DNA of 64,000 nt, from assembly GCA_016871495.1 (NCBI GenBank), contig VHDF01000012.1, positions 1 to 64,000 on the forward strand, read 5' to 3'. The position numbers and the translations under genes are program-made. Origin of the DNA: Verrucomicrobiota bacterium (GTDB lineage: Bacteria; Verrucomicrobiota; Verrucomicrobiia; Limisphaerales; VHDF01). The notes beneath the pieces were generated by a model. That model worked only from the letters and a program-made list of their open reading frames with translations, was not told where the DNA came from and did no database searches. Positions 1 to 64,000 of the stretch are shown one piece after another (within the stretch, counting starts at the first letter, position 1; each line of letters begins with the position of its first letter).

Positions 1-1
1 G

Positions 2-1723
2 CGCTTGGGCGAGAATCTTGCCAATCCCGATAACGTGGGTTCGGCCCGGGGCCCGGGCAAGAAGGATCCGAACACCCGTTTCCCGATCGAATTCGAAGTG
101 GAAACCGTGATCAATTTCGATCAGGCGGGGGGCAGCAACGGCGAGTTTACGCCCGACGATCAGATGCCGGGCATCCCGGGAACGTCGGACAGCACGGACG
201 GAATTGCGGCGGAAATCTTCACCTTCATCGATCTTCCGGCCGGAACCCACACCTTCATCGTGAACAGCGATGATGGATTCCTGACCTACGCGGGCAACGT
301 CAAGGACGTGTTCCGCCGTCAAAACGCCGGCGAATTCAACGGGGGCCGTGGCGCTTCCGACACGTTGTATCGCTTGGTGGTTCAAGACGCCGGTGTCTAT
401 CCCTTCCGAACCACCTGGCAAGAAGGCGGTGGTGGGGCGAACATCGAGTGGAAGACCGTCAAGGCGGACGGCACGCGCGTACTCGTCAATGATACGGCCA
501 ACGGCGGTTTCAAAGCCTATCGCGCTTCGACCTCTGGATTCCCCACCGCCATCACGTCAGTGTTTCCCGCGCCCGGCGCCGGGGTCGTTGATCCTGCCGC
601 GGCTCTTGAAGTTCAAATCACTAAAGGAGCCACTCCGGTGGATCTGGCCAGCGTGAAACTGACGCTGGATGGTAATCCGGTGGCGGCGACCGTGACCAAG
701 AACGGCAGTGTGATTACGGCCAAGTTCCAGCCTTCAACCACCTTCCCGCCCGCATCGGATCACAAGGCCACGGTCAGCTACAACGCTCGCACCGAGGAAT
801 GGACCTTCCGCGTGCCTCCTCTCACGAAGGACAAGGTTGGCGGCATTCCCGCTTTCCTGACGGGCATCTCCAAGTGGACGGCGGACAAGGGTGGTTTCAC
901 CGGTGCCGCGGGCGACTATGGCATTGACTTGGGGCGCACGGGTTCGTCACTGCTCGTCAACACGGGCGCGTTCTTCAACACGGCTGCGGCCGACGACAAG
1001 ATGACCGTGTCGTTCTGGCAGAATCGCTACGATGTTTCCAACGGATCGTCGTTCTGGGCCAATTCGCCTTCCAGCAGCGGCAGCACGCGTGGTTTCCAAG
1101 CCCATACTCCCTGGGGTGACAACACGATCTACTTCGACACGGCCGGATGCTGCGCCGGTGACAGCCAGCGCATCAGCGCCAACATCAGCACGCTGTCGAC
1201 GTTCTCGGGTGACAATTCGTGGTGGTCTCAATGGCGGCACTATGCCTTCCTGAAAAATGGCGAAGTGAAGCAGATTTGGATCGATGGCGTGCTCTTCCAC
1301 GAGGGCAACAACACCGGTGTGCTGCCGACCGACTTCTCCAACCTGATTATTGGGGGTGGACCGGGCACGGGCGACAACTTGACCCGTGGAGTGATGGACG
1401 ACTTCGCGGTTTACAACGGAGCCTTGAGCGAAGCCGATATCAAGAAACTCGCGGGCAAGGGTGCCGCCAACTCGGTGAGCGGGCTGGTGGCGCACTGGGA
1501 CTTTAACGATCCCATCGTGGCTCCGTCCAACGTCACCCTCAAAGTGTCGGTGAGCGGCGCCAATGTGGTTGTGACCTCAGATCCCGCCGCGCTTCCGTCT
1601 GGCTGGGTGATTCAAACCTCGGACGCGATCGGGGGTCCCTGGACCACGCAAGCGGGCGCGGGCACGCCGTGCACCGTGCCTTCGGGCGCGAGCGCCAAGT
1701 TCGTGCGCGCGGCCAAACCCTAA
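2..1723 (+). CDS. LamG/PA14-like secreted protein, 5' partial
   Basis: The reading frame is open from the window edge, so the true start is probably upstream and the signal peptide is not visible. In order, the visible part has a PA14-like beta-sandwich (about residues 40-175, with repeated aromatic/Gly-Asp turns), an Ig-like segment (about 185-275), a LamG/concanavalin-type domain (about 285-500, ending in the typical DDFAVYNGALSEADI stretch) and a short C-terminal beta domain (VVVTSDPAALPSGWVIQTS). That final domain type is common at the ends of exported Verrucomicrobia proteins. The likely role is carbohydrate or surface binding outside the cytoplasm; no catalytic motif is visible. A good hairpin terminator follows. 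Confidence 0.75.
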   Translation, partial: RLGENLANPDNVGSARGPGKKDPNTRFPIEFEVETVINFDQAGGSNGEFTPDDQMPGIPGTSDSTDGIAAEIFTFIDLPAGTHTFIVNSDDGFLTYAGNVKDVFRRQNAGEFNGGRGASDTLYRLVVQDAGVYPFRTTWQEGGGGANIEWKTVKADGTRVLVNDTANGGFKAYRASTSGFPTAITSVFPAPGAGVVDPAAALEVQITKGATPVDLASVKLTLDGNPVAATVTKNGSVITAKFQPSTTFPPASDHKATVSYNARTEEWTFRVPPLTKDKVGGIPAFLTGISKWTADKGGFTGAAGDYGIDLGRTGSSLLVNTGAFFNTAAADDKMTVSFWQNRYDVSNGSSFWANSPSSSGSTRGFQAHTPWGDNTIYFDTAGCCAGDSQRISANISTLSTFSGDNSWWSQWRHYAFLKNGEVKQIWIDGVLFHEGNNTGVLPTDFSNLIIGGGPGTGDNLTRGVMDDFAVYNGALSEADIKKLAGKGAANSVSGLVAHWDFNDPIVAPSNVTLKVSVSGANVVVTSDPAALPSGWVIQTSDAIGGPWTTQAGAGTPCTVPSGASAKFVRAAKP

Positions 1724-1773
1724 TTCGGTGAGTGGGAGGTGTGGTTGGGCGTTCGCCTGACCATGCAAAAGCC

Positions 1774-1803
1774 AAGGGCCGGGAGAAATCCCGGCCCTTT
1801 TTC
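1774..1803 (+). terminator. Rho-independent terminator after the LamG gene
   Basis: A perfect 10-bp stem (AAGGGCCGGG / CCCGGCCCTT) with a 6-nt loop AGAAAT is followed by a short T run. It lies 51 nt after the LamG stop codon and 50 nt before the next start, so it separates the two genes. Confidence 0.85.
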
Positions 1804-1852
1804 GTTCCTATTTCGTTGTCATCAGGTTGAACCACCCTACACTCGCGCCGCC

Positions 1853-2437
1853 ATGTTGAACGCGATCATGCTCCTGCTCAGCCCGGTTGGGGCTTGGAAT
1901 CGCATTGCAAAATCGCGCGCCCATCCTCTGGCGGTCTTTTTGCTGACACTTCTGCCGCTTCTGGCGGGCGCGGTCTGGGTGGAAGGTTACGGCATTGCCC
2001 GATGGGGGACTCACCAGGGCGAATTGAGCCGCATCCTTACCGTCGAAACGTCCCGGATTCAAAAATATCAAGCGGCCCAGGCTGTCCTGTTGATCATGAC
2101 GTTCATCGGCGGCGGCTTCATGATCCGGGTCATCGCCCATAGCTTTCACTTTTTCCCTTCCTTCCAGCAATCCTTCACCCTGGCCGTTTATGGTTGGAGT
2201 CCTTTTCTTTTCGTCCGCATTCTTGACGCGCACCCCGCTATCGCGAGTTGGGGTTGTTGGATCCTCGGTGCCGTCTTCTCCGTGCGCGCCCTTTATCACG
2301 GAGTGGGCATCGTCCTGCAGCCCGATCAGACCAAGGGATTCGGAATGTTTTTGGTCGCCTCTCTTTTGGGGACGATGCTGACCGGCCTGACTCATTTTCT
2401 GGCTCAGGCGGTGCTCTCCGGCCGCATTCTGCCTTGA
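1853..2437 (+). CDS. Yip1-domain integral membrane protein
   Basis: A small protein of about 194 residues made of hydrophobic segments. It begins MLNAIMLLLSPVGAWNRIA and has about five membrane helices, in the pattern of bacterial Yip1/DUF1282-type proteins; the early 'SPxxxWxxIA' motif is characteristic. The ATG at 1853 is preferred over upstream in-frame starts because those would run through the terminator at 1774-1803. Its function is not known. It stands alone between a terminator and a convergent gene on the other strand (5-nt gap). Confidence 0.7.
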   Translation: MLNAIMLLLSPVGAWNRIAKSRAHPLAVFLLTLLPLLAGAVWVEGYGIARWGTHQGELSRILTVETSRIQKYQAAQAVLLIMTFIGGGFMIRVIAHSFHFFPSFQQSFTLAVYGWSPFLFVRILDAHPAIASWGCWILGAVFSVRALYHGVGIVLQPDQTKGFGMFLVASLLGTMLTGLTHFLAQAVLSGRILP

Positions 2438-2442
2438 CCGGC

Positions 2443-4389
2443 TCAACCCGCCGCCGCGGAGCGCCGTTGATCCCGGCCCATTTGCGCCAGGGCGGGCTTC
2501 AGGCGCCATTGATGTCGATGAAGCATTTCTTCGGCTTCTGCCCACGAGACTCCGCTGAGCTCCTGGAAAATGCGCATCGCCCGTGCCCGTAGTTTGGCGT
2601 TGGTGGCGCGCAGGTCGATCATGAGGTTGCCGCTGATCTTCCCGAGCCGTGCCATGGCCAGTGTGGAGATCGTATTGAGCGCGATCTTGGTGGCCGTGCC
2701 CGCCTTAAGTCTTGTCGATCCCGTCAAAACCTCGGGTCCGGTATGGACCGCCAGAAGGAGATGCGGCCGATCCATTTTGGAGAGCCGCACCCTCGGGTTG
2801 AACGTCAGCAGGGCCGTCCTGGCGCCCAATCGCTTTGCTTCCCGCAGCGCCGCCAACACAAACGGAGTCCTTCCACTCGCCGCAATCCCGATCACAACAT
2901 CTTTCCTGGAGACGCCCCTCCCGAGCATGGCGGCGGTGCCTTCCGCCTCATCATCCTCGCTGCCCTCCACCGCCTCTCCAATGGCGCGGCGCCCTCCCGC
3001 GATGATCCCCTGCACCTGCCATGGTTCGGTGCCGAAAGTCGGAGGACATTCTGAGGCATCCAGGAAGCCAAGCCGTCCACTGGTGCCCGCGCCCACATAA
3101 CAGAGTCGTCCTCCCCTCCCGAGCGCCTCCGACACCCAACGAATCAAGCGAGCCAGCGCCTTGGTCTGCTTCAGCAGCGCGCGCGGCACTCGCGATTCCT
3201 CGCGAATCATCAGCTCCACCGCCGCCTCAAGATCGAGGCGGTCGAGGTTGATGGAGCGCGGATTTCGTTCCTCGGTGGGTGAAAGGAGGTGTTTCGAAGC
3301 GTTGTGGACGCCGTCGGTGGATCGAGTGACCGATTCTGTTGGGGTTGGATCGAGCGGATGGGTTTTGTCAACAAGTTGAGCGGCCAGAGCGATCGCTCCC
3401 CAGACGCTTTCGCGACGCAGGGTCTGAAACTCGGCGTTCGGGAAGGCCAAGGAGATCTGCCTCTGAACCCGCCTGCAAAACGCGGGTTGCCGAACGAGAA
3501 TCGATCCCGCGAAGACAAACTCCACCCGCGACTTCGAGGGTCCGCCGCACAGTTTCCGAGCGCAAGCGATGGCGTCCTCCGCCAAATCATCGCTGGCTCT
3601 CTGCAACGCTTTGCGGGCGTCGCCATGGCCCCGGCGGGCGCAGGCAAAGATGACCGGGGCCAGACTTGCCACCGCGGACTTCTCCGCGGATTGAATCCAG
3701 GCGGGGAGTTGCTCCGGCGAATTGAGGCCAAGCGCGTGCAGAAAAGCCGCGCCCAAGGCGGGCCAAACGGAACGATGATCCCAATCTTTGAGGACCCGGC
3801 GCAGCGCGTCCAGAGCGAGCGCATAACCACTGCCGCGATCCCCAAGAAGGTGTCCCCATCCTCCCGACTTGGCCCTCTCTCCATGGTTCCCCACCCCGAA
3901 GCAGCAGGAGCCTGTTCCGGACAGCACCAGAATCCTCACGGTCTCGATCGATGGCTTCGCCCGAACGGTGTGTCGATCGCCGTTTGCCGGGGAGGTTGCG
4001 AGTGCCGTTTCCAGATCATTGCCGGCCCAAATCCTGGCCTTGGGCCAAACGCGCTTCATGGCTTTCGACAAGGCGGCGCGGTCATTCGCATCCCTCACAC
4101 CGGCTAATCCACCCGCGACGGCGGTTGGCTTCGGACAGACCCGCGCCAGGGATCGCAAGAGCCGGGTCAATCCTCGTTCGCCCAACAAGCGAAAGTTTCC
4201 GGGGCCGAATTCCAGCCGGCGGAAACGGTTCGGGGTACCGGGTGAACCGGCGATGGCGACGGTGTGGGTGGCGCCTCCTTCGAATCCCAGGAGCAGAGGG
4301 GGGGTCTGCGGACCCGACACGGGTGCGCTCGTTTTTTTCCGCGAACCATCGGTTGAACTCATTCGCAAACGAGGGGAGCGTGGCGTCAT
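2443..4389 (-). CDS. murQ: Fused BadF/BadG-type amino-sugar kinase + N-acetylmuramic acid 6-phosphate etherase
   Basis: Two complete enzymes in one 648-residue chain. Residues about 31-345 form an acetate/sugar-kinase-fold ATPase of the BadF/N-acetylglucosamine kinase family: phosphate-1 loop GFEGGATHT (35-43), LSGTGS (156-161) and GGWGHLLGDRGSGY (176-189). Residues about 369-648 are MurQ: TEERNP (372-377), GAGTSGRLGFLDASECPPTFG, IAASGRTP, GPEVLTGSTRLKAGTATK and GNLMIDL are all present. MurQ converts MurNAc-6-P to GlcNAc-6-P plus D-lactate, and MurK-type kinases phosphorylate MurNAc and/or GlcNAc, so the fusion would take free amino sugar from peptidoglycan recycling through two steps. The kinase substrate is inferred from the fusion. 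Start uncertain: another Met lies at residue 10. Confidence 0.88.
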   Translation of the reverse strand: MTPRSPRLRMSSTDGSRKKTSAPVSGPQTPPLLLGFEGGATHTVAIAGSPGTPNRFRRLEFGPGNFRLLGERGLTRLLRSLARVCPKPTAVAGGLAGVRDANDRAALSKAMKRVWPKARIWAGNDLETALATSPANGDRHTVRAKPSIETVRILVLSGTGSCCFGVGNHGERAKSGGWGHLLGDRGSGYALALDALRRVLKDWDHRSVWPALGAAFLHALGLNSPEQLPAWIQSAEKSAVASLAPVIFACARRGHGDARKALQRASDDLAEDAIACARKLCGGPSKSRVEFVFAGSILVRQPAFCRRVQRQISLAFPNAEFQTLRRESVWGAIALAAQLVDKTHPLDPTPTESVTRSTDGVHNASKHLLSPTEERNPRSINLDRLDLEAAVELMIREESRVPRALLKQTKALARLIRWVSEALGRGGRLCYVGAGTSGRLGFLDASECPPTFGTEPWQVQGIIAGGRRAIGEAVEGSEDDEAEGTAAMLGRGVSRKDVVIGIAASGRTPFVLAALREAKRLGARTALLTFNPRVRLSKMDRPHLLLAVHTGPEVLTGSTRLKAGTATKIALNTISTLAMARLGKISGNLMIDLRATNAKLRARAMRIFQELSGVSWAEAEEMLHRHQWRLKPALAQMGRDQRRSAAAG

Positions 4390-4442
4390 GGGTCCGAGTA
4401 TCCGAACCGCTTCGCGGGCTTCAATGCGAATTCATCTTTTCA

Positions 4443-4545
4443 ACCTTTGAACCTCCCGACCAACTTGATGGTGAAGTTACTCACCATTCCGCACCCTGGC
4501 CCGGCGGAGTTCTTTTGCTAAAAACGGCAGTTGCCCTTCATGAAA
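4443..4545 (-). repeat. Dispersed intergenic repeat, copy A
   Basis: The reverse complement of this stretch closely matches 18326-18418. Shared core words include GAACTCCGCCGGG, GTGCGGAATGG, AACTTCA-CATCAAGTT and GTCGGGAGGTT. Both copies are in gene-free gaps, so this looks like a small mobile or REP-like family rather than coding sequence. Confidence 0.75.
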
Positions 4546-4704
4546 CTTCGCAAGTTCCAGGCGAAAAAGCCTTTCCGAATCACTCACCAGATCCATCAAG
4601 GATACGCCTCGTTCTTCGTCTTGTTTTTCTCAATGGGCCACGGAATGGGCGATGCCCACGGCGACGGAATCCCGCCTTCAATCCCAAAGGGATTTTGTCA
4701 TCCA

Positions 4705-4880
4705 GCCCAAGGTTGCGAGGAACGAGCTACCTTGGGTTGCCGTTTGGATATGAATTCAACCGCAACGCGGTTGTGGCTTTACCCCTGCAGACGGAAATAG
4801 GATTTCGTCACAACCCCGTTGGGGTTGGTTTCCATGGGCGAACCGTGACCCAAGGTAGCTCGTTCCTCGCAACCTTGGGC
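4705..4880. repeat. 32-bp perfect inverted repeat (REP/BIME-like element)
   Basis: Arm 4705-4736 (GCCCAAGGTTGCGAGGAACG...) is exactly the reverse complement of arm 4849-4880. The 112-bp middle contains smaller palindromes (AACCGCAACGCGGTTGT, CAACCCCGTTGGGGTTG). The flanks also look related (GGAATCCCG... on both sides). It lies in a gap and has no transposase. Confidence 0.85.
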
Positions 4881-5079
4881 TTCGGGCCGGAATCCCGTTG
4901 GGATTCCTAGCGGGACGAGTTTGAGTTGCGTTTCGTCGGTTGGGACGGGATGAAACTCTCGACTATTTTGCTTAAAACCGCAGTTGAATACGTTGAAAAA
5001 TCTGGAGTTTTCTGACCTGTCGGCCCGCTGCGGCGGGTCTCCGACACCGCCGTGCTTCCGGAAATGAATGGCTGCCATT

Positions 5080-6747
5080 TTACCGGCTGCGCCGACGCCA
5101 GTCTTTCTTGTAGTTGAGTCCGAATCCTTGTCTTTGACCCGCTGGTTGTGCTTGGTGGAGTTGGACTCGATAATCGGGAGAATCCACCGGATCTTGTTTG
5201 GACCGGACGAAGTCGCGGGTCCAAAAGTGGCAATCGTTGAAATCCGCGTGTTTCATGGGGAGGGTTCCCGGGTCGTAATCGAAACTCTTGAAATGGCAAT
5301 AATCCTTGACGGAGGCGAATTCGTCGATGGCGGAGAGCGCGTTGATGTCCTCCCAGCCCAGGGTTCGATCCAAAGCCGTTTTGGGGTTTTCGAGGTGCGT
5401 GTCGATTTGGTAGAGCAAGCTTCCGGCCGGAAGGAATCCCCAGCCCATGGCTTCACTCAGATCGGCAAAGAGGTGCAAGGTGAGATTGGAGAACCTCAAA
5501 TGTTGGTGGCACGTGCCCGAACCCTGGCAACTCGTGAGCAGTGGTTTGATGGCGGCGGCGGCTTCGCGGACGGAACAGGCCGCGGCCATGTAAATGATTT
5601 CCCGCAAGGCCCCGGTTTCACGCCATTCCTCCGCGTGGCGGGTGAGCAAATTGTTCAAAACGATTGTTCCCAGGCTATGGCCCACCAGGGTGATTTCGTA
5701 TCGCAACTCGTCCGGCGAAACTTGACTCACGCGTTTGAGGAGTATCTTGAAGAACTCGCCCAGGGCCGAGAAGTCTTTGATGGATTCACCTCCCGGGGCA
5801 TTCCGAAGCCACTCGAGCTCCTGCGCGGGTTTGTAGAGATTCAGAGTGCGACGCTTCATGACGCTCCAGGCGGCGATGCTCGGTTCGCCTTGCGCGACCG
5901 TGCCCAAAGTTAAATAGACCGGTGATTTGAGAGAGTTGCGAACGACTCGGTCAGCGCTCTCGAGCAACTGGCTGTCCGCCTGTCCTCGTTGAATGCTGAA
6001 GCCTTCGCTTTGCGCACGCACGGCATTCGATGCGGACAGCAGAAACAACTGGCTGAGCCACTGGCTCTTGCCGTTTTGGCCCGGGTTCAGAACCTGTCCG
6101 GGGTAGGCGAATTGATCCTTGGCGTTGACGATTTGGTGTCCCCAAGATTGGGGAGCTCCAACCGCGGCCTTGGCAAAATCGGTGGCCATCACCACCGGTG
6201 CCGTGGCCCGGGTCATGAACTTGCGTCCACGTTCCCTGTCTTTGACCCCGACGCGCAAATCCCATACACGCTCCCAGTAGTTGTCGAGAGGACCCGAAGG
6301 CCAGGAGATGAAGATGGGATAATGCCGGTCCGCCCGGTTGGGCGCGTTGGTGATGCTTTCCACGAGGTCCATCCGCTTGAACGTGGATTTCCAGGTGTTC
6401 AGTCCGCCGTGGACATGAATGAGGATCGGGACGGAGATCGGGTGCGAGACGCCGAGCGCTTGAGCTCGCGCCCAAGCCTCGGCGCGTCCAAGCATGGATT
6501 CGACTTGGTGGTGGAATTCCGTTTGACTCAAAAGGGGAGGCCTCGCCACCGCCTCGAGTTTCACCGCCAAACCGTCTTCGTCGGCGCGAATCGCGTGGTT
6601 TTGATAGATTTTGAGTCGCTTGGCATGGAGTTCCCTGGAGGAAGCTGCTTGAGGTTGGATCCATGCCCAAAGGACGGTTCCAATCAGGACGGCTCGGATC
6701 AAGGAGGCCCGATTGAACCATGGAGGTCTGGCGGTGGGGGATGTCAT
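5080..6747 (-). CDS. Exported alpha/beta hydrolase (lipase/esterase-like)
   Basis: A 555-residue protein with an N-terminal hydrophobic segment (about residues 15-35) ending in AAS, read as a signal peptide or membrane anchor. The nucleophile elbow GHSLG is visible at about residues 354-358, within ITLVGHSLGTIVLNNLL, which identifies the alpha/beta-hydrolase fold. An early 'ILIHVHGGLN' strand could form the oxyanion side. Long insertions surround the core, and the protein is larger than a simple lipase. Substrate is unknown. It is transcribed away from the respiratory locus, sharing the 6748-7189 gap with actA. Confidence 0.7.
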   Translation of the reverse strand: MTSPTARPPWFNRASLIRAVLIGTVLWAWIQPQAASSRELHAKRLKIYQNHAIRADEDGLAVKLEAVARPPLLSQTEFHHQVESMLGRAEAWARAQALGVSHPISVPILIHVHGGLNTWKSTFKRMDLVESITNAPNRADRHYPIFISWPSGPLDNYWERVWDLRVGVKDRERGRKFMTRATAPVVMATDFAKAAVGAPQSWGHQIVNAKDQFAYPGQVLNPGQNGKSQWLSQLFLLSASNAVRAQSEGFSIQRGQADSQLLESADRVVRNSLKSPVYLTLGTVAQGEPSIAAWSVMKRRTLNLYKPAQELEWLRNAPGGESIKDFSALGEFFKILLKRVSQVSPDELRYEITLVGHSLGTIVLNNLLTRHAEEWRETGALREIIYMAAACSVREAAAAIKPLLTSCQGSGTCHQHLRFSNLTLHLFADLSEAMGWGFLPAGSLLYQIDTHLENPKTALDRTLGWEDINALSAIDEFASVKDYCHFKSFDYDPGTLPMKHADFNDCHFWTRDFVRSKQDPVDSPDYRVQLHQAQPAGQRQGFGLNYKKDWRRRSR

Positions 6748-7189
6748 AGAGAGCGCGTATGGCTTACCGTGTGGTCGGGTTTCCGGAAAGGTTATCGAGA
6801 TGAATCCACCTTATTCCGGGCGGCAGTAATCTCGAGTCCGCCCTGGGCGGGCTCGAGGCACTGAGTTGCAGAACTATGAGGATTCAGGCGAGCGGTCTGA
6901 ATGATTTTCTTGGAGGATCGAACTCTTCGCATAGGGGGGAGGGGATGGCGGGGGTTGGGGTCTTATCCCGACTATTAAGAAAACCCAAATGTCCGCCGAT
7001 CGACTTCACGGTGCTTGCAGCTCGGCTTTGGTCCGGATACAACGCCACCAGTTGTCGGCGGTTCTTTCGCCCGGAACACCCAAATTTTGCGGAAAACCAG
7101 CATTTGAACACTTAGCCACTCCCGGTTGAGAGACTTGGAGAGCCGGTCATTTTTTTGACCTGCTTACCGAGCAACCTTTTCCTCCTTCC
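6748..7189. other. Divergent promoter region between hydrolase and act operon
   Basis: 442 bp without a convincing gene; two short overlapping antisense ORFs cover much of it and neither resembles a family. It must hold the promoters of both flanking transcription units. Its most notable feature is the dyad at 7145-7160. Confidence 0.6.
7145..7160. promoter_or_regulatory. Dyad GGTCA-T6-TGACC upstream of actA
   Basis: A perfect 5-bp inverted repeat with a 6-nt T spacer, 29 nt before the actA ATG. The geometry (5-N6-5, T-rich spacer) is the same as in the CRP-like site before nuoB, although the half-site differs (GGTCA against TGTGA). It could be an operator of a CRP/FNR-family regulator; this is inference. 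Confidence 0.4.
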
Positions 7190-7858
7190 ATGTCAGATAT
7201 CTTTCCCAAATGGACGAACAGGCTACCTGGCCAGATTTTGGTCGGGGCGCTGCTCGTGGGGAGTGCGGTCATCGGCGGAGTTTGGTACTACGCCACCCCG
7301 AAGTATACCCGCGTGGGTTATCAACCGATTCAGCCCGTTTCATTTTCCCACGCCACCCATGCCGGCCAGTTGGGCATTGATTGCCGGTATTGCCATTCGG
7401 CGGTTGAAAAGTCCTGGTACTCAAACATTCCCAGCAGCTCGACCTGCATGAACTGCCATAATCAAGTGCTCAAAGACGATCCGCGTCTGGCCTTGGTGCG
7501 GGAAAGCGCCTCCACCGGCAAGCCCATTCCCTGGGTGCAGGTCCATAAAGTTCCCGATTACGTCTATTTCAATCACTCCGTCCATGTGACCCGGGGCATC
7601 AGTTGCGTGGAATGCCATGGTTCTATCGATAAAATGGACGAGGTTTCGCACGCCAAGCCCTTGAGCATGGCTTTCTGTCTCGATTGCCATCGTGATCCGG
7701 CGGCGAAAATTCGTCCCCCGGACAAAATCACGGATTTAAATTGGAAATGGAGCGAGGATCCGGTGAAGAACGCCGAACTTCAGAAGCAACACGGCGCCCA
7801 GTTTGTGCATGACTGGAAAGTCGAATCCCTCCAGAGCTGCTCCGCCTGTCATCGATGA
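7190..7858 (+). CDS. actA: Alternative complex III subunit ActA, pentahaem cytochrome c
   Basis: 222 residues with one N-terminal membrane helix (about 15-33) and five CXXCH haem-c sites at residues 65-69, 86-90, 139-143, 163-167 and 217-221. Five haems and a single anchor are the known make-up of ActA. It faces the periplasm and passes electrons within the quinol-oxidising complex III alternative. First gene of a run of tightly packed genes; its stop overlaps the actB start (ATGA). No Shine-Dalgarno is visible before the ATG. Confidence 0.93.
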   Translation: MSDIFPKWTNRLPGQILVGALLVGSAVIGGVWYYATPKYTRVGYQPIQPVSFSHATHAGQLGIDCRYCHSAVEKSWYSNIPSSSTCMNCHNQVLKDDPRLALVRESASTGKPIPWVQVHKVPDYVYFNHSVHVTRGISCVECHGSIDKMDEVSHAKPLSMAFCLDCHRDPAAKIRPPDKITDLNWKWSEDPVKNAELQKQHGAQFVHDWKVESLQSCSACHR

Positions 7859-10800
7859 AAACCATTCCCCCGCCTTGTCCCGAGCCGGAGTCCGGCCCTC
7901 AATATTGGCGCAGTTTGGAGCAATTATCCGATTCGCCCCAGTTCCGCCAATGGGTTGAACGGGAGTTTCCCCATGGCGCGGGCGAGATGTCCGATCCGCA
8001 TTCGCGCCGCCATTTCATGCGGATCATGGCCGCTTCCTTTCTCCTTGCTGGAGCGGGCGGCATGGGAAGCGGGTGTCGGCGTCCCGAGGAAAAGATTCTT
8101 CCGTTCGGCAAAGCTCCTGAGAATTACATCCACGGAGTTCCCCAATATTTCGCCACTTCAAGGCCGTCGCGTGGAACGGCCTTCCCGCTCGTGGCTCGTT
8201 CCAACGATGGTCGCCCCACCAAAGTTGAGGGCAATGCCCAGTTCCCCGGGCAGGCCGGCGGAACGGATGTTTACACTCAAGCTTCGATTCTGGACCTCTA
8301 TGATCCGGATCGTTCGTTGAAGGTGACGCAGGCCGGGAACACCCGGAAACGCGAGGCGGGAATCGATTTTCTCGCTGAACTGGCACGCAAAGGACAGAGT
8401 TCTTTGGGGGCAGGGATCGCTTTCTTGAGCGACCGCAGCAGTTCCCCATCCCGCCATCGGCTGCAATCCGAAATTCTGGCCAAGTGGCCTGCCGCCCGCT
8501 GGTTCGAACATGAGGCGGTCGATTTCGAAGTTCATCGGGAGGCGGCCAGGGCCGCATTCGGGCCTGATCCCAGCGGCGCCACGGGAATGCGACCCGTCGT
8601 TTCCCCAGTGTATCGCCTGGAGAAGGCCAGCCGCATCGTGACGCTCGATGCGGATATTCTCGGCTCCGAAGAGGAGTCGGCCCGCCTCATCCAGGGCTAT
8701 GCCCATGGCCGCAGGCTGGAGAAGCCGACGGATCCGTTGAGCCGGCTTTATGCCGTGGAATCGCTGATGACCTTGACGGGTGGCAACGCGGATCACCGTT
8801 TGCGCGTGGTTCCCAGCTTGGTGCCCGCCATTGCGGCGCGTCTCGCCCAGGAAGTTCTGCGCGTTACGGGCGCGCTCGGCGAGGCCGTGAGCCCGCTTTC
8901 AGGCGTCGCGGGGCCGGCTTCGGCCCACGAAAAGTGGATCGTGGAATGCGCCAAGGATCTGGCGGCGCATAAAGGTTCTTCTTTGGTTGTCGCGGGTTAC
9001 CGGCAGCCGCTGGCCGTGCATTTGATGGCCCACGCCATCAACGCCGCGCTCGGTGCGGTTGGCACAACCCTCGAATTGCGACCCTTGATGGCTCCCGCGT
9101 CGGGATCTCTCCCCGAACTGGCCGCCTTGCTGAATCGAGGCCAAGTCGACACCCTGGTCATCCTCAACGACAATCCGGTTTATTCTGCTCCTGCCGATCT
9201 CGATTGGGCCTCCACCCAGCGGAAGGCCAAGACCGTGGTTCGGCTCGGTTTTTACCAGGACGAGACCGGCCTCGCTGCTGACTGGCATTTTCCGGCCACC
9301 CATTATCTGGAAAGCTGGAGCGACGGGCGCACCGCCGATGGCACACTCGTGCCGGTGCAGCCGCTGATCGCTCCTCTGTTCGACGGCGTGATGGAGTTGG
9401 AGTTTCTGGCCCGCCTCGCCGGTTTGCCGGTGACGAGCGCATACGAAATTGTCCGGACCACCTTCAAGGCCCAAAGCCTTGCGGGCGACCCCGAGCAAGC
9501 TTGGAAGAAGTTTCTGCACGACGGTTACCTCGAAGGCAGCGCCCCGAAACCGGTCGCTGCATCCTTCAAGGTTTCCGCGCTGGTTTCCTCTCTGGCTAGT
9601 TTGACACCCCCCGCTCCCGCTTCCGCGGAGAAGTTGGAAGTCGTTTTCTTCCGGGACAGCAGAGTCGATGACGGACGCCAGAACAACAACGGCTGGTTGC
9701 AGGAGCTTCCGGATCCCGTCACGAAGATGGTTTGGGAAAATGTCGTGCTGCTCAGCCAGAAGACCGCCGACGATCTCAAACTTCAAATCGTCGATCGAGA
9801 GGACAACAATTTGCGCGTGCCGTGGGTGAGAGTGATCCTCGCCGGGCGCAACGTGGAAGGCCCCGCGTGGATTCAGCCCGGCATGGCGGATCACACCGTG
9901 GGGCTGGCCCTGGGCTACGGACGTGGCAAGGCGGGCCGGGTTGGGCAAAACACGGGCTACAACGCCTATAAAATTCGCCCCGCCGGGTCACTGCATCGCG
10001 CCGCGGGAGCTCAGGTTCAGTTCCTGGAGAACCTCCACCCGTTGTCCACCACCCAGAATCACTGGGCGATGGAAGGCCGCCCGATCGTTCGCGAGGCCAA
10101 TCTGGAGCAGTTCAAGGAACGCCCCGATTTCGCGAAGGGCATGAACATGCACGAGCCTCCCGGCCTTCGCGGCAAGGACGGTCAGCTCGAACCCCTCTAT
10201 CAGAATCCACTCGATATTCCGGGTCCGGACGGCAAATCGCCGCGGGACCGCGCCACGCATGCCTGGGGGATGTCGATCGATCTCAACACGTGCGTGGGCT
10301 GCTCGGCCTGCATGATTGCCTGCCAGGGTGAAAACAACATCCCCATCGTCGGAAAGAATCAAGTGTCCCGCAACCGCGAGATGCACTGGATCCGGCTGGA
10401 CCGCTATTACGCCGGCGAAGTGGCCGATCCGCAGATGATCTTGCAGCCGATGCTTTGCCAGCATTGCGAGAGCGCCCCGTGCGAGAACGTGTGCCCGGTG
10501 AACGCCACCGTGCATGACGAGGAAGGCCTGAACGTCATGGCCTACAACCGGTGCGTGGGCACGCGTTACTGCTCGAACAACTGCCCCTACAAGGTTCGCC
10601 GGTTCAATTACGTCGACTACAACCGCCGCCCCTTGCACTTGCTGGCCGGCCCGTTCTATACCACGCCGCTTCTGCACTCGACGGACGGCGAATGGGACTT
10701 GATCCGATGGTGGAAGAATCCGGATCGAGGCATTCGCCCGGACGACGAATGGGAGCTGCTCAAGCTCGTCAAGAATCCGGATGTCACCGTGCGCATGCGC

Positions 10801-11217
10801 GGCGTCATGGAGAAATGCACTTTCTGCGTGCAGAGAATCGAGCAGGCCAAGATCGCGCAGAAGGTCAAGGCCGGCCCGCAAGGCAACATCGAGGTGCCCG
10901 ACGGGACGATCAAGACCGCGTGCGAACAAGCGTGTCCGTCCGGCGCCATCGTGTTTGGCAACATGAAGGATCCCAACAGCCGGGTTTCGAAGCTCAAGGC
11001 GCAGCAGCGCGATTACACCGTGCTGGAATTTCTGGCCACGAAGCCGCGCATCACTTATCTGGCGAAGATTCGCAATCCGAATCCCGCCATGCCCGATTAC
11101 GCGAAATCGCCGGGCAGTTTCAAGGAATGGGAAGGCATGGGGAACAAGCTGGGCCACCATGGCGCAGCCCACGGCACCCCCGGTGGTTACGCGGCTGATA
11201 AGAAAGGAGCGCACTAA
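7855..11217 (+). CDS. actB: Alternative complex III subunit ActB, Fe-S/molybdopterin-like
   Basis: 1120 residues. A twin-arginine motif ([14 protein letters not shown]51-R52) predicts Tat export. Residues about 90-790 are a molybdopterin-oxidoreductase-like domain, which in ActB binds no molybdenum cofactor. The C-terminal ferredoxin-like domain starts near 806 and has Cys groups at 813/816/819/823, 868/871/876/880, 900/906/910, 988/991 and 1023/1027, enough for the four Fe-S clusters known from ActB. It carries electrons between the quinol site in ActC and haems of ActA/E. Overlaps actA by 4 nt and touches actC (TAATG). Confidence 0.93.
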
Positions 11218-12647
11218 TGTCCGAGGCGGCGTTACCCTCATCGATCAAGATCGCGCCCCCTCCGGCGGAGCTCGAACGCGAGCCGCTGGTCAGAAACCAA
11301 CGCGGTATCGGGTGGCTCTCGGACCAGGTCGCCGCCATCATGGAGGGGAAAACCCCGACTTGGTGGTGGATGGCGTTCGTACCGAGCTTCGGCTTCATGA
11401 GCCTCCTCGGGGCCATGCTGATTTACCAGATCAGCGTGGGCGTTGGAGTCTGGGGCAACAACCACCCGGTCATGTGGGGTTGGGACATCATCAATTTCGT
11501 CTGGTGGATCGGTATCGGACACGCCGGCACCCTGATCTCAGCGATCTTATTCCTCCTCCGGCAAAAATGGCGCACCGCCGTCAATCGCGCCGCCGAAGCC
11601 ATGACGATTTTCGCCGTCATGTGCGCTGGAATTTATCCCGCGCTGCACGTTGGCCGCGTCTGGTTCGATTGGTGGTTGTTCCCCATCCCGAACTCGAACG
11701 GCCCCGTCTGGCCGCAGTTTCGCTCGCCGTTGATGTGGGACGTGTTCGCGGTCTCGACTTACTTCACGGTATCCGCGCTCTTCTGGTACGTCGGGCTCAT
11801 CCCTGACTTGGCGGTGATGCGGGACCGGGCGAAGACCACGATCCGCAAGTTCCTGTATGGCTTGTTCGCCCTCGGATGGACGGGTTCGAACCGGCACTGG
11901 AGCAACTACGAAAAGGCTTATTTGATTCTGGCGGGACTTTCCACGCCGCTGGTGTTGTCCGTGCACTCGATCGTTTCGCTGGACTTCGCGGTCTCCCAGC
12001 TTCCGGGCTGGCACACGACGATTTTCCCGCCGTATTTCGTGGCCGGCGCCATTTTCTCCGGATTCGGCATGGTGCTCACCCTGCTGGTGCCGTTGCGGAA
12101 GATCTGCAAGCTCGAGGACGTGATCACGATGAGGCACATCGATGTGATGTGCAAAGTGACGCTGGCGACGGGCTCGATCGTGGGTTACGCCTACGGGATG
12201 GAGTTCTTCATCGCCTGGTATAGCGGCAGTCCGTACGAGCGCTTCGCCTTCATCAACCGCGCCATCGGGCCCTACGCCTGGGGCTACTGGATCATGATTG
12301 GCTGCAACGTGCTTGTGCCGCAGCTCTTCTGGTGGAAGGCGATTCGGCGCAACGTCTGGATCGTGTTCATCCTTTCGATCCTGGTGAACATCGGCATGTG
12401 GTTCGAGCGCTTCGTCATCATCGTGATTTCGTTGCATCGGGAATTTCTGCCGTCCAACTGGTCCTACTTCAAACCGACCTGGGTGGATATCTGCACGTTC
12501 CTGGGCACATTCGGCCTGTTTTTCACCATGTTCCTTCTGTTCCTGAGATTTCTGCCCATGATCGCGATCTCTGAAGTGAAAGGGGTGACTCCACAGGCGG
12601 ATCCCCACCATCCGCTGGGAGGCGCCAAGGAAGGAGGGCATCACTGA
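11217..12647 (+). CDS. actC: Alternative complex III subunit ActC, NrfD/PsrC-type membrane protein
   Basis: 476 residues with about ten membrane helices in the NrfD/PsrC pattern, including the family-typical run [18 protein letters not shown] near residues 84-101. ActC is one of the two quinol-interacting membrane subunits of ACIII. The ATG overlaps the actB stop by one base, and the actD ATG overlaps its own stop by one base, so translational coupling is likely. Confidence 0.93.
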
Positions 12648-13186
12648 TGACCTCGAGCGCGAGAGCTTACGGCATCCTGGCCGAGTATGACACGCCTGCG
12701 GACATCATGCACGCGGCCGAGAAGGTGCGCGACGCGGGTTTCCGGCGCTGGGATGTGTTCACCCCGTTTCCGATTCACGGCATGGATCAGGCGATGGGGA
12801 TCAAGAATTCCCGGGTCGGCTGGTTTTCTTTCGTGGGGGGCGCGACGGGATACACCCTCGGCATGCTCATGATTTGGTTCACCAATGCCATCGACTATCC
12901 GTTGATCGTAGGCGGCAAGCCGATGTTCAGTCCGCACGCCGCCTTCCCGCCGTCCTACGAGTTGACGATTCTGCTCGGGGCGTTCGGCGCCTTGTTTGGC
13001 ATGCTTTTCCTGAACAAATTGCCCCGGCTGTATCACCCGTTGCTCAAGCATCGCCGTTTCGCCCTGGCGACCCACGACAAATACTTCCTCGTGATTGAAA
13101 CCGCGGATCCCAAATACTCGGAATCCGACATCCGCCAGCTGCTCGAATGCAGCGGGTGCAAGCGGGTGGAAATGGTGGAGGAATAG
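12647..13186 (+). CDS. actD: Alternative complex III subunit ActD (DUF3341)
   Basis: 179 residues with two central membrane helices and the DUF3341 signature at the start (YGILAEYDTPADIMHAAEKV) and after it (RRWDVFTPFPIHGMD). ActD is a small membrane subunit without cofactors. It is embedded in the act gene order with no spacer on either side. Confidence 0.92.
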   Translation: MTSSARAYGILAEYDTPADIMHAAEKVRDAGFRRWDVFTPFPIHGMDQAMGIKNSRVGWFSFVGGATGYTLGMLMIWFTNAIDYPLIVGGKPMFSPHAAFPPSYELTILLGAFGALFGMLFLNKLPRLYHPLLKHRRFALATHDKYFLVIETADPKYSESDIRQLLECSGCKRVEMVEE

Positions 13187-13801
13187 ATGCGCTACTTCCT
13201 CGCTGGATTGATCTTGTTGGCGGCCGCCGTCGTCGGCGTCGCCGGATTCCGCGGCGGCCTGTCCCGCCGCCCGCCCATCGAAGTTTTTCCGGACATGGAC
13301 CGCCAGCCGAAGTTACGGCCCCAGACGGATGCCTCGTTTTTCGGAGACGGATTGAGTTCGCGTCTTCACGTTTCGGGCACGGTGGCCCGAGGCGCGCCCT
13401 ATGAAGACCTGCCCGTCAACACCGGAATGGTCACGGGCACGACGAACTTCGTCGCCTCCATCCCGGTGGAAGTGAACGCGGGAATGATGGCGCGTGGACG
13501 CGAACGATACGACATCTACTGCGCGCCGTGCCATGGGGTGGCGGGTGATGGAAAGGGAATCACCACCAAATATGGCATGGCGATCATTGCGAATCTTCAC
13601 GACAAGCGGATCGCGGAAATGTCGGATGGCGAACTGTTCAGCATCATCACCCATGGCAAGAACAACATGGGCTCCTACGCCGCGACGGTGCCGATCCCGG
13701 ATCGCTGGGCGATCATTGCCTACACACGGGCCTTGCAACGCAGCCGGCTGGCGTTGATCGACGAAGTGCCTCCCGCCGCAAGGGCCGTTCTCAAGAAATA
13801 A
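13187..13801 (+). CDS. actE: Alternative complex III subunit ActE, monohaem cytochrome c
   Basis: 204 residues with an N-terminal hydrophobic segment and one haem-c site CAPCH at residues 112-116, inside ERYDIYCAPCHGVAGDGKG. A Met-containing stretch downstream (NNMGSYAATV) could be the sixth ligand. ActE is the peripheral monohaem subunit thought to hand electrons to a soluble cytochrome or to an oxidase. Starts directly after the actD stop. Confidence 0.92.
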   Translation: MRYFLAGLILLAAAVVGVAGFRGGLSRRPPIEVFPDMDRQPKLRPQTDASFFGDGLSSRLHVSGTVARGAPYEDLPVNTGMVTGTTNFVASIPVEVNAGMMARGRERYDIYCAPCHGVAGDGKGITTKYGMAIIANLHDKRIAEMSDGELFSIITHGKNNMGSYAATVPIPDRWAIIAYTRALQRSRLALIDEVPPAARAVLKK

Positions 13802-13813
13802 CTTTCCCTGTCT

Positions 13814-15040
13814 ATGGCCTCACATCATCCAACTCCGGCGGGTTCTCCCTTGGATTTGTCCAAGTGGGCCAAAGTTCCGGCCTTGCTCATGGGAGTGGGC
13901 GGCGCGGGCGCGCTGTTGGGCGCTTTCACCAACCACGTCCAGTTCGGTTATTCCTGGCTGCTCGCCTACATGTTTTTCCTCAGCCTGTGCATGGGCGGGC
14001 TGTTTCTGGTTCTGGTGCATCATCTTTTTGACGCCAGTTGGTCGGTGCCCATCCGGCGGATCAACGAACATCTGGCCTGCCTGGCGCCGGTCATGGCTGC
14101 CTTGTGGATTCCCATCGGGCTGCTCGCGCCCAAGCTCTACCGGTGGATGACGAGCGACCACGCGACCGATCACGCGTTGCATGCGAAGTATCCGCTCTTC
14201 ACGATGCCCGCTTTTTACGGTGTCTCCATCGCGTGCTTCGTGCTTTGGACGTTCGTTGCTTTCAGGCTGCGGGGCCTTTCGCTGGAGCAGGACCGGACGG
14301 GTGACGCGCGATGCACTGAGAAGATGCGGGTGACCGCCTGCGCGGGCATTTTCATTTTCGGCTTTTCTTTGACCCTGGCGGTCATTCTTTGGATGAAAGC
14401 CCTGGCGCACGAGTGGTTCTCCACGATGTACGGCGTTTACTATTTCGCGGGCAGCACATGGCTCACGCTGGCGACCGTTTATGTGATCACCGTGATTTTG
14501 AAGCGCCGGGGTGATTTGAAGGATGTCATGCAGGAGAAGCAGTTTTATTTCCTCGGTTCCCTGTTCTTCGCCTTCACGGTGTTTTACGCCTACGTCACGT
14601 TCTCGCAGTATTTCATCATCTGGAACGCGAACATGCCGGAGGAGACGTTCTGGTACAAGCTGCGCGAGAAGGGCACCTGGTTTCAGCTCTCGCTCGTGAT
14701 CATCTTCGGCAAGTTCTTCCTGCCGTTTCTCGCCCTGCTGCGGATCGACGCGAAGTTGAACTTGGCGGTGATGCTGCCGCTCGCCGCCTGGGCTTGGGTC
14801 ATGCACTTCTGCGACATGTCGTTCAATATCATGCCGGTGCTCCACCAGGACGGTTTTGTTCTTCACTGGCAGGACGTCGCGTGCTGGGCGTTCTTCGCCG
14901 GAGCCCTCGCGCACTTCTGGATCAAATCCTACCGGCAACACCCGCCCTTCCCGCAGCGCGATCCGCGCATGGCTGAAGGGTTGGGCATTTATGTCGAACC
15001 TGTCAGCGCCAAGAAACTGGCGGGGCAGGGCGCCAAATAA
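13814..15040 (+). CDS. actF: Alternative complex III subunit ActF, NrfD-like membrane protein
   Basis: 408 residues with about ten membrane helices. It is the second NrfD-like quinol-binding subunit of ACIII, paralogous to ActC, with family-typical features such as GMYYFAGSTW-like and NMPEET(F)W motifs. It lies 12 nt after actE and ends the canonical actABCDEF order. A separate ActG is not seen; the next gene is a small unrecognised protein. Confidence 0.92.
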   Translation: MASHHPTPAGSPLDLSKWAKVPALLMGVGGAGALLGAFTNHVQFGYSWLLAYMFFLSLCMGGLFLVLVHHLFDASWSVPIRRINEHLACLAPVMAALWIPIGLLAPKLYRWMTSDHATDHALHAKYPLFTMPAFYGVSIACFVLWTFVAFRLRGLSLEQDRTGDARCTEKMRVTACAGIFIFGFSLTLAVILWMKALAHEWFSTMYGVYYFAGSTWLTLATVYVITVILKRRGDLKDVMQEKQFYFLGSLFFAFTVFYAYVTFSQYFIIWNANMPEETFWYKLREKGTWFQLSLVIIFGKFFLPFLALLRIDAKLNLAVMLPLAAWAWVMHFCDMSFNIMPVLHQDGFVLHWQDVACWAFFAGALAHFWIKSYRQHPPFPQRDPRMAEGLGIYVEPVSAKKLAGQGAK

Positions 15041-15097
15041 TCTCGAACCCGGCTTGCAACGGCCAGCGATCTCCAACTCAGCCATCGATCCTCGACT

Positions 15098-15499
15098 GTG
15101 AACCCCGAAACTCCCCAATCCCAGGAAACCGGATGTTGTTCGTGCGGACCGGCCGCCGCTCGCATCTTCGGCGGGTTGGCCGCCTTTCTCGTCCTCGCCG
15201 CCATGGTTGGTGTGGTCCGGCATTATTCGACTCCGGCGCCCGTGGGCGTCGAGAAGACCGCGTTGCGAGAAAAGAACTTGAAGGAAATCCAAGCCGCGGG
15301 TGTCGAGGCCCTGGGCCATTACGCCGTGTTGGATCCGGCCAAGGGCTTGGTCCGCATCCCTGTCACGGACGCGATGAAGGCGGTCGAAGCCGGCTACAAG
15401 AACCCCACCGCTTTTCGGTCCGATATGATGGCTCGCCTTGTCAAAGCTTATCCGCCGCCCCCGCCCAAGGAACCCGAGAAGCCGAGCCAGTTCGAATAG
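15098..15499 (+). CDS. Small single-helix membrane protein of unknown function in the act locus
   Basis: 133 residues, GTG start at 15098. A Cys-rich start (ETGCCSCGP, residues 10-18) is followed by one membrane helix (about 22-44), a short exposed domain (LREKNLKEIQAAGVEAL...VRIPVTDAMKAV) and a Pro/Glu-rich tail. I do not recognise a family. Its position between actF and the CcoN-like gene suggests a small accessory subunit or assembly factor for the respiratory complex. No haem motif is present. Confidence 0.7.
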   Translation: MNPETPQSQETGCCSCGPAAARIFGGLAAFLVLAAMVGVVRHYSTPAPVGVEKTALREKNLKEIQAAGVEALGHYAVLDPAKGLVRIPVTDAMKAVEAGYKNPTAFRSDMMARLVKAYPPPPPKEPEKPSQFE

Positions 15500-15512
15500 T
15501 CTCTCGAGCCGC

Positions 15513-16976
15513 ATGAGCGAAACCCGTCCAACGCCGGAATCCACCGCGTCGGTCTCCGAGGCGATGAAGTCGTCCGATGCAAGCTGCCGCGACGCGGGGT
15601 TGTTGCTTTTCTGGATGGCCGCGACTTGGGCGGTGGCTGGTGCTCTGCTGGGCCTGTTGAGTTCGTTAAAGTTTCACGGACCCGGGATGGGATCCGGAGC
15701 GGTGCTGACTTACGGACGCGTCTATCCCGCGTCGAACTTTCTTCTTTTTTACGGAGCGCTCGCGCAAGCGGCGATCGGTGTGATGTTGTGGCTGATCGCT
15801 CGACTGTCGGGGCGCCCGCTCGCCTCGGCCTGGATGGTTTTGCCGGGCGGGTTGTCCTGGAACTTGGGGGTGCTTTCCGGCGCGGGCGCCATATTGACCG
15901 GAAACGCCACGGGCATTTCCGGATTTGAGATTCCAAGAGGGCCGGCCGTGATGATGCTGGCGGGATACTGCGCCATGGCGTTGCCCGGTTTGTTGACCCT
16001 GATGACACGGCGGGACAAGCCTTGGTATGTCAGCGAGTGTTTTCTTCTCGCCGCGTTGTTCTGGTTTCCGTGGGCGTTTTCGACCGCGATTTTGTTCATC
16101 CACGTGTTTCCGGCCCGGGGCATGATGCTGGTGCTGGTTGGGGAATGGCAGTATTCGAACCTCTCGAGAGTCTGGCTGGCCTTGATCGCCTACGCCGTGC
16201 TGTTTTACATGGTTCCTAAGCTCGCACGCCGCCCTCTGGAGAGCGGACCGACGGCGGCTTTTACCTTTTGGCTGACGGTCTTTTTCTCGAGCTGGATCGC
16301 AGTCCCCCCGGGTTCGCCGGTGCCCGCTTGGCTGCAAGGCGTGAGTGGTTTGGCGGCGATGGTTTCGGTCGCGCCGATGCTGGCGGCGGTCACCAACTTG
16401 CGAGCGACGTGCGGGGACCAAGCCGAGGCGATTCGTTCTCAGCCGGGTGGAATCTGTTTTCTGGTCTCCATCCCGTGTCTGCTGGTGGCGAGTTTGCTCC
16501 AAGCGGGGGCCTCTTTTCGCGGGGTGGCGGATGTTCTGGGCTACACCTTTTTTGAGATGGGTTTGCACACGGTCTTCACGGGCGGATTTGTCGGACTCAC
16601 GGTCCTGGGAGCGGTTCTGTTTGCCTTGCCCCGGTTGACCGGTGTGCCGTGGGGCGCGGAATCAATGATTAGCATGGTGGGCAAGCTCGCCACCGGAGCG
16701 GTCGTCGTGGTGGGCGTTTCCCTGCTGGGCGCCGGGATTTTACAAGGCTTTGCGGCTGCGGATGTGAGTGTGCCGTTCGAAACCGCGTTGAAACGGGGCA
16801 TGGGGCCCTTCCGATTGAGCACGCTGGGCTGGCTTGCCGGGGTGGGAGCGGCCGTGGTGGTTTGGATGCAAATCACCGCCCTGGGATGGAAAGTCTGTTC
16901 CGTGTGCTGCATCCCGCCCCTCTTCCGTGAAATGTTGCCGGCGGGGAAAGCCAAGAAAGCGGAGGTGGCAGCGTGA
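15513..16976 (+). CDS. CcoN-like haem-copper-oxidase subunit I homologue lacking all metal ligands
   Basis: 487 residues with about 12 membrane helices, aligning along its length with cbb3 oxidase subunit I (for example YGRVYP, FYMVPKLARRPL, GAVLFALPRL). Compared with the CcoN consensus as I know it, the low-spin haem His of GRLRPLHT is Ser74, the CuB His of YGHN is Ser215, the CuB pair of AGPHH is Pro265-Pro266, the active-site Tyr is Ser259, and the GHVH haem ligands are Leu351 and Thr353. Only three His remain in the protein (55, 197, 352). It should not bind haem b3/CuB or reduce oxygen. Its GTGA stop overlaps the CcoO-like start, so the two are coupled. Start at the ATG; upstream in-frame starts overlap the preceding gene. 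Confidence 0.85.
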   Translation: MSETRPTPESTASVSEAMKSSDASCRDAGLLLFWMAATWAVAGALLGLLSSLKFHGPGMGSGAVLTYGRVYPASNFLLFYGALAQAAIGVMLWLIARLSGRPLASAWMVLPGGLSWNLGVLSGAGAILTGNATGISGFEIPRGPAVMMLAGYCAMALPGLLTLMTRRDKPWYVSECFLLAALFWFPWAFSTAILFIHVFPARGMMLVLVGEWQYSNLSRVWLALIAYAVLFYMVPKLARRPLESGPTAAFTFWLTVFFSSWIAVPPGSPVPAWLQGVSGLAAMVSVAPMLAAVTNLRATCGDQAEAIRSQPGGICFLVSIPCLLVASLLQAGASFRGVADVLGYTFFEMGLHTVFTGGFVGLTVLGAVLFALPRLTGVPWGAESMISMVGKLATGAVVVVGVSLLGAGILQGFAAADVSVPFETALKRGMGPFRLSTLGWLAGVGAAVVVWMQITALGWKVCSVCCIPPLFREMLPAGKAKKAEVAA

Positions 16977-17644
16977 ATCGGGGTCCTTTGATTTTTGCGG
17001 GAATCCTGCTGGCGATGGGGACGGCTTGGTGCGGATTGATCTTTGCGCCGCATTTGCAGCTTGGCGCGCTGCAGCCCGCTCCTTCGGTCGGCATCTCGTC
17101 CGCGTTATACCCCACGAGGTTGGAGGGGCGCTCGCAGCAGGGGGCCGAGGTTTATCGCTCTCTGGGTTGCGCTCACTGCCACAGCCAGAATGTGCGGGGA
17201 AACGTGGCGGATCTGAGCCGATGGGGACCGCGCCGGACCGTGTCGCGCGATTATCTTTATGATGAGCCGCCGCTGCCGGGGACATTGCGGATCGGTCCGG
17301 ATTTGTCCAATGCGGGTGCCCGGCAGCCGGACGCGGCCTGGCATTTGGCGCATCTTTATCAACCGCGCTCCAAGGTTGTGAAATCGCTCATGCCCCCGTA
17401 TCCGTTTTTGTTTGAGGTGCGGAAGATTGGAGAAGCGCCTTCACCGAAGGCATTGCGATTGGAAAGTCCTTACGCGCCTCCGGAGGGCTTTGAAGTGGTT
17501 CCCAAGCATGAGGCGGAGGTGTTGGTCGCGTATCTTTTGGATCGGAAGAAGAGTGTGGCGCTTTTCGAGGCGCCGATGCCCTCGTCTTTGAAGAAGGAAG
17601 AAGCGGGAGCCACGAATGCTCCGACGGGTGCGGTTGCTCCCTAG
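16973..17644 (+). CDS. CcoO-like membrane-anchored monohaem cytochrome c
   Basis: 223 residues: an N-terminal helix (about 7-27) and a single CAHCH haem site at 66-70 within LGCAHCHSQNVRG, then GPDLSNAG and SLMPPYPFL, whose Met is the expected sixth ligand. These are the hallmarks of cbb3 oxidase subunit II (CcoO). GTG start overlapping the CcoN-like stop. The haem motifs are intact even though its presumed partner subunit has lost its cofactors, so it probably still carries electrons. A Lys/Glu/Ala-rich tail ends the protein. Confidence 0.88.
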   Translation: MNRGPLIFAGILLAMGTAWCGLIFAPHLQLGALQPAPSVGISSALYPTRLEGRSQQGAEVYRSLGCAHCHSQNVRGNVADLSRWGPRRTVSRDYLYDEPPLPGTLRIGPDLSNAGARQPDAAWHLAHLYQPRSKVVKSLMPPYPFLFEVRKIGEAPSPKALRLESPYAPPEGFEVVPKHEAEVLVAYLLDRKKSVALFEAPMPSSLKKEEAGATNAPTGAVAP

Positions 17645-17651
17645 CCAGCTC

Positions 17652-18278
17652 ATGAAGTCAAAATCTTCCAAGCCCCCCGCGCCGTTGATCGGACCTGAGC
17701 CTGCCGAGCCGCAGGTGGGACGTTCCGCGATCCCGCTCTGGCTTGTGATGGCGGTAGGCGTGCTGTTTTATTTGGGGTCGATGTACCTCGAACAAACGGG
17801 GGGTGGATTTCACGCCGAAGTTTTTGAGCCTCACCGTTCGATCAAAGTGGTGCGGGATTTGCAGCCGAAAGATGAGGGTGGCCGTTTGATCGCCCTAGGC
17901 AAGGCAAAGTATGAGCAAACTTGCCAGTTGTGCCACCAGGCTACGGGTTTGGGAGTGGTTGGCCAGTTTCCCCCTTTGGCGGGTTCGGAATGGGTCACCA
18001 CGCCAGGCATTGCAAGACTGACTCGAATCATTTTGCACGGAGTGAGCGGACCGATCGAAGTGAAAGGTGTCAAATGGGAGGCCGCCATGCCGCCTTTCGG
18101 TAGCGCGTTCACCGACGAAGAGATTGCGGCGATTATGGCCTACATTCGCACTCAGAAGGACTGGGGTAATAGTGCATCGAGCGTCAAGGTTGAGGACGTG
18201 GCCGCCATTCGAAAGGCCACAGGCGACCGAGCTCCCTGGACGGCCGATGAATTATTGAAGATTCCCGAATCGGAATAA
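17652..18278 (+). CDS. Membrane-anchored monohaem cytochrome c (CcoP-like position)
   Basis: 208 residues with one membrane helix (about 27-47) and a class I cytochrome c domain: CQLCH at 91-95 and the Met stretch AAMPPFGSAFTDEEIAAIMAYIR. It lies 7 nt after the CcoO-like gene and takes the place that a ccoP would have, but with one haem rather than two. Likely to accept electrons from ACIII/CcoO-like protein and pass them on. The ATG at 17652 is preferred over 17616, which overlaps the preceding gene. Confidence 0.85.
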   Translation: MKSKSSKPPAPLIGPEPAEPQVGRSAIPLWLVMAVGVLFYLGSMYLEQTGGGFHAEVFEPHRSIKVVRDLQPKDEGGRLIALGKAKYEQTCQLCHQATGLGVVGQFPPLAGSEWVTTPGIARLTRIILHGVSGPIEVKGVKWEAAMPPFGSAFTDEEIAAIMAYIRTQKDWGNSASSVKVEDVAAIRKATGDRAPWTADELLKIPESE

Positions 18279-19090
18279 TCGTTTTCCGCTGGAGGTCTTT
18301 CCTCGGCCGTATCGATTCAAACTTGAAACGGCAAATGCCCTTTCAAGCCAAAGAACTCCGCCGGGTCGGGGTGCGGAATGGAGAGCAACTTCAGCATCAA
18401 GTTCGTCGGGAGGTTTAAGCCGGCGCGGGAAAATCGGAATTCATGGTTGCGCGATTCCGAAGTGCGCCTGGCAGGTCCAATCTCCAGCCCTCATGACCTG
18501 AGATGCAATGCGTTCGAGCTGTGTCTTGAGCCACCACAGGAGTATCAGCCCCGAATGATCAACGACCTGCCTATGGGGGATCGGCTGCGGTGGTCTCAAG
18601 AATGTTCCGGTCTCCGGAGATATTCGCTGCTCGAAGTCAGGAGGCATGAAGCCCAGGGATGAGCGGTCCGCCCCTGGCCCATGAAGAATCGGCCCTGGAG
18701 ACCTGAAACCCACACACCCCGGGTATTGGATTGCGAGGCTGGCATCCCTCCGGGATGCACAGGCTTGGGCGACCCGGTGGACCGGTGGTATCGTCGCTGC
18801 GCTCCTCCACCACCGGCTCATCGCTGGCAAGCCTCCGGCTGGCGACGGAGCCGCGTCACGTCACTCTGGTCTCACATCCCTTCTGCATCTGTCCCGCATC
18901 TCCCGCTTGGGGGTAGCGTGTCTGAAGCTGGTCATCGCTTTGGCGAAAGACCGATTGGAAAACGGGGTTGAACATTCATGGGGTGCGAGGGAGCCTTTGT
19001 GATCATGCACGCAAGTGAATTCTGGGGGAGCGCACACGAACGAAAGATCCTCGTCATCGATGGGATGAGGAACCAGAGGCCGGCCCGTTG
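18279..19090. other. 812-bp non-coding gap with repeats
   Basis: It holds copy B of the dispersed repeat (18326-18418), a perfect hairpin GCATCCC-TCC-GGGATGC at 18742-18758 and GC-rich degenerate palindromes up to about 18850. The short ORF at 18378-18662 begins inside the repeat and has no family features. I see no gene here. Confidence 0.65.
18326..18418 (+). repeat. Dispersed intergenic repeat, copy B
   Basis: Matches the reverse complement of 4443-4545 over about 90 bp with scattered mismatches. It sits shortly after the last cytochrome gene of the act locus. Confidence 0.75.
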
Positions 19091-20356
19091 ATGAACTCCA
19101 TTTTCGGTTTAGCCCTTGCCGGGATGGCGGTGGTGCTCAGCGTGGCCGCCGAGGTGCGGGTGCCGGCTTTTACCGGTTATGCCGACCCCGATGCCGACGG
19201 AGCACGGTTTTCAGAGAACTCTGGTGTGACCGCATGGCGGGATCCGGCCGTAACGGTGAGCTGGTTCGGTGATATGAGAGAGCGCGTCACGATCGACGCC
19301 GCAATCGAGTTGCGCTTGCCCGAAAACGTGGTTTCCAAACTGCGCCTGACCGTCGCAGGCCAGTCTCGCGACGCGGAAGTGCGGGGCGCAGGGGCCAGCG
19401 TCGTTACGGCGAGATTCGGCACGTTCGAAATCAAGCAGCCGGGATACCAGCGGTTCACGCTCGCGTCGCTCAATTCCGTGGGACAGCCCTTCGGAGATCT
19501 CAGCGCGCTCGTGCTTGCAGGGGTCAGCACCCACAACACTCATTTCAACACCAAGCCTCGGCGGAACGCGGCCTCGGTTCATCTCAGTTACCTCACGCCG
19601 AAAGGCACCCATGTTGCCGCGTTCTATTGCGAAATGACCGGCGTCGCGGACACCATCCCGACTTACTACATGGCGTGCGGCTGGCACCGCGGATACTTCG
19701 GCATGCAGATCAACAGCGCCACGGAGCGCCGCATTATTTTCAGCGTCTGGGACAGCGGCGACGAAGCGGTCAGCCGAGCGAAGGTCAACGAGAGCAACCG
19801 TGTCACGCTCGTGGCCAAGGGGGCGGGCGTCTATTCGGGCGACTTCGGCAACGAAGGCACTGGGGGGCACAGCCACTTGAAATTCATGTGGAAAACCGGC
19901 GAGCCGCAGAAGTTCGTCGTGACGGCTCAGCCGACGAACAACACCTTCACCATTTTCTCCGGCTATTGGTTTCATCCCGGGAATAGGGAATGGATGCTGA
20001 TCTCCTCATGGAAGGCTCCGAAGGACGGGGGGTGGCTGCGCGGGCTCTACTCTTTCAGCGAGGATTTTGGCGGCAGCCGCGGGCACTTGCCCCGCAAGGC
20101 GCTTTACGGCAACCAATGGATTCGCACGGATGCCGGGCTTTGGCATGAGATCACGACAGCCAGTTTCAGCCATGATGTTACGGGCAAGGCGGATCGGCTC
20201 GACCGTTTCATGGGGGTCGAGAAGGGCCAATTCTTTTTGCATCACGGGGGTTTCGTGGAGGGCTATGCGCAATACGGCGAGAAGTTGACCCGCCCCGCCA
20301 CCGGTTTGGCTCCGGTTTTGCAACTGCCGCCCCTGCCGGATCGAAACGGCTATTGA
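19091..20356 (+). CDS. Exported DUF3472-domain protein
   Basis: 421 residues from the ATG at 19091 (a TTG lies one codon before). An N-terminal signal peptide (MNSIFGLALAGMAVVLSVAA) is followed by a beta-rich N-terminal region (about 20-150) and a DUF3472 domain (about 155-345) with GGHSHLKFMWKTGEPQ and FSGYWFHP motifs. DUF3472 proteins are predicted extracellular, often near polysaccharide degradation genes; the activity is unknown. Its stop codon directly abuts the nuoN stop on the other strand with no base between them. Confidence 0.8.
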   Translation: MNSIFGLALAGMAVVLSVAAEVRVPAFTGYADPDADGARFSENSGVTAWRDPAVTVSWFGDMRERVTIDAAIELRLPENVVSKLRLTVAGQSRDAEVRGAGASVVTARFGTFEIKQPGYQRFTLASLNSVGQPFGDLSALVLAGVSTHNTHFNTKPRRNAASVHLSYLTPKGTHVAAFYCEMTGVADTIPTYYMACGWHRGYFGMQINSATERRIIFSVWDSGDEAVSRAKVNESNRVTLVAKGAGVYSGDFGNEGTGGHSHLKFMWKTGEPQKFVVTAQPTNNTFTIFSGYWFHPGNREWMLISSWKAPKDGGWLRGLYSFSEDFGGSRGHLPRKALYGNQWIRTDAGLWHEITTASFSHDVTGKADRLDRFMGVEKGQFFLHHGGFVEGYAQYGEKLTRPATGLAPVLQLPPLPDRNGY

Positions 20357-21811
20357 TCAGTTGCGCAGAGCCTTGACGGCGGCTTCGGCCGCAGCCAGGA
20401 GCGGTTTGGGAACGATTCCCAACACCACCACCGCAGCCGCACACGCTCCCAGGCCGAATCCGGCCAAGGTGGACACGGGCAGGGCTGGCATGGATGGGTT
20501 GTGCGGCGCCCAGTAGGCGGCGCGGATCAGGCCGAAGTAGTAATAAAACGAGGCGACGACGCCGAAGAGTGCCACGCCGACGAGGGCGTAATACGAAGTG
20601 AAAGAAACACCCTGTTCCAGCGCGGATTTGATCAGCAGAAACTTGCCCGTGAATCCCACCAAGGGGGGGATGCCGGCCAAGGATACCACGCAAAGAGTCA
20701 GGCACGCCGCCATGTAGGGTGAGCGTTTGGAAAGTCCGGCGAGCGAGTTGAAATCCACCGAAGTCTGCTGTCCGCTCAGAAGAGTTATCACGGTGAAGAT
20801 CCCCAGCACCGCGAAGGCATAAGTTCCGAGATAAAAAAGAATGGCGGTGGATCCCGCCGGGGTCATGGCGGCGACACCCAGCAACAGGAACCCCGCGTTG
20901 GCTATGCTGGAATAGCCCAGCAGGCGTTTCAGATCGCGCTGAGGCAGCGCGCAGAGACTGCCATAAAGGATCGTGCAGCCCGCGATGGCCAGCAGGAGTT
21001 TTTCCCACTTCAACGCCACATCCGGAACGACCGAAAAGGTCCAACGGACCAACAGCACAAAGCCCGCCGCCTTCGAGCCCACGGATAAAAGCGCCGTCGT
21101 GGGAGCCGGGGCGCCTTGATAAACATCCGGAGCCCACATGTGCAGGGGGACGGCGGCAATTTTGAACAGGAATCCGCCCAGGACCAGGATCAAGCCCGCG
21201 AGAAACAGTTTGTTTGCAATGAGCGCCGGCGCTTTGAGGGCGATGTCCTGGAAGCGGGTGCTGTTGGAAGTTCCGAAGACGAGCGCAATCCCGAAAACCA
21301 GAAATCCCGAGGAGAGAGCACCGATGATGAGATACTTCACGCCGGCCTCGAGACTCGCGGTTTTGCCGCGCTGAAAACTGGTCAGCACATAAAAGCTGAC
21401 CGTGATCAGCTCCAGGCAGACGAACATCATGCTCAAGTCCGTGGCGGACGCTGCGAACAGCATGCCGGCGAGCGCCATCAATTGCAGGGTGTGATATTCG
21501 GCGATGCCGGCTTTGATTTGAGGAGCAAACTCGATTGTCATCAAGGCCACCACGAATCCCGCGGCCAGAAACAGGCGTTTGAAGAACAGGGCCAGCGGAT
21601 CCATCGTGATCATCCCTCCGAAGGAAGCCCCCGGGGCCGGCTCCCAAGCGGGCACGAAAGAGGCCAGCAACAACAGGAGCAGACCTCCCGCGGCCGCGAA
21701 CCCCAGCTTCCGCTTATGTTCCACCGGCGTCCACAGATCCGCCACCAAAATGGCGAGGCCCAGGCCAACCGTGGCGAACTCGAGGTAAAGTGACGACCAG
21801 GAAAAGTTCAT
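20357..21811 (-). CDS. nuoN: NADH-quinone oxidoreductase subunit N
   Basis: 484 residues, about 14 helices, the antiporter-like subunit ND2/NuoN of complex I. Family motifs visible include KYLIIGALSSGFLVFG and APDVYQGAPAPTTALLSVGSK, the latter the proton-antiporter signature. Start taken at the ATG 10 nt after the nuoM stop; the longer open frame overlaps nuoM. Last gene of the operon. Confidence 0.93.
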   Translation of the reverse strand: MNFSWSSLYLEFATVGLGLAILVADLWTPVEHKRKLGFAAAGGLLLLLLASFVPAWEPAPGASFGGMITMDPLALFFKRLFLAAGFVVALMTIEFAPQIKAGIAEYHTLQLMALAGMLFAASATDLSMMFVCLELITVSFYVLTSFQRGKTASLEAGVKYLIIGALSSGFLVFGIALVFGTSNSTRFQDIALKAPALIANKLFLAGLILVLGGFLFKIAAVPLHMWAPDVYQGAPAPTTALLSVGSKAAGFVLLVRWTFSVVPDVALKWEKLLLAIAGCTILYGSLCALPQRDLKRLLGYSSIANAGFLLLGVAAMTPAGSTAILFYLGTYAFAVLGIFTVITLLSGQQTSVDFNSLAGLSKRSPYMAACLTLCVVSLAGIPPLVGFTGKFLLIKSALEQGVSFTSYYALVGVALFGVVASFYYYFGLIRAAYWAPHNPSMPALPVSTLAGFGLGACAAAVVVLGIVPKPLLAAAEAAVKALRN

Positions 21812-21821
21812 GAGGACCGAA

Positions 21822-23396
21822 TCATTGGGCGGCCAGCCGTGGTTCCGTTCCGGGTAGGCTGGGCAAACGAACTCCAATTCCGGGTCTGCCACGGGACTCA
21901 CCAGGCTGCGGCTGGAATCCCGCGATCCGGACGGCGCGCTCCACGCCCGGACGCACCCGGTCGAGCAGAAGGCGAGGCCAGCAGCCCAGCAACAGCAGGC
22001 AGGCAACGAGGAGGATCATAGGGAAACCGCGCCAGAGCGAAGCATCGGAAGCGGAGGTGAATCCAGCCGGGACAGGGCCGTGCAATATGCTTCGAATCCC
22101 CCGCAGCATGTAAACCGCCCCGATGATGAGCGCGCCCCAGGCCGCCGCGACCACGAACCACGGCATGGTTTTCCAAGCGCCAAACAACACCAGCGCTTCC
22201 CCCGCGAAATTGGCAAAACCGGGAACTCCGCATCCCGCCATCATGGCCATGATCAAAAGGGTCCCAATGAGGGGCATGCGGGCGAGGAGTCCGCCCAATT
22301 GGGTCATATCCGTGCTGCCCACATGGTGTCGAAAATAACCGTGCAATGAAAAACTGAGGGCCGCGAGCAAGCCGTGGGCGACCATCACCATGACGGCACC
22401 GGCCACCCCGGCAATGCTCAGACTCGCAATGCCGAGGAAAATGAACCCCACATGAGCAACGCTCGAATGGCCGATCAACTGGCCCAGGTCTTTTTGCCGC
22501 ATAGCCACCCATCCGCAGTGGAGGATGTTCCCCAAACACAAGATGGCCAGGACAGGCATCCATTCGCGAGCGCCCTCCGGCAGAAGGGGCAGTCCGACGC
22601 GGATCAATCCGTAAAGACCGAACTTCTTGAGCACCCCGGCGTGGAGCATGGCAGCAGGGGTGGGTGCGGCGCCGTATCCCAGCGGCGCCCAAGTGTGAAA
22701 CGGCCAGAGAGAAACCAGGATTCCGAACCCGAACAGCAAGAGCCCGAAAATCGTGCTCTGTTCCCCTGAAGGAATGGGCTTGGCCTGGACAGCTTTTGCC
22801 AGAGCAACCCAGTCGAATGTTTTGGCGCCGGATTGGACGTAAAGCAGAATGAGTCCGACCAGGGCGATCAATGCACCCGCCGTCAGGTAGAGCGTGATTT
22901 TGAACGCGGCGTAGTTCTTGTCAGGGCCCGACCCCCAGACGCCGATCATGATAAACGTCGGCACCAGGGCGAGTTCGTGGAAGAAGTAGAAAAAGAACAA
23001 GTCGATGGAGGCGAAGGCCCCCAGCACCCCAGCCGCCATGACCTGCAACAGAACGTAGAATTCCTTGTCCCGTTCCGACCGGATTTCCCAAGCGGCACAT
23101 ACCGCGGCAAAGGCGACAATGGCCCCCATGACGATGAGGCCGAGATTGAGCCCGTCCACGCCCAGTTTGAATTGAATGCCCAGCGATGGCAGCCAAGCCC
23201 ACTCCTGGACAAAACGAAACCCGTCCACCTCCGGGGCTTGATCGAAGCGCGCGGCGAGGAGCAGGGACAACAGCATCGTCAGGGCGGAGCTGGCCAGGGC
23301 CAGCATCCGGATGCCGAATCGAAAGTTTCTCGGCACGGCCAGGATGAGGCCGGCGGTGGCGAGCGGCAGCAGGATGATAAGAGTTAACAGCGACAT
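21822..23396 (-). CDS. nuoM: NADH-quinone oxidoreductase subunit M
   Basis: 524 residues, antiporter-like ND4/NuoM subunit with FFHELALVPTFIMIG (the conserved proton-channel Glu) and WAPLGYGAAPTPAAMLHAGV. ATG at 23396, 2 nt after the nuoL stop. The C-terminus extends past the last helix with a basic, Gly/Pro-rich tail of about 35 residues that is not typical of the family and may be lineage-specific. Confidence 0.94.
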   Translation of the reverse strand: MSLLTLIILLPLATAGLILAVPRNFRFGIRMLALASSALTMLLSLLLAARFDQAPEVDGFRFVQEWAWLPSLGIQFKLGVDGLNLGLIVMGAIVAFAAVCAAWEIRSERDKEFYVLLQVMAAGVLGAFASIDLFFFYFFHELALVPTFIMIGVWGSGPDKNYAAFKITLYLTAGALIALVGLILLYVQSGAKTFDWVALAKAVQAKPIPSGEQSTIFGLLLFGFGILVSLWPFHTWAPLGYGAAPTPAAMLHAGVLKKFGLYGLIRVGLPLLPEGAREWMPVLAILCLGNILHCGWVAMRQKDLGQLIGHSSVAHVGFIFLGIASLSIAGVAGAVMVMVAHGLLAALSFSLHGYFRHHVGSTDMTQLGGLLARMPLIGTLLIMAMMAGCGVPGFANFAGEALVLFGAWKTMPWFVVAAAWGALIIGAVYMLRGIRSILHGPVPAGFTSASDASLWRGFPMILLVACLLLLGCWPRLLLDRVRPGVERAVRIAGFQPQPGESRGRPGIGVRLPSLPGTEPRLAAQ

Positions 23397-23398
23397 GG

Positions 23399-25315
23399 TC
23401 AGCTCACGAGCGTCATCAGCAGCATGAGGACGAGCCCCGCGACGACGAAAAAGGCATAGGTTTGCAGACTGCCGGTCTGGAAGAGCCGGAGGGCGCGCCC
23501 TGCCAGGTCCACGGTGCCATGGGCACCCTTGACCCCCAGGCCGGCGATGATCCAACGGTCGATCCATCCGGCGAGCGCAGCCAAGGCATCATGGAGCCGC
23601 ACCCCGATTTTCTCGTACAATTCGTCGAAGTAAAAACGCGCGCGCATCGCTCGCGCGAGTGCGCCCAGTTTGGCGGGCAGGGGATCCCGTGAGGCGCCGC
23701 CATACAAGGCGGCGGCGAAACTGACGCCGAACAGCGTCGCGCCGAGTCCGAACATGGCCGCGGCGGGAGCATGCCCGAACGGAGCGAACGGGTCGAAGCC
23801 GTGTCCCGGGCCGTGGGGAACGGCTGACGGAGGAAGGAATTGGAGCGTGAATCGCTCTTCAAGCCCGAAAAACCCCGCGATCACCGAAGGGACCGCGAGC
23901 AAGAGAAGGGGATAAGACATGACCGGCGGCGACTCGTGCGCGTGGGAGGCATGATCGGACCGCGGTGATCCCAGGAAAGCGACCAGGAAAAGCCGGCTCA
24001 TGTAAAACGCGGTCATGCCCGCAACGGTCACCGCCAAAGCGAACAGCACGGGATTCCCGTGCGAGGCGGCGGCGAGGACGGCGTCCTTACTGTAGAAACC
24101 GCTGAGTGGAGGCACCCCGCAAAGCGCGGCGGTGCCGATGAGAAAGGTCCAAAACGTGACCGGCATGGAACGGCGAAGTCCGCCCATCTTCCAAATATCC
24201 TGCTCGTGATGGAGTGCGTGGATCACGGAGCCCGCCCCCAGAAACAGAAGCGCTTTGAAGAAAGCGTGGGTGCTGAGATGGAACATGGCGGCGGCGGGAC
24301 CTCCGACTCCCACCCCCATGACCATGTAGCCGAGTTGTGAAAGCGTGGAATAGGCGAGGATGCGCTTGATGTCGTCCTGCTGCATGGCCATGAGGGCGGC
24401 GAGCAGGGCGGTGAACCCGCCGATCCACGCGACGATGTCTGCCGCCGACCAGCCGTGGAGGAACGCGAGTGCCTCGGGCCAGGAGGCCGGGAGTTGGAAG
24501 AGGAAAAACATGCGGCAGAGCATGAACACGCCCGCAGCCACCATGGTGGCGGCGTGGATGAGCGCGCTGACCGGAGTGGGTCCTTCCATCGCGTCGGGCA
24601 GCCAGACGTGGAGAGGGAACTGGGCGGACTTTCCCATGGCTCCGCAGAACACCAGGAGAGCGGCGAGACTGGCGAGCGATCCCAAGGCGGCGGGATGGGT
24701 CTCGAGGTGCTTTGCGAGTTCGGTGAAATGGAGGGTGCCGGTGGCGGACCACACGATCAGAATGCCGAGAATAAAGCCGAAATCACCCAGGCGATTGGTG
24801 AGGAAGGCCTTTTTGCAGGCATCCGCCGCCGCGGGTTTCTCGTGCCAGAACCCGATGAGCAAATAGCTGGAGACCCCGACCAACTCCCAGAAAATGAACA
24901 TCTGCAGAAAATTGGTCGAGACCACGATGCCCAGCATTGAAAACATGAACAGGCTCAGGCTGCCGAAGAAACGGGCAAATCCGGGATCGCCGCTCATGTA
25001 GCCGAAGGAATAAGCATGAATGGCCGTGCCCACTCCGGTGACGACGAGGAGCATGAGCAGGCTTAAGGTGTCGACGCGGAAACCAAAGTCGGCCTGGAAT
25101 CCCGCCACTTCCATCCAACGCACACTGAGCTCCACCCCTTGGGAGCCCGGGGGAGCGCTCAGGGCGAGCGCGACGGTGAGGAGAAATGAGCCTGCGACGG
25201 CCCCGATGGAAATGAGCGCGCTGAGTTGGGGGGAGCGCCGGGCGCCCAGCGTGATCGCCACCGCTGAAAAGAGCGGCAGGAACAGGATGAGCCAGGCGTA
25301 AGCGGGGGCGGTCAT
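23399..25315 (-). CDS. nuoL: NADH-quinone oxidoreductase subunit L
   Basis: 638 residues, the largest antiporter-like subunit (ND5/NuoL). Motifs include FWELVGVSSYLLIGFW, LPDAMEGPTPVSALIHAATMV and LAYSTLSQLGYMVMGVG. The C-terminal part carries the lateral helix region after about residue 500. It lies 4 nt after nuoK. Confidence 0.95.
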   Translation of the reverse strand: MTAPAYAWLILFLPLFSAVAITLGARRSPQLSALISIGAVAGSFLLTVALALSAPPGSQGVELSVRWMEVAGFQADFGFRVDTLSLLMLLVVTGVGTAIHAYSFGYMSGDPGFARFFGSLSLFMFSMLGIVVSTNFLQMFIFWELVGVSSYLLIGFWHEKPAAADACKKAFLTNRLGDFGFILGILIVWSATGTLHFTELAKHLETHPAALGSLASLAALLVFCGAMGKSAQFPLHVWLPDAMEGPTPVSALIHAATMVAAGVFMLCRMFFLFQLPASWPEALAFLHGWSAADIVAWIGGFTALLAALMAMQQDDIKRILAYSTLSQLGYMVMGVGVGGPAAAMFHLSTHAFFKALLFLGAGSVIHALHHEQDIWKMGGLRRSMPVTFWTFLIGTAALCGVPPLSGFYSKDAVLAAASHGNPVLFALAVTVAGMTAFYMSRLFLVAFLGSPRSDHASHAHESPPVMSYPLLLLAVPSVIAGFFGLEERFTLQFLPPSAVPHGPGHGFDPFAPFGHAPAAAMFGLGATLFGVSFAAALYGGASRDPLPAKLGALARAMRARFYFDELYEKIGVRLHDALAALAGWIDRWIIAGLGVKGAHGTVDLAGRALRLFQTGSLQTYAFFVVAGLVLMLLMTLVS

Positions 25316-25319
25316 GCGG

Positions 25320-25628
25320 TCAGAGTTTCAGGGATGCCAAGTCCTCCACGTGCGCCGACTGGCGTTTGCGGTAGAGGGCCACGATCAGGGCGAGGCCGAC
25401 GGCGACTTCAGCGGCGGCCACCGTGATGATGAAGAAAACCATGACTTGGCCGTTCAAATGATCGTTGAACCGCGAGAACGCCACCAGAGCCAGATTGGCG
25501 GCATTGAGCATCAGTTCGAGGGACATGTAGAGCACCAGGAGATTGCGGCGCAGAATGACGCCCAGAACGCCCAGGCAAAAGAGCAGCCCGCTGACGACCA
25601 GATAATGTTCGAGACCGACCTTCATCAT
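25320..25628 (-). CDS. nuoK: NADH-quinone oxidoreductase subunit K
   Basis: 102 residues, three membrane helices, with the ND4L/NuoK motif [24 protein letters not shown] minus flanking residues; the buried Glu of the 'SLELML' helix is present. Usual length for the family. Starts 4 nt after nuoJ. Confidence 0.94.
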
Positions 25629-25632
25629 GGAC

Positions 25633-26142
25633 TTATTGGAGATCCTTTTTGCTTAGGAGAATCACGCCGACCATGGCCACCAGCAACACCAGGGACACGA
25701 CCTCGAAGGGCAGCACAAACTCCGTGAACAAGACGCGGCCCAGCGCCGACGTGCTCCCTTCAAGCGAGGGGTTGATCCCGCCCGGGGCGGCGCGTCCTTT
25801 CAAAACGGACAGCACCAGGACCCCGGCCAATCCGGCCACGGAGGCCAGGCCCGCGCCGACTCCAAACCGGTTGAATTTCCGCCGGTCCTCTTCCTTCAAG
25901 TCGAGCAGCATAATGACGAAGAGGAAGAGCACCATGACGGCACCCGCGTAAACGAGGATCTGGACGGCGGCGAGGAAGAACGCGTGCAAGAGCACGAAAA
26001 GTCCGGCCAGGCAGATGATGGTCAGCACGAGAAACATCGCGCTGGTCACCGGGCTTCGGCTGAAGGGATTGGCCACGACCAGAAACCCGCAGAGCAGGGT
26101 CAGGCCGGCGAGCAGATAGAATGCGAAATCGGCGGGGCTCAT
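25633..26142 (-). CDS. nuoJ: NADH-quinone oxidoreductase subunit J
   Basis: 169 residues, five membrane helices, ND6/NuoJ family ([20 protein letters not shown] is the characteristic helix). The ATG at 26142 lies 1 nt after the nuoI stop and is preferred over an upstream start that would overlap nuoI by about 85 nt. Confidence 0.93.
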
Positions 26143-26143
26143 T

Positions 26144-26707
26144 TCAGGACCGGGCCACGGGGAATGTTTCCTGGGCGTCCGCTTCGACCTGCTTTTGCTT
26201 CCATTTCTGGATGGTGTCCTGGTGAACACCGCCGAGCGCCAGCAGTTTTTCCTTGTTGTAGAGCAGTTCCTCGCGCGATTCGGCGGTGAACGAATAATCC
26301 TTCATCAAGAAGATGGCTTCCTCCGGGCACACTTCCTGGCAAAAACCGCAGAAGATGCAGCGCAACATGTTGATCTCGAACTCGCGCGGCATTTTTTCGG
26401 CGTTCGGGCGGTCGGCCGCCTGGCCTTCCGGACCGGGCGGGACGATGCGAATCGCCTTGGGCGGGCAGACGAACTCGCAAAGCTGGCAGGAGACGCACTT
26501 GGTATGGCCGTCCTGGTCCTTGACAAGATAAGGCGCGCCCCGGTAGCCGGGGGGAACCACCCAGCGCTGCTCGGGGTACTCCATGGTCACGGCTTTCCCC
26601 TGCACGGCCGTGCGAAAGAAATGATTCGCCGTGATCCGCAAACCGCCCCAGAGCGCGGGGAGATACAGGCGTTCCCAGAAGGTGAGCTTTTGACGAGGGA
26701 CGATCAT
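26144..26707 (-). CDS. nuoI: NADH-quinone oxidoreductase subunit I
   Basis: 187 residues with two 4Fe-4S motifs, CVSCQLCEFVCP and CIFCGFCQEVCP, which form clusters N6a and N6b between NuoG and NuoB. ATG at 26707 is chosen because an AGGA Shine-Dalgarno-like element stands 5 nt before it; the longer frame begins with TTG inside nuoH. Confidence 0.94.
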   Translation of the reverse strand: MIVPRQKLTFWERLYLPALWGGLRITANHFFRTAVQGKAVTMEYPEQRWVVPPGYRGAPYLVKDQDGHTKCVSCQLCEFVCPPKAIRIVPPGPEGQAADRPNAEKMPREFEINMLRCIFCGFCQEVCPEEAIFLMKDYSFTAESREELLYNKEKLLALGGVHQDTIQKWKQKQVEADAQETFPVARS

Positions 26708-26723
26708 GGGATCCTGATGGAAA

Positions 26724-27809
26724 TCAATGCCTGATGAAAAGGACAACCGCCGTGATGAGGATGTTGACCAAAGCCATGGGAATAAAGACGCGCCAGCCGA
26801 GGTCCATCAGTTGATCGTAACGGAAGCGAGGGAGCATCCAGCGCACCCAGATGAACACCACCATCAGCGCGATCATTTTCGCGAGAAACCAGCCGATGTG
26901 GACCAGGCCTCCCCAAATCGTGGAGGCCGGCGTGCCGCCCCAGAGCGGAGTCCAGCCGCCGAGGAACAGGGTGACCATCATGGCCGAGGAGGCGATCATG
27001 TTGGCGTATTCGCCGAGGAAAAACAGGGCGAATTTCATCGAGCTGTACTCGGTGTGATAGCCCCCGACGAGTTCAGTTTCCGATTCAGGCAAGTCGAAGG
27101 GCAACCGGTTGGTTTCCGCAAACGCGGCGACCATGAAAATGGCAAAAGCAATCGGCTGCTTGAAAAGCATCCAATCGAAGGCGCTGCCGGATTGATAAGC
27201 GATGACTTTGCTCAGGTTGAGATCTCCCACCAACATGAAGACGGGAACGACAGACATGCCCATGGCGATCTCGTAGGAGATGAGTTGGGCGCTGGAGCGG
27301 ATGCCGCCCAGGAACGGATATTTCGAGTTGCTGGCCCAACCGGCGAGCACGATGCCATAAACTCCGAGCGAAACGATGCCGAACGTGTAGAGAATGCCCA
27401 CGTTGAGATCGGCGATCACCATGGGCTGGCGGCCCAATTGGGAACCGAAGGGAATCACGGCCAGCGTTAGAAACGCGGGGATGGCCGTGATGGCCGGCGC
27501 CAGCCAAAAATAGACCTTCCGCACGTAATCCGGCGTGAAATCCTCCTTGAGCAGGAATTTGAGGCCGTCCGCCATGGGCTGGAAAATGCCCAGCCTCTTG
27601 AGGAATCTCCCGAGCACAGGAATGGCGTCAATGAAAGGAGGGACGGTGCGATTGGGTCCCACGCGGTCTTGGATGAAGGCCGAGACCTTGCGTTCCACCA
27701 GCACGGCATAGGCCACGAAGAACATGACCACGCCGAACACGACCGCGATTTTCACGGCGCTGAACAGCAGCCACTGCTGAGTCTCGGTCAGTTGTTGCAT
27801 CCAGGTCAT
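26724..27809 (-). CDS. nuoH: NADH-quinone oxidoreductase subunit H
   Basis: About 361 residues, eight helices, NuoH/ND1, which forms the quinone tunnel mouth. Family motifs: ERKVSAFIQDRVGPNR and RLPFDLPESETELVGGYHTE. Start taken at the ATG at 27809, 10 nt after the nuoG stop; another Met lies 3 codons later. Confidence 0.95.
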   Translation of the reverse strand: MTWMQQLTETQQWLLFSAVKIAVVFGVVMFFVAYAVLVERKVSAFIQDRVGPNRTVPPFIDAIPVLGRFLKRLGIFQPMADGLKFLLKEDFTPDYVRKVYFWLAPAITAIPAFLTLAVIPFGSQLGRQPMVIADLNVGILYTFGIVSLGVYGIVLAGWASNSKYPFLGGIRSSAQLISYEIAMGMSVVPVFMLVGDLNLSKVIAYQSGSAFDWMLFKQPIAFAIFMVAAFAETNRLPFDLPESETELVGGYHTEYSSMKFALFFLGEYANMIASSAMMVTLFLGGWTPLWGGTPASTIWGGLVHIGWFLAKMIALMVVFIWVRWMLPRFRYDQLMDLGWRVFIPMALVNILITAVVLFIRH

Positions 27810-27819
27810 CGAACGGTGT

Positions 27820-29535
27820 TCAAATTTCGACTGGCACACCGGCATCGCCCAGCCGGCCCCAGGTCACGCCCTGCAACGGTTTCAGTTCCCGGGCCATTCC
27901 ATGGAAGAGTTCCTCCATGTTGGCGGCCGCCTTTTGGCCGGTGGCCAGCGACAGCCATTCGGACAAGAACTCCCATTCCGGCCGGGCGTTCCCCCTCGGC
28001 TCGACGGCCTTCCAAAATCGTTGCAGCCGTCCTTTGGTGTTGATGAACGTGCCGCGTTTTTCCGCGGGCGCGCATCCGGGCAGGACATACTGCGCGTGGG
28101 GCAGGCCGCTTTGCGGCAGGACGTCGGAAATGACGAAAAGTTTGAGGCGCGCGAGATGTTCCGGAGTGAAGCCCAGCTGGAGCGGGTTCTCTCCAATTAC
28201 GATCAGGTTTTGAACCCGGCCCTGCTCGATCCCGGCGATCATGTTCGGGATCTCGATGCCGGCTTCGGTGAAACTGATGCCGGTGATCCGCGCCCCGTTC
28301 GAGTTGGGATTGCGGTCCGGGCTCACCAGGAGGCGGTCGCCCTCCCCGGTCCGCGGAACGGAATCCGTGACGGCGCCGTAATGGCGCGCCAATTGTTTGA
28401 GGAGGAAGAGTTCCTCGGTGGATAACCGGGCGCTGGCGATGACAGCGGTGCTCCCGTGAGGGGACCGGCGCAGGGCGTCCGCGATCTCGCGCAGCGCCAC
28501 GTTCCAAGTCGAGCGGCGTCCTCGGATCAACACCTCGCCCAGGCGGTCGGCCCGCCCGATCCAGTGGTAATTCAGCCGGCCCTGGTCGCACATCCAGCAG
28601 GCGTTCACGGCGTCATTCTCCCGCGGTTCGAGCCGGTGGATTTTCCCCTCGCGCGAGCCGATGGTGATGTTGCATCCGGTTCCGCACGTGGCGCACACGC
28701 TCTTGGTTTCCTTGAGAAACCACACGCGCATTTGAAATCGAAAATCCTTCGAGGTCAGAGCGCCCACGGGACAGAGATCCACCGTGTTGAGCGTGTAATT
28801 GTGATCGAAGGACGTGCCCGGGTAGGCGGCGATGGAATTGTAGCTGCCGCGGTTGACGATGCCGAGAACGTCGTGTCCGGCGATGTCCTTCGTGAACCGG
28901 ATGCAACGGGTGCAGAGCACGCAGCGCTCGTCGTCGAGGATGATGCGGGGGCCGAGATCGACGGCTTTGGGTTTGTGAACCTTGGTTTCGACGAAGCGGC
29001 TGGCGGCCTGGCCGTGTTGAACGGAATACTCCTGGAGTTTGCACTCTCCCGCCTGGTCGCAGATGGGGCAGTCCAGCGGATGATTGATCAGGAGTGATTC
29101 GAGCACCCCTTCGCGCATTTGCCGGGTCGCGGCGGAGCCGGGGTAAATCTCCATGCCCGGGGAGATGGGGGTGGCGCAGGCGATGGCGCCACGGGGCGTC
29201 TGCGGTTCGTACGGCAGAACGGATTTCGCGATCCTTGGCGAGCCGTCCTCGTTGAGCACCGGCTTGCGATCCGGTCCCATCATCGGGGTGCCAAACTCGA
29301 CGAGGCACATGCGGCAATTGCCCGCGACGGGGAGCTTGGGATGATAGCAGTAGTGCGGCACCTCGACTCCCGCAAGCTGGCAGGCTTGGAGCATGGTGGT
29401 CGGCTGGGGCTTGCCCTGCCAGTCGGGCATTGTCTTCGGCACGTCCAGCTCGCGGCCATCCACCTTGATGCGGATCTTGTCCGGCGGCGGGGGAGCGGCG
29501 GTCGCGGGTTTGGTTTCGGCGGGGGCGGCGGACAT
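27820..29535 (-). CDS. nuoG: NADH-quinone oxidoreductase subunit G, short form
   Basis: 571 residues. N-terminal 2Fe-2S ligands (CYHPKLPVAGNCRMC), the HxxxCxxCxxxxxC site of cluster N5 (HPLDCPICDQAGEC), a 4Fe-4S set (CVLCTRC with a later CPVGAL) and an extra set CATCGTGC...CWMC like that of NuoG proteins with cluster N7. The molybdopterin-like C-terminal domain is much shorter than in the 780-900-residue enzymes. The ATG at 29535 is chosen; the longer frame starts with TTG inside nuoF. Confidence 0.92.
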   Translation of the reverse strand: MSAAPAETKPATAAPPPPDKIRIKVDGRELDVPKTMPDWQGKPQPTTMLQACQLAGVEVPHYCYHPKLPVAGNCRMCLVEFGTPMMGPDRKPVLNEDGSPRIAKSVLPYEPQTPRGAIACATPISPGMEIYPGSAATRQMREGVLESLLINHPLDCPICDQAGECKLQEYSVQHGQAASRFVETKVHKPKAVDLGPRIILDDERCVLCTRCIRFTKDIAGHDVLGIVNRGSYNSIAAYPGTSFDHNYTLNTVDLCPVGALTSKDFRFQMRVWFLKETKSVCATCGTGCNITIGSREGKIHRLEPRENDAVNACWMCDQGRLNYHWIGRADRLGEVLIRGRRSTWNVALREIADALRRSPHGSTAVIASARLSTEELFLLKQLARHYGAVTDSVPRTGEGDRLLVSPDRNPNSNGARITGISFTEAGIEIPNMIAGIEQGRVQNLIVIGENPLQLGFTPEHLARLKLFVISDVLPQSGLPHAQYVLPGCAPAEKRGTFINTKGRLQRFWKAVEPRGNARPEWEFLSEWLSLATGQKAAANMEELFHGMARELKPLQGVTWGRLGDAGVPVEI

Positions 29536-29557
29536 GGTTGAGATCGGGTCGGCGGCT

Positions 29558-30934
29558 TCAGGGTCTGGCTTCGTCTGCGGCGCCTTTGGTTTCAAATTCG
29601 TCTTTGAATTTCTTGACGAAACTCAGGACTGGCCAGGCGCAAGCTTCGCCGAAAGCGCAGATCGTCCGGCCTTGAATGTTCTGCGCGATGCCGAGCAGGT
29701 AATCGGCGTCGGCCTTGCGCCCGTGCCCGTGGGTGAGGCGATGGAGGGCCTTGCTCATCCAGAGGGAGCCTTCGCGGCAGGGGGTGCATTGTCCGCAGCT
29801 TTCATGAGCGTAGAATTCGGCCAGATTGGCGAGGCATTCCACGATGTCGCGAGTGTCGTCGATGACGATGATCGCGCTGGAGCCCGACATGGTGCCCGCC
29901 TGCTGCAGCGAGTCGAAATCATAGGGCAGATCGAGCAGGTCCACTTCGACCGTGTTCATCTGCCCGTCGGCGTCCTTGCGCTTGAGTTTGAATTTCTCGC
30001 CCGCCTTGAGGACTTTGGAGGAGGAGCCGCCCGGGATGATCGCCTTGAGACGGTGGCCTCCCCGGAGGCCGCCGCCGAAGGAGGGGTCGAGGATCAATTC
30101 GCCGAGGGTGGCTTTGCCGACTTCGACCTCATAGTAACCGGGTCGCTGAACGTCGCCGCTCAGGCTGACGATGCGGGTGCCGGTGTTGTTGGGCGTGCCG
30201 AGTTTGGCGTATTGGGCTCCGCCCATCGCCACGATGTGTTTCACGTGGCAGAGTGTCTCCACGTTGTTCACGATGGTCGGACATTGATAAAGTCCGAGGA
30301 CGGCGGGGAAATAGGGTGGCTTGATGCGAGGGTAAGCGCGCTTGCCCTCGAGCGATTCGATGAGGCCTGTTTCTTCGCCGCAGATATAGGCACCCGCGCC
30401 ACGATGGACGTGGATTTCGAGGTCGTAGCCTGTTCCGAGGATGTTTTTCCCGAGAAAATTCCGGGCGCGAGCCTCGTTCAGCGCGGCGTCGAGCAAACGG
30501 GCGCCTTGGGGCATTTCTCCGCGAATGTAGAGGTAGGCGAGTTTGACGTCATTCGCCCAGCAGGAAAGAATCATGCCCTCCAGGAGTTGGTGGGGATCTT
30601 TGTGAATGATCTGGCGGTCTTTGAACGTGCCGGGCTCGGATTCGTCGGCGTTGCAAATGAGGTAAATGGGCTTGCCGCTCTTGCGATCGACAAAGCTCCA
30701 TTTCAAACCCGCGCTGAAGCCGGCGCCGCCGCGTCCGCGCAAGCCGGACTTGAGGACTTCATCCCGCACTTGTTCTTGCGGGGACATTTTCTTGCCGTCA
30801 GAGAGTTCTTTAACGGGGAGCGAAAGAGCTTTCCGAAGCGATTCGTAGCCGCCGTGGCGAAGGTAGCATTCGAGGTCCGGAGTGTAGCCCGGCTGATCGA
30901 CATGCTTGAGGATGAGGCGAAATTCGCTCGGCAT
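29558..30934 (-). CDS. nuoF: NADH-quinone oxidoreductase subunit F
   Basis: 458 residues, the NADH- and FMN-binding subunit. Visible: FMN/NADH loop GLRGRGGAGFSAGLKW, GAGAYICGEETGLIESLEG and the 4Fe-4S (N3) motif ESCGQCTPCREG. Usual length. It is separated from nuoE by 189 nt that contain a tRNA gene on the opposite strand. Confidence 0.95.
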   Translation of the reverse strand: MPSEFRLILKHVDQPGYTPDLECYLRHGGYESLRKALSLPVKELSDGKKMSPQEQVRDEVLKSGLRGRGGAGFSAGLKWSFVDRKSGKPIYLICNADESEPGTFKDRQIIHKDPHQLLEGMILSCWANDVKLAYLYIRGEMPQGARLLDAALNEARARNFLGKNILGTGYDLEIHVHRGAGAYICGEETGLIESLEGKRAYPRIKPPYFPAVLGLYQCPTIVNNVETLCHVKHIVAMGGAQYAKLGTPNNTGTRIVSLSGDVQRPGYYEVEVGKATLGELILDPSFGGGLRGGHRLKAIIPGGSSSKVLKAGEKFKLKRKDADGQMNTVEVDLLDLPYDFDSLQQAGTMSGSSAIIVIDDTRDIVECLANLAEFYAHESCGQCTPCREGSLWMSKALHRLTHGHGRKADADYLLGIAQNIQGRTICAFGEACAWPVLSFVKKFKDEFETKGAADEARP

Positions 30935-30986
30935 AGGGTGTCTTGACTCTCAGAAGAGATCCACTACGGTTTCTTCCGCGCCGGCT

Positions 30987-31060
30987 TGCCCGATGGTGTA
31001 ACGGTAGCACAGCAGACTCTGGATCTGTTTGTCATGGTTCAAATCCATGTCGGGCAGCCA
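30987..31060 (+). tRNA. tRNA-Gln (anticodon CTG)
   Basis: A 74-nt cloverleaf: acceptor TGCCCGA pairs with TCGGGCA, D-arm with GGTAGCAC, anticodon stem CAGA/TCTG with loop CTCTGGA (anticodon CTG), T-arm with GGTTCAAATCC, discriminator G and an encoded CCA. It is on the plus strand, opposite to the nuo operon, in the gap between nuoE and nuoF. Confidence 0.93.
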
Positions 31061-31123
31061 ACTTCTCGGCGATTTTGCTTCCATGCTGGGCGTCAACATC
31101 AACATCTTGGAGGGGCGCTTGTG

Positions 31124-31645
31124 CTAACGTTGCTTGGCGAGAATGGCCTCTCCCATGGCCGTGGTTACTTTGGGCAACAACTCCTCGTTCAACAACACCA
31201 CTGGGGCATTGCCGCAATCCGCGAGGCATTCGACAAACTCAACCGTGAACTTGCCGTCGGGGGTGGTTTGCGGGTGATGCTTCTCGGGATCGAGCCCTAA
31301 TTGCTTGCAGAAATGGCCCCGCAGAGCCTCGCTGCCGGCCAGGGCACAACTCAAGGTTCGGCAAACTTTGATGTGGGTTTTGCCGAGAGGCTCCTGCCGG
31401 AACATCGGGTAAAACGTGACGAGCTCATAGATGTTGATGGGCTGAAGATCGAGTTTGCGGGCGATCCACTCGACGGCGCCGCGCGAGATGAAGCCGAAAC
31501 GCTCCTGCACCGCGTGCAACAACATGAGCGAGGCGCTGCGCTTCTGGGGGTAACGCGCGATCACGGCGTCCAGCTCCGCTTCCATCGGGGCGGGCATTTG
31601 GAAGTCCGCGTGGCCGGTTGCGGCTGAGGGTGCAGTCACGTTCAT
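31124..31645 (-). CDS. nuoE: NADH-quinone oxidoreductase subunit E
   Basis: 173 residues, thioredoxin-like 2Fe-2S subunit (24-kDa/NuoE). Ligand pattern CRTLSC ... ECLADCGNAP. The start at 31645 is chosen because its ATGA overlaps the nuoD stop, the usual coupled arrangement; an ATG three codons upstream is the alternative. Confidence 0.94.
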   Translation of the reverse strand: MNVTAPSAATGHADFQMPAPMEAELDAVIARYPQKRSASLMLLHAVQERFGFISRGAVEWIARKLDLQPINIYELVTFYPMFRQEPLGKTHIKVCRTLSCALAGSEALRGHFCKQLGLDPEKHHPQTTPDGKFTVEFVECLADCGNAPVVLLNEELLPKVTTAMGEAILAKQR

Positions 31646-32925
31646 CGGTCGCATTCCCCCATCACGAAGTCGATCGAACCCAGGATGCTCACCGTGTCGC
31701 TCACCATGTGCCCGGGCAGAAGCGCGGGCAGGATGCTCAAATTGACAAACGAAGGGGAACGGATCTTCAAACGGTAGGGAGTGCCTCCACCCTTGCTATG
31801 AATGTAAAAACCCAATTCACCTTTCGGATTCTCGGCGCCGAAATAGATCTCACCGGGCGGCGCGTTCAGGCCCTGGGTGACCAGGATGAACTGATGGATC
31901 AACTCCTCCATCCGCGTCAGGACTTTGGCCTTATCGGGCAGGACGGTCTTGCCGTCGGGAATATTGATGGGTTCCTTTCCGGCGTTGTCAGGTCCGCCGG
32001 GAAGGCGGTCCAGGCATTGGTGAAGGATCCGGACGCTTTGCCTCATTTCCTCCATGCGAACCAGGTAACGGTCGTAGCAATCTCCCACCGAGCCCACCGG
32101 CACTTCGAAATCGAGCTGGTCGTAGAGCAGATAAGGATGCGCTTTGCGCACGTCGTAATCGACTCCGCTCCCGCGCAAGTTTGGACCGCTCAAGCCGAAG
32201 TCGATGGCCATCTCTTTCGAAATCACGCCGATGTCACGGGTCCGATCCACCCAGATGCGGTTCCGGGTCAGGAGCCGCTCCACCTCGTCGATACAGACCA
32301 CGACTTCTTTCAAGAACTGGCGGCATTGATCGGTCCAGCCCGGTGGAAGATCTCGCATGAGCCCGCCGATGCGGGTGTAACTGTTGGTGAGCCGCGCGCC
32401 GGAGATCGCTTCGGCTAAATTATAGATCTTCTCGCGCTCGGTGAACGTGTGCATGAACACCGTCAGCGCGCCCACGTCCATCGCGAAACAACCGATGCCC
32501 AGCAAGTGCGCCGAGACCCGGGCCAGTTCGCAGCAAATCACCCGGATATGCTGGCAGCGCGGAGTCAGTTGCTTGTCGATGCCCATGAGTTTCTCGACGG
32601 CCAGAGCGTAGGCGACGTTGTTCGCCAGAGGGGCAAGGTAGTCCAGTCGATCCGTGTAAGGGATGAACTGGGTGTAGGTCATGTTCTCCGCGATTTTTTC
32701 GTCCCCCCGATGGAGGTAGCCGATGTCGGGCATGGCTTGGGTGACGATCTCGCCATCCAACTCGAGGACCAATCGGAGCACCCCGTGCGTGGAGGGATGG
32801 GATGGACCCATGTTCAGCACCATCTTCTCGCCTTGCACGTCGATGAGTTCCTCCTCACCCGACGGGGAGGGCTTGGAAGCGCGAGCGGCGGCGTCGCGAA
32901 TTTCCAGGGTTTGTGTGCTGGCCAT
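31642..32925 (-). CDS. nuoD: NADH-quinone oxidoreductase subunit D
   Basis: About 427 residues from the ATG at 32925. 49-kDa/NuoD subunit that forms the quinone site with NuoB: MGPSHPSTHGVLRL with the conserved His pair, RGSGVDYDVRKAHPY and the C-terminal SIDFVMGECDR. The longer frame upstream runs through the nuoC 3' end and is rejected. Confidence 0.95.
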   Translation of the reverse strand: MASTQTLEIRDAAARASKPSPSGEEELIDVQGEKMVLNMGPSHPSTHGVLRLVLELDGEIVTQAMPDIGYLHRGDEKIAENMTYTQFIPYTDRLDYLAPLANNVAYALAVEKLMGIDKQLTPRCQHIRVICCELARVSAHLLGIGCFAMDVGALTVFMHTFTEREKIYNLAEAISGARLTNSYTRIGGLMRDLPPGWTDQCRQFLKEVVVCIDEVERLLTRNRIWVDRTRDIGVISKEMAIDFGLSGPNLRGSGVDYDVRKAHPYLLYDQLDFEVPVGSVGDCYDRYLVRMEEMRQSVRILHQCLDRLPGGPDNAGKEPINIPDGKTVLPDKAKVLTRMEELIHQFILVTQGLNAPPGEIYFGAENPKGELGFYIHSKGGGTPYRLKIRSPSFVNLSILPALLPGHMVSDTVSILGSIDFVMGECDR

Positions 32926-32944
32926 GGTGCGAGGGTCGAAGGGG

Positions 32945-33526
32945 TTACTCGGGGTTTCGGGCGCGAGGTTCGCGGGCGACCGTGTCGCGGCCTCCAGCCA
33001 CCGTGACGAACGGACCTCCTTCCAGGGGCGCGGGACGAGTGAAGGCGATATCCGGCAACTCACTGGGCTTGCCCGCGAGCGGAAAATCCTTGCGCAGAGG
33101 GAAGTAAGGATATCCATCCCACATCAAAATGCGTCGCAAATCCGGATGCCCGCTGAAGCGGATGCCCATCATGTCGTAGATTTCGCGCTCGTGCCAGTTG
33201 GCGGTGCGCCAGATTCCGGTGACCGAGGGCAGCTCGGACTTCTCCTCGGAAACCGACGTGCGCAGACGAATCGAGGCTTTGTGCTCCAATCCCCGCAGTT
33301 CATAGACCACCGTCCAGCGCGGGTCTTCCCCGTAGTGATCGAGCGAGCTGATATCGACGAGATAATTGAGCGCGAGTTGGTTCTTGGCGTAATCGGCCAC
33401 TTCGACAATGCGGTTCGGGTCCGTCACTTGAACCGAAGCCTCGCCGCGGAAGAGCACCGGATCCCCGATGAGGATTCCGAATTTTTCGCGAAGCGCGGCA
33501 GCGAGCGTTTCTGGAGTGGTAGGCAT
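32945..33526 (-). CDS. nuoC: NADH-quinone oxidoreductase subunit C
   Basis: 193 residues, 30-kDa/NuoC subunit with the signature TANWHEREIYDMMGIRFSGH and LRRILMWDGYPYFPLRKDFP. Not fused to NuoD. ATG at 33526; the longer frame overlaps nuoB completely and is rejected. Confidence 0.94.
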   Translation of the reverse strand: MPTTPETLAAALREKFGILIGDPVLFRGEASVQVTDPNRIVEVADYAKNQLALNYLVDISSLDHYGEDPRWTVVYELRGLEHKASIRLRTSVSEEKSELPSVTGIWRTANWHEREIYDMMGIRFSGHPDLRRILMWDGYPYFPLRKDFPLAGKPSELPDIAFTRPAPLEGGPFVTVAGGRDTVAREPRARNPE

Positions 33527-33551
33527 GGCCCTCGGAGTCAGAGGCGGAGTC

Positions 33552-34094
33552 TCAGGCAATCTTGCCCAGGCTCCCGACGAGCTCCGGTCCGGGTTCTTTG
33601 AGGCGGGATAGGAGGGGCTGAGTGGAGACCTTCTTTTGCAGACGCAACAGCGCGTCGAAGAGAGCCTCCGGACGCGGCGGGCAACCGGCCACATACACAT
33701 CGACGGGCACAATGTTGTCCACCCCTTGCAGGACGGCGTAACTGCGATACATGCCACCCGTGGAGGCGCAGGCGCCCATGGCGATGACCCATTTGGGCTC
33801 GGCCATTTGCTCGTAAATGCGGCGCACAGCCAGGGCCATCTTATAGGTGACAGTGCCGGAAACGATCATGACATCCGACTGCCGCGGGCTGAAGCGCATG
33901 ACTTCGGAGCCGAATCGGGAGATATCGAAGCGGCTCGCGCCAGAGGCCATGAGTTCGATGGCGCAGCAAGCCAAGCCCATGGGCATGGGCCAGAGGGAGT
34001 TCTTGAGGAACCAGTTGAGGGCCGCGTCCACTCGGGTGACGACGACGTCACCCTCCACCTTGGAATTATAACCGATTTCGGTCGTCGTCTGCAT
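33552..34094 (-). CDS. nuoB: NADH-quinone oxidoreductase subunit B
   Basis: 180 residues. Carries cluster N2: ligands in [16 protein letters not shown] and GCPPRPEAL. It is the first nuo gene here; nuoA, which normally precedes it, is not present in the 278-bp gap or the next gene upstream. Confidence 0.95.
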
Positions 34095-34372
34095 GGTTGA
34101 TCGTGGCCGGGGCGGGATCGATACCTCAAAGAGGCTCGGCCAGACACTTCAAGAACGGAAACAGGGCCGGAAACCGACCGAAAACCGCGCACCGTTTTCA
34201 GATGACCGGAGAAGATGCCGACCCCCTAAAGCTCCAGCAAGCCGAATTTGTGATTTTTTTCACAAACTTTGATTCTGTGATATTCAAGTTGTTGATAGCG
34301 AACGTAAAGTGACCATCACTCGATCCGAAATGAGTGATGCACTTGCACGTTGCCTGGCCGCCCGCAGCCATC
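34095..34372 (-). promoter_or_regulatory. nuo operon leader/promoter region
   Basis: 278 bp, markedly AT-richer between about 34240 and 34320 than the surroundings, as expected for a promoter. No ORF long enough for NuoA. It contains the dyad at 34247-34266. Confidence 0.6.
34247..34266. promoter_or_regulatory. CRP/FNR-family-type operator upstream of nuoB
   Basis: TTTGTGA-N6-TCACAAA: a perfect 20-bp palindrome whose core TGTGA-N6-TCACA is the CRP consensus. The spacer is all T. It lies 153 bp before the nuoB start. That it is bound by a CRP-family regulator is inference from the consensus. Confidence 0.6.
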
Positions 34373-34720
34373 TCATCGCTCGCGCCGAATCTGAACAGCA
34401 ACCCAGCGTGCGTTGGGCAGGATGTATTTCTTCAAGGTCAGCGTGACCGCCGCGGGGTTGAACTCCTCCAGAACCACCCGCGCCAATCGTTCCGCCAGCG
34501 TTTCAATCAGCTTCCATTCTCCCTCCGCGGCAAATCCCACGAGACGCCGGGAAAGTTTGCCGTAATCGATGGTCCTCGCCAGGTCATCCGAGGCGGCGGC
34601 GGGTTCCAGAGGAAGCTCCAGTTCAACGCAGAGCCGCAGTTTCTGCGGACGCGCCCGTTCAGTATCCGGAACGCCCACACGGGCGATCAGTTCGAGATCT
34701 TCGATCAGGATGCGGTCCAT
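34373..34720 (-). CDS. folB: Dihydroneopterin aldolase
   Basis: 115 residues from the ATG at 34720. FolB family: starts MDRILIEDLELIARVGVPD, contains DDLARTIDYGKLSRRL (the conserved 'T-x-DY' step) and EWKLIETLAERLA (conserved Glu). It releases glycolaldehyde from dihydroneopterin in folate synthesis. It lies 29 nt after the helicase stop, so the two may be co-transcribed. Confidence 0.88.
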   Translation of the reverse strand: MDRILIEDLELIARVGVPDTERARPQKLRLCVELELPLEPAAASDDLARTIDYGKLSRRLVGFAAEGEWKLIETLAERLARVVLEEFNPAAVTLTLKKYILPNARWVAVQIRRER

Positions 34721-34749
34721 GGGAGCGATTCGTTCAAAGTCGTCAAAAG

Positions 34750-36786
<2,037 letters not shown>

Positions 36787-37395
36787 GCGCGGCGGAGTGT
36801 AGGGACGGCCCGGAGCGTTTCAACCTTGAATCCGAAGGTAGCGGTGCAGGTCGTGCATCCCGAAGTGGTCTGTCGTGTGGCGCAGGCTGCCCAGCCTGCC
36901 GTATCACCGACGGCCCGTCGGCCCGGCGGGTGAAGAACGAGGCCCTTCCATGCTCTCCACGCGCCTGGCCCGGATAATTCATACTGAGCTTGAATCCGCG
37001 ACAGTTTGCCGCGTGAGGGCACGCGGCAAACTACAATCGCGCCTGCCTCTGTGTTTGTAGGCCCGGTGTCCTCACCGGGCGTCCCGTGCATGAAATATGC
37101 GGCCTAGTTTCCTTCGTCACCCCGCAGGCCGGGCAGCCTGCGAAACAGCAGACAGGGCTGTCTGCCTGACCACGACAACCCGGTCACCGACAACCTCTGG
37201 AGGCACCGGGCAAACACCGTGGGATGTTCGAGGTCGCTCTGGGTGGGCGGTTCTCACGGAGGCACAGGGACACGGAGAGAAAGCATTCGAAGCCTGTCTT
37301 GAGCCACCTCTCTCTCGTGCTTGCGTGATCTTGTTCCGGGCTGGAAGCTGTTCTGCACAGCGCGATCCAACGACATTGGGAGCTCGCTGCCGAGC
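36787..37395. other. 609-bp non-coding gap with dispersed repeats
   Basis: It contains repeat words that recur, inverted, in the 49751-50207 gap: 36922-36953 and 37123-37171, and a partial third (GCAGGCTGCCCAGCCTGC near 36883). No ORF here resembles a protein family. Confidence 0.65.
37123..37171 (+). repeat. Dispersed repeat (CAGCAGACAGGGCTGTCTGC type), copy 1
   Basis: CGCAGGCCGGGCAGCCTGCGAAACAG... ending in an internal palindrome CAGACAGGGCTGTCTG. The reverse complement of 49811-49862 gives nearly the same sequence. Each copy can fold on itself, as expected for REP-like elements. Confidence 0.7.
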
Positions 37396-38181
37396 ATGCA
37401 GATCTGGGATCTACACTGTCATTTGGGTGGCATGGCGGGGAACTCGCCCGAGGAGAGGATGGGGCGTTTGCTGCGTTATGCGGATCGCATGGGCATCGCC
37501 AGGGTTTGCGTCTTCATGGGGATGACTTGGGAATACGATCCGAAGCCGGAGAAGTTCCGCCAAGACAACGCCGACGTGTTGCGGGCTGTGCGGGCACATC
37601 CAGACCGGGTGTTTGGATTCGTTTATCTGAATCCGGGTTATGTCCGGGAAAGCCTGGAGGAATTGGAACGTCACGTGGCAGAGGGGCCGATGGTAGGGGT
37701 CAAACTTTGGGTGGCGAGACGATGCACGGGGCCGGAGTTGGATCCCATCGTCCATCGGGCCGGGGAATTGAAAGCCCCCGTTTTCCAGCACACGTGGATC
37801 AAGGTGACGGGGAATCTGCCGGGAGAATCGACGCCGATGGACCTCGCGCAACTGGCGGGCCGGCATCCTTCGGTGCGATTCATTTGCGGGCATGCGGGAG
37901 GGGATTGGGAATGGGGTTTGCGGGCGGTGCGTTCCTCAAGCAACGTTTGGGTCGAGCTGGGTGGTGGCGATCCCGTGGCGGGTTTTACGGAAATGGCGGT
38001 TCGTGAGCTGGGAGTGAGGCGCGTCTTGTTTGGGAGTGACGCACCGGGACGGAGTTTCGCCTCCCAACTCGGCAAAGTGATGGGTGCGGATCTGACGGAC
38101 CGCGAGCGGGAGTCGATTTTGGGCCGTAATTTGCGCGAGCTTCTGACTCCCATCCTCGAACGAAAGGGTGTGAAAGCATGA
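37396..38181 (+). CDS. Amidohydrolase-family protein (TIM-barrel, metal ligands present)
   Basis: 261 residues from the ATG at 37396. HxH motif at the start (WDLHCHLGG, His7 and His9), further ligands in VFQHTW and FICGHAGGDWEWG, and the C-terminal Asp in VLFGSDAP. This is the amidohydrolase-2 (COG2159-like) pattern, as in decarboxylases and hydrolases of this group. No signal peptide. Substrate unknown. The last four bases overlap the start of the next gene (ATGA), which is a degenerate homologue. Confidence 0.8.
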   Translation: MQIWDLHCHLGGMAGNSPEERMGRLLRYADRMGIARVCVFMGMTWEYDPKPEKFRQDNADVLRAVRAHPDRVFGFVYLNPGYVRESLEELERHVAEGPMVGVKLWVARRCTGPELDPIVHRAGELKAPVFQHTWIKVTGNLPGESTPMDLAQLAGRHPSVRFICGHAGGDWEWGLRAVRSSSNVWVELGGGDPVAGFTEMAVRELGVRRVLFGSDAPGRSFASQLGKVMGADLTDRERESILGRNLRELLTPILERKGVKA

Positions 38182-39062
38182 AGAGGACTCGGAGGGTGTT
38201 TTTGGAGCAAGCCCTCGCCGGGATGGCCATGACGTGGCCTCTCGCGGCGGGAAGTGTGGAGATCCCGAAGCAGAAAAAGTTTGGAGGGTTGATCGACGTG
38301 AATGTCAGTTTGGGTGCCTGGCCGTTTCGCGGATCAGGAAGCGGGCGGGAAACGGCAGCTTGGGTGCGGAAGTTGAGGAAGGCCGGGGTGACGCAAGCCT
38401 GGGCGGGTAGTTTTGAGGCGATGTTCCAGAAGGACCTTCATTCCGTGAACGACCGTTTGGCGCGGGATTGCCGGACCTTCGGGCGGGGCATTTTACAGCC
38501 TTTTGGAACGGTGAATCCAGCGGCTCCGGATTGGCGGGAGGAATGGCGCCGGTGCCGCTTCGAGCGGGGCATGCTCGGGATCAGGCTGTTCCCAGGTTAC
38601 CATGGCTACGCTCTGGACGATGCTCGATTCCGGGAATTGCTTCGGATGGCGGCCGCTTCGGGAGCCGTCGTGCAATTGGCCCTGCAGATGGAAGACGAGC
38701 GGATGGTCCATCCGCGTGTCCAGATTCCGATGTTGGAAGCGGGTCCGTTGGCCGAGAGTGTGGCCGGGGTGCGTGGATTGAAGCTGGTGTTGCTCAATTC
38801 CTTCAGGGTTTTGAGGGCGAAGCCTTTGTTGCAAGTGTTGGCTGCGGGCGATGTGTTTCTTGAGATCTCGAGCCTGGAGGGCATGGGCGGGATTGAATCT
38901 TTGCTGGCGGAGGTGCCGTCTGGACGGGTGTTGTTTGGGTCCCATGCGCCGTTCCTTTACTTCGAGTCAGCGATTCTCAAGCTCAAGGAATCGGGGTTGG
39001 AGGGGAAATCGTTGGAGGCGTTGAAGCACGCCAACGCGGCGGGGTTGGTGGCGGGTGTGTAA
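38178..39062 (+). CDS. Degenerate amidohydrolase-family protein with Tat-like leader
   Basis: 294 residues. Leader with twin arginine (KRTRRVFLEQALAGMAM), then a TIM-barrel of the same family as the preceding gene. The HxH site is replaced by DVNVSLGAWPFRG, the GHAGG segment by LVLLNSFRV, and the catalytic Asp region reads VLFGSHAPFLYFE, so His and Asp ligands are missing. It probably does not work as a metal hydrolase in the usual way. Translationally coupled to the intact homologue, which suggests a heteromeric or regulatory partner. Exact role unknown. Confidence 0.72.
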   Translation: MKRTRRVFLEQALAGMAMTWPLAAGSVEIPKQKKFGGLIDVNVSLGAWPFRGSGSGRETAAWVRKLRKAGVTQAWAGSFEAMFQKDLHSVNDRLARDCRTFGRGILQPFGTVNPAAPDWREEWRRCRFERGMLGIRLFPGYHGYALDDARFRELLRMAAASGAVVQLALQMEDERMVHPRVQIPMLEAGPLAESVAGVRGLKLVLLNSFRVLRAKPLLQVLAAGDVFLEISSLEGMGGIESLLAEVPSGRVLFGSHAPFLYFESAILKLKESGLEGKSLEALKHANAAGLVAGV

Positions 39063-39424
39063 ATCCAACTCGTGCTTTTCGAATCGCGAATCATCACCAA
39101 CACACGACTCAGGCCTTGAAGCGGCGTGAACGCTGCGGTCCGGCGGGGGCAATTCAAGTCCGCTGAACTTTTGCAGGCACATTCGGAAGGGCGGCTTGCG
39201 AATTGTGGGGAATTGCGCATAATGGCGCAGTTGGATCTGATTCCCATAGCCAACATCCAGGTTTGCCGATCTTGCTTAACCCACACGACAAGGGTTCTTC
39301 GCGATGCGCACCCAAGGTGCGGCGGTTGGATCCTTGTCGGAAGGGTTGGAAGAGAGGCGGACGAGAGCCCTGTGGAATGGCTCGGCGGATGACGTATTAC
39401 CGCTGATTCCCGGATTCTATCTTC
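39063..39424. other. 362-bp gap before the giant gene
   Basis: Presumably holds the promoter of the giant gene. I see no recognisable -10/-35 pair, no Shine-Dalgarno before 39425 and no coding features; the short ORFs here do not resemble any family. Confidence 0.5.
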
Positions 39425-42400
39425 ATGCAATTCTCTAACTGCTGGCCGTCGACGCGGCGAGCGATTCGTGCTGTAATCGCCATCTTGGTTCTCGTTCTGA
39501 CCGTGGTTTCCGGTTGGGGCCAGGGAGTGCAAAGGGGCGAGAAATGGCGATTCAAGACCGGCGGGGATATCTTCGGCGCTCCCGCGCTATCCCCGGACGG
39601 GTTGACATTGTACGCGGGTTCCTTGGATGGAAGCTTGTACGCTCTGGACGCGGCCAGCGGGCGCTTGAACTGGAGCTACGCCGCCCGGTTATCGACCGAC
39701 AACAGCATTCGTTCCTCCCCGGCGGTGGCGCCGGACGGCACGATTTTATTCGGCTCGGGAGACTGGCTTTACGCGTTGAATCCGAACGGGTCGTTGAAGT
39801 GGACGAACACGACGTATGGCTTCGGGATCAACATTTCCGGAACGGTCTATTCCTCGCCGGCGATCACGACCGAAGGGCAGGTCATTGTGGCGGGAGCTGA
39901 GAACCGGCGCCTCTTCGTGTTCGACCTTCGCAGCGGGGGATTGATTCGTTCCAACAGTTTTCCGGCCAACTTCATTTCTTCGGCGGCGATTGGGGTGGAC
40001 AACTCGATTTTCATCGGCGGGCTGGATGGCAACCTCTACGCGTTGACGTCTGCGCTGGGGAACCGCTGGGTGGGGAAAACTACACTGGGAATCAGCGGCG
40101 GACCGGCGATTGGCCCGGACGGGACGATCTACACCGGTTCGGCCGATAACCGGCTTTACGCTTTTGGTTCGGGCGGGTCGAGGTTGTGGGCCTTCGAGAC
40201 GGGGGACGCTATTTTTGCGTCGCCGGTGGTGGGTTTGGACGGGACCGTGTATGTCGGCTCCTGGGACAACAAGTTTTACGCCGTGAATCCGAACGGGACT
40301 TTGAAGTGGTCCTATACGGCGGAGGGTTTGGTGCATGGGAGCGCGGCGCTGGCGGCGGACGGCACCATCTATGTCCCGACGGACGTTGGGAGCGCCGGGC
40401 GGCTGTTGGCCCTGAGCTCCCAGGGGACTTACAGGTGGGAATTCAACAGCGGCGAGCAGTTTCATGCTTCACCGCTGATTGGGCCTGACGGCACAGTCTA
40501 CATTGGATCCTTCGACGATCATATTTTCGCGATTCCGGGCAGTTCGGGTCCGGCGGTCAGTTCCTGGCCGATGGTGGCGAGAACGGTGGCGCGTCCGGGG
40601 CGGGTGAACGCGCAAGTCACGATCACGAGTCCGAGGGCGGGCCGAGTGATGACTTCGCCGGCCAACGTGGTGGTGGACACAACGATCACCACCGCTCCTG
40701 GAGGCATGGTACTGAGTCTGGAGTTGTATTCAGGCGCGGGTCTTGTCGGCCGCCAAACCTTTGTGCGCCCGGGAGGTTTGGTGACTTTCCCTGCCGTAAC
40801 GATCTCGGAGATCAACCGGCATACCTTGCAGGTGCGGGCAAGCGTGAGGAATCTGGACGGCACCCAGGACGTAGTCGCCAGCGCGCCGATCTCGATTCTG
40901 GTGATTCAGAATCGGAATGGACCCGTGCTCTCCGTGATTCCGGACGTCGAGACGAGCAAGCAGGCGCAGGTGCCGTTCTCGGCCAGCGACGCGGAGACAC
41001 CGCCCGAGGAGCTGCTCTTCGTGGTGGAATCGCAATCCTCGGTGATTCCGGTGGAGAACGTGCAGATTCAAGGCACTTCGACGAACCGGATTCTGATCAT
41101 CACGCCGGTCCTGAGCGCGGCAGTGCCGCCCGAGGGGGTGGTTGTGCCGTTGAGTTTGACGGTTTACGACGGCGATATTGGGGATGCCGCGACGCGGAAC
41201 GCCAAGCGCACGTTCAACGTAAAAGTGCTCCCGCCGACCACGCCGCCCGTGATTCTCCTTGGCTCGCCGGTCCCGCCCGGATCAAACCGGTTGGTGATGC
41301 TAGAGGACCAAGTGGGAGGTTCGGGGCCGGTGGTGGTGAACGTGGCGGACGAAGAGGACGATTTCAACGAACTGGTGCTGACCTTTATGAGCCTGGACCC
41401 TGACTTGATCCCGCCTTTAAGTGTTTCGCTGGGCGGATCGGGATTCGATCGATCCATTCGGTTCACTCCGGCTCCCAATCAAAGTGGTTTGGCGCGCATT
41501 GCACTGACCGTTCGTGATACCTCGGGGGAAACGGCCACCACCAACTTGGTGGTGAGCATCGCTCCGGTGAACGACGCTCCGGTCGTTTCCCCGATCGAGA
41601 GCTTCACATTCAACGAGAACGAGGCGTCGAGACGAGTGTTCTTTTCCGTGCGAGACGTGGATACCCCGTCGACCCTGGTAACGGTGCGAGCGATTTCCTC
41701 GAACCCCGCATTATTGCCGGTCTCGAACATCACGTTCGACGGCACCGGGGAGTCCCGCAGTGTCACGTTGCGGCCAGCCACAGGGCAGACGGGAGTGGCG
41801 TCCATTAGCTTGGTGGCAACGGACACTTCATCCATTCCCCCCATCGGAAGCGCGCTGTCCACTTTCACAGTGACGGTGAATCGTGCGAACACGCCGCCGA
41901 CGATTCAGCCCATTCCGCAGATGACGACGTTTGAAGACACGCCGATTGTTCCCGTGCCGATCACGATTTCTGACCTCGAGTCGCCTGCCACGAGTTTGAC
42001 CGTGACGGCGGTTGCCACCAATGAGGTTTTGGTGCCGATGAGCCATATCCGCATCGAGGGCACGGGCACGAATCGCACTTTGTCGCTGTTTCCCGCGACG
42101 AACTTGTTCGGAACCAACTTGATCGTGGTGACCGTGACCGACCCTCAGGGCGCGAGTAATCGCGTGTTTTTTCAATTGGTGGTGACCCCGCTCAATGATC
42201 TTCCCCAGATCAGTCCCGTTCTCCCCGTGGTGATGGATGAAGATTCGGTGTCGCCCGCTGCCGGGTTTACGGTTTCGGACCTTGAAACCGCCGCGGAGGC
42301 TTTGACGGTGACGGCGAGTTCCTCGAATCCCGGACTCATTTCCAATGGCGGGATCACGGTGGCTTCGGCGGGGAAGGGACAGCGCACGGTGACGTTGCGG

Positions 42401-45400
42401 CCCGCTGCCGACGCCAACGGCACCGCGACGGTGACCCTGACGGTTCAGGACGGAGAAGCATCGGCCAGCACGAGTTTCTTGCTGACCGTGCGGCCGGTGA
42501 ATGATGCTCCGACCATCGCCGCACCTGGCGGAACCCTCACCGTGACCGAGAACCAGACCTTCACGCTGCCCGCGGTCACCGGGGCGGATGTGGACGCCGG
42601 ATCCGGGGTGCTGCGCTGGACCTTGGCGGCGGTGCCGGGCTTGTTGGATCTGGCCGGGACGACGGGGTTGACGTTCGAGAATGGCTTGCCTGGAAGCGGG
42701 TCTTTCCAGGCGATTGGAACACTGGCCGATTTGAACGCCGCCATGCGCGCCATTCGTTATACTCCTCCGGCGGGTTTTTCTGGACCCGCTTCGATTTCGA
42801 TGATTCTCACGGATCAGGGGAATACGGGTTCGGGGGTAAGCCGTTCGGGCACGGCGGGGGTATCCTTGAGAGTCGCGGCGGGGAATCGTCCTCCCACGAT
42901 CTCAACCATCGCCAAAGTGCGCATTGACGTGAACAAGAGTTCCGCACCGATCGCGTTCACCGTGGGTGACGCGGAAACAGCGCCGGAGTTGCTCGGGGTG
43001 ACGTTGTCCAGTTCCAATCCAGCCCTGCTGCCCACGTCGAGGATCGAATTGCTGGGGGACGCGGCCTCGCGGTCGTTGCTATTGATCCCCGTGCGTGACC
43101 GCACGGGCACGGCCACGCTTGAGGTAACCGTGACGGACGCGGAGGGTGCCACAGCCGTTGCACGGTTCAACGTTGTGGTCGAATCGTTGAACCGGCCTCC
43201 GCTCCTGGGTTTGCCCGCAGTCATTCGAACGGGTGAAGATGCGCCGGGAGGTTCCGGACCCATTCCATTTTTGGCGGACGATCCGGATACTTCCATCGCT
43301 TCGTTGTCGCTCACGGTAACGAGTGCCGACACCCGTTTGTTGGCGGCCGGTGGCATTGTGTTGGGTGGAAGCGGCACCAATCGGACTTTGACCCTGACAC
43401 CCCGGCCGGACGAGTTCGGAACCACTGTGGTGTCCGTGGTGTTGTCGGACGGTGCTTTGGCGGTGACGAACTCCCTTCGGTTCGAGGTTGCACCGAGCAA
43501 TGACTTGCCGCGTGTTGTGGCGGCTGCGACGGCGTCCACCCGCGAGGATGGAACTGCCCTCGTGATGCCATTATCGGAACTCTCGCCGGGGCCGGCGAAC
43601 GAGGGACAAACATTGACCGTGACCGCCGAAGTGGATCGCGCGGATCTTTTGTTCCCACCGGTTGTCCGGTATGTGGCGGGCGAGAGCACGGGCAGCGTGG
43701 AGGTCGCGCCGCGTCCGGACACGTTTGGCAACGCCACGGTTCGGGTGTTGATCTCGGATGGCCAGGACACGGTGGAGCATCGGATCGCCGTCGAGATACT
43801 GCCGGTGAACGACGCTCCAAGTTTTGTGCGGGGCGCGGATGTTTCGATTCGGCAGGACGCGGGTCCACAGGCGATTGCGGCGTGGGCCAAGGAGATCAAA
43901 GCGGGTCCGGCCAACGAGTCTGTTCAGGGATTGAGTTTTGCGGTGGCCCCGTCGGAACCGGCTTTTTTCGCCACCTTGCCGGCGATCGATCGCGATGGGA
44001 CCTTGCGGTTTGCGGTGGCGGAGGGGCGTTCCGGCAGCACGACGGTGTTGATTCGATTAATCGATGACGCGGGCACGGCGAATGGCGGGGTGAACGCGAG
44101 CGATCCCGTGTTGCTGGAAATCTCGGTGCTGGGTGTGAATCAAGCACCATCCTTCGTCAAGGGTCCGGACGTGTCGGTTTTGGAGGATTCAGGTTCGAGC
44201 CGGCTGGTTCGCTGGGCGACGTATCTCAGGATGGGACCTGCCTCGGAGTCGGGCCAGCGGGGAATATTTCTGCTTTCGAACTCGAATCCGGAATGGTTCG
44301 AGGACGCGCCGGCGTTGGATGCGGAGGGCACGCTGACTTTCAAGCCGGCTCCGAATGCTTTTGGAGTCGCGACGCTGTCCCTACGGCTGCGGGACGACGG
44401 AGGCACGGCGAACGGGGGCCAGGACACCTCGGTGGAGCAGGTCGCCCGGATCGAGATCAAGCCGGTGAACGACGCTCCAACCTTGGATCCGATTCCCGGT
44501 CTGACCATCGATGAAGACTCCGGGGAGACCGGGATTGAACTTAGCAACCTCGGCATCGGCGCGCCCAATGAAGGCCAGACCCTCACGGTGACGGCGGAGT
44601 CGGGCAACCAGGACCTCCTTCCTCATCCGCGTATTCGAACTTCGGTGTTCGGATCTTCGGTGCTCTTGTTGCTGCCCCGCACCAACGCGGTGGGAAGCAG
44701 CGTGGTCACGGTGACCGTGCGCGACAGTGGAGGCGTGGCGGATGGCGGCCAGGACTCGGTCACGCGCACGTTTGTGTTGAGGGTCCTGGACGTGGACGAC
44801 GCGCCTTTCATCGAGCCCATTCCAGGCACCACGATCGAACAGGGGAAGGCGGCGGGTCCTCTTCCCGTTGCGGTGTCCGATCCCGATACGGCCATCACGA
44901 ATTTGGTCGTCACGGTGGTTTCGGACAATCCGGTCCTCGTGCCCGCCACGGCGATCACCGTGGCCGGAAGAGTTCCGTTTCAATTCTTGACCGTGACGCC
45001 TGTGCCGACGCAGTCGGGGAGCGCGGTGTTGACGCTGTTCGTTTCCGACGGATCTTCCACGAACCAGACCTCGTTCAAGTTGACCGTGACTGCGGTCAAC
45101 CGGGTGCCTGCGCTGTCAGGACTGGGTGATCTGACGTTGATCGAGGACCAGGTCGCCGCGGAATTTCGTTTTTCAGTTGCTGACCCCGACACGCCGGCAT
45201 CGGGTTTGGCTGTGACCGCCGTTTCCTCGGACGAACTCCTTTTGCCTCGGGCGGGCGTGCTGGTAACGCGCGCCACCGGGAGCGCGGCTGAAACCAATTG
45301 GGTGTTGCGTTTGACGCCGTCCCCCGACCGGTCCGGCCGGGCGAGGCTGACGGTGACGGTGTCCGATGGCATTTCCAGTGTATCCCGCGACGTGGCGGTC

Positions 45401-48400
45401 GAGGTGAAGCCCGTGAACGACGCGCCCTCTTTTGTGGCCGGTCCGGACGTGGCGGTGTCGGAGGATTCCGGCGCCGCCCGACTGGCGGGCTGGGCTCGCG
45501 GTTTGTCCAAGGGGCCCGGGGATGAAGCAGGACAGACCTTGAGATTTGAAGTTTCGAACACGTCGCCGGCTTTGTTCGAGACAGCACCGACTGTGAATGC
45601 CGACGGAACCCTGGCCTTTGCGCCGACCGCGAATGCTTTTGGAGTGGCGACGGTGTCGGTCGTGTTGGTCGATGACGGGGGGACGGCGGATGGCGGGGCG
45701 GAGCGTTCGCTGGCGCGCACTTTTACGATTCGCGTCGATCCGGTGAATGATGCTCCGACGCTGAATACGGTCAACAACCTGACCCGGGACGAGGATTCGG
45801 GGCCGTTCACGCTGACCCTTTCCGGACTGAGTTCGGGAGCGCCGAATGAGGCGCAGCAGTTGACGGTGACTGCCCTCTCGAGTAATCCCGCTCTCATGCC
45901 TCATCCGGAGGTGAATTATGTATCGCCCGCGGCGACCGGCCGTCTGGTGCTTGCTCCCGTGACGAACGCATTTGGGAAAGTGACGGTGACCGTGATGGTG
46001 CGAGATGACGGCGGAACGGCGGGAGGCGGACAAGACTCGACCACACGCTCGTTCACGGTTGATTTTCTGCCGGTGAATGATCCGCCGGTGTTGGGCGCGT
46101 TGTTGCCGCAATCCACGGCGGAGAACACGTCTACCGCGCCCATCGCGATCATGGTGAGCGACATCGACACGCCCGCGGAACGGCTCCGTGTGACGGTGAC
46201 CAGTTCCAATTTGGAACTCGTTCCGAACGCGAATCTGACCCTGGGCGGAGGGGGGACGAACTGGACTTTGCGAGTGCTACCGTCGCGGGATCGAACCGGC
46301 GAAACGACGATTTCGGTGGTGGCCGGCGACGGGGAGGCGAGCACGACCAACCGTTTTGTGCTGGTCGTGAGCGCGGTCAATCAGGCGCCGGTGCTTGGAG
46401 TGCCGGGCGATCAGACCACGCCTGAAGACGTTCCGTTGACCGTGCCCCTTTTGGTCAGTGATCGTGAGACGTCCGAGCCGCGTGTGCGGGTGGAAAGCTC
46501 CAATCCCATTCTGTTTCCGTTGGCGAATTTGGGCGTGTCCGGCACCGGGACCAACCGTTTGCTCCGGGTTCAGCCGGCCACCAACGCCAGCGGCGAGGGG
46601 CGGTTGACGGTTATTGTGGACGACGGAAGGGCGAGTGTGACCAACGGTTTCATGGTCAAGGTGACCCCCGTGAATGATGCGCCCGGATTCACTTCCGGCA
46701 CCAACGTGGTGGTGCGGGAGGACGCTGGATTGACGCGCTTGCCGGGATGGGCGAGCCGTCTTTCGGCGGGGCCTGCGGATGAAGCGGGTCAGCGGTTGCG
46801 CTTCGAGGTTTCCACGACGAGCCCGGCGTTGTTTTCCGAACTGCCCGCGATATCCGCGGACGGGGAACTTCGGTTTGCCGGGGCGGCCCAGGCGTTCGGT
46901 GAAGCGTTGGTCCGGGTGGTTTTGGTGGACGACGGGGGCCGGGACCACGAGGGCGTCGATCGTTCCGAGGCGATTGAGTTCCGGGTGTCGATTCGACCGG
47001 TCAACGACGCGCCCACGTTGAATCCGTTGAACAATATCACCCGCGAGGAGGATTCGGGGGTCTTCACGCTGGTCTTGTCGGGAATTACTTCGGGAGCGGC
47101 CAACGAAACGCAGCGTCTCACCGTCACGGCGGCATCGAGCGTGCCGGGTATTCTAGCGGATCCCGCGGTGACTTACACCAGTCCCGCGGTGAACGGTCGG
47201 TTGATTCTTACGCCGTTGCCGAATGCTTTCGGAAAAACCCGGGTGACCGTGACAGTGCGGGACGACGGAGGGGTGGACGCGGGCGGGAGCGATACGGTGA
47301 CTCAATTCTTTGATTTGACGATCGAGCCCGTCAATGACGCGCCAACTCTCGCGCCTCTGGCCGCTCGCAGCGCGCCCGAGAACGGCTCGACGGGACCCAT
47401 CGCGTTGACGCTGGGCGATATCGATACGCCCTTGGATCAGTTGAAGGTCGGGGTGACGAGCAGTGATCCAGCATTGGTTCCCGCCCCCGGCATGGTCATC
47501 ACCGGCGAGGGGGACAGCCGCCTGCTCGTGGTCACACCGGCGCCGGGAAGAACGGGGACGGCGACCCTGACCGTTTCCGTGAATGACGGATCGCTTTCCG
47601 CGAGCCAAGCGTTTCTGTTGACCGTGGTGTCCATCAATGAAGCGCCGAAGATTGTGGCGCCGGCGGAGGTGGTGACGGACGAGGACACGCCGGTGGTCGT
47701 GCCCGTGACCGTGACAGACCGCGAAAACGACGCGGTTCAACTGGCCTTCGAGATTTCCGATCCGCAGCTCGTTTCGCCGACGAACATTGTCTTGAACGGC
47801 TTGGGCGCGGACCGTTCCTTGAGAATCGTTCCGAATTCCAATGCGTATGGAACGGCGACGCTCCGGCTGGTGGCGAGAGACGGGCGATTGAGTTCAACCC
47901 ATGAGATCAAGCTTGTGGTGCGACCGGTGGACGATCCGCCCCTGTTGGCGGAGATTCTCGATCAAGCTCTGAACCAAGACACGACCAGCGCCCCGATCGT
48001 TTTGAACCTGGAGGACCTCGACACGCCCCGGGCGGACTTGCGGATTCGAGTGGCGGCTACGGATGCGGGTTTGCTGCCGGAATCCGGGCTCGTGGTGGGC
48101 GGGACTCCGGAGCGGCGCACGTTGACCCTGATCCCGGCCCGGGGGAGGAGCGGGCCATCGGAGGTGACCGTGAGGGTGTCGGACGCGGGGACCACGGTGG
48201 AACGGAGTTTTCGCGTGGTAGTGAGCGCACCCAACACGCCCCCTTCGATATTGTCCCAACCGCAAAGCCGGACGGTGCTGGTGGGGACGACGGTCCTCTT
48301 CAATGTGAGCGCGGCCGGCACGGCGCCTTTGAGTTATCAGTGGACTTTGAACGGCACCCATCTGCCGCAGGCGACCAACGCGGTTCTGACGTTGTCGGCG

Positions 48401-49750
48401 GTTGCGACCAGCGCGACGGGACGTTACGCCGTGAGCGTGCGGAACTCGGCAGGCAGCGTGGCCAGCGAAGAAGCGGTGCTGATTGTCGGGCAATTGGGTT
48501 CGAAACTCTGGGACGTGGCCACCGGGGGCGAGGTCAGGTCTTCCGCGGCGCTGGGGAATGACGGCACGGTCTATGTGGGATCGAATGACGGGAAAGTTTA
48601 TGCGTTGAGTCCGTTTGGGCAGAAGCGGTGGGAATTTGCCACGGGCGCCGCGGTCGTCTCCTCTCCCGCGGTTGGGGAGGGTGTGCTCTATGTGGGCAGC
48701 CAGGATGGCGGGTTGTATGCATTGCAAACCAACGGGGTGCTGCGGTGGAGGTTCGAGGCGGGCTCCGCGATTGACAGCTCCCCTGCGATTGGGCGGGACG
48801 GGACCGTTTATGTGGGAGACAACAACAACCGGTTGCATGCGGTGAAGAGTGACGGGACGGCGCGCTGGTCGGTGGCCGTGGGCGGATTGATTTATTCGTC
48901 TCCCGCGGTGGGTGCTGACGGACGGGTGTATTTTGGTGCGTACGATCATCGACTTTATGCCGTGGACGCGGAGGGGAACGTGCTCTGGCAATTTCAAACT
49001 GGCGGCGTGGTGGCTTCCTCTCCGGCGATTGGATCTGATGGCACCGTTTATGTGGGGTCGGCGGACAAGCGCTTGTACGCCGTGCGCCCGGATGGAACGC
49101 GCCGCTGGCAATATGTTTCGAGCGCGGCGATCAGCGGGTCTCCGGTGGTGGGGGCGGATGGTGGCGTGTATTTCGGCACGGAGGACGGACGGTTGGTGGC
49201 GCTGACGTCGGAAGGGACGCGTCGTTGGGAGTTTGTGACTGGAGGTCCGATTTATGGAGCGCCGGTGTTGGGGAACGACGGGACGGTTTACGTGGCGGCG
49301 TTCGATTCGAAGTTGTATGCGATGAATGCGAATGGGACGCGGCGCTGGGAATTCGCGACGGGAGGGCCCCTTTACGCGGCCCCGGCGCTGGATCGGGGGG
49401 GTGTGCTTTACCTCGGCAGCTATGATGGGAAAGTTTATGCCATTCGCGGCACGACGGGACTGGCGGACACGCCGTGGGCCATGTTTCATCGGGATGCAGC
49501 CCATACGGGTCGCGCACCGGCGGCGGTGGAGGAGCCGCTGCGGATTCGGAGCGTCAGCCGGGTGGCTGGGCTTGGCGTCGAGCTTGGACTGTCGGGTCCG
49601 GCGGGGCGGGCGGTGGTTCTCGAAGTTTCGTCGGATCTGGTGACCTGGACGCGGCTGGAGCAGATGATCTTGACGGCGGGTGGATCCCTCTTTCGTGATA
49701 CGCGCCCTGCGCAGGATCGGTTGTTTTACCGGCTGCGCCGGGTGGATTGA
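39425..49750 (+). CDS. Giant exported protein: PQQ-type propeller, 23 cadherin/Ig-like repeats, Ig domain, second PQQ-type propeller
   Basis: 3441 residues. Signal peptide: basic start then a hydrophobic stretch (AVIAILVLVLTVVSGWGQG). An eight-blade PQQ-like propeller (about 40-390; blades show SSPAV-x-PDGTIY-x-GS-x-D-x-LYA and end RW-x-F). An Ig-like domain (about 397-495). Then 23 tandem domains of about 100 residues (about 497-2937), most joined by (V)NDAP/NxxP linkers with DxDT or DEDSG and V-x-PVNDAP motifs, of the cadherin-like/'tandem-95' type. An Ig domain (SYQWTLNGTHLP; 2938-3022). A second eight-blade propeller (about 3025-3365). A short C-terminal beta domain (VVLEVSSDLVTWTRL ... 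FYRLRRVD). No enzyme motif, PEP-CTERM or LPXTG is visible. Likely an extracellular adhesin or stalk with two binding heads; this is inference. Confidence 0.85.
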   Translation: MQFSNCWPSTRRAIRAVIAILVLVLTVVSGWGQGVQRGEKWRFKTGGDIFGAPALSPDGLTLYAGSLDGSLYALDAASGRLNWSYAARLSTDNSIRSSPAVAPDGTILFGSGDWLYALNPNGSLKWTNTTYGFGINISGTVYSSPAITTEGQVIVAGAENRRLFVFDLRSGGLIRSNSFPANFISSAAIGVDNSIFIGGLDGNLYALTSALGNRWVGKTTLGISGGPAIGPDGTIYTGSADNRLYAFGSGGSRLWAFETGDAIFASPVVGLDGTVYVGSWDNKFYAVNPNGTLKWSYTAEGLVHGSAALAADGTIYVPTDVGSAGRLLALSSQGTYRWEFNSGEQFHASPLIGPDGTVYIGSFDDHIFAIPGSSGPAVSSWPMVARTVARPGRVNAQVTITSPRAGRVMTSPANVVVDTTITTAPGGMVLSLELYSGAGLVGRQTFVRPGGLVTFPAVTISEINRHTLQVRASVRNLDGTQDVVASAPISILVIQNRNGPVLSVIPDVETSKQAQVPFSASDAETPPEELLFVVESQSSVIPVENVQIQGTSTNRILIITPVLSAAVPPEGVVVPLSLTVYDGDIGDAATRNAKRTFNVKVLPPTTPPVILLGSPVPPGSNRLVMLEDQVGGSGPVVVNVADEEDDFNELVLTFMSLDPDLIPPLSVSLGGSGFDRSIRFTPAPNQSGLARIALTVRDTSGETATTNLVVSIAPVNDAPVVSPIESFTFNENEASRRVFFSVRDVDTPSTLVTVRAISSNPALLPVSNITFDGTGESRSVTLRPATGQTGVASISLVATDTSSIPPIGSALSTFTVTVNRANTPPTIQPIPQMTTFEDTPIVPVPITISDLESPATSLTVTAVATNEVLVPMSHIRIEGTGTNRTLSLFPATNLFGTNLIVVTVTDPQGASNRVFFQLVVTPLNDLPQISPVLPVVMDEDSVSPAAGFTVSDLETAAEALTVTASSSNPGLISNGGITVASAGKGQRTVTLRPAADANGTATVTLTVQDGEASASTSFLLTVRPVNDAPTIAAPGGTLTVTENQTFTLPAVTGADVDAGSGVLRWTLAAVPGLLDLAGTTGLTFENGLPGSGSFQAIGTLADLNAAMRAIRYTPPAGFSGPASISMILTDQGNTGSGVSRSGTAGVSLRVAAGNRPPTISTIAKVRIDVNKSSAPIAFTVGDAETAPELLGVTLSSSNPALLPTSRIELLGDAASRSLLLIPVRDRTGTATLEVTVTDAEGATAVARFNVVVESLNRPPLLGLPAVIRTGEDAPGGSGPIPFLADDPDTSIASLSLTVTSADTRLLAAGGIVLGGSGTNRTLTLTPRPDEFGTTVVSVVLSDGALAVTNSLRFEVAPSNDLPRVVAAATASTREDGTALVMPLSELSPGPANEGQTLTVTAEVDRADLLFPPVVRYVAGESTGSVEVAPRPDTFGNATVRVLISDGQDTVEHRIAVEILPVNDAPSFVRGADVSIRQDAGPQAIAAWAKEIKAGPANESVQGLSFAVAPSEPAFFATLPAIDRDGTLRFAVAEGRSGSTTVLIRLIDDAGTANGGVNASDPVLLEISVLGVNQAPSFVKGPDVSVLEDSGSSRLVRWATYLRMGPASESGQRGIFLLSNSNPEWFEDAPALDAEGTLTFKPAPNAFGVATLSLRLRDDGGTANGGQDTSVEQVARIEIKPVNDAPTLDPIPGLTIDEDSGETGIELSNLGIGAPNEGQTLTVTAESGNQDLLPHPRIRTSVFGSSVLLLLPRTNAVGSSVVTVTVRDSGGVADGGQDSVTRTFVLRVLDVDDAPFIEPIPGTTIEQGKAAGPLPVAVSDPDTAITNLVVTVVSDNPVLVPATAITVAGRVPFQFLTVTPVPTQSGSAVLTLFVSDGSSTNQTSFKLTVTAVNRVPALSGLGDLTLIEDQVAAEFRFSVADPDTPASGLAVTAVSSDELLLPRAGVLVTRATGSAAETNWVLRLTPSPDRSGRARLTVTVSDGISSVSRDVAVEVKPVNDAPSFVAGPDVAVSEDSGAARLAGWARGLSKGPGDEAGQTLRFEVSNTSPALFETAPTVNADGTLAFAPTANAFGVATVSVVLVDDGGTADGGAERSLARTFTIRVDPVNDAPTLNTVNNLTRDEDSGPFTLTLSGLSSGAPNEAQQLTVTALSSNPALMPHPEVNYVSPAATGRLVLAPVTNAFGKVTVTVMVRDDGGTAGGGQDSTTRSFTVDFLPVNDPPVLGALLPQSTAENTSTAPIAIMVSDIDTPAERLRVTVTSSNLELVPNANLTLGGGGTNWTLRVLPSRDRTGETTISVVAGDGEASTTNRFVLVVSAVNQAPVLGVPGDQTTPEDVPLTVPLLVSDRETSEPRVRVESSNPILFPLANLGVSGTGTNRLLRVQPATNASGEGRLTVIVDDGRASVTNGFMVKVTPVNDAPGFTSGTNVVVREDAGLTRLPGWASRLSAGPADEAGQRLRFEVSTTSPALFSELPAISADGELRFAGAAQAFGEALVRVVLVDDGGRDHEGVDRSEAIEFRVSIRPVNDAPTLNPLNNITREEDSGVFTLVLSGITSGAANETQRLTVTAASSVPGILADPAVTYTSPAVNGRLILTPLPNAFGKTRVTVTVRDDGGVDAGGSDTVTQFFDLTIEPVNDAPTLAPLAARSAPENGSTGPIALTLGDIDTPLDQLKVGVTSSDPALVPAPGMVITGEGDSRLLVVTPAPGRTGTATLTVSVNDGSLSASQAFLLTVVSINEAPKIVAPAEVVTDEDTPVVVPVTVTDRENDAVQLAFEISDPQLVSPTNIVLNGLGADRSLRIVPNSNAYGTATLRLVARDGRLSSTHEIKLVVRPVDDPPLLAEILDQALNQDTTSAPIVLNLEDLDTPRADLRIRVAATDAGLLPESGLVVGGTPERRTLTLIPARGRSGPSEVTVRVSDAGTTVERSFRVVVSAPNTPPSILSQPQSRTVLVGTTVLFNVSAAGTAPLSYQWTLNGTHLPQATNAVLTLSAVATSATGRYAVSVRNSAGSVASEEAVLIVGQLGSKLWDVATGGEVRSSAALGNDGTVYVGSNDGKVYALSPFGQKRWEFATGAAVVSSPAVGEGVLYVGSQDGGLYALQTNGVLRWRFEAGSAIDSSPAIGRDGTVYVGDNNNRLHAVKSDGTARWSVAVGGLIYSSPAVGADGRVYFGAYDHRLYAVDAEGNVLWQFQTGGVVASSPAIGSDGTVYVGSADKRLYAVRPDGTRRWQYVSSAAISGSPVVGADGGVYFGTEDGRLVALTSEGTRRWEFVTGGPIYGAPVLGNDGTVYVAAFDSKLYAMNANGTRRWEFATGGPLYAAPALDRGGVLYLGSYDGKVYAIRGTTGLADTPWAMFHRDAAHTGRAPAAVEEPLRIRSVSRVAGLGVELGLSGPAGRAVVLEVSSDLVTWTRLEQMILTAGGSLFRDTRPAQDRLFYRLRRVD
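44138..47929 (+). repeat. Three-copy, four-domain super-repeat inside the giant gene
   Basis: Domains 11-14, 15-18 and 19-22 repeat as a four-domain block: 44138-45415 (426 codons), 45416-46672 (419) and 46673-47929 (419). Equivalent domains start alike: first SFVKGPDVSVLEDSG / SFVAGPDVAVSEDSG / GFTSGTNVVVREDAG; second TLDPIPGLTIDEDSG / TLNTVNNLTRDEDSG / TLNPLNNITREEDSG; third and fourth domains also match. Blocks 2 and 3 are the most alike and exactly equal in length. Confidence 0.8.
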
Positions 49751-50207
49751 GGCGGGATTGGGTTCAGAGCGGGGCAGAGCATTCCCGGAATGCCGATGAC
49801 CGGGTCGTTCTGTAACGCAGACAGCCTTGTCTGCTGTCGCGCCGGCTGCCCAGCCTGCGAGGTGGCGAGGCGAACGAAACGGGTCGGTGCATCCCGATGT
49901 TGCCGGTGATGCAGGTAGGGCGCGTCCGTCCCGGCGCGCCGCCGGAGCATGATGTTTTGCATCCCGTGGGCGGCGGGCTGGGACAGGCCCGCCCTACCAA
50001 CAACATCGGGATACACGGGAAACGGGTTCAAAGCGTGGAACGGCCTCGTTTTTCGCCCGGCCCTCCCGCTGGTCGTCGGCGCGACTTTTCTCGAAACTTG
50101 TGGTTTGGGATTGGTGTCGGGTAGGAGTAGCCGCGCGTTTGCGAAGCGAGGGCTTTGCCGGGCGCGGACTGGCGGCAATTGAGAACAACCAACTGGAGAC
50201 TCGAGTT
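49751..50207. other. 457-bp non-coding gap with inverted copies of dispersed repeats
   Basis: 49811-49862 is an inverted copy of 37123-37171, and 50033-50060 an inverted copy of 36922-36953. Between them are further palindromic GC-rich words (GCGGGCTGGGACAGGCCCGCC). No gene is visible. Confidence 0.65.
49811..49862 (-). repeat. Dispersed repeat (CAGCAGACAGGGCTGTCTGC type), copy 2
   Basis: Reverse complement reads CGCAGGCTGGGCAGCCGGCG...CAGCAGACAAGGCTGTCTGC, matching 37123-37171 with few differences. Confidence 0.7.
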
Positions 50208-51008
50208 ATGGCAACAATGGATGTGGTGGATTACGTCGTGCATGGCGACGATTTGCAATTTGTCGAAATTGAGCTGGATCCCATGGAAGCGGTGGTGGCC
50301 GAGGCGGGCGCCATGATGTTCATGGAAGACGGCATCCAGATGGAGACGATTTTCGGGGATGGCTCCCAGGAGAAGAAGGGTTTTTTGAGCTCGTTGGTGG
50401 GAGCAGGGAAGCGGTTGCTGACGGGGGAATCGCTGTTCATGACGGTGTTTCAGAACCAATCGAGCCGCAAGCGGAAGGCTTCCTTTGGCGCGCCGTATCC
50501 AGGCAAGATTGTGCCCGTGCATTTGAGCGAGATTGGGGGCGAGTTGATCGCCCAAAAGGATTCGTTCCTCTGCGCAGCCAAAGGTGTGACGGTGGGCATT
50601 GCTTTGCAGCGCAAGATCGGGGCCGGATTGTTCGGGGGCGAAGGATTCATCATGCAACGCTTGCAAGGAGACGGCTGGGCGTTTCTGCACGCGGGCGGCA
50701 CCATCATCGCCCGTGAACTCGCCGTCGGGGAAGTGTTGCGGGTCGATACCGGCTGCGTCGTGGGTTATCAGCCAACCGTCGATTTCGACATCGAATACGT
50801 CGGAAAGATCAAATCGGCCTTGTTTGGCGGCGAAGGGCTTTTCTTTGCCCGACTGCGGGGTCCTGGAAGGATTTGGTTGCAGTCCTTGCCCCTGAGCCGC
50901 CTGGCTGATCGCATCGTGTCCTCGTCGAAATTGGTGGGCGGACGGGGACGCGAGGAAGGTTCGGTGCTCGGCGGTTTGGGCGGATTGTTGGATGGCGACA
51001 ACGAATAA
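50208..51008 (+). CDS. AIM24/TIGR00266-family protein
   Basis: 266 residues of a beta-rich, Gly-rich fold. Motifs AEAGAMMFMEDGIQMET, GGEGFIMQRLQGDGWAFLHAGG and LFGGEGLFFARLRGPG are typical of the TIGR00266 family, whose bacterial function is unknown (AIM24 itself is mitochondrial). No signal peptide. The ATG at 50208 is chosen because a GGAG element lies upstream and the longer frame runs into repeat sequence. Its end overlaps the start of the next gene by 17 nt. Confidence 0.85.
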   Translation: MATMDVVDYVVHGDDLQFVEIELDPMEAVVAEAGAMMFMEDGIQMETIFGDGSQEKKGFLSSLVGAGKRLLTGESLFMTVFQNQSSRKRKASFGAPYPGKIVPVHLSEIGGELIAQKDSFLCAAKGVTVGIALQRKIGAGLFGGEGFIMQRLQGDGWAFLHAGGTIIARELAVGEVLRVDTGCVVGYQPTVDFDIEYVGKIKSALFGGEGLFFARLRGPGRIWLQSLPLSRLADRIVSSSKLVGGRGREEGSVLGGLGGLLDGDNE

Positions 51009-51585
51009 GTTTATGAAGACCTGGCTGCGGGGGTATATCGAGGCTCAGAAGGCGGCGTTGGATTCGATTGCCGTGGATGAGGTGGCGGGTTTGGTCGAAC
51101 TGCTGTCCAAAGTTCATCGGGAGGACCGGCAGATCTTTGTGTGCGGCAACGGCGGGAGCGCGGCGAACGCGTCGCACTTTGCGACGGATCTGGGCAAGGG
51201 CGCCTCGGACAAGTTGGGAAAGCGGTTTCGTGTTCTTTCGTTGAACGACAACGTGAGTTGGATGACGGCGATCGGCAATGACTACGCGTATGAGGATGTA
51301 TTTTCGCGCCAGCTCGAGAATTACGGACGCGCCGGTGACGTGCTTCTGGTCATGAGCGTGAGCGGAAGCTCGCCCAATTTGGTGAAGGCGGTGTCGTGGG
51401 CCAACGACCACGGGCTGGAGACCGTGGCTTTGGTGGGAGGCAAGCGCGGGAAATTGGCGGCACTCGCCAAGCGGGTTCTGGTCATCGATAGCGAACATTA
51501 TGGCCGAGCCGAGGACGCCCAGATGGGCATTTGCCATATGCTCTGCTACGCGTTCATGGAGAATCAGGAGATCGCGCGGGGATAA
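50992..51585 (+). CDS. SIS-domain phosphosugar isomerase, GmhA-like
   Basis: 197 residues with the SIS fold: phosphate-binding CGNGGSAANASHFATDL and SVSGSSPNLVKA motifs and a C-terminal Gln/His helix (EDAQMGICHMLCYAFME). Closest in form to sedoheptulose-7-phosphate isomerase (GmhA), the first step of ADP-heptose synthesis for LPS. The Glu usually in the 'AAEL' helix is Asp here (ATDLG), so a different phosphosugar is possible. ATG at 50992 overlaps the previous gene; ATG 51013 is an alternative. Confidence 0.82.
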   Translation: MATTNKFMKTWLRGYIEAQKAALDSIAVDEVAGLVELLSKVHREDRQIFVCGNGGSAANASHFATDLGKGASDKLGKRFRVLSLNDNVSWMTAIGNDYAYEDVFSRQLENYGRAGDVLLVMSVSGSSPNLVKAVSWANDHGLETVALVGGKRGKLAALAKRVLVIDSEHYGRAEDAQMGICHMLCYAFMENQEIARG

Positions 51586-52001
51586 GGTGGAATTCCGCCG
51601 GCATGTTTGAAGTGACGCTTTCAGACGTTTGGGGTGGAGTGGAGGTCACGGATCTTTCAAGATGACTGTCCTTGAAGAATCGTCACATGGACGCGCCTTG
51701 GGACGATGAATCGCGCCGGGAGGGCTGCGTTCCACCGCAGCCCATCCTGATCACCCTCTGAAAAAGTGGGACGGCGGTGGAACGCCGCCCTCCCGGAACC
51801 GAGGTGCAAAGAAATCGGTCTGCGCCTGCCTTGGCTTCTCAAATGAGAAAAGCCAAGCTTGGCCTGCACTTCGTGTGATCGCGATGGGATATTCCGCTTT
51901 GACACCTGGAGGACCGGCGGGCAAGGTTCGCGGCGTTTTGCCGGCCAGGTCGGGCTCTTTCCTTACTTGATGCCTAATGCAACCGGTTGAACATCAATAT
52001 T
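51586..52001. other. 416-bp gap with BIME-like hairpins
   Basis: Non-coding. Contains the paired hairpins at 51716-51796 and a hairpin at 51831-51856 (TTGGCTT...AAGCCAA with inner CTCA/TGAG). It must also hold the pfk promoter, which I cannot place. Confidence 0.6.
51716..51796. repeat. Paired inverted hairpins (BIME-like)
   Basis: Left arm 51716-51744 (CCGGGAGGGCTGCGTTCCAC...) and right arm 51768-51796 are near reverse complements of each other. Each arm is itself a hairpin: GGCTGCG-TTCCAC-CGCAGCC at 51723-51742 is perfect, and the right arm has GGCGG...CCGCC. Typical shape of paired REP elements. Confidence 0.7.
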
Positions 52002-53273
52002 ATGCCTGAACTTGTGGGAAATCTATTGGTGGCCCAATCGGGAGGGCCCACGGCCGTGATCAATGCCAGCGTTGTCGGTGTCATTCTGGAGGCCGGGCGT
52101 CATCCGGACCAGATCGAGGAGATTTACGGTGGTCTGAATGGGATTTTGGGGATTCTGAATGAGGAGCTCATCGATTTGCAGGAGGAGAAGAGGCAGTCGA
52201 TCGAAGGTTTGAAGCACACGCCCGCCGCCGCCTTGGGAACCTGCCGCTACAAGCTCGACTTCATCAAAAAGCCGGATCAGGCGGCGAAGGACATGAACCG
52301 GTTGTTCGAAGTTTTTCAGGCGCACAACATCAGGTATTTTTGTTACGCGGGAGGCAACGATTCTCAAGATACCGCGCACAAGATCCATCTGGAAGCGCTC
52401 AAGAGGGGATATGAAATGCGGGTGATGGGGGTTCCCAAGACGATCGACAATGACCTGCCCCACACGGACCATTCTCCAGGCTATGGCTCGGTGATCAAGT
52501 ACAACGCGGTGTCGGTCATGGAAATTGGTTTAGACGTGGGGAGCATGGCTACGGACGATGGATCCTGCTGCATCATCGAAGTCATGGGCCGGGCCGCTGG
52601 GTGGATCGCGGCGGGCACGGTGCTGGCGAAGCGGAGGCCTTCCGACGCGCCTCACATCATTCTTTTACCCGAGATTCGGTTCAATGAACCGGCGTTTCTC
52701 GAGAAGATCAAGGAAACCGTGGCCGCGCATCACTATTGCATCGTGGTGGTGGGTGAAGGATTGAAGAACGCGAATGGCGAGGAAATGGGAGTCGACAAGT
52801 CGCGTCTCGACGCTTTTGGTCACGCGGTGCTTTCCGGGGCGGCGGATCACTTGGCGGAGATCGTGCAGGGAAAACTGGATTTAAAGACCCGCACCGTGAA
52901 ATTGGGATACGCCCAAAGGGCAGCGGCGCATTATGCCAGCGAAACCGATATGCTGGAGGCGGTCGCCTGTGGCGAGGCGGCGGTCAGGGCGGCGGTGGAA
53001 GGCCAGAGCGGTTTGATGGCCAAGATTGTCCGCACGAGCCAGCAGCCTTATCGCTGGACCACGGGGCTGCAGCCCCTGGGGGACATTGCGAACGTGGAGC
53101 GAACGATTCCGCGCGACTGGATATCCGAAGACGGATTCATGCCGAACGAGAAGTTTGTGGAGTACGCTGCTCCGCTGGTTGCGGGGGAGACCCGTCCGTT
53201 TCATGAAGGCGGCCTGCCGAGATACGTGGTTCTCGAGAAGTTCAAGGTCGAGAAGAAACTGGCCGCGCGTTGA
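52002..53273 (+). CDS. pfp: 6-phosphofructokinase, pyrophosphate-type
   Basis: 423 residues from the ATG at 52002 (a TTG five codons earlier opens the frame). Phosphofructokinase fold: AQSGGPTAVINAS, AGGNDSQDTAHKI (117-120 GGND) and GVPKTIDNDLP (PKTIDND 145-151). The Asp in GGND and the Lys in PKTIDND are the residues that mark PPi-dependent enzymes; ATP enzymes have GGDGS and PGTIDND. It would phosphorylate fructose-6-P reversibly with PPi. The last 32 nt overlap the end of the convergent TPR-like gene. Confidence 0.88.
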   Translation: MPELVGNLLVAQSGGPTAVINASVVGVILEAGRHPDQIEEIYGGLNGILGILNEELIDLQEEKRQSIEGLKHTPAAALGTCRYKLDFIKKPDQAAKDMNRLFEVFQAHNIRYFCYAGGNDSQDTAHKIHLEALKRGYEMRVMGVPKTIDNDLPHTDHSPGYGSVIKYNAVSVMEIGLDVGSMATDDGSCCIIEVMGRAAGWIAAGTVLAKRRPSDAPHIILLPEIRFNEPAFLEKIKETVAAHHYCIVVVGEGLKNANGEEMGVDKSRLDAFGHAVLSGAADHLAEIVQGKLDLKTRTVKLGYAQRAAAHYASETDMLEAVACGEAAVRAAVEGQSGLMAKIVRTSQQPYRWTTGLQPLGDIANVERTIPRDWISEDGFMPNEKFVEYAAPLVAGETRPFHEGGLPRYVVLEKFKVEKKLAAR

Positions 53274-55092
53274 GGGGAAGGATCTCCTTGATCCGGTCGA
53301 GCTGGGACGGGAAGAGTGATTCCTGCCGCAGGAGAGCGGCATGGAGGCGGGCAGCGTTGGTTTCGCCCAGCGCCAGCCGGGCATCGGCCACGGCGAAGTG
53401 GTAGGCGGTTCGTTCCGATTCGGAGAACCGGTTCGTTCCCATGGATTGAAGGAGCCGGATGGCTTCGGCCGGCCGGTAGTTCTGGGTGAGGGCCTGGGCG
53501 TGATTGATCCGGAATGCGGGAAGATCAGGGCGTAGTTGAGTGATCCTGAGCGTGAGGGCCAAGGCTTGAGCTGGATCCTTGCGATTGATGAGGAGGGCTG
53601 CGGCGAGGTTCGACATCTCAGCGAGGTCATTTTCCGAGGATTGGTGAAGGAATCTGGCCGACGTCAGCAGCATCGATTCGTCCTTTTGGGATTCGGCGAT
53701 TTGGAGCGGCAGTCGATGGAGCGACGGCGCGGGAATGGAATTCGTGGGCGCGGATCGCAGCAATTGAAGAGCCATCGCGGGGTGTCGTGCGTCAATCATG
53801 CCCTGAGCCATGGACCCCGCCGCGCTGGCCACAAAGGGAGACGCCACCGCCTTGGCGAAACTGGATGCTCCGGATTCCGGGCGATCCTGGGCCAGCAAGG
53901 CCCGGCCTTCGAGATAGTGGGCGAATCCATCGAGCGAACCTCCAAGCTCCTTCGTATCACGAATCGCGATGGCGGTCTGAAGCATGCCGCTCCAGTCCCC
54001 TTGTTTTTGCAGGATGAATCCTTTCAGCAACCACAAGGACACGGAGGCGGGGAAGGTCGGGATGTATTGGGCCAGGAGTTCCAGGGTTTGCGCGTCGAGT
54101 CCCAGTTCGAGCCTGGCCTTGGACAGGATCTCCACTTCGGCTTCACTCGCGGGCCGCAGCGACGATGAGACGGCGAGTTCTTGCGCCCGTGAGCGCTGCC
54201 CGCGCTGGGCCAGCAGCATCCAGAAGCGAGCGTGATCCGCGGCGAGCGCGCGTTGGTGCTCTCCGAGCCGCTGGAGGGACTTCTCATAAGCGGAGCTATC
54301 GCCGCGGGCCAGAGCGATTTGCATGAGCAGACGATGGGCAAAGACGGACCGTTCACGGGAATCGTCTTGAGCGGCCTGGGTGATCTCGACCGGATAGGTT
54401 GTGGCGGCGGGGTCTCGAAGGGCTTCGTGTGTCAACGCGAGGAGCTTTCCGTCCCCGGCGTCCAGCAAGCCGGGCGGGCCGGCCGACAGCGCGCGGGAAA
54501 ACTCGCCGAACTCGCCTGCGAGCACGAGGGATTTGAGCCACTGCAAGTGAACCGTTGGAGGGAGCGGCTTGGGCGAATCCTTAAGGAAGTGAATCGCGAG
54601 TCCAAAGCGTCCGCTGGAATTGAGAATGTCGGACGCCATTTCCAAGTCGGCGGCGTTGGTCTGGGAAAGTCGCAGCAGCCAAAACAGGCGGGCCACGGTG
54701 TAGGAACGGGACTCCTCGGTGACCGCGTGTTTGGCCACGATGCGGAGGCTTCTTCGCAAGAGGTCCTGATTTGCCGGCGTATTCTCGATGGCGAGTTGGT
54801 AGCTGATCAAGGCCTCGCCCACCTTGCCCTGTTCGAGGGCTTCACGGCCTGAACGTTCCAGGGCTCGGGCTTGCAAAACATCCAGGAAGCTGATGCGGAT
54901 CTCGGGGGTGAAGCCCTCCGGAGTGGATCTCCAAATCTTCGGGAGAGCGAGCGCGATGGTGATGCCGACGGAGATCACCATCAGCACCATGGCGCGGAAC
55001 GCTCCGGAATAGAGCCAGAGCTTCACCACCATGTACAGAGCGGGGTAATTCCAGAATCTGGAGGCGATTTCTTCTTTCCGTCCGGGGCGCAT
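53242..55092 (-). CDS. Membrane-anchored TPR-like protein of unknown function
   Basis: 616 residues: a short cytosolic start, one membrane helix (about 30-52, AMVLMVISVGITIALALP), then helical repeats through the rest. TPR-like pairs are visible, for example ALEQGKVGEALISYQLAIENTP (about 86-106) and AQALTQNYRPAEAIRLLQSMG near the end. No enzyme motif. Probably a scaffold on the periplasmic side. No operon partner is visible. It converges with pfk and overlaps it by 32 nt. Confidence 0.65.
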   Translation of the reverse strand: MRPGRKEEIASRFWNYPALYMVVKLWLYSGAFRAMVLMVISVGITIALALPKIWRSTPEGFTPEIRISFLDVLQARALERSGREALEQGKVGEALISYQLAIENTPANQDLLRRSLRIVAKHAVTEESRSYTVARLFWLLRLSQTNAADLEMASDILNSSGRFGLAIHFLKDSPKPLPPTVHLQWLKSLVLAGEFGEFSRALSAGPPGLLDAGDGKLLALTHEALRDPAATTYPVEITQAAQDDSRERSVFAHRLLMQIALARGDSSAYEKSLQRLGEHQRALAADHARFWMLLAQRGQRSRAQELAVSSSLRPASEAEVEILSKARLELGLDAQTLELLAQYIPTFPASVSLWLLKGFILQKQGDWSGMLQTAIAIRDTKELGGSLDGFAHYLEGRALLAQDRPESGASSFAKAVASPFVASAAGSMAQGMIDARHPAMALQLLRSAPTNSIPAPSLHRLPLQIAESQKDESMLLTSARFLHQSSENDLAEMSNLAAALLINRKDPAQALALTLRITQLRPDLPAFRINHAQALTQNYRPAEAIRLLQSMGTNRFSESERTAYHFAVADARLALGETNAARLHAALLRQESLFPSQLDRIKEILPLNARPVSSRP

Positions 55093-55673
55093 GTTTGAAC
55101 ATGTGGAGTCTGCTCGCGATGCCGGGCGGCGTCAATTGGACACCGGGAACCCTCGACTCCGCGGGTAACTGGATCCAGCCATGGCGGGCGGGCATCATGC
55201 TTATCCGTGGATGGGGAGGTCGCCGTCGTTTTCCTTTTGCCCCGGAGCGCGGCTGGGTCGTCCTTCGACCCGCCGCGCTCCCTGAGAATAAGAATTGCTC
55301 AATTGCTGCGGTGCATCCGCAAGTGGTCGGGGCGCGCCGTTCACGGCGCTTCCGCTCGTGCCCATCGGACGCGGCGATCTCCTCCCGTTCCTGGCCCGCC
55401 CCGGGTGAATGCCTTCGATCTGGCAGCACCCTTGTCTGTTGGAGTCGCCTTGCCCCTTGGAAGACACGCCTTGAATCCGCGCCTCTTTCAGCCGCACGAA
55501 CCACCTTTCGCAATCCCGTCGGATTTCTTACGCGCGGATTGAGGGGCCGACAACACACTGGACAGCTCCGGGGCTTTCCGTCTTACTTCACGCGTTTTTC
55601 CGCGGGGGCGGGGCGCGCGTGTGCCTCGTCATAAAACCTTCCGCGACTTCGCATCGATCGTGACACACCGCCC
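55093..55673. other. 581-bp gap upstream of carB C-half
   Basis: GC-rich with scattered small palindromes (for example GGGCGCGCCGTTCACGGCGC near 55331-55350). The overlapping short ORFs on both strands are arginine/proline-rich shadows. The N-terminal half of CarB is not here. Confidence 0.6.
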
Positions 55674-57458
55674 ATGAAGCAAGACCTGCTGGTTCGCGCC
55701 AAGTCGCTCGGATTCTCCGACCGCCAAATCGCCCATCTGACGGGCCAGACGGAGGAGGAGATCCGAGCACTCCGCTATGGCATGGGTTTGGTGCCGAGCT
55801 ACCGTCTGGTCGATACCTGCGCCGCCGAATTCGAGGCTTACACGCCGTATTATTACTCCACTTACGATCGCGGCGACGACGAAGTGCGCGGCAACGAGGC
55901 CCGAAAGATCATGATTCTCGGCGGAGGCCCGAACCGCATCGGCCAGGGCATCGAATTCGACTATTGCTGCGTGCACGCCGCGTTCGCACTGAAGGCGGAC
56001 GGATTCGAGACGCTGATGGTGAATTCGAATCCGGAGACCGTTTCCACCGATTACGACACCAGCGACAAACTCTTTTTTGAACCGCTCACGCTGGAGGATG
56101 TTCTGCACATTTACGAGCGGGAGAAATGCTGGGGGGCCATTGCCCAATTCGGCGGCCAAACGCCCTTGAACCTTGCCCTGGGATTGCAAAAGAACGGCGT
56201 GCGTATCCTTGGCACCAGTCCGCAAAGCATCGAGATCGCGGAAGACCGCAAGCTCTTCGCCGCCATGCTGCGCAAGCTCGATATCCCCCAGCCGCCAAAC
56301 GGCATCGCCACCAACGAACAGGAGGCGCTTGAGGCGGCCCGCGCTCTCGGTTATCCGATTCTGGTCCGGCCCTCGTTTGTGCTCGGCGGTCGGGCGATGC
56401 AAATCGTCTATTCCGAAGCCGAGCTGCAACACTACATGCGCTTCGCGGTGGAGGCTTCGCCGGAGCGTCCGGTGCTGGTGGACAAGTTTCTCGAGGATGC
56501 CACCGAGGTGGACGTGGATTGCATCGCGGATGTGGGCCAGGACGGACGATCCGGACGCATCGTGATTGGCGGGATGCTCGAGCACATTGAGTTTGCCGGC
56601 GTGCATTCCGGGGACGCGGCGATGGTTTTGCCGCCCCACACGCTCACTCCCGCGGTGATCGACAAAATCCGGGAACACACCCACGCGATGGCTCGTGAAC
56701 TGAAGGTGGTGGGGCTGATGAACGTGCAGTACGCCGTCAAGGACGACGTCGTTTATGTGCTGGAAGTGAACCCGAGAGCTTCTCGCACGGTGCCTTTTGT
56801 GAGCAAAGCCATCGGGGTTCCTCTGGCCAAGCTCGCGGCGCAGATCATGGCCGGCAAGACGCTCGAAGAACTGGGCTTCACCGAGGAAATCTGGCCAACC
56901 TATTGGGCCGTCAAGGAGTCGGTGTTTCCCTTCAACCGGTTTCACGGACAGGACATCCTGCTCTCTCCGGAGATGCGTTCCACCGGTGAAGTCATGGGTC
57001 TGGATGCCGATTTGGGCGTGGCCTATGCCAAATCCCAGATGGCGGCCAACGCGCCGCTCCCGCTGTCAGGCAATGTCTTTCTGAGTGTCAGTGATCATCA
57101 CAAGGCGGGTGTGGTGGAGGTGGCGCGGCTGTTCACCGAGCTGGGATTTCAGCTCGTGGCCACCGGCGGCACGGCCCGCATTCTGGCCGCGGCGGGGCTG
57201 GCCGTGAGACAGATTCACAAGCTTTCAGAGGGCCGTCCCAATGCGGTGGATTTGCTCAAGAACAAGGAAATCCAGCTCGTGATCAACACGCCCAGCGGCG
57301 CGAGTCCGCGGGCCGACGAAGTGAAGATTCGCACCACGGCGGTTTATACGGGCACCCCGATCATGACGACCTTGAGCGGGGCGCGCGCGGCGGCCTTGGG
57401 CATCGCGGCATTAAAGCGGTCCGGGTACGAAGTGCGAACGGTGCAGGAATACCACTGA
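55674..57458 (+). CDS. carB: Carbamoyl-phosphate synthase large chain, C-terminal half (split CarB)
   Basis: 594 residues that align with about residue 470 to the end of E. coli CarB (1073). Order: end of the oligomerisation domain (KSLGFSDRQIAHLTG), pre-ATP-grasp with MILGGGPNRIGQGIEFDYCCVHA (carbamate synthetase half), ATP-grasp with PSFVLGGRAMQIVYSE and EVNPRASRTVPFVSKA, then the MGS-like allosteric domain (LVATGGTARILAAAGL, NTPSG). The half has a clean ATG and no preceding CarB sequence, so the enzyme is split, as in some archaea and Aquifex. The half here would make carbamoyl phosphate from carbamate. Confidence 0.92.
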   Translation: MKQDLLVRAKSLGFSDRQIAHLTGQTEEEIRALRYGMGLVPSYRLVDTCAAEFEAYTPYYYSTYDRGDDEVRGNEARKIMILGGGPNRIGQGIEFDYCCVHAAFALKADGFETLMVNSNPETVSTDYDTSDKLFFEPLTLEDVLHIYEREKCWGAIAQFGGQTPLNLALGLQKNGVRILGTSPQSIEIAEDRKLFAAMLRKLDIPQPPNGIATNEQEALEAARALGYPILVRPSFVLGGRAMQIVYSEAELQHYMRFAVEASPERPVLVDKFLEDATEVDVDCIADVGQDGRSGRIVIGGMLEHIEFAGVHSGDAAMVLPPHTLTPAVIDKIREHTHAMARELKVVGLMNVQYAVKDDVVYVLEVNPRASRTVPFVSKAIGVPLAKLAAQIMAGKTLEELGFTEEIWPTYWAVKESVFPFNRFHGQDILLSPEMRSTGEVMGLDADLGVAYAKSQMAANAPLPLSGNVFLSVSDHHKAGVVEVARLFTELGFQLVATGGTARILAAAGLAVRQIHKLSEGRPNAVDLLKNKEIQLVINTPSGASPRADEVKIRTTAVYTGTPIMTTLSGARAAALGIAALKRSGYEVRTVQEYH

Positions 57459-57509
57459 GTCCCGTGCGGCAAAAACTTTTCGTTGGGGGACGTTCCCGGC
57501 GCTCGTTCG

Positions 57510-58769
57510 ATGTCTGACCCTCTCGATGTGATCGTTTTGGGCGTCGGCGCTTTCACGCACGGCGTGATGCGTGCCCTGGCGGATGATGGTGCCAAAGTGC
57601 GCGCCTTTCTCACCCGAAATTACGGGCACTATGGCCCCCGATTGGCGGGAGAGTGTTGGGACGCTTCCCAGGCGAGCAGTCCCTTGGACCTTCCGGGGGC
57701 CCGTCAAGCCAGCCTCTTCTTGCCCATGTCGCTCGAATGGGCGCTGAAGCCATGGACCGCGGAGGTGCTGGACAGTGGGGTGCCGATTCTCTGTCCCACG
57801 GGCGAGGGGTTGCGTTTGGAGCGAGAACGGGATTGTGCGAGGGCCTTGTGTGAACGATTTGGGATCCCTTTTCCAAGGTCCTACTTCGCAGCCAATGGCG
57901 CTGAGGCCTTGCATTACACGAGGCGCCATCCGGCCGGTTATGTCTTGAAGAACCCGCTCTGTGCTCCCAACAGTCCACTCCACACCATCGCCTGTGAGAC
58001 GGTGGCCGAGACTGAGGCTTGGATCCGCCGGGTCGATGATCGCGAGGGCATCTTTTTGCAGGAATACCTCGGACGAAGGGAGGCGGGGCATATTGCACTT
58101 GTCAGCGCGGGCGAGTTGTATTCCCTGGTGACCAATCAGGAATACAAACGGGCCTTCGACGGCAACCAAGGGATTGTGGCGGGCGCGCCCCTGGGCGGTT
58201 TGGTCGAAGCCGATCCTGAAGATCGTTACGGGTTGGCCGCGGAGCTTTTGCGTCCTCTTTTGCCATGGTTTCGGGAAGTCCGCTTTCATGGTCCCGTTCA
58301 AGTGACGGCCATGCGGCATCGCGATCGCTGGCACGTGTTGGAATACAATGTGAGGCTTGGTGTGACGAGCGGGCCGATGTTGTCGCGGATGCTGAAGGAT
58401 CCGGCCTCCGTGTTTCTGGCTGCCGCCCGGAATTTACCTTTACGTCCTGTGTTCAAGCCGGGGCTTCGCTTTGGATGTTCGCTCACGCTGGCGGGATATG
58501 GGTATCCGTTTACGTCTTTGGAGGGGCCGGAGGTGCCGGTGGAGGTGCGGGGTCCGTTCTCGTGCGACGTGTGGTGGAATGAAGTGCGCGCGGATTCCGC
58601 GGGCGCTCCGGTGGCCACGGGGCATCGCGTGGCCGATGTGTGCGCATTAGCCGGAGAATTGGAGGACGCCATCGCCTTGGCTTATGAGAACATCCGGCGC
58701 ATCCGGGTGATGGGAAGCTATTTTCGAACCGATGTGGGAAGGAGTTTATGGCCGCCCGGTTCGGAGTAA
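57510..58769 (+). CDS. PurD-like ATP-grasp protein (divergent GAR synthetase paralogue)
   Basis: 419 residues. N-terminal Rossmann-like domain (DVIVLGVGAFTHGVMRAL), ATP-grasp core (EGIFLQEYLGRREAGHIALV, TNQEYKRAFDGNQG) and a C-terminal domain like that of phosphoribosylamine-glycine ligase. The PurD substrate motif TGGMGAYSP is replaced by VAGAPLGGLVEADP, and NxRFGDPE by NVRLGVTSG. Probably an ATP-dependent carboxylate-amine ligase of different specificity, not the housekeeping PurD. It lies 51 nt after carB and 4 nt before alr. Start at the ATG; the longer frame starts with TTG. Confidence 0.72.
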   Translation: MSDPLDVIVLGVGAFTHGVMRALADDGAKVRAFLTRNYGHYGPRLAGECWDASQASSPLDLPGARQASLFLPMSLEWALKPWTAEVLDSGVPILCPTGEGLRLERERDCARALCERFGIPFPRSYFAANGAEALHYTRRHPAGYVLKNPLCAPNSPLHTIACETVAETEAWIRRVDDREGIFLQEYLGRREAGHIALVSAGELYSLVTNQEYKRAFDGNQGIVAGAPLGGLVEADPEDRYGLAAELLRPLLPWFREVRFHGPVQVTAMRHRDRWHVLEYNVRLGVTSGPMLSRMLKDPASVFLAAARNLPLRPVFKPGLRFGCSLTLAGYGYPFTSLEGPEVPVEVRGPFSCDVWWNEVRADSAGAPVATGHRVADVCALAGELEDAIALAYENIRRIRVMGSYFRTDVGRSLWPPGSE

Positions 58770-58773
58770 CCCC

Positions 58774-59916
58774 ATGACGCACGACGAGCATGGCCGGGGC
58801 GCCTGGATCGAGATCGACATCGGGAACCTGCAGGCCAATTTTGAAAAGATCCGCGCGGAGCTTCCGGCGCGAGTCGGCATGCTGTCCGTGGTCAAAGCGG
58901 GTGGTTACGGGCATGGCGCCGAGTGGGTGGCGCGGTGCGCGCTGGACCAGGGTGCTTTCGGGCTCGGAGTGGCGACGATCGGCGAGGCGGCACCGTTGCG
59001 TAGAGCTTTTCCCGAGGCAAGAATCCTCATGCTGGCCAATCCCATGCCGGAGGATTTCCAACCCGCGGTCGAATTAAAAGTGACGTTGTGTCCGGGCCAG
59101 ATGGAGACGCTGGAGCGGATGGAGCATTTTGGCCGCGGGCGTGGCGAACCCTTGCTCATCCACCTCAAGATCAACACGGGGATGAACCGCTATGGTTTGC
59201 GGTGGGACGAGGTGGAGTCATGGACCTCGCGGATGCGAACCTTTCGGCACGTGCGGCTGGAAGGTGTTTTTTCGCATTTCGCCATGAGTGATGAGGCGGA
59301 CAAGACCTCCGCGATTCTCCAGATGGAGCGATTCGCGGCGGTCCTGGAAGTCATGAAACGCTCGGGGTTGGATCCCGGGTTGAGACATCTTTGCAACAGC
59401 GGCGGATTTCTGGATTTGCCGGGAGCCCACTGGGACGTGGTGCGGCTGGGATTGCTGCCGCTGGGGGTGTTTCCATCCAAAGTGTGCCGACGCATTCCGG
59501 GGATTGAGCCGGTGTTGTCGGTTAAAGCCCGCCTCGCCGCGATTCAGCGCATCAAGCCTGGCGAAACGGTCGGATACGGTTTGCGCTACACCGCGACGTG
59601 TGAGCGCGTGATGGGGATCGTGCCGTTGGGATACGGCGATGGTTTTCCCAGGGTTCGAAACGAAGGGGAAGTGCTGGTGGGCGGAAGGCGCGCACCCCTG
59701 GCCGGGTCCGTCGCGATGGACGCGTTTGCGGTGGATTTGACTGAAATACCCGAGGCCAGGTTGTACGACGAAGTGGTGGTGTTGGGGCGGCAAGGGAGTG
59801 AGGAAATTCGGGCCGAGGAAATGGCGGCGTTGAAGAAGAGCGTGACTTATGATCTGTTGTCCGGGTGGCGCGGACGGCTGCCCCGTCGCCTTGCGGATCC
59901 CCGGACTCGGGGTTAA
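58774..59916 (+). CDS. alr: Alanine racemase
   Basis: 380 residues from the ATG at 58774. PLP-lysine motif SVVKAGGYGHG with Lys41, INTGMNRYGLRWDE (conserved Arg), VRLGLLPLG and the catalytic Tyr in VGYGLRY (Tyr268), then LGYGDGFPR and AGSVAMDAFAVDLT. Converts L-Ala and D-Ala for peptidoglycan. The usual KANAYGHG is KAGGYGHG and the usual VGRVSMD is AGSVAMD, minor departures. Starts 4 nt after the PurD-like gene, with GGAG upstream, so the two are probably co-translated. Confidence 0.9.
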   Translation: MTHDEHGRGAWIEIDIGNLQANFEKIRAELPARVGMLSVVKAGGYGHGAEWVARCALDQGAFGLGVATIGEAAPLRRAFPEARILMLANPMPEDFQPAVELKVTLCPGQMETLERMEHFGRGRGEPLLIHLKINTGMNRYGLRWDEVESWTSRMRTFRHVRLEGVFSHFAMSDEADKTSAILQMERFAAVLEVMKRSGLDPGLRHLCNSGGFLDLPGAHWDVVRLGLLPLGVFPSKVCRRIPGIEPVLSVKARLAAIQRIKPGETVGYGLRYTATCERVMGIVPLGYGDGFPRVRNEGEVLVGGRRAPLAGSVAMDAFAVDLTEIPEARLYDEVVVLGRQGSEEIRAEEMAALKKSVTYDLLSGWRGRLPRRLADPRTRG

Positions 59917-59974
59917 CCCGCATCGCATCTTTCCGGTCGCGGAATCCATATGAAATCTCCGGGCGAACCGGCTC

Positions 59975-60763
59975 ATGAGACTGATCTTCTCCGAATCCGA
60001 ACCTGACTACTCTCGCTATTGTTATCCTTACGTTGTTTGGGCCGCGCCCGATCCCGAGGATGAGCCTGTCCATTTTTTCCAGGCCGGATTCCTTCCCGCG
60101 TCGCCTGCCATGGACAGCTATTATCTGACCCGGCAGTTGAGGCTGCCCTTGGGCTGTTTTCGGTTGAGCTCCGAAAACCGGAGAATTCTGCGCAAGGGCG
60201 CTCCGCTTCGATGCCGGCTGATTGCCAAGGGCGATTATGAAGTGACGGCGGACAAGCGGGATCGATGGTTGGGCTACGCGGACGCGAGATTTGGCCCGGG
60301 AGTCATGTCGGCGCGCAGGCTCCAAGGATTGTTGGAGGGGGAAGTCATCTCCCATTTTCTGGTGTTTGAGGACGAGGCACGGGACGGACACGAGGTCGGT
60401 ATCGTTCTGTTGTACCTGTCGCGTCCTACCCTGGCGTTTTATTATTACGCATTCTATGATTTGGAATATTTGAGCCGCAATCTCGGCATGTACATGATGA
60501 CGCGGGCGGCCGAGCTTTTCGCGGCGGAGGGATTTTCGTGGCTGCATCTGGGCACGTGCTATTCGGAAAGGGCGCTTTACAAGACCCAGTTCTCGGGGAT
60601 CGAGTTTTTCAATGGTTTTCGATGGTCGAGCGATCTTGACTCCTTGAAACACTTGTTGCGCAGGGACGTTCGATCGGCTCACGCCCTGCAAGATCCGGTG
60701 TTTCTAGGCATGGAAGGCGGGTTACCCTCGATCTTGAAGACGCGCGGTTTCCGTCTGGCATGA
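59975..60763 (+). CDS. Arginyl-tRNA-protein transferase-like (ATE/Bpt C-terminal, GNAT-fold) protein
   Basis: 262 residues. The region FRLSSENRRILRKG (about 62-75) and the C-terminal half (FYYYAFYDLEYLSRNLGMYM, SWLHLGTCYSERALYKTQF) resemble the C-terminal GNAT-like domain of bacterial Bpt and eukaryotic ATE1. The N-terminal Cys-rich domain of ATE is missing. It may transfer an amino acid from a tRNA to a protein or peptide; substrate not known. It follows alr by 58 nt on the same strand. Confidence 0.55.
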   Translation: MRLIFSESEPDYSRYCYPYVVWAAPDPEDEPVHFFQAGFLPASPAMDSYYLTRQLRLPLGCFRLSSENRRILRKGAPLRCRLIAKGDYEVTADKRDRWLGYADARFGPGVMSARRLQGLLEGEVISHFLVFEDEARDGHEVGIVLLYLSRPTLAFYYYAFYDLEYLSRNLGMYMMTRAAELFAAEGFSWLHLGTCYSERALYKTQFSGIEFFNGFRWSSDLDSLKHLLRRDVRSAHALQDPVFLGMEGGLPSILKTRGFRLA

Positions 60764-61130
60764 ATGGGCAGCCCCCGGGCTGGAGGAGGTTGAAGCCCGG
60801 CTTCGAGGCCTTTGGGGGTGACCCCGGCGCGCGAGGCCGGAGTTCGGCTCCTCCCCCTTCCCATGCGTGACCATCCCTGCCGGGATTGCGCCGACGCCCA
60901 GACCGGCGCAGCCCTGTTTCTGACCTGCACCCCGGGGAAAGTTTCTTCTGCGCCGCCCCCGCGCGACCCGCTGCGGCTGGCTTCCAGCACGGCCGCGCTC
61001 CGAACGTCAGATTGCGGCTGCCCCTGTGCGCGGAAATGTCAAAAATCCGAAGTTGACAAAGCGGGGCATCTGTCGAAGTAGTTTGAGCGAAGAGTAACGG
61101 CGCACCCCAAGAGTGCCACGGGAAGATTCT
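60764..61130. other. 367-bp gap before the Pur-alpha-like gene
   Basis: GC-rich, with palindromic words CCCCCGGGCTGGAGGAGG... and CCCGGGCT...AGCCCGG near 60770-60800 that look like a degenerate REP element. No gene is visible. GGAAG at 61121-61125 is the ribosome binding site of the next gene. Confidence 0.5.
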
Positions 61131-61475
61131 ATGATTTCGAACGAACGGCCTTCGCCCTACGGGCATCACGGACAACGGCACGGCCAGGGCCATGGCCACG
61201 GACACAACAACCATCGCTCGCACGATTCCGGGGCGCGCGGTTCCTCCCAGGAGGATACCCTTCAATCGACCAAGATTCAGATCGAGCGCAAGACGTTCGT
61301 TCTGACCTTGAAGGAGAATGCCCGGGGCCGCTTTTTGAGGATCACCGAGGATGTGAACGGCCGCCGCGACACCATTATCATTCCATCCACGGGCCTCGAG
61401 GAATTCCGCAAAGCCGTGGAGGAGATGGTTCAGGTTTCCGACGAGACGCCGCCGCGCAATGACGGCATGGAGTGA
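61131..61475 (+). CDS. Pur-alpha-like (DUF3276) nucleic-acid-binding protein with His-rich N-tail
   Basis: 114 residues. Residues about 47-100 form a PUR repeat (IQIERKTFVLTLKENARGRFLRITED, DTIIIPSTGLEEFRKAVEEMV), as in bacterial Pur-alpha proteins that bind single-stranded DNA or RNA. The first 35 residues are Gly/His-rich (eight His between 12 and 31), which is unusual and could bind metal. ATG at 61131 has a GGAAG site 5 nt before; a GTG six codons upstream is the alternative. Its 3' end overlaps the convergent PanB-like gene by 46 nt. Confidence 0.78.
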   Translation: MISNERPSPYGHHGQRHGQGHGHGHNNHRSHDSGARGSSQEDTLQSTKIQIERKTFVLTLKENARGRFLRITEDVNGRRDTIIIPSTGLEEFRKAVEEMVQVSDETPPRNDGME

Positions 61476-62326
61476 GGCCGGACTTTTCCGGACGAGGCGC
61501 GCCCGGATTCTCCCCAGCTCTGGCAGACCGTGGCGAGCAAGGCCGGATTCATCTCGACACAATGGGAACGTTCCGGGAAGCGCCCTTCCTGCACGTCCGC
61601 GATGTATTCCTTGAAGGCCGCGACGCGTTCGCGCTGGAGGCGTCGATACTCTTCGGCGAAATGGCGGTAGGCTTTGGCGTGCCTCGGCGGACGCTCATCG
61701 TAGTCGCCGAGAAGATCGTCCGAGAACAGAAATTGAGTGTCGCATCCACTTCCGGATCCGAGCGACATGAGCAGCATCGAGGTGTTGCGGCAAAGCTCGC
61801 GCGCTAGGTTTTGAGGGACGACTTCAAGCTCCGCCGCATAAGCCCCGGCTTGTTCCAGTTCCTTCATCTGGCGGAAGAGTTGGAGCGCTTCCTCCACCGT
61901 TTTTCCGACCGCGCGGTATCCTGTCCACGTGACATGCCTCGGCACGAGGCCGAGGTGTCCCACCACCGGCAGTCCTTCACGCGCCATGGCTTCGATGATG
62001 CGGGGGCTGGCGGAGCAATACACGGAGCTGGCGCCGAGTTCGAGGGCGCGGAATCCTACGCGAATGGCCTCTTCGGCCGAAGCCAGCCCGTGGGGAGTGG
62101 CGGCGCTGATGAAACTCTGAGGCGCTGCTTCCACGAGTTTCGGAAGGCGGGCTTGAGCTTCAGGGGAATCAAAACTGCAACTCATCAAATCGACGCCCGC
62201 TTCCTCCGCGGCCGCTGCTTCCTCGGGCGATTTGACATGAATATGCGTGAGGCATCGGCGGCCTTTGAATTGGCGCAGGTCATGGACGGTGTATTTTTTT
62301 CGAGGACGGAGCATGCGGTGGAGCAT
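61430..62326 (-). CDS. PanB-like protein lacking several catalytic residues
   Basis: About 298 residues, clearly a 3-methyl-2-oxobutanoate hydroxymethyltransferase homologue: GLPVVGHLGLVPRHV, GYRAVGKTVEEAL, ELEVVPQNLAREL (the catalytic Glu, position 181 in E. coli) and DVQEGRFPERSH match. But the Mg-binding Asp45 region (VGDSLG) reads MSCSFDSP, the Asp84 region (LADLPF) reads SAATPHG, and Lys112/Glu114 (VKIEGG) are VYCSAS. It is thus unlikely to be the ordinary pantothenate enzyme. Start uncertain: ATGs at 62326 and 62314, and a TTG at 62350. Confidence 0.72.
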   Translation of the reverse strand: MLHRMLRPRKKYTVHDLRQFKGRRCLTHIHVKSPEEAAAAEEAGVDLMSCSFDSPEAQARLPKLVEAAPQSFISAATPHGLASAEEAIRVGFRALELGASSVYCSASPRIIEAMAREGLPVVGHLGLVPRHVTWTGYRAVGKTVEEALQLFRQMKELEQAGAYAAELEVVPQNLARELCRNTSMLLMSLGSGSGCDTQFLFSDDLLGDYDERPPRHAKAYRHFAEEYRRLQRERVAAFKEYIADVQEGRFPERSHCVEMNPALLATVCQSWGESGRASSGKVRPHSMPSLRGGVSSET

Positions 62327-62424
62327 GAGCGAGCGGCGAGGCCGATTCAATCCCCCTGATCCAGACAGGATGATTCGGAAAGTGCTGAAACCTTTTGCCT
62401 TCCAGACTAGTCTGAGGGGGTGGC

Positions 62425-63870
62425 ATGAGTAGCGAGAAAGTGACGAGCGGATGGCGTTTTCCTTTGGTGGTGGCGCTGGGGGCGAACGGATCGGTGGCGG
62501 GAGCGCTGGCCTGGATGCTGCGGCCGCAAGCGGAGTTCTCCCGCATTCTCGCGGTGGCCCGGACGGGGAGCAGCGGCGAGACCTATGCGTTCGACGGGCA
62601 TGGCAAGTTGATCTCGCAAAGCCGGTTCGACGATCAATTGCGGCGTTTGGGTTTGATCGAGAATCGAGAGGAATCCACCTCGGCGCTCACGCTCGTCTTG
62701 CGCGATCCGGGTCGGCGCCTCGCGGAAGGGCCCAGTGTGAATCCGACGGGCGGGGAATCGCTCATGGCAAGCGTGGCGGCGGCGGTGGCAGGCGGTTCGG
62801 GGGTGCAAACCGCTGCGTTTCGGGATTATCGAGGCGTGGATGTCGTCGGGGCCTGGCGCTGGTTGGAATCCAAGGGATTTGGTGTGGCGACTCAGATTGA
62901 CGCGGCCGAAGCTTTTGCCACGCAAAGAATGTTGAGGCAATGGTTCGCCTTGCTGCTGGCACTGCTCGGGCTCTGCACCTTGGGGATGTTGTTGATTGCG
63001 CAGAGAAACCGGATTTGGAAGTCGCGTTTTAACGAGGCGAGCCTGAAGGCGAAGCAGCTCGGTCAATACGACCTCATTGAAAAGATCGGCGAAGGGGGGA
63101 TGGGGGTGGTCTACAAGGCCCGGCACGCGCTTTTACGCCGGGAAACCGCGGTCAAGCTTCTCCTGCCTGACCGGGCCAACGAACGAGCCCTGCGTCGCTT
63201 CGAGCAGGAAGTCCGGCTCACCTGCCGTTTGACCCATCCGAACACCATTCAGATTTTTGACTACGGCCATACCCCCGAGGGAATTTTCTATTACGCGATG
63301 GAGTATTTGAAGGGATTGAATCTGGCGGAACTTCTCCGGATCGCCGGGCCCCTTCCCGAGTCTCGCGTCATTCACATTCTGAGGCAGATCTGCGACTCCC
63401 TGCACGAGGCCCACCAGGCGGGATTAATCCACCGGGACATCAAACTCGAGAACATCCTGGTGGTGCAACGCGCGGGCCTGGCGGACTCCGTCAAGGTGCT
63501 TGATTTCGGACTGGTGATGGAGCTGCGAGATCCCGAGGAGTCCACGGCGCCGACGGCGGCGCGGCGCCTGGTGGGAACACCGCGTTACATGGCGCCCGAG
63601 ACGATCGAGAATCCGGACCGGGCCGATCCCCGCAGTGATCTCTACGCTTTGGGGGTGGTCAGTTACTGCCTCATGACCGGCCAGCACGTTTTCGAAGGCA
63701 CCTCGGTCACGACGCTCGTTGAGCGCCATGTGAAGGCCCCCCCCCGTCACCCCGGGCACGGTGGCGGGACGGAGTTTTTGTCCAGTGCTCGAGTCGGAGA
63801 CGATGCGATGTCTCGCGAAAGACCCTGGACAGCGTCCGCAGTCGGCCCGCGAATTTCAGGCCGCCATTGA
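62425..63870 (+). CDS. Transmembrane receptor Ser/Thr protein kinase (frame broken near the 3' end)
   Basis: Two membrane helices (about 11-31 and 171-193) flank an exposed domain that ends like a Cache sensor (FRDYRGVDVVGAWRWLES). The kinase domain starts near 213: G-loop IGEGGMGVVYKA, ETAVKLL (Lys), IHRDIKLENIL, VLDFGLVM, GTPRYMAPE and SDLYALGVVSYCLMTG. After VERHVKAPP the frame changes at a run of nine C (63737-63745) and the last 45 residues look like random out-of-frame sequence. The expected end lies in another frame up to the window edge. Confidence 0.82.
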   Translation: MSSEKVTSGWRFPLVVALGANGSVAGALAWMLRPQAEFSRILAVARTGSSGETYAFDGHGKLISQSRFDDQLRRLGLIENREESTSALTLVLRDPGRRLAEGPSVNPTGGESLMASVAAAVAGGSGVQTAAFRDYRGVDVVGAWRWLESKGFGVATQIDAAEAFATQRMLRQWFALLLALLGLCTLGMLLIAQRNRIWKSRFNEASLKAKQLGQYDLIEKIGEGGMGVVYKARHALLRRETAVKLLLPDRANERALRRFEQEVRLTCRLTHPNTIQIFDYGHTPEGIFYYAMEYLKGLNLAELLRIAGPLPESRVIHILRQICDSLHEAHQAGLIHRDIKLENILVVQRAGLADSVKVLDFGLVMELRDPEESTAPTAARRLVGTPRYMAPETIENPDRADPRSDLYALGVVSYCLMTGQHVFEGTSVTTLVERHVKAPPRHPGHGGGTEFLSSARVGDDAMSRERPWTASAVGPRISGRH

Positions 63871-64000
63871 GCGAAGCGCGCATGCGCGAGGCTGGACTTC
63901 GGAAATGGCTGAAGCGTGGTGGTGCGAGAAGGATCGCCTGGCTCCGGCCCCTCGCCAAGTCATCTCACACGAAGAAGTGGCGGAATTGGCCGCGACCCCG
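63746..64000 (+). other. Displaced 3' part of the Ser/Thr kinase (other frame, runs off the window)
   Basis: Reading the frame that follows if the C9 run had eight C gives KAPPVTPG, then LESETMRCLAKDPGQRPQSA, the usual kinase subdomain XI with its Arg, and then FQAAIERSAHARGW and an open frame to the window edge. This is the true C-terminal part of the kinase and is 3' partial. Confidence 0.8.

Follow-up and report, generated by a model that had tools for sequence, protein, structure and literature searches.

Judged from its sequence, the homologue of cbb3 oxidase subunit I (CcoN) encoded behind the alternative complex III (ACIII) genes of the window (the whole stretch of DNA analysed, 64,000 nucleotides of a Verrucomicrobiota contig) is a pseudo-enzyme form of the C-family (cbb3) haem-copper oxidase (HCO) subunit I, and a recurrent one. 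The loss of its ligands makes it well supported that the protein is non-catalytic and can handle neither oxygen nor NO in any way known for HCOs. As its role we favour, with somewhat better than even confidence, that of an inert membrane anchor that would dock two mono-haem cytochromes c to ACIII, from where electrons would travel onward to other oxidases.

Results

A CcoN homologue without metal ligands in an ACIII operon

The genes lie in the order actABCDEF-(133-aa protein)-ccoN-ccoO-ccoP, which includes the actABCDEF set of an ACIII operon (Table 1). The ccoN frame runs from an ATG to a single stop codon, and a reading of the same stretch on the reverse strand was rejected because of stops on that strand. 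The protein scores 65.5 bits against Pfam COX1 (cut-off 34.8) and 35.7 bits against NCBIfam TIGR00780, below the cut-off of 583.15 and thus outside that equivalog; its best solved relative by sequence is the Rhodobacter capsulatus chain 6xkw_n (phmmer, E 2e-6). The preliminary description of this DNA had claimed that every haem and copper ligand is lost, and three comparisons (phmmer, a MAFFT alignment of about 155 relatives, and inspection of the alignment columns) bear this out at each position named, with no His aligned at any ligand position: the low-spin haem His is Ser74, the CuB His is Ser215 with the adjoining Asn216 kept, the CuB HH pair is Pro265-Pro266, and the haem ligands of the GHVH motif are Leu351 and Thr353. 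The active-site Tyr of helix 7, present in 100% of 41 intact relatives and in 1% of the ligand-less ones, is Ser259. In most of the ligand-less proteins two residues are deleted directly behind the HH pair, where the local alignment could shift by two residues; the loss of the pair stands despite this possible shift because no His lies anywhere near. A count of His in the whole protein gives exactly three (55, 197, and 352), again as described before and too few for six ligands, and His352 sits between the two lost TM10 ligand positions (351 and 353). The six His that serve the low-spin haem, the high-spin haem, and CuB in the enzymes of the superfamily are therefore missing, as are the His ligands for low-spin haem, high-spin haem, and FeB expected of a NorB, the same positions being empty; the earlier statement that the protein cannot reduce oxygen by the known mechanism is supported by the loss of all ligands.

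The body of the protein is another matter. An AlphaFold2 model built from 50 sequences has a mean pLDDT of 93.7 and a pTM of 0.93, and the top structure matches are all cbb3 CcoN chains (TM 0.82-0.84; VIA Z 46-48, rmsd 2.0-2.5 Å over 441-450 residues). The best PDB match is 3mk7_D (Z 48.1, rmsd 2.0 Å over 441 residues), with NorB (Z 40-43) and A-type subunits (Z about 35) ranking lower. We are confident from this model that the protein adopts the normal 12-helix CcoN fold, which, together with its descent, places it in the superfamily.

The gene partner that the preliminary description had pointed out is retained, with its haem site: a mono-haem CcoO encoded beside ccoN, as is characteristic of CcoN, exceeds the Pfam FixO cut-off of 29.6 bits but stays below that of TIGR00781 (78.8 bits, cut-off 200.65). 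The ccoN stop overlaps the ccoO start by 4 bases, and ccoO overlaps ccoP by 29 bases. Across the class, the act-(133-aa)-N-O-P order recurs wherever the sequence is long enough, and CcoO and CcoP each keep their single CxxCH in nearly all loci, ligand-less and intact alike. The 133-aa protein, with the consensus LxxYxWxDxxKGxVRLPxxxAM over 65 copies, is conserved across the class and is, on this sequence evidence, a candidate further subunit. Elsewhere in the window, ORF translations indicate an extended series of nuo genes (complex I) close behind the ACIII operon (20357-30934, minus strand), and a 648-aa ORF (2443-4389, minus strand) resembles, by eye, an N-acetylglucosamine kinase of the BadF type fused to a MurQ-type etherase.

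Table 1. Genes of the ACIII operon in the window
Feature	Position	Strand	Evidence
actA, pentahaem cytochrome c of ACIII	7190..7858	+	five CxxCH; heads operon in relatives
actB, FeS/molybdopterin-type ACIII subunit	7855..11217	+	1120-aa ORF; orthologues in order in L036, L100-L113
actC, NrfD-like quinol-binding membrane subunit	11217..12647	+	Pfam NrfD 83 bits
actD	12647..13186	+	Pfam ActD 221.5 bits
actE, mono-haem cytochrome c	13187..13801	+	one CxxCH; Pfam Cytochrome_CBB3 42.7 bits
actF, second NrfD-like membrane subunit	13814..15040	+	operon position and orthologues; no Pfam match
133-aa protein between actF and ccoN	15098..15499	+	same place in most relatives; no Pfam match
Ligand-less CcoN homologue, 487 aa	15513..16976	+	Pfam COX1, TIGR00780, alignments, cbb3 fold
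CcoO-like mono-haem cytochrome c	16973..17644	+	Pfam FixO 86.7 bits; CxxCH at residue 66; MPPY motif
CcoP-like cytochrome c, one haem site	17616..18278	+	Pfam Cytochrom_C 52.4 bits; single CxxCH; AAMPP motif

Intact, intermediate, and emptied forms across the class

A homologue is present in 51 of 58 genomes of the same order, each from a different family, and a profile built from these homologues matches 232 of the 286 genomes of the class. The act-linked family can be present in at most this many, because the profile also picks up true CcoN, with lower scores (roughly 130-210 bits) and mostly in frames of more than 700 aa. A scan of contigs for named relatives yielded just one more MAG, in a record labelled uncultured Verrucomicrobia. 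Ligand states were read at the seven catalytic columns in about 155 loci, 148 of them of the act family; of these, 41 have the complete set of six ligands and the Tyr, one has five ligands, and 106 have between zero and three. This split does not give unbiased frequencies, since the scores by which the loci were picked came from a profile of mostly ligand-less sequences. Orthologues with the same losses next to actF, as the preliminary description would lead one to expect, occur throughout the order and the class; the intact orthologues in the same operon place, the repetition of the loss, and the intermediates go beyond that description.

Both states are found inside each of the families f7, f66, and f69. 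The locus with five ligands (L057, genome G152) has an act-linked CcoN in which only the first CuB His is gone, replaced by Arg, and it is sister to a fully ligand-less clade. In family f67 (L068, L071, L146, and L148), on the other hand, the low-spin haem b pair is all that is kept (the His of TM2 and the second one of H-x-H), the b3 His has become Tyr, and all CuB ligands are gone; the f67 protein is thus predicted from its sequence to be a haem-b-only form. Genome G038 (86% complete, 2% contamination) carries two copies on different contigs, a ligand-less one beside actF and an intact one (L145, G038:C548). Upstream of the intact copy there is no actF but a short ORF, at about 950-1180, that resembles, by eye, CcoS of cbb3 assembly.

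Trees call for at least four ligand losses

Before tree building, the catalytic columns were removed together with those adjoining them. With ligand-bearing CcoN as the outgroups for rooting, a 39-row mixture-model tree gives four state changes (4 throughout the 5-95% bootstrap range), three of which are forced by the starred branches alone, and a 70-row tree gives six (4-8). Forcing all ligand-less rows into one clade costs 206 log-likelihood units (AU p = 2e-5), so that a single origin of the loss is rejected by the AU test and by the bootstrap. The ligand-bearing form stands at the base of the rooted trees, and intact act-linked copies surround the repeated losses, which establishes descent from a ligand-bearing CcoN. 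Because the outgroups are intact, intact relatives occur at several levels, and a regain of six His is not plausible, the state changes are read as independent losses. The trees thus need at least four separate ligand losses, the exact number being uncertain given the long branches, of which the window protein is one. A quick LG tree that grouped long ligand-less branches near the root was not relied on, since the mixture-model trees moved the f73/f76 group beside the almost intact sister L057.

The emptied protein is maintained

The preliminary description held that the protein is maintained rather than decaying, and the CcoN fold, the retained CcoO partner, and dN/dS values well below 1 agree with it. 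For ligand-less ccoN, dN/dS is 0.085-0.27 in 14 pairs, which does not indicate the relaxed selection that would tell against that description, and for intact ccoN it is 0.05-0.17; these are rough values (NG86, stop-to-stop frames, several intact pairs being dS-saturated), and the pairs are family relatives rather than the window protein itself. In the same genome pairs actF is mostly similar, with 0.34-0.42 in two pairs. The 174 columns with at least 85% conservation in the intact forms include the seven catalytic ones, which are invariant there (100%) but whose residue is retained in 8% of the ligand-less copies on average, versus 57% for the other conserved columns (Mann-Whitney p = 2e-5). 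Retention peaks in the third helix and is lowest in helices 9 and 12.

Other oxidases in the host and its relatives

The host genome (G000; 5.06 Mb, 97% complete, 201 contigs) encodes two further COX1 proteins. One is that of an A-type oxidase, on contig C19, and the other is a CcoN that bears the ligands and is encoded with a CcoO on C56. The gene for the latter CcoN (L002, G000:C56:3064-4359) contains an in-frame TAG (codon at about 1951-1953) where relatives have Trp, in the AIWF region; the TAG may be an assembly error, or it may disrupt the one other cbb3 oxidase gene that the host has. Most members of the order with the ligand-less gene, the host included, have a separate full-length COX1 protein, and in a few drafts with a ligand-less copy (G015, G039, G043, and G045) no other COX1 protein was found, perhaps because the assemblies have gaps or because the oxidase is of another type. 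In f65, f76, f86, f61, f77, and others, the genes of an A-type oxidase follow immediately on N-O-P. That such a neighbour makes CcoN dispensable was considered and rejected, there being no association: cox genes lie within 9 kb at 5 intact and 6 ligand-less loci, out of 20 each. In genome G034 (8.5 Mb, 93% complete; L033 and L095), the intact act-linked CcoN is the sole COX1 match found, which fits a working oxidase.

Discussion

The order of the operon, the conservation of the partners, and the translational overlap lead us to infer that the emptied CcoN ties the two cytochromes to ACIII, the scaffold role that the preliminary description had put forward as a possibility. Its ancestor stood at this place of the ACIII operon and had every active-site ligand; low-spin haem b, haem b3, and CuB would since have been lost, leaving a normally folded CcoN body that would hold neither haem nor copper. 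The co-translated CcoO and CcoP would assemble with this body and with ACIII, their haems being oriented next to ActE and ActA, and the electrons that ACIII takes from quinol would reach a separate oxidase by way of the CcoO and CcoP haems. For the window genome, the probable acceptor is the A-type oxidase on C19, and in several relatives it may be the A-type oxidase encoded directly downstream.

It is also conceivable, but on balance rather unlikely, that the non-catalytic protein has another job, either as a chaperone or platform in the assembly of ACIII or of another oxidase, or as an ion- or quinone-handling subunit akin to ActF. Polar and aromatic residues persist in it (Arg69, Arg97, Asn117, Glu139, Arg166, Trp212, and Tyr232), and ActF is a precedent as a cofactor-free homologue of the quinol-site protein in the same complex (PMC5928083); like the window CcoN as we read it, ActF is a relative without cofactors, in its case of a quinone-site membrane subunit, that is kept in a respiratory complex, but it belongs to another fold and family (NrfD-like). 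Nearly all of the persisting residues, however, are equally conserved in the intact, ligand-bearing relatives and therefore mark no new function, and the haems kept in CcoO and CcoP suit electron transfer better than chaperoning.

We give little credence to an unusual reductase that still binds haem and/or copper through other residues. Some ligand-less members do have one or two His at single sites, and the f67 protein, with its low-spin haem pair, could still hold haem b. The three His of the window protein, one of them placed between former ligand positions, argue against such binding, as does the lack of a conserved replacement: over all alignment columns of 106 sequences, no majority His, Met, Cys, or Lys column specific to the ligand-less forms was found. 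The residues at the ligand sites vary freely, and the haem-pocket residues Arg71 and His343, fully conserved in the intact forms, are lost as well. With no replacement ligand and the pocket residues gone, the cofactors themselves seem to have disappeared.

Nor does it appear likely, to a similarly small degree, that the gene is on its way to loss and kept by drift only. Ligand-less copies evolve faster than intact ones, as their longer branches indicate, and dN/dS reaches the upper end of its range in some pairs (0.27). Against this, reading frames are open, without stops, in nearly all of the more than 100 loci, dN/dS remains far below 1, Gly68, Gly81, Trp212, and Pro271 are conserved at 99-100% in the ligand-less copies, the fold is full-length and confidently predicted, and the age of the loss is such that it extends across many families of an order; a decaying gene is rejected by dN/dS and fold. 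An alignment or assembly artefact, for which the draft state of the assembly (201 contigs) might speak, can be dismissed almost outright, being refuted by the ligand states across loci and the tree and AU results, by the same state in dozens of unrelated assemblies, including the single-contig G155 and G099, and by a fold match that spans the whole protein.

The inert anchor that we favour can be set beside several known systems. The cbb3 CcoN of Pseudomonas stutzeri (3mk7) and R. capsulatus (6xkw) share with the window protein the fold (Z 47-48), the length, the helix count, the VPK-x-x-RP motif, and a downstream CcoO-like partner, whereas the window protein is only 18-19% identical to them and lacks the six His and the Tyr, its gene lies in an ACIII operon, and its CcoP-like partner has one haem site. 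The intact act-linked CcoN of the class (L033, L048, and L066 among them) have the operon position and the partners of the window protein, with 26-29% identity to it; they keep the six His and the Tyr, yet form a divergent branch (about 235-251 bits against TIGR00780, below the cut-off of 583), and their activity is putative. In the ACIII-caa3 and ACIII-aa3 supercomplexes of Rhodothermus marinus and Flavobacterium johnsoniae, electrons are handed over directly from ACIII to the oxidase (PMC5928083, PMC8552683). There, too, ACIII genes are followed by oxidase-type genes, but the partner is an active A-type oxidase, whereas the subunit I adjacent to ACIII in the window is without an active site.

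The same arrangement as in the window operon is seen in the "cbb3-type" genes beside ACIII in Methylacidiphilum and Opitutaceae (PMC6688271, PMC8498564, PMC11102522). The genome paper on Methylacidiphilum kamchatkense ties its cbb3-type oxidase beside ACIII to high oxygen affinity (PMC6688271), a review of verrucomicrobial methanotrophs describes a cbb3-type oxidase beside ACIII and restricts the combination of C-type oxidase and ACIII to these organisms and Opitutaceae (PMC8498564), and strain IT6 has aa3- and cbb3-type genes beside ACIII (PMC11102522). In our data, the f65 genomes, with pmo genes and sizes of 2.2-2.5 Mb, fit Methylacidiphilaceae, and the act-linked CcoN is ligand-less in the three f65 loci read (L100, L101, and L102). 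These three loci carry act genes, ligand-less N, O, and P, and then A-type coxA, coxC, COX4, and coxB in one stretch. The COX1 proteins of five f65 genomes comprise two A-type proteins, a ba3-like and a NorB-like one (WVEATWEV motif), and the act-linked protein; a CcoN with its ligands was not found among them. If f65 is indeed Methylacidiphilaceae, the published cbb3 annotation there needs correction. A ligand-less CcoN was not reported in the literature searched, most subscription journals and preprints lying outside the reach of that search.

Taken as a whole, we see an even chance that across the class an oxidase module of the ACIII operon was repeatedly emptied into a core that only wires cytochromes c into ACIII, with living stages that range from the full set through the loss of one CuB His and low-spin haem b only to none, the "high-affinity cbb3" of methanotrophs being one inert form. 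HCO subunit I is commonly equated with the chemistry of oxygen or NO, and automatic annotation lists its genes among the terminal oxidases. A recurrently emptied subunit I indicates that the protein can be kept for structure alone, and it is a warning that oxygen-affinity inferences drawn from "cbb3 next to ACIII" in Verrucomicrobiota, methanotrophs included, may be wrong. The living intermediates show how a respiratory enzyme loses its metals.
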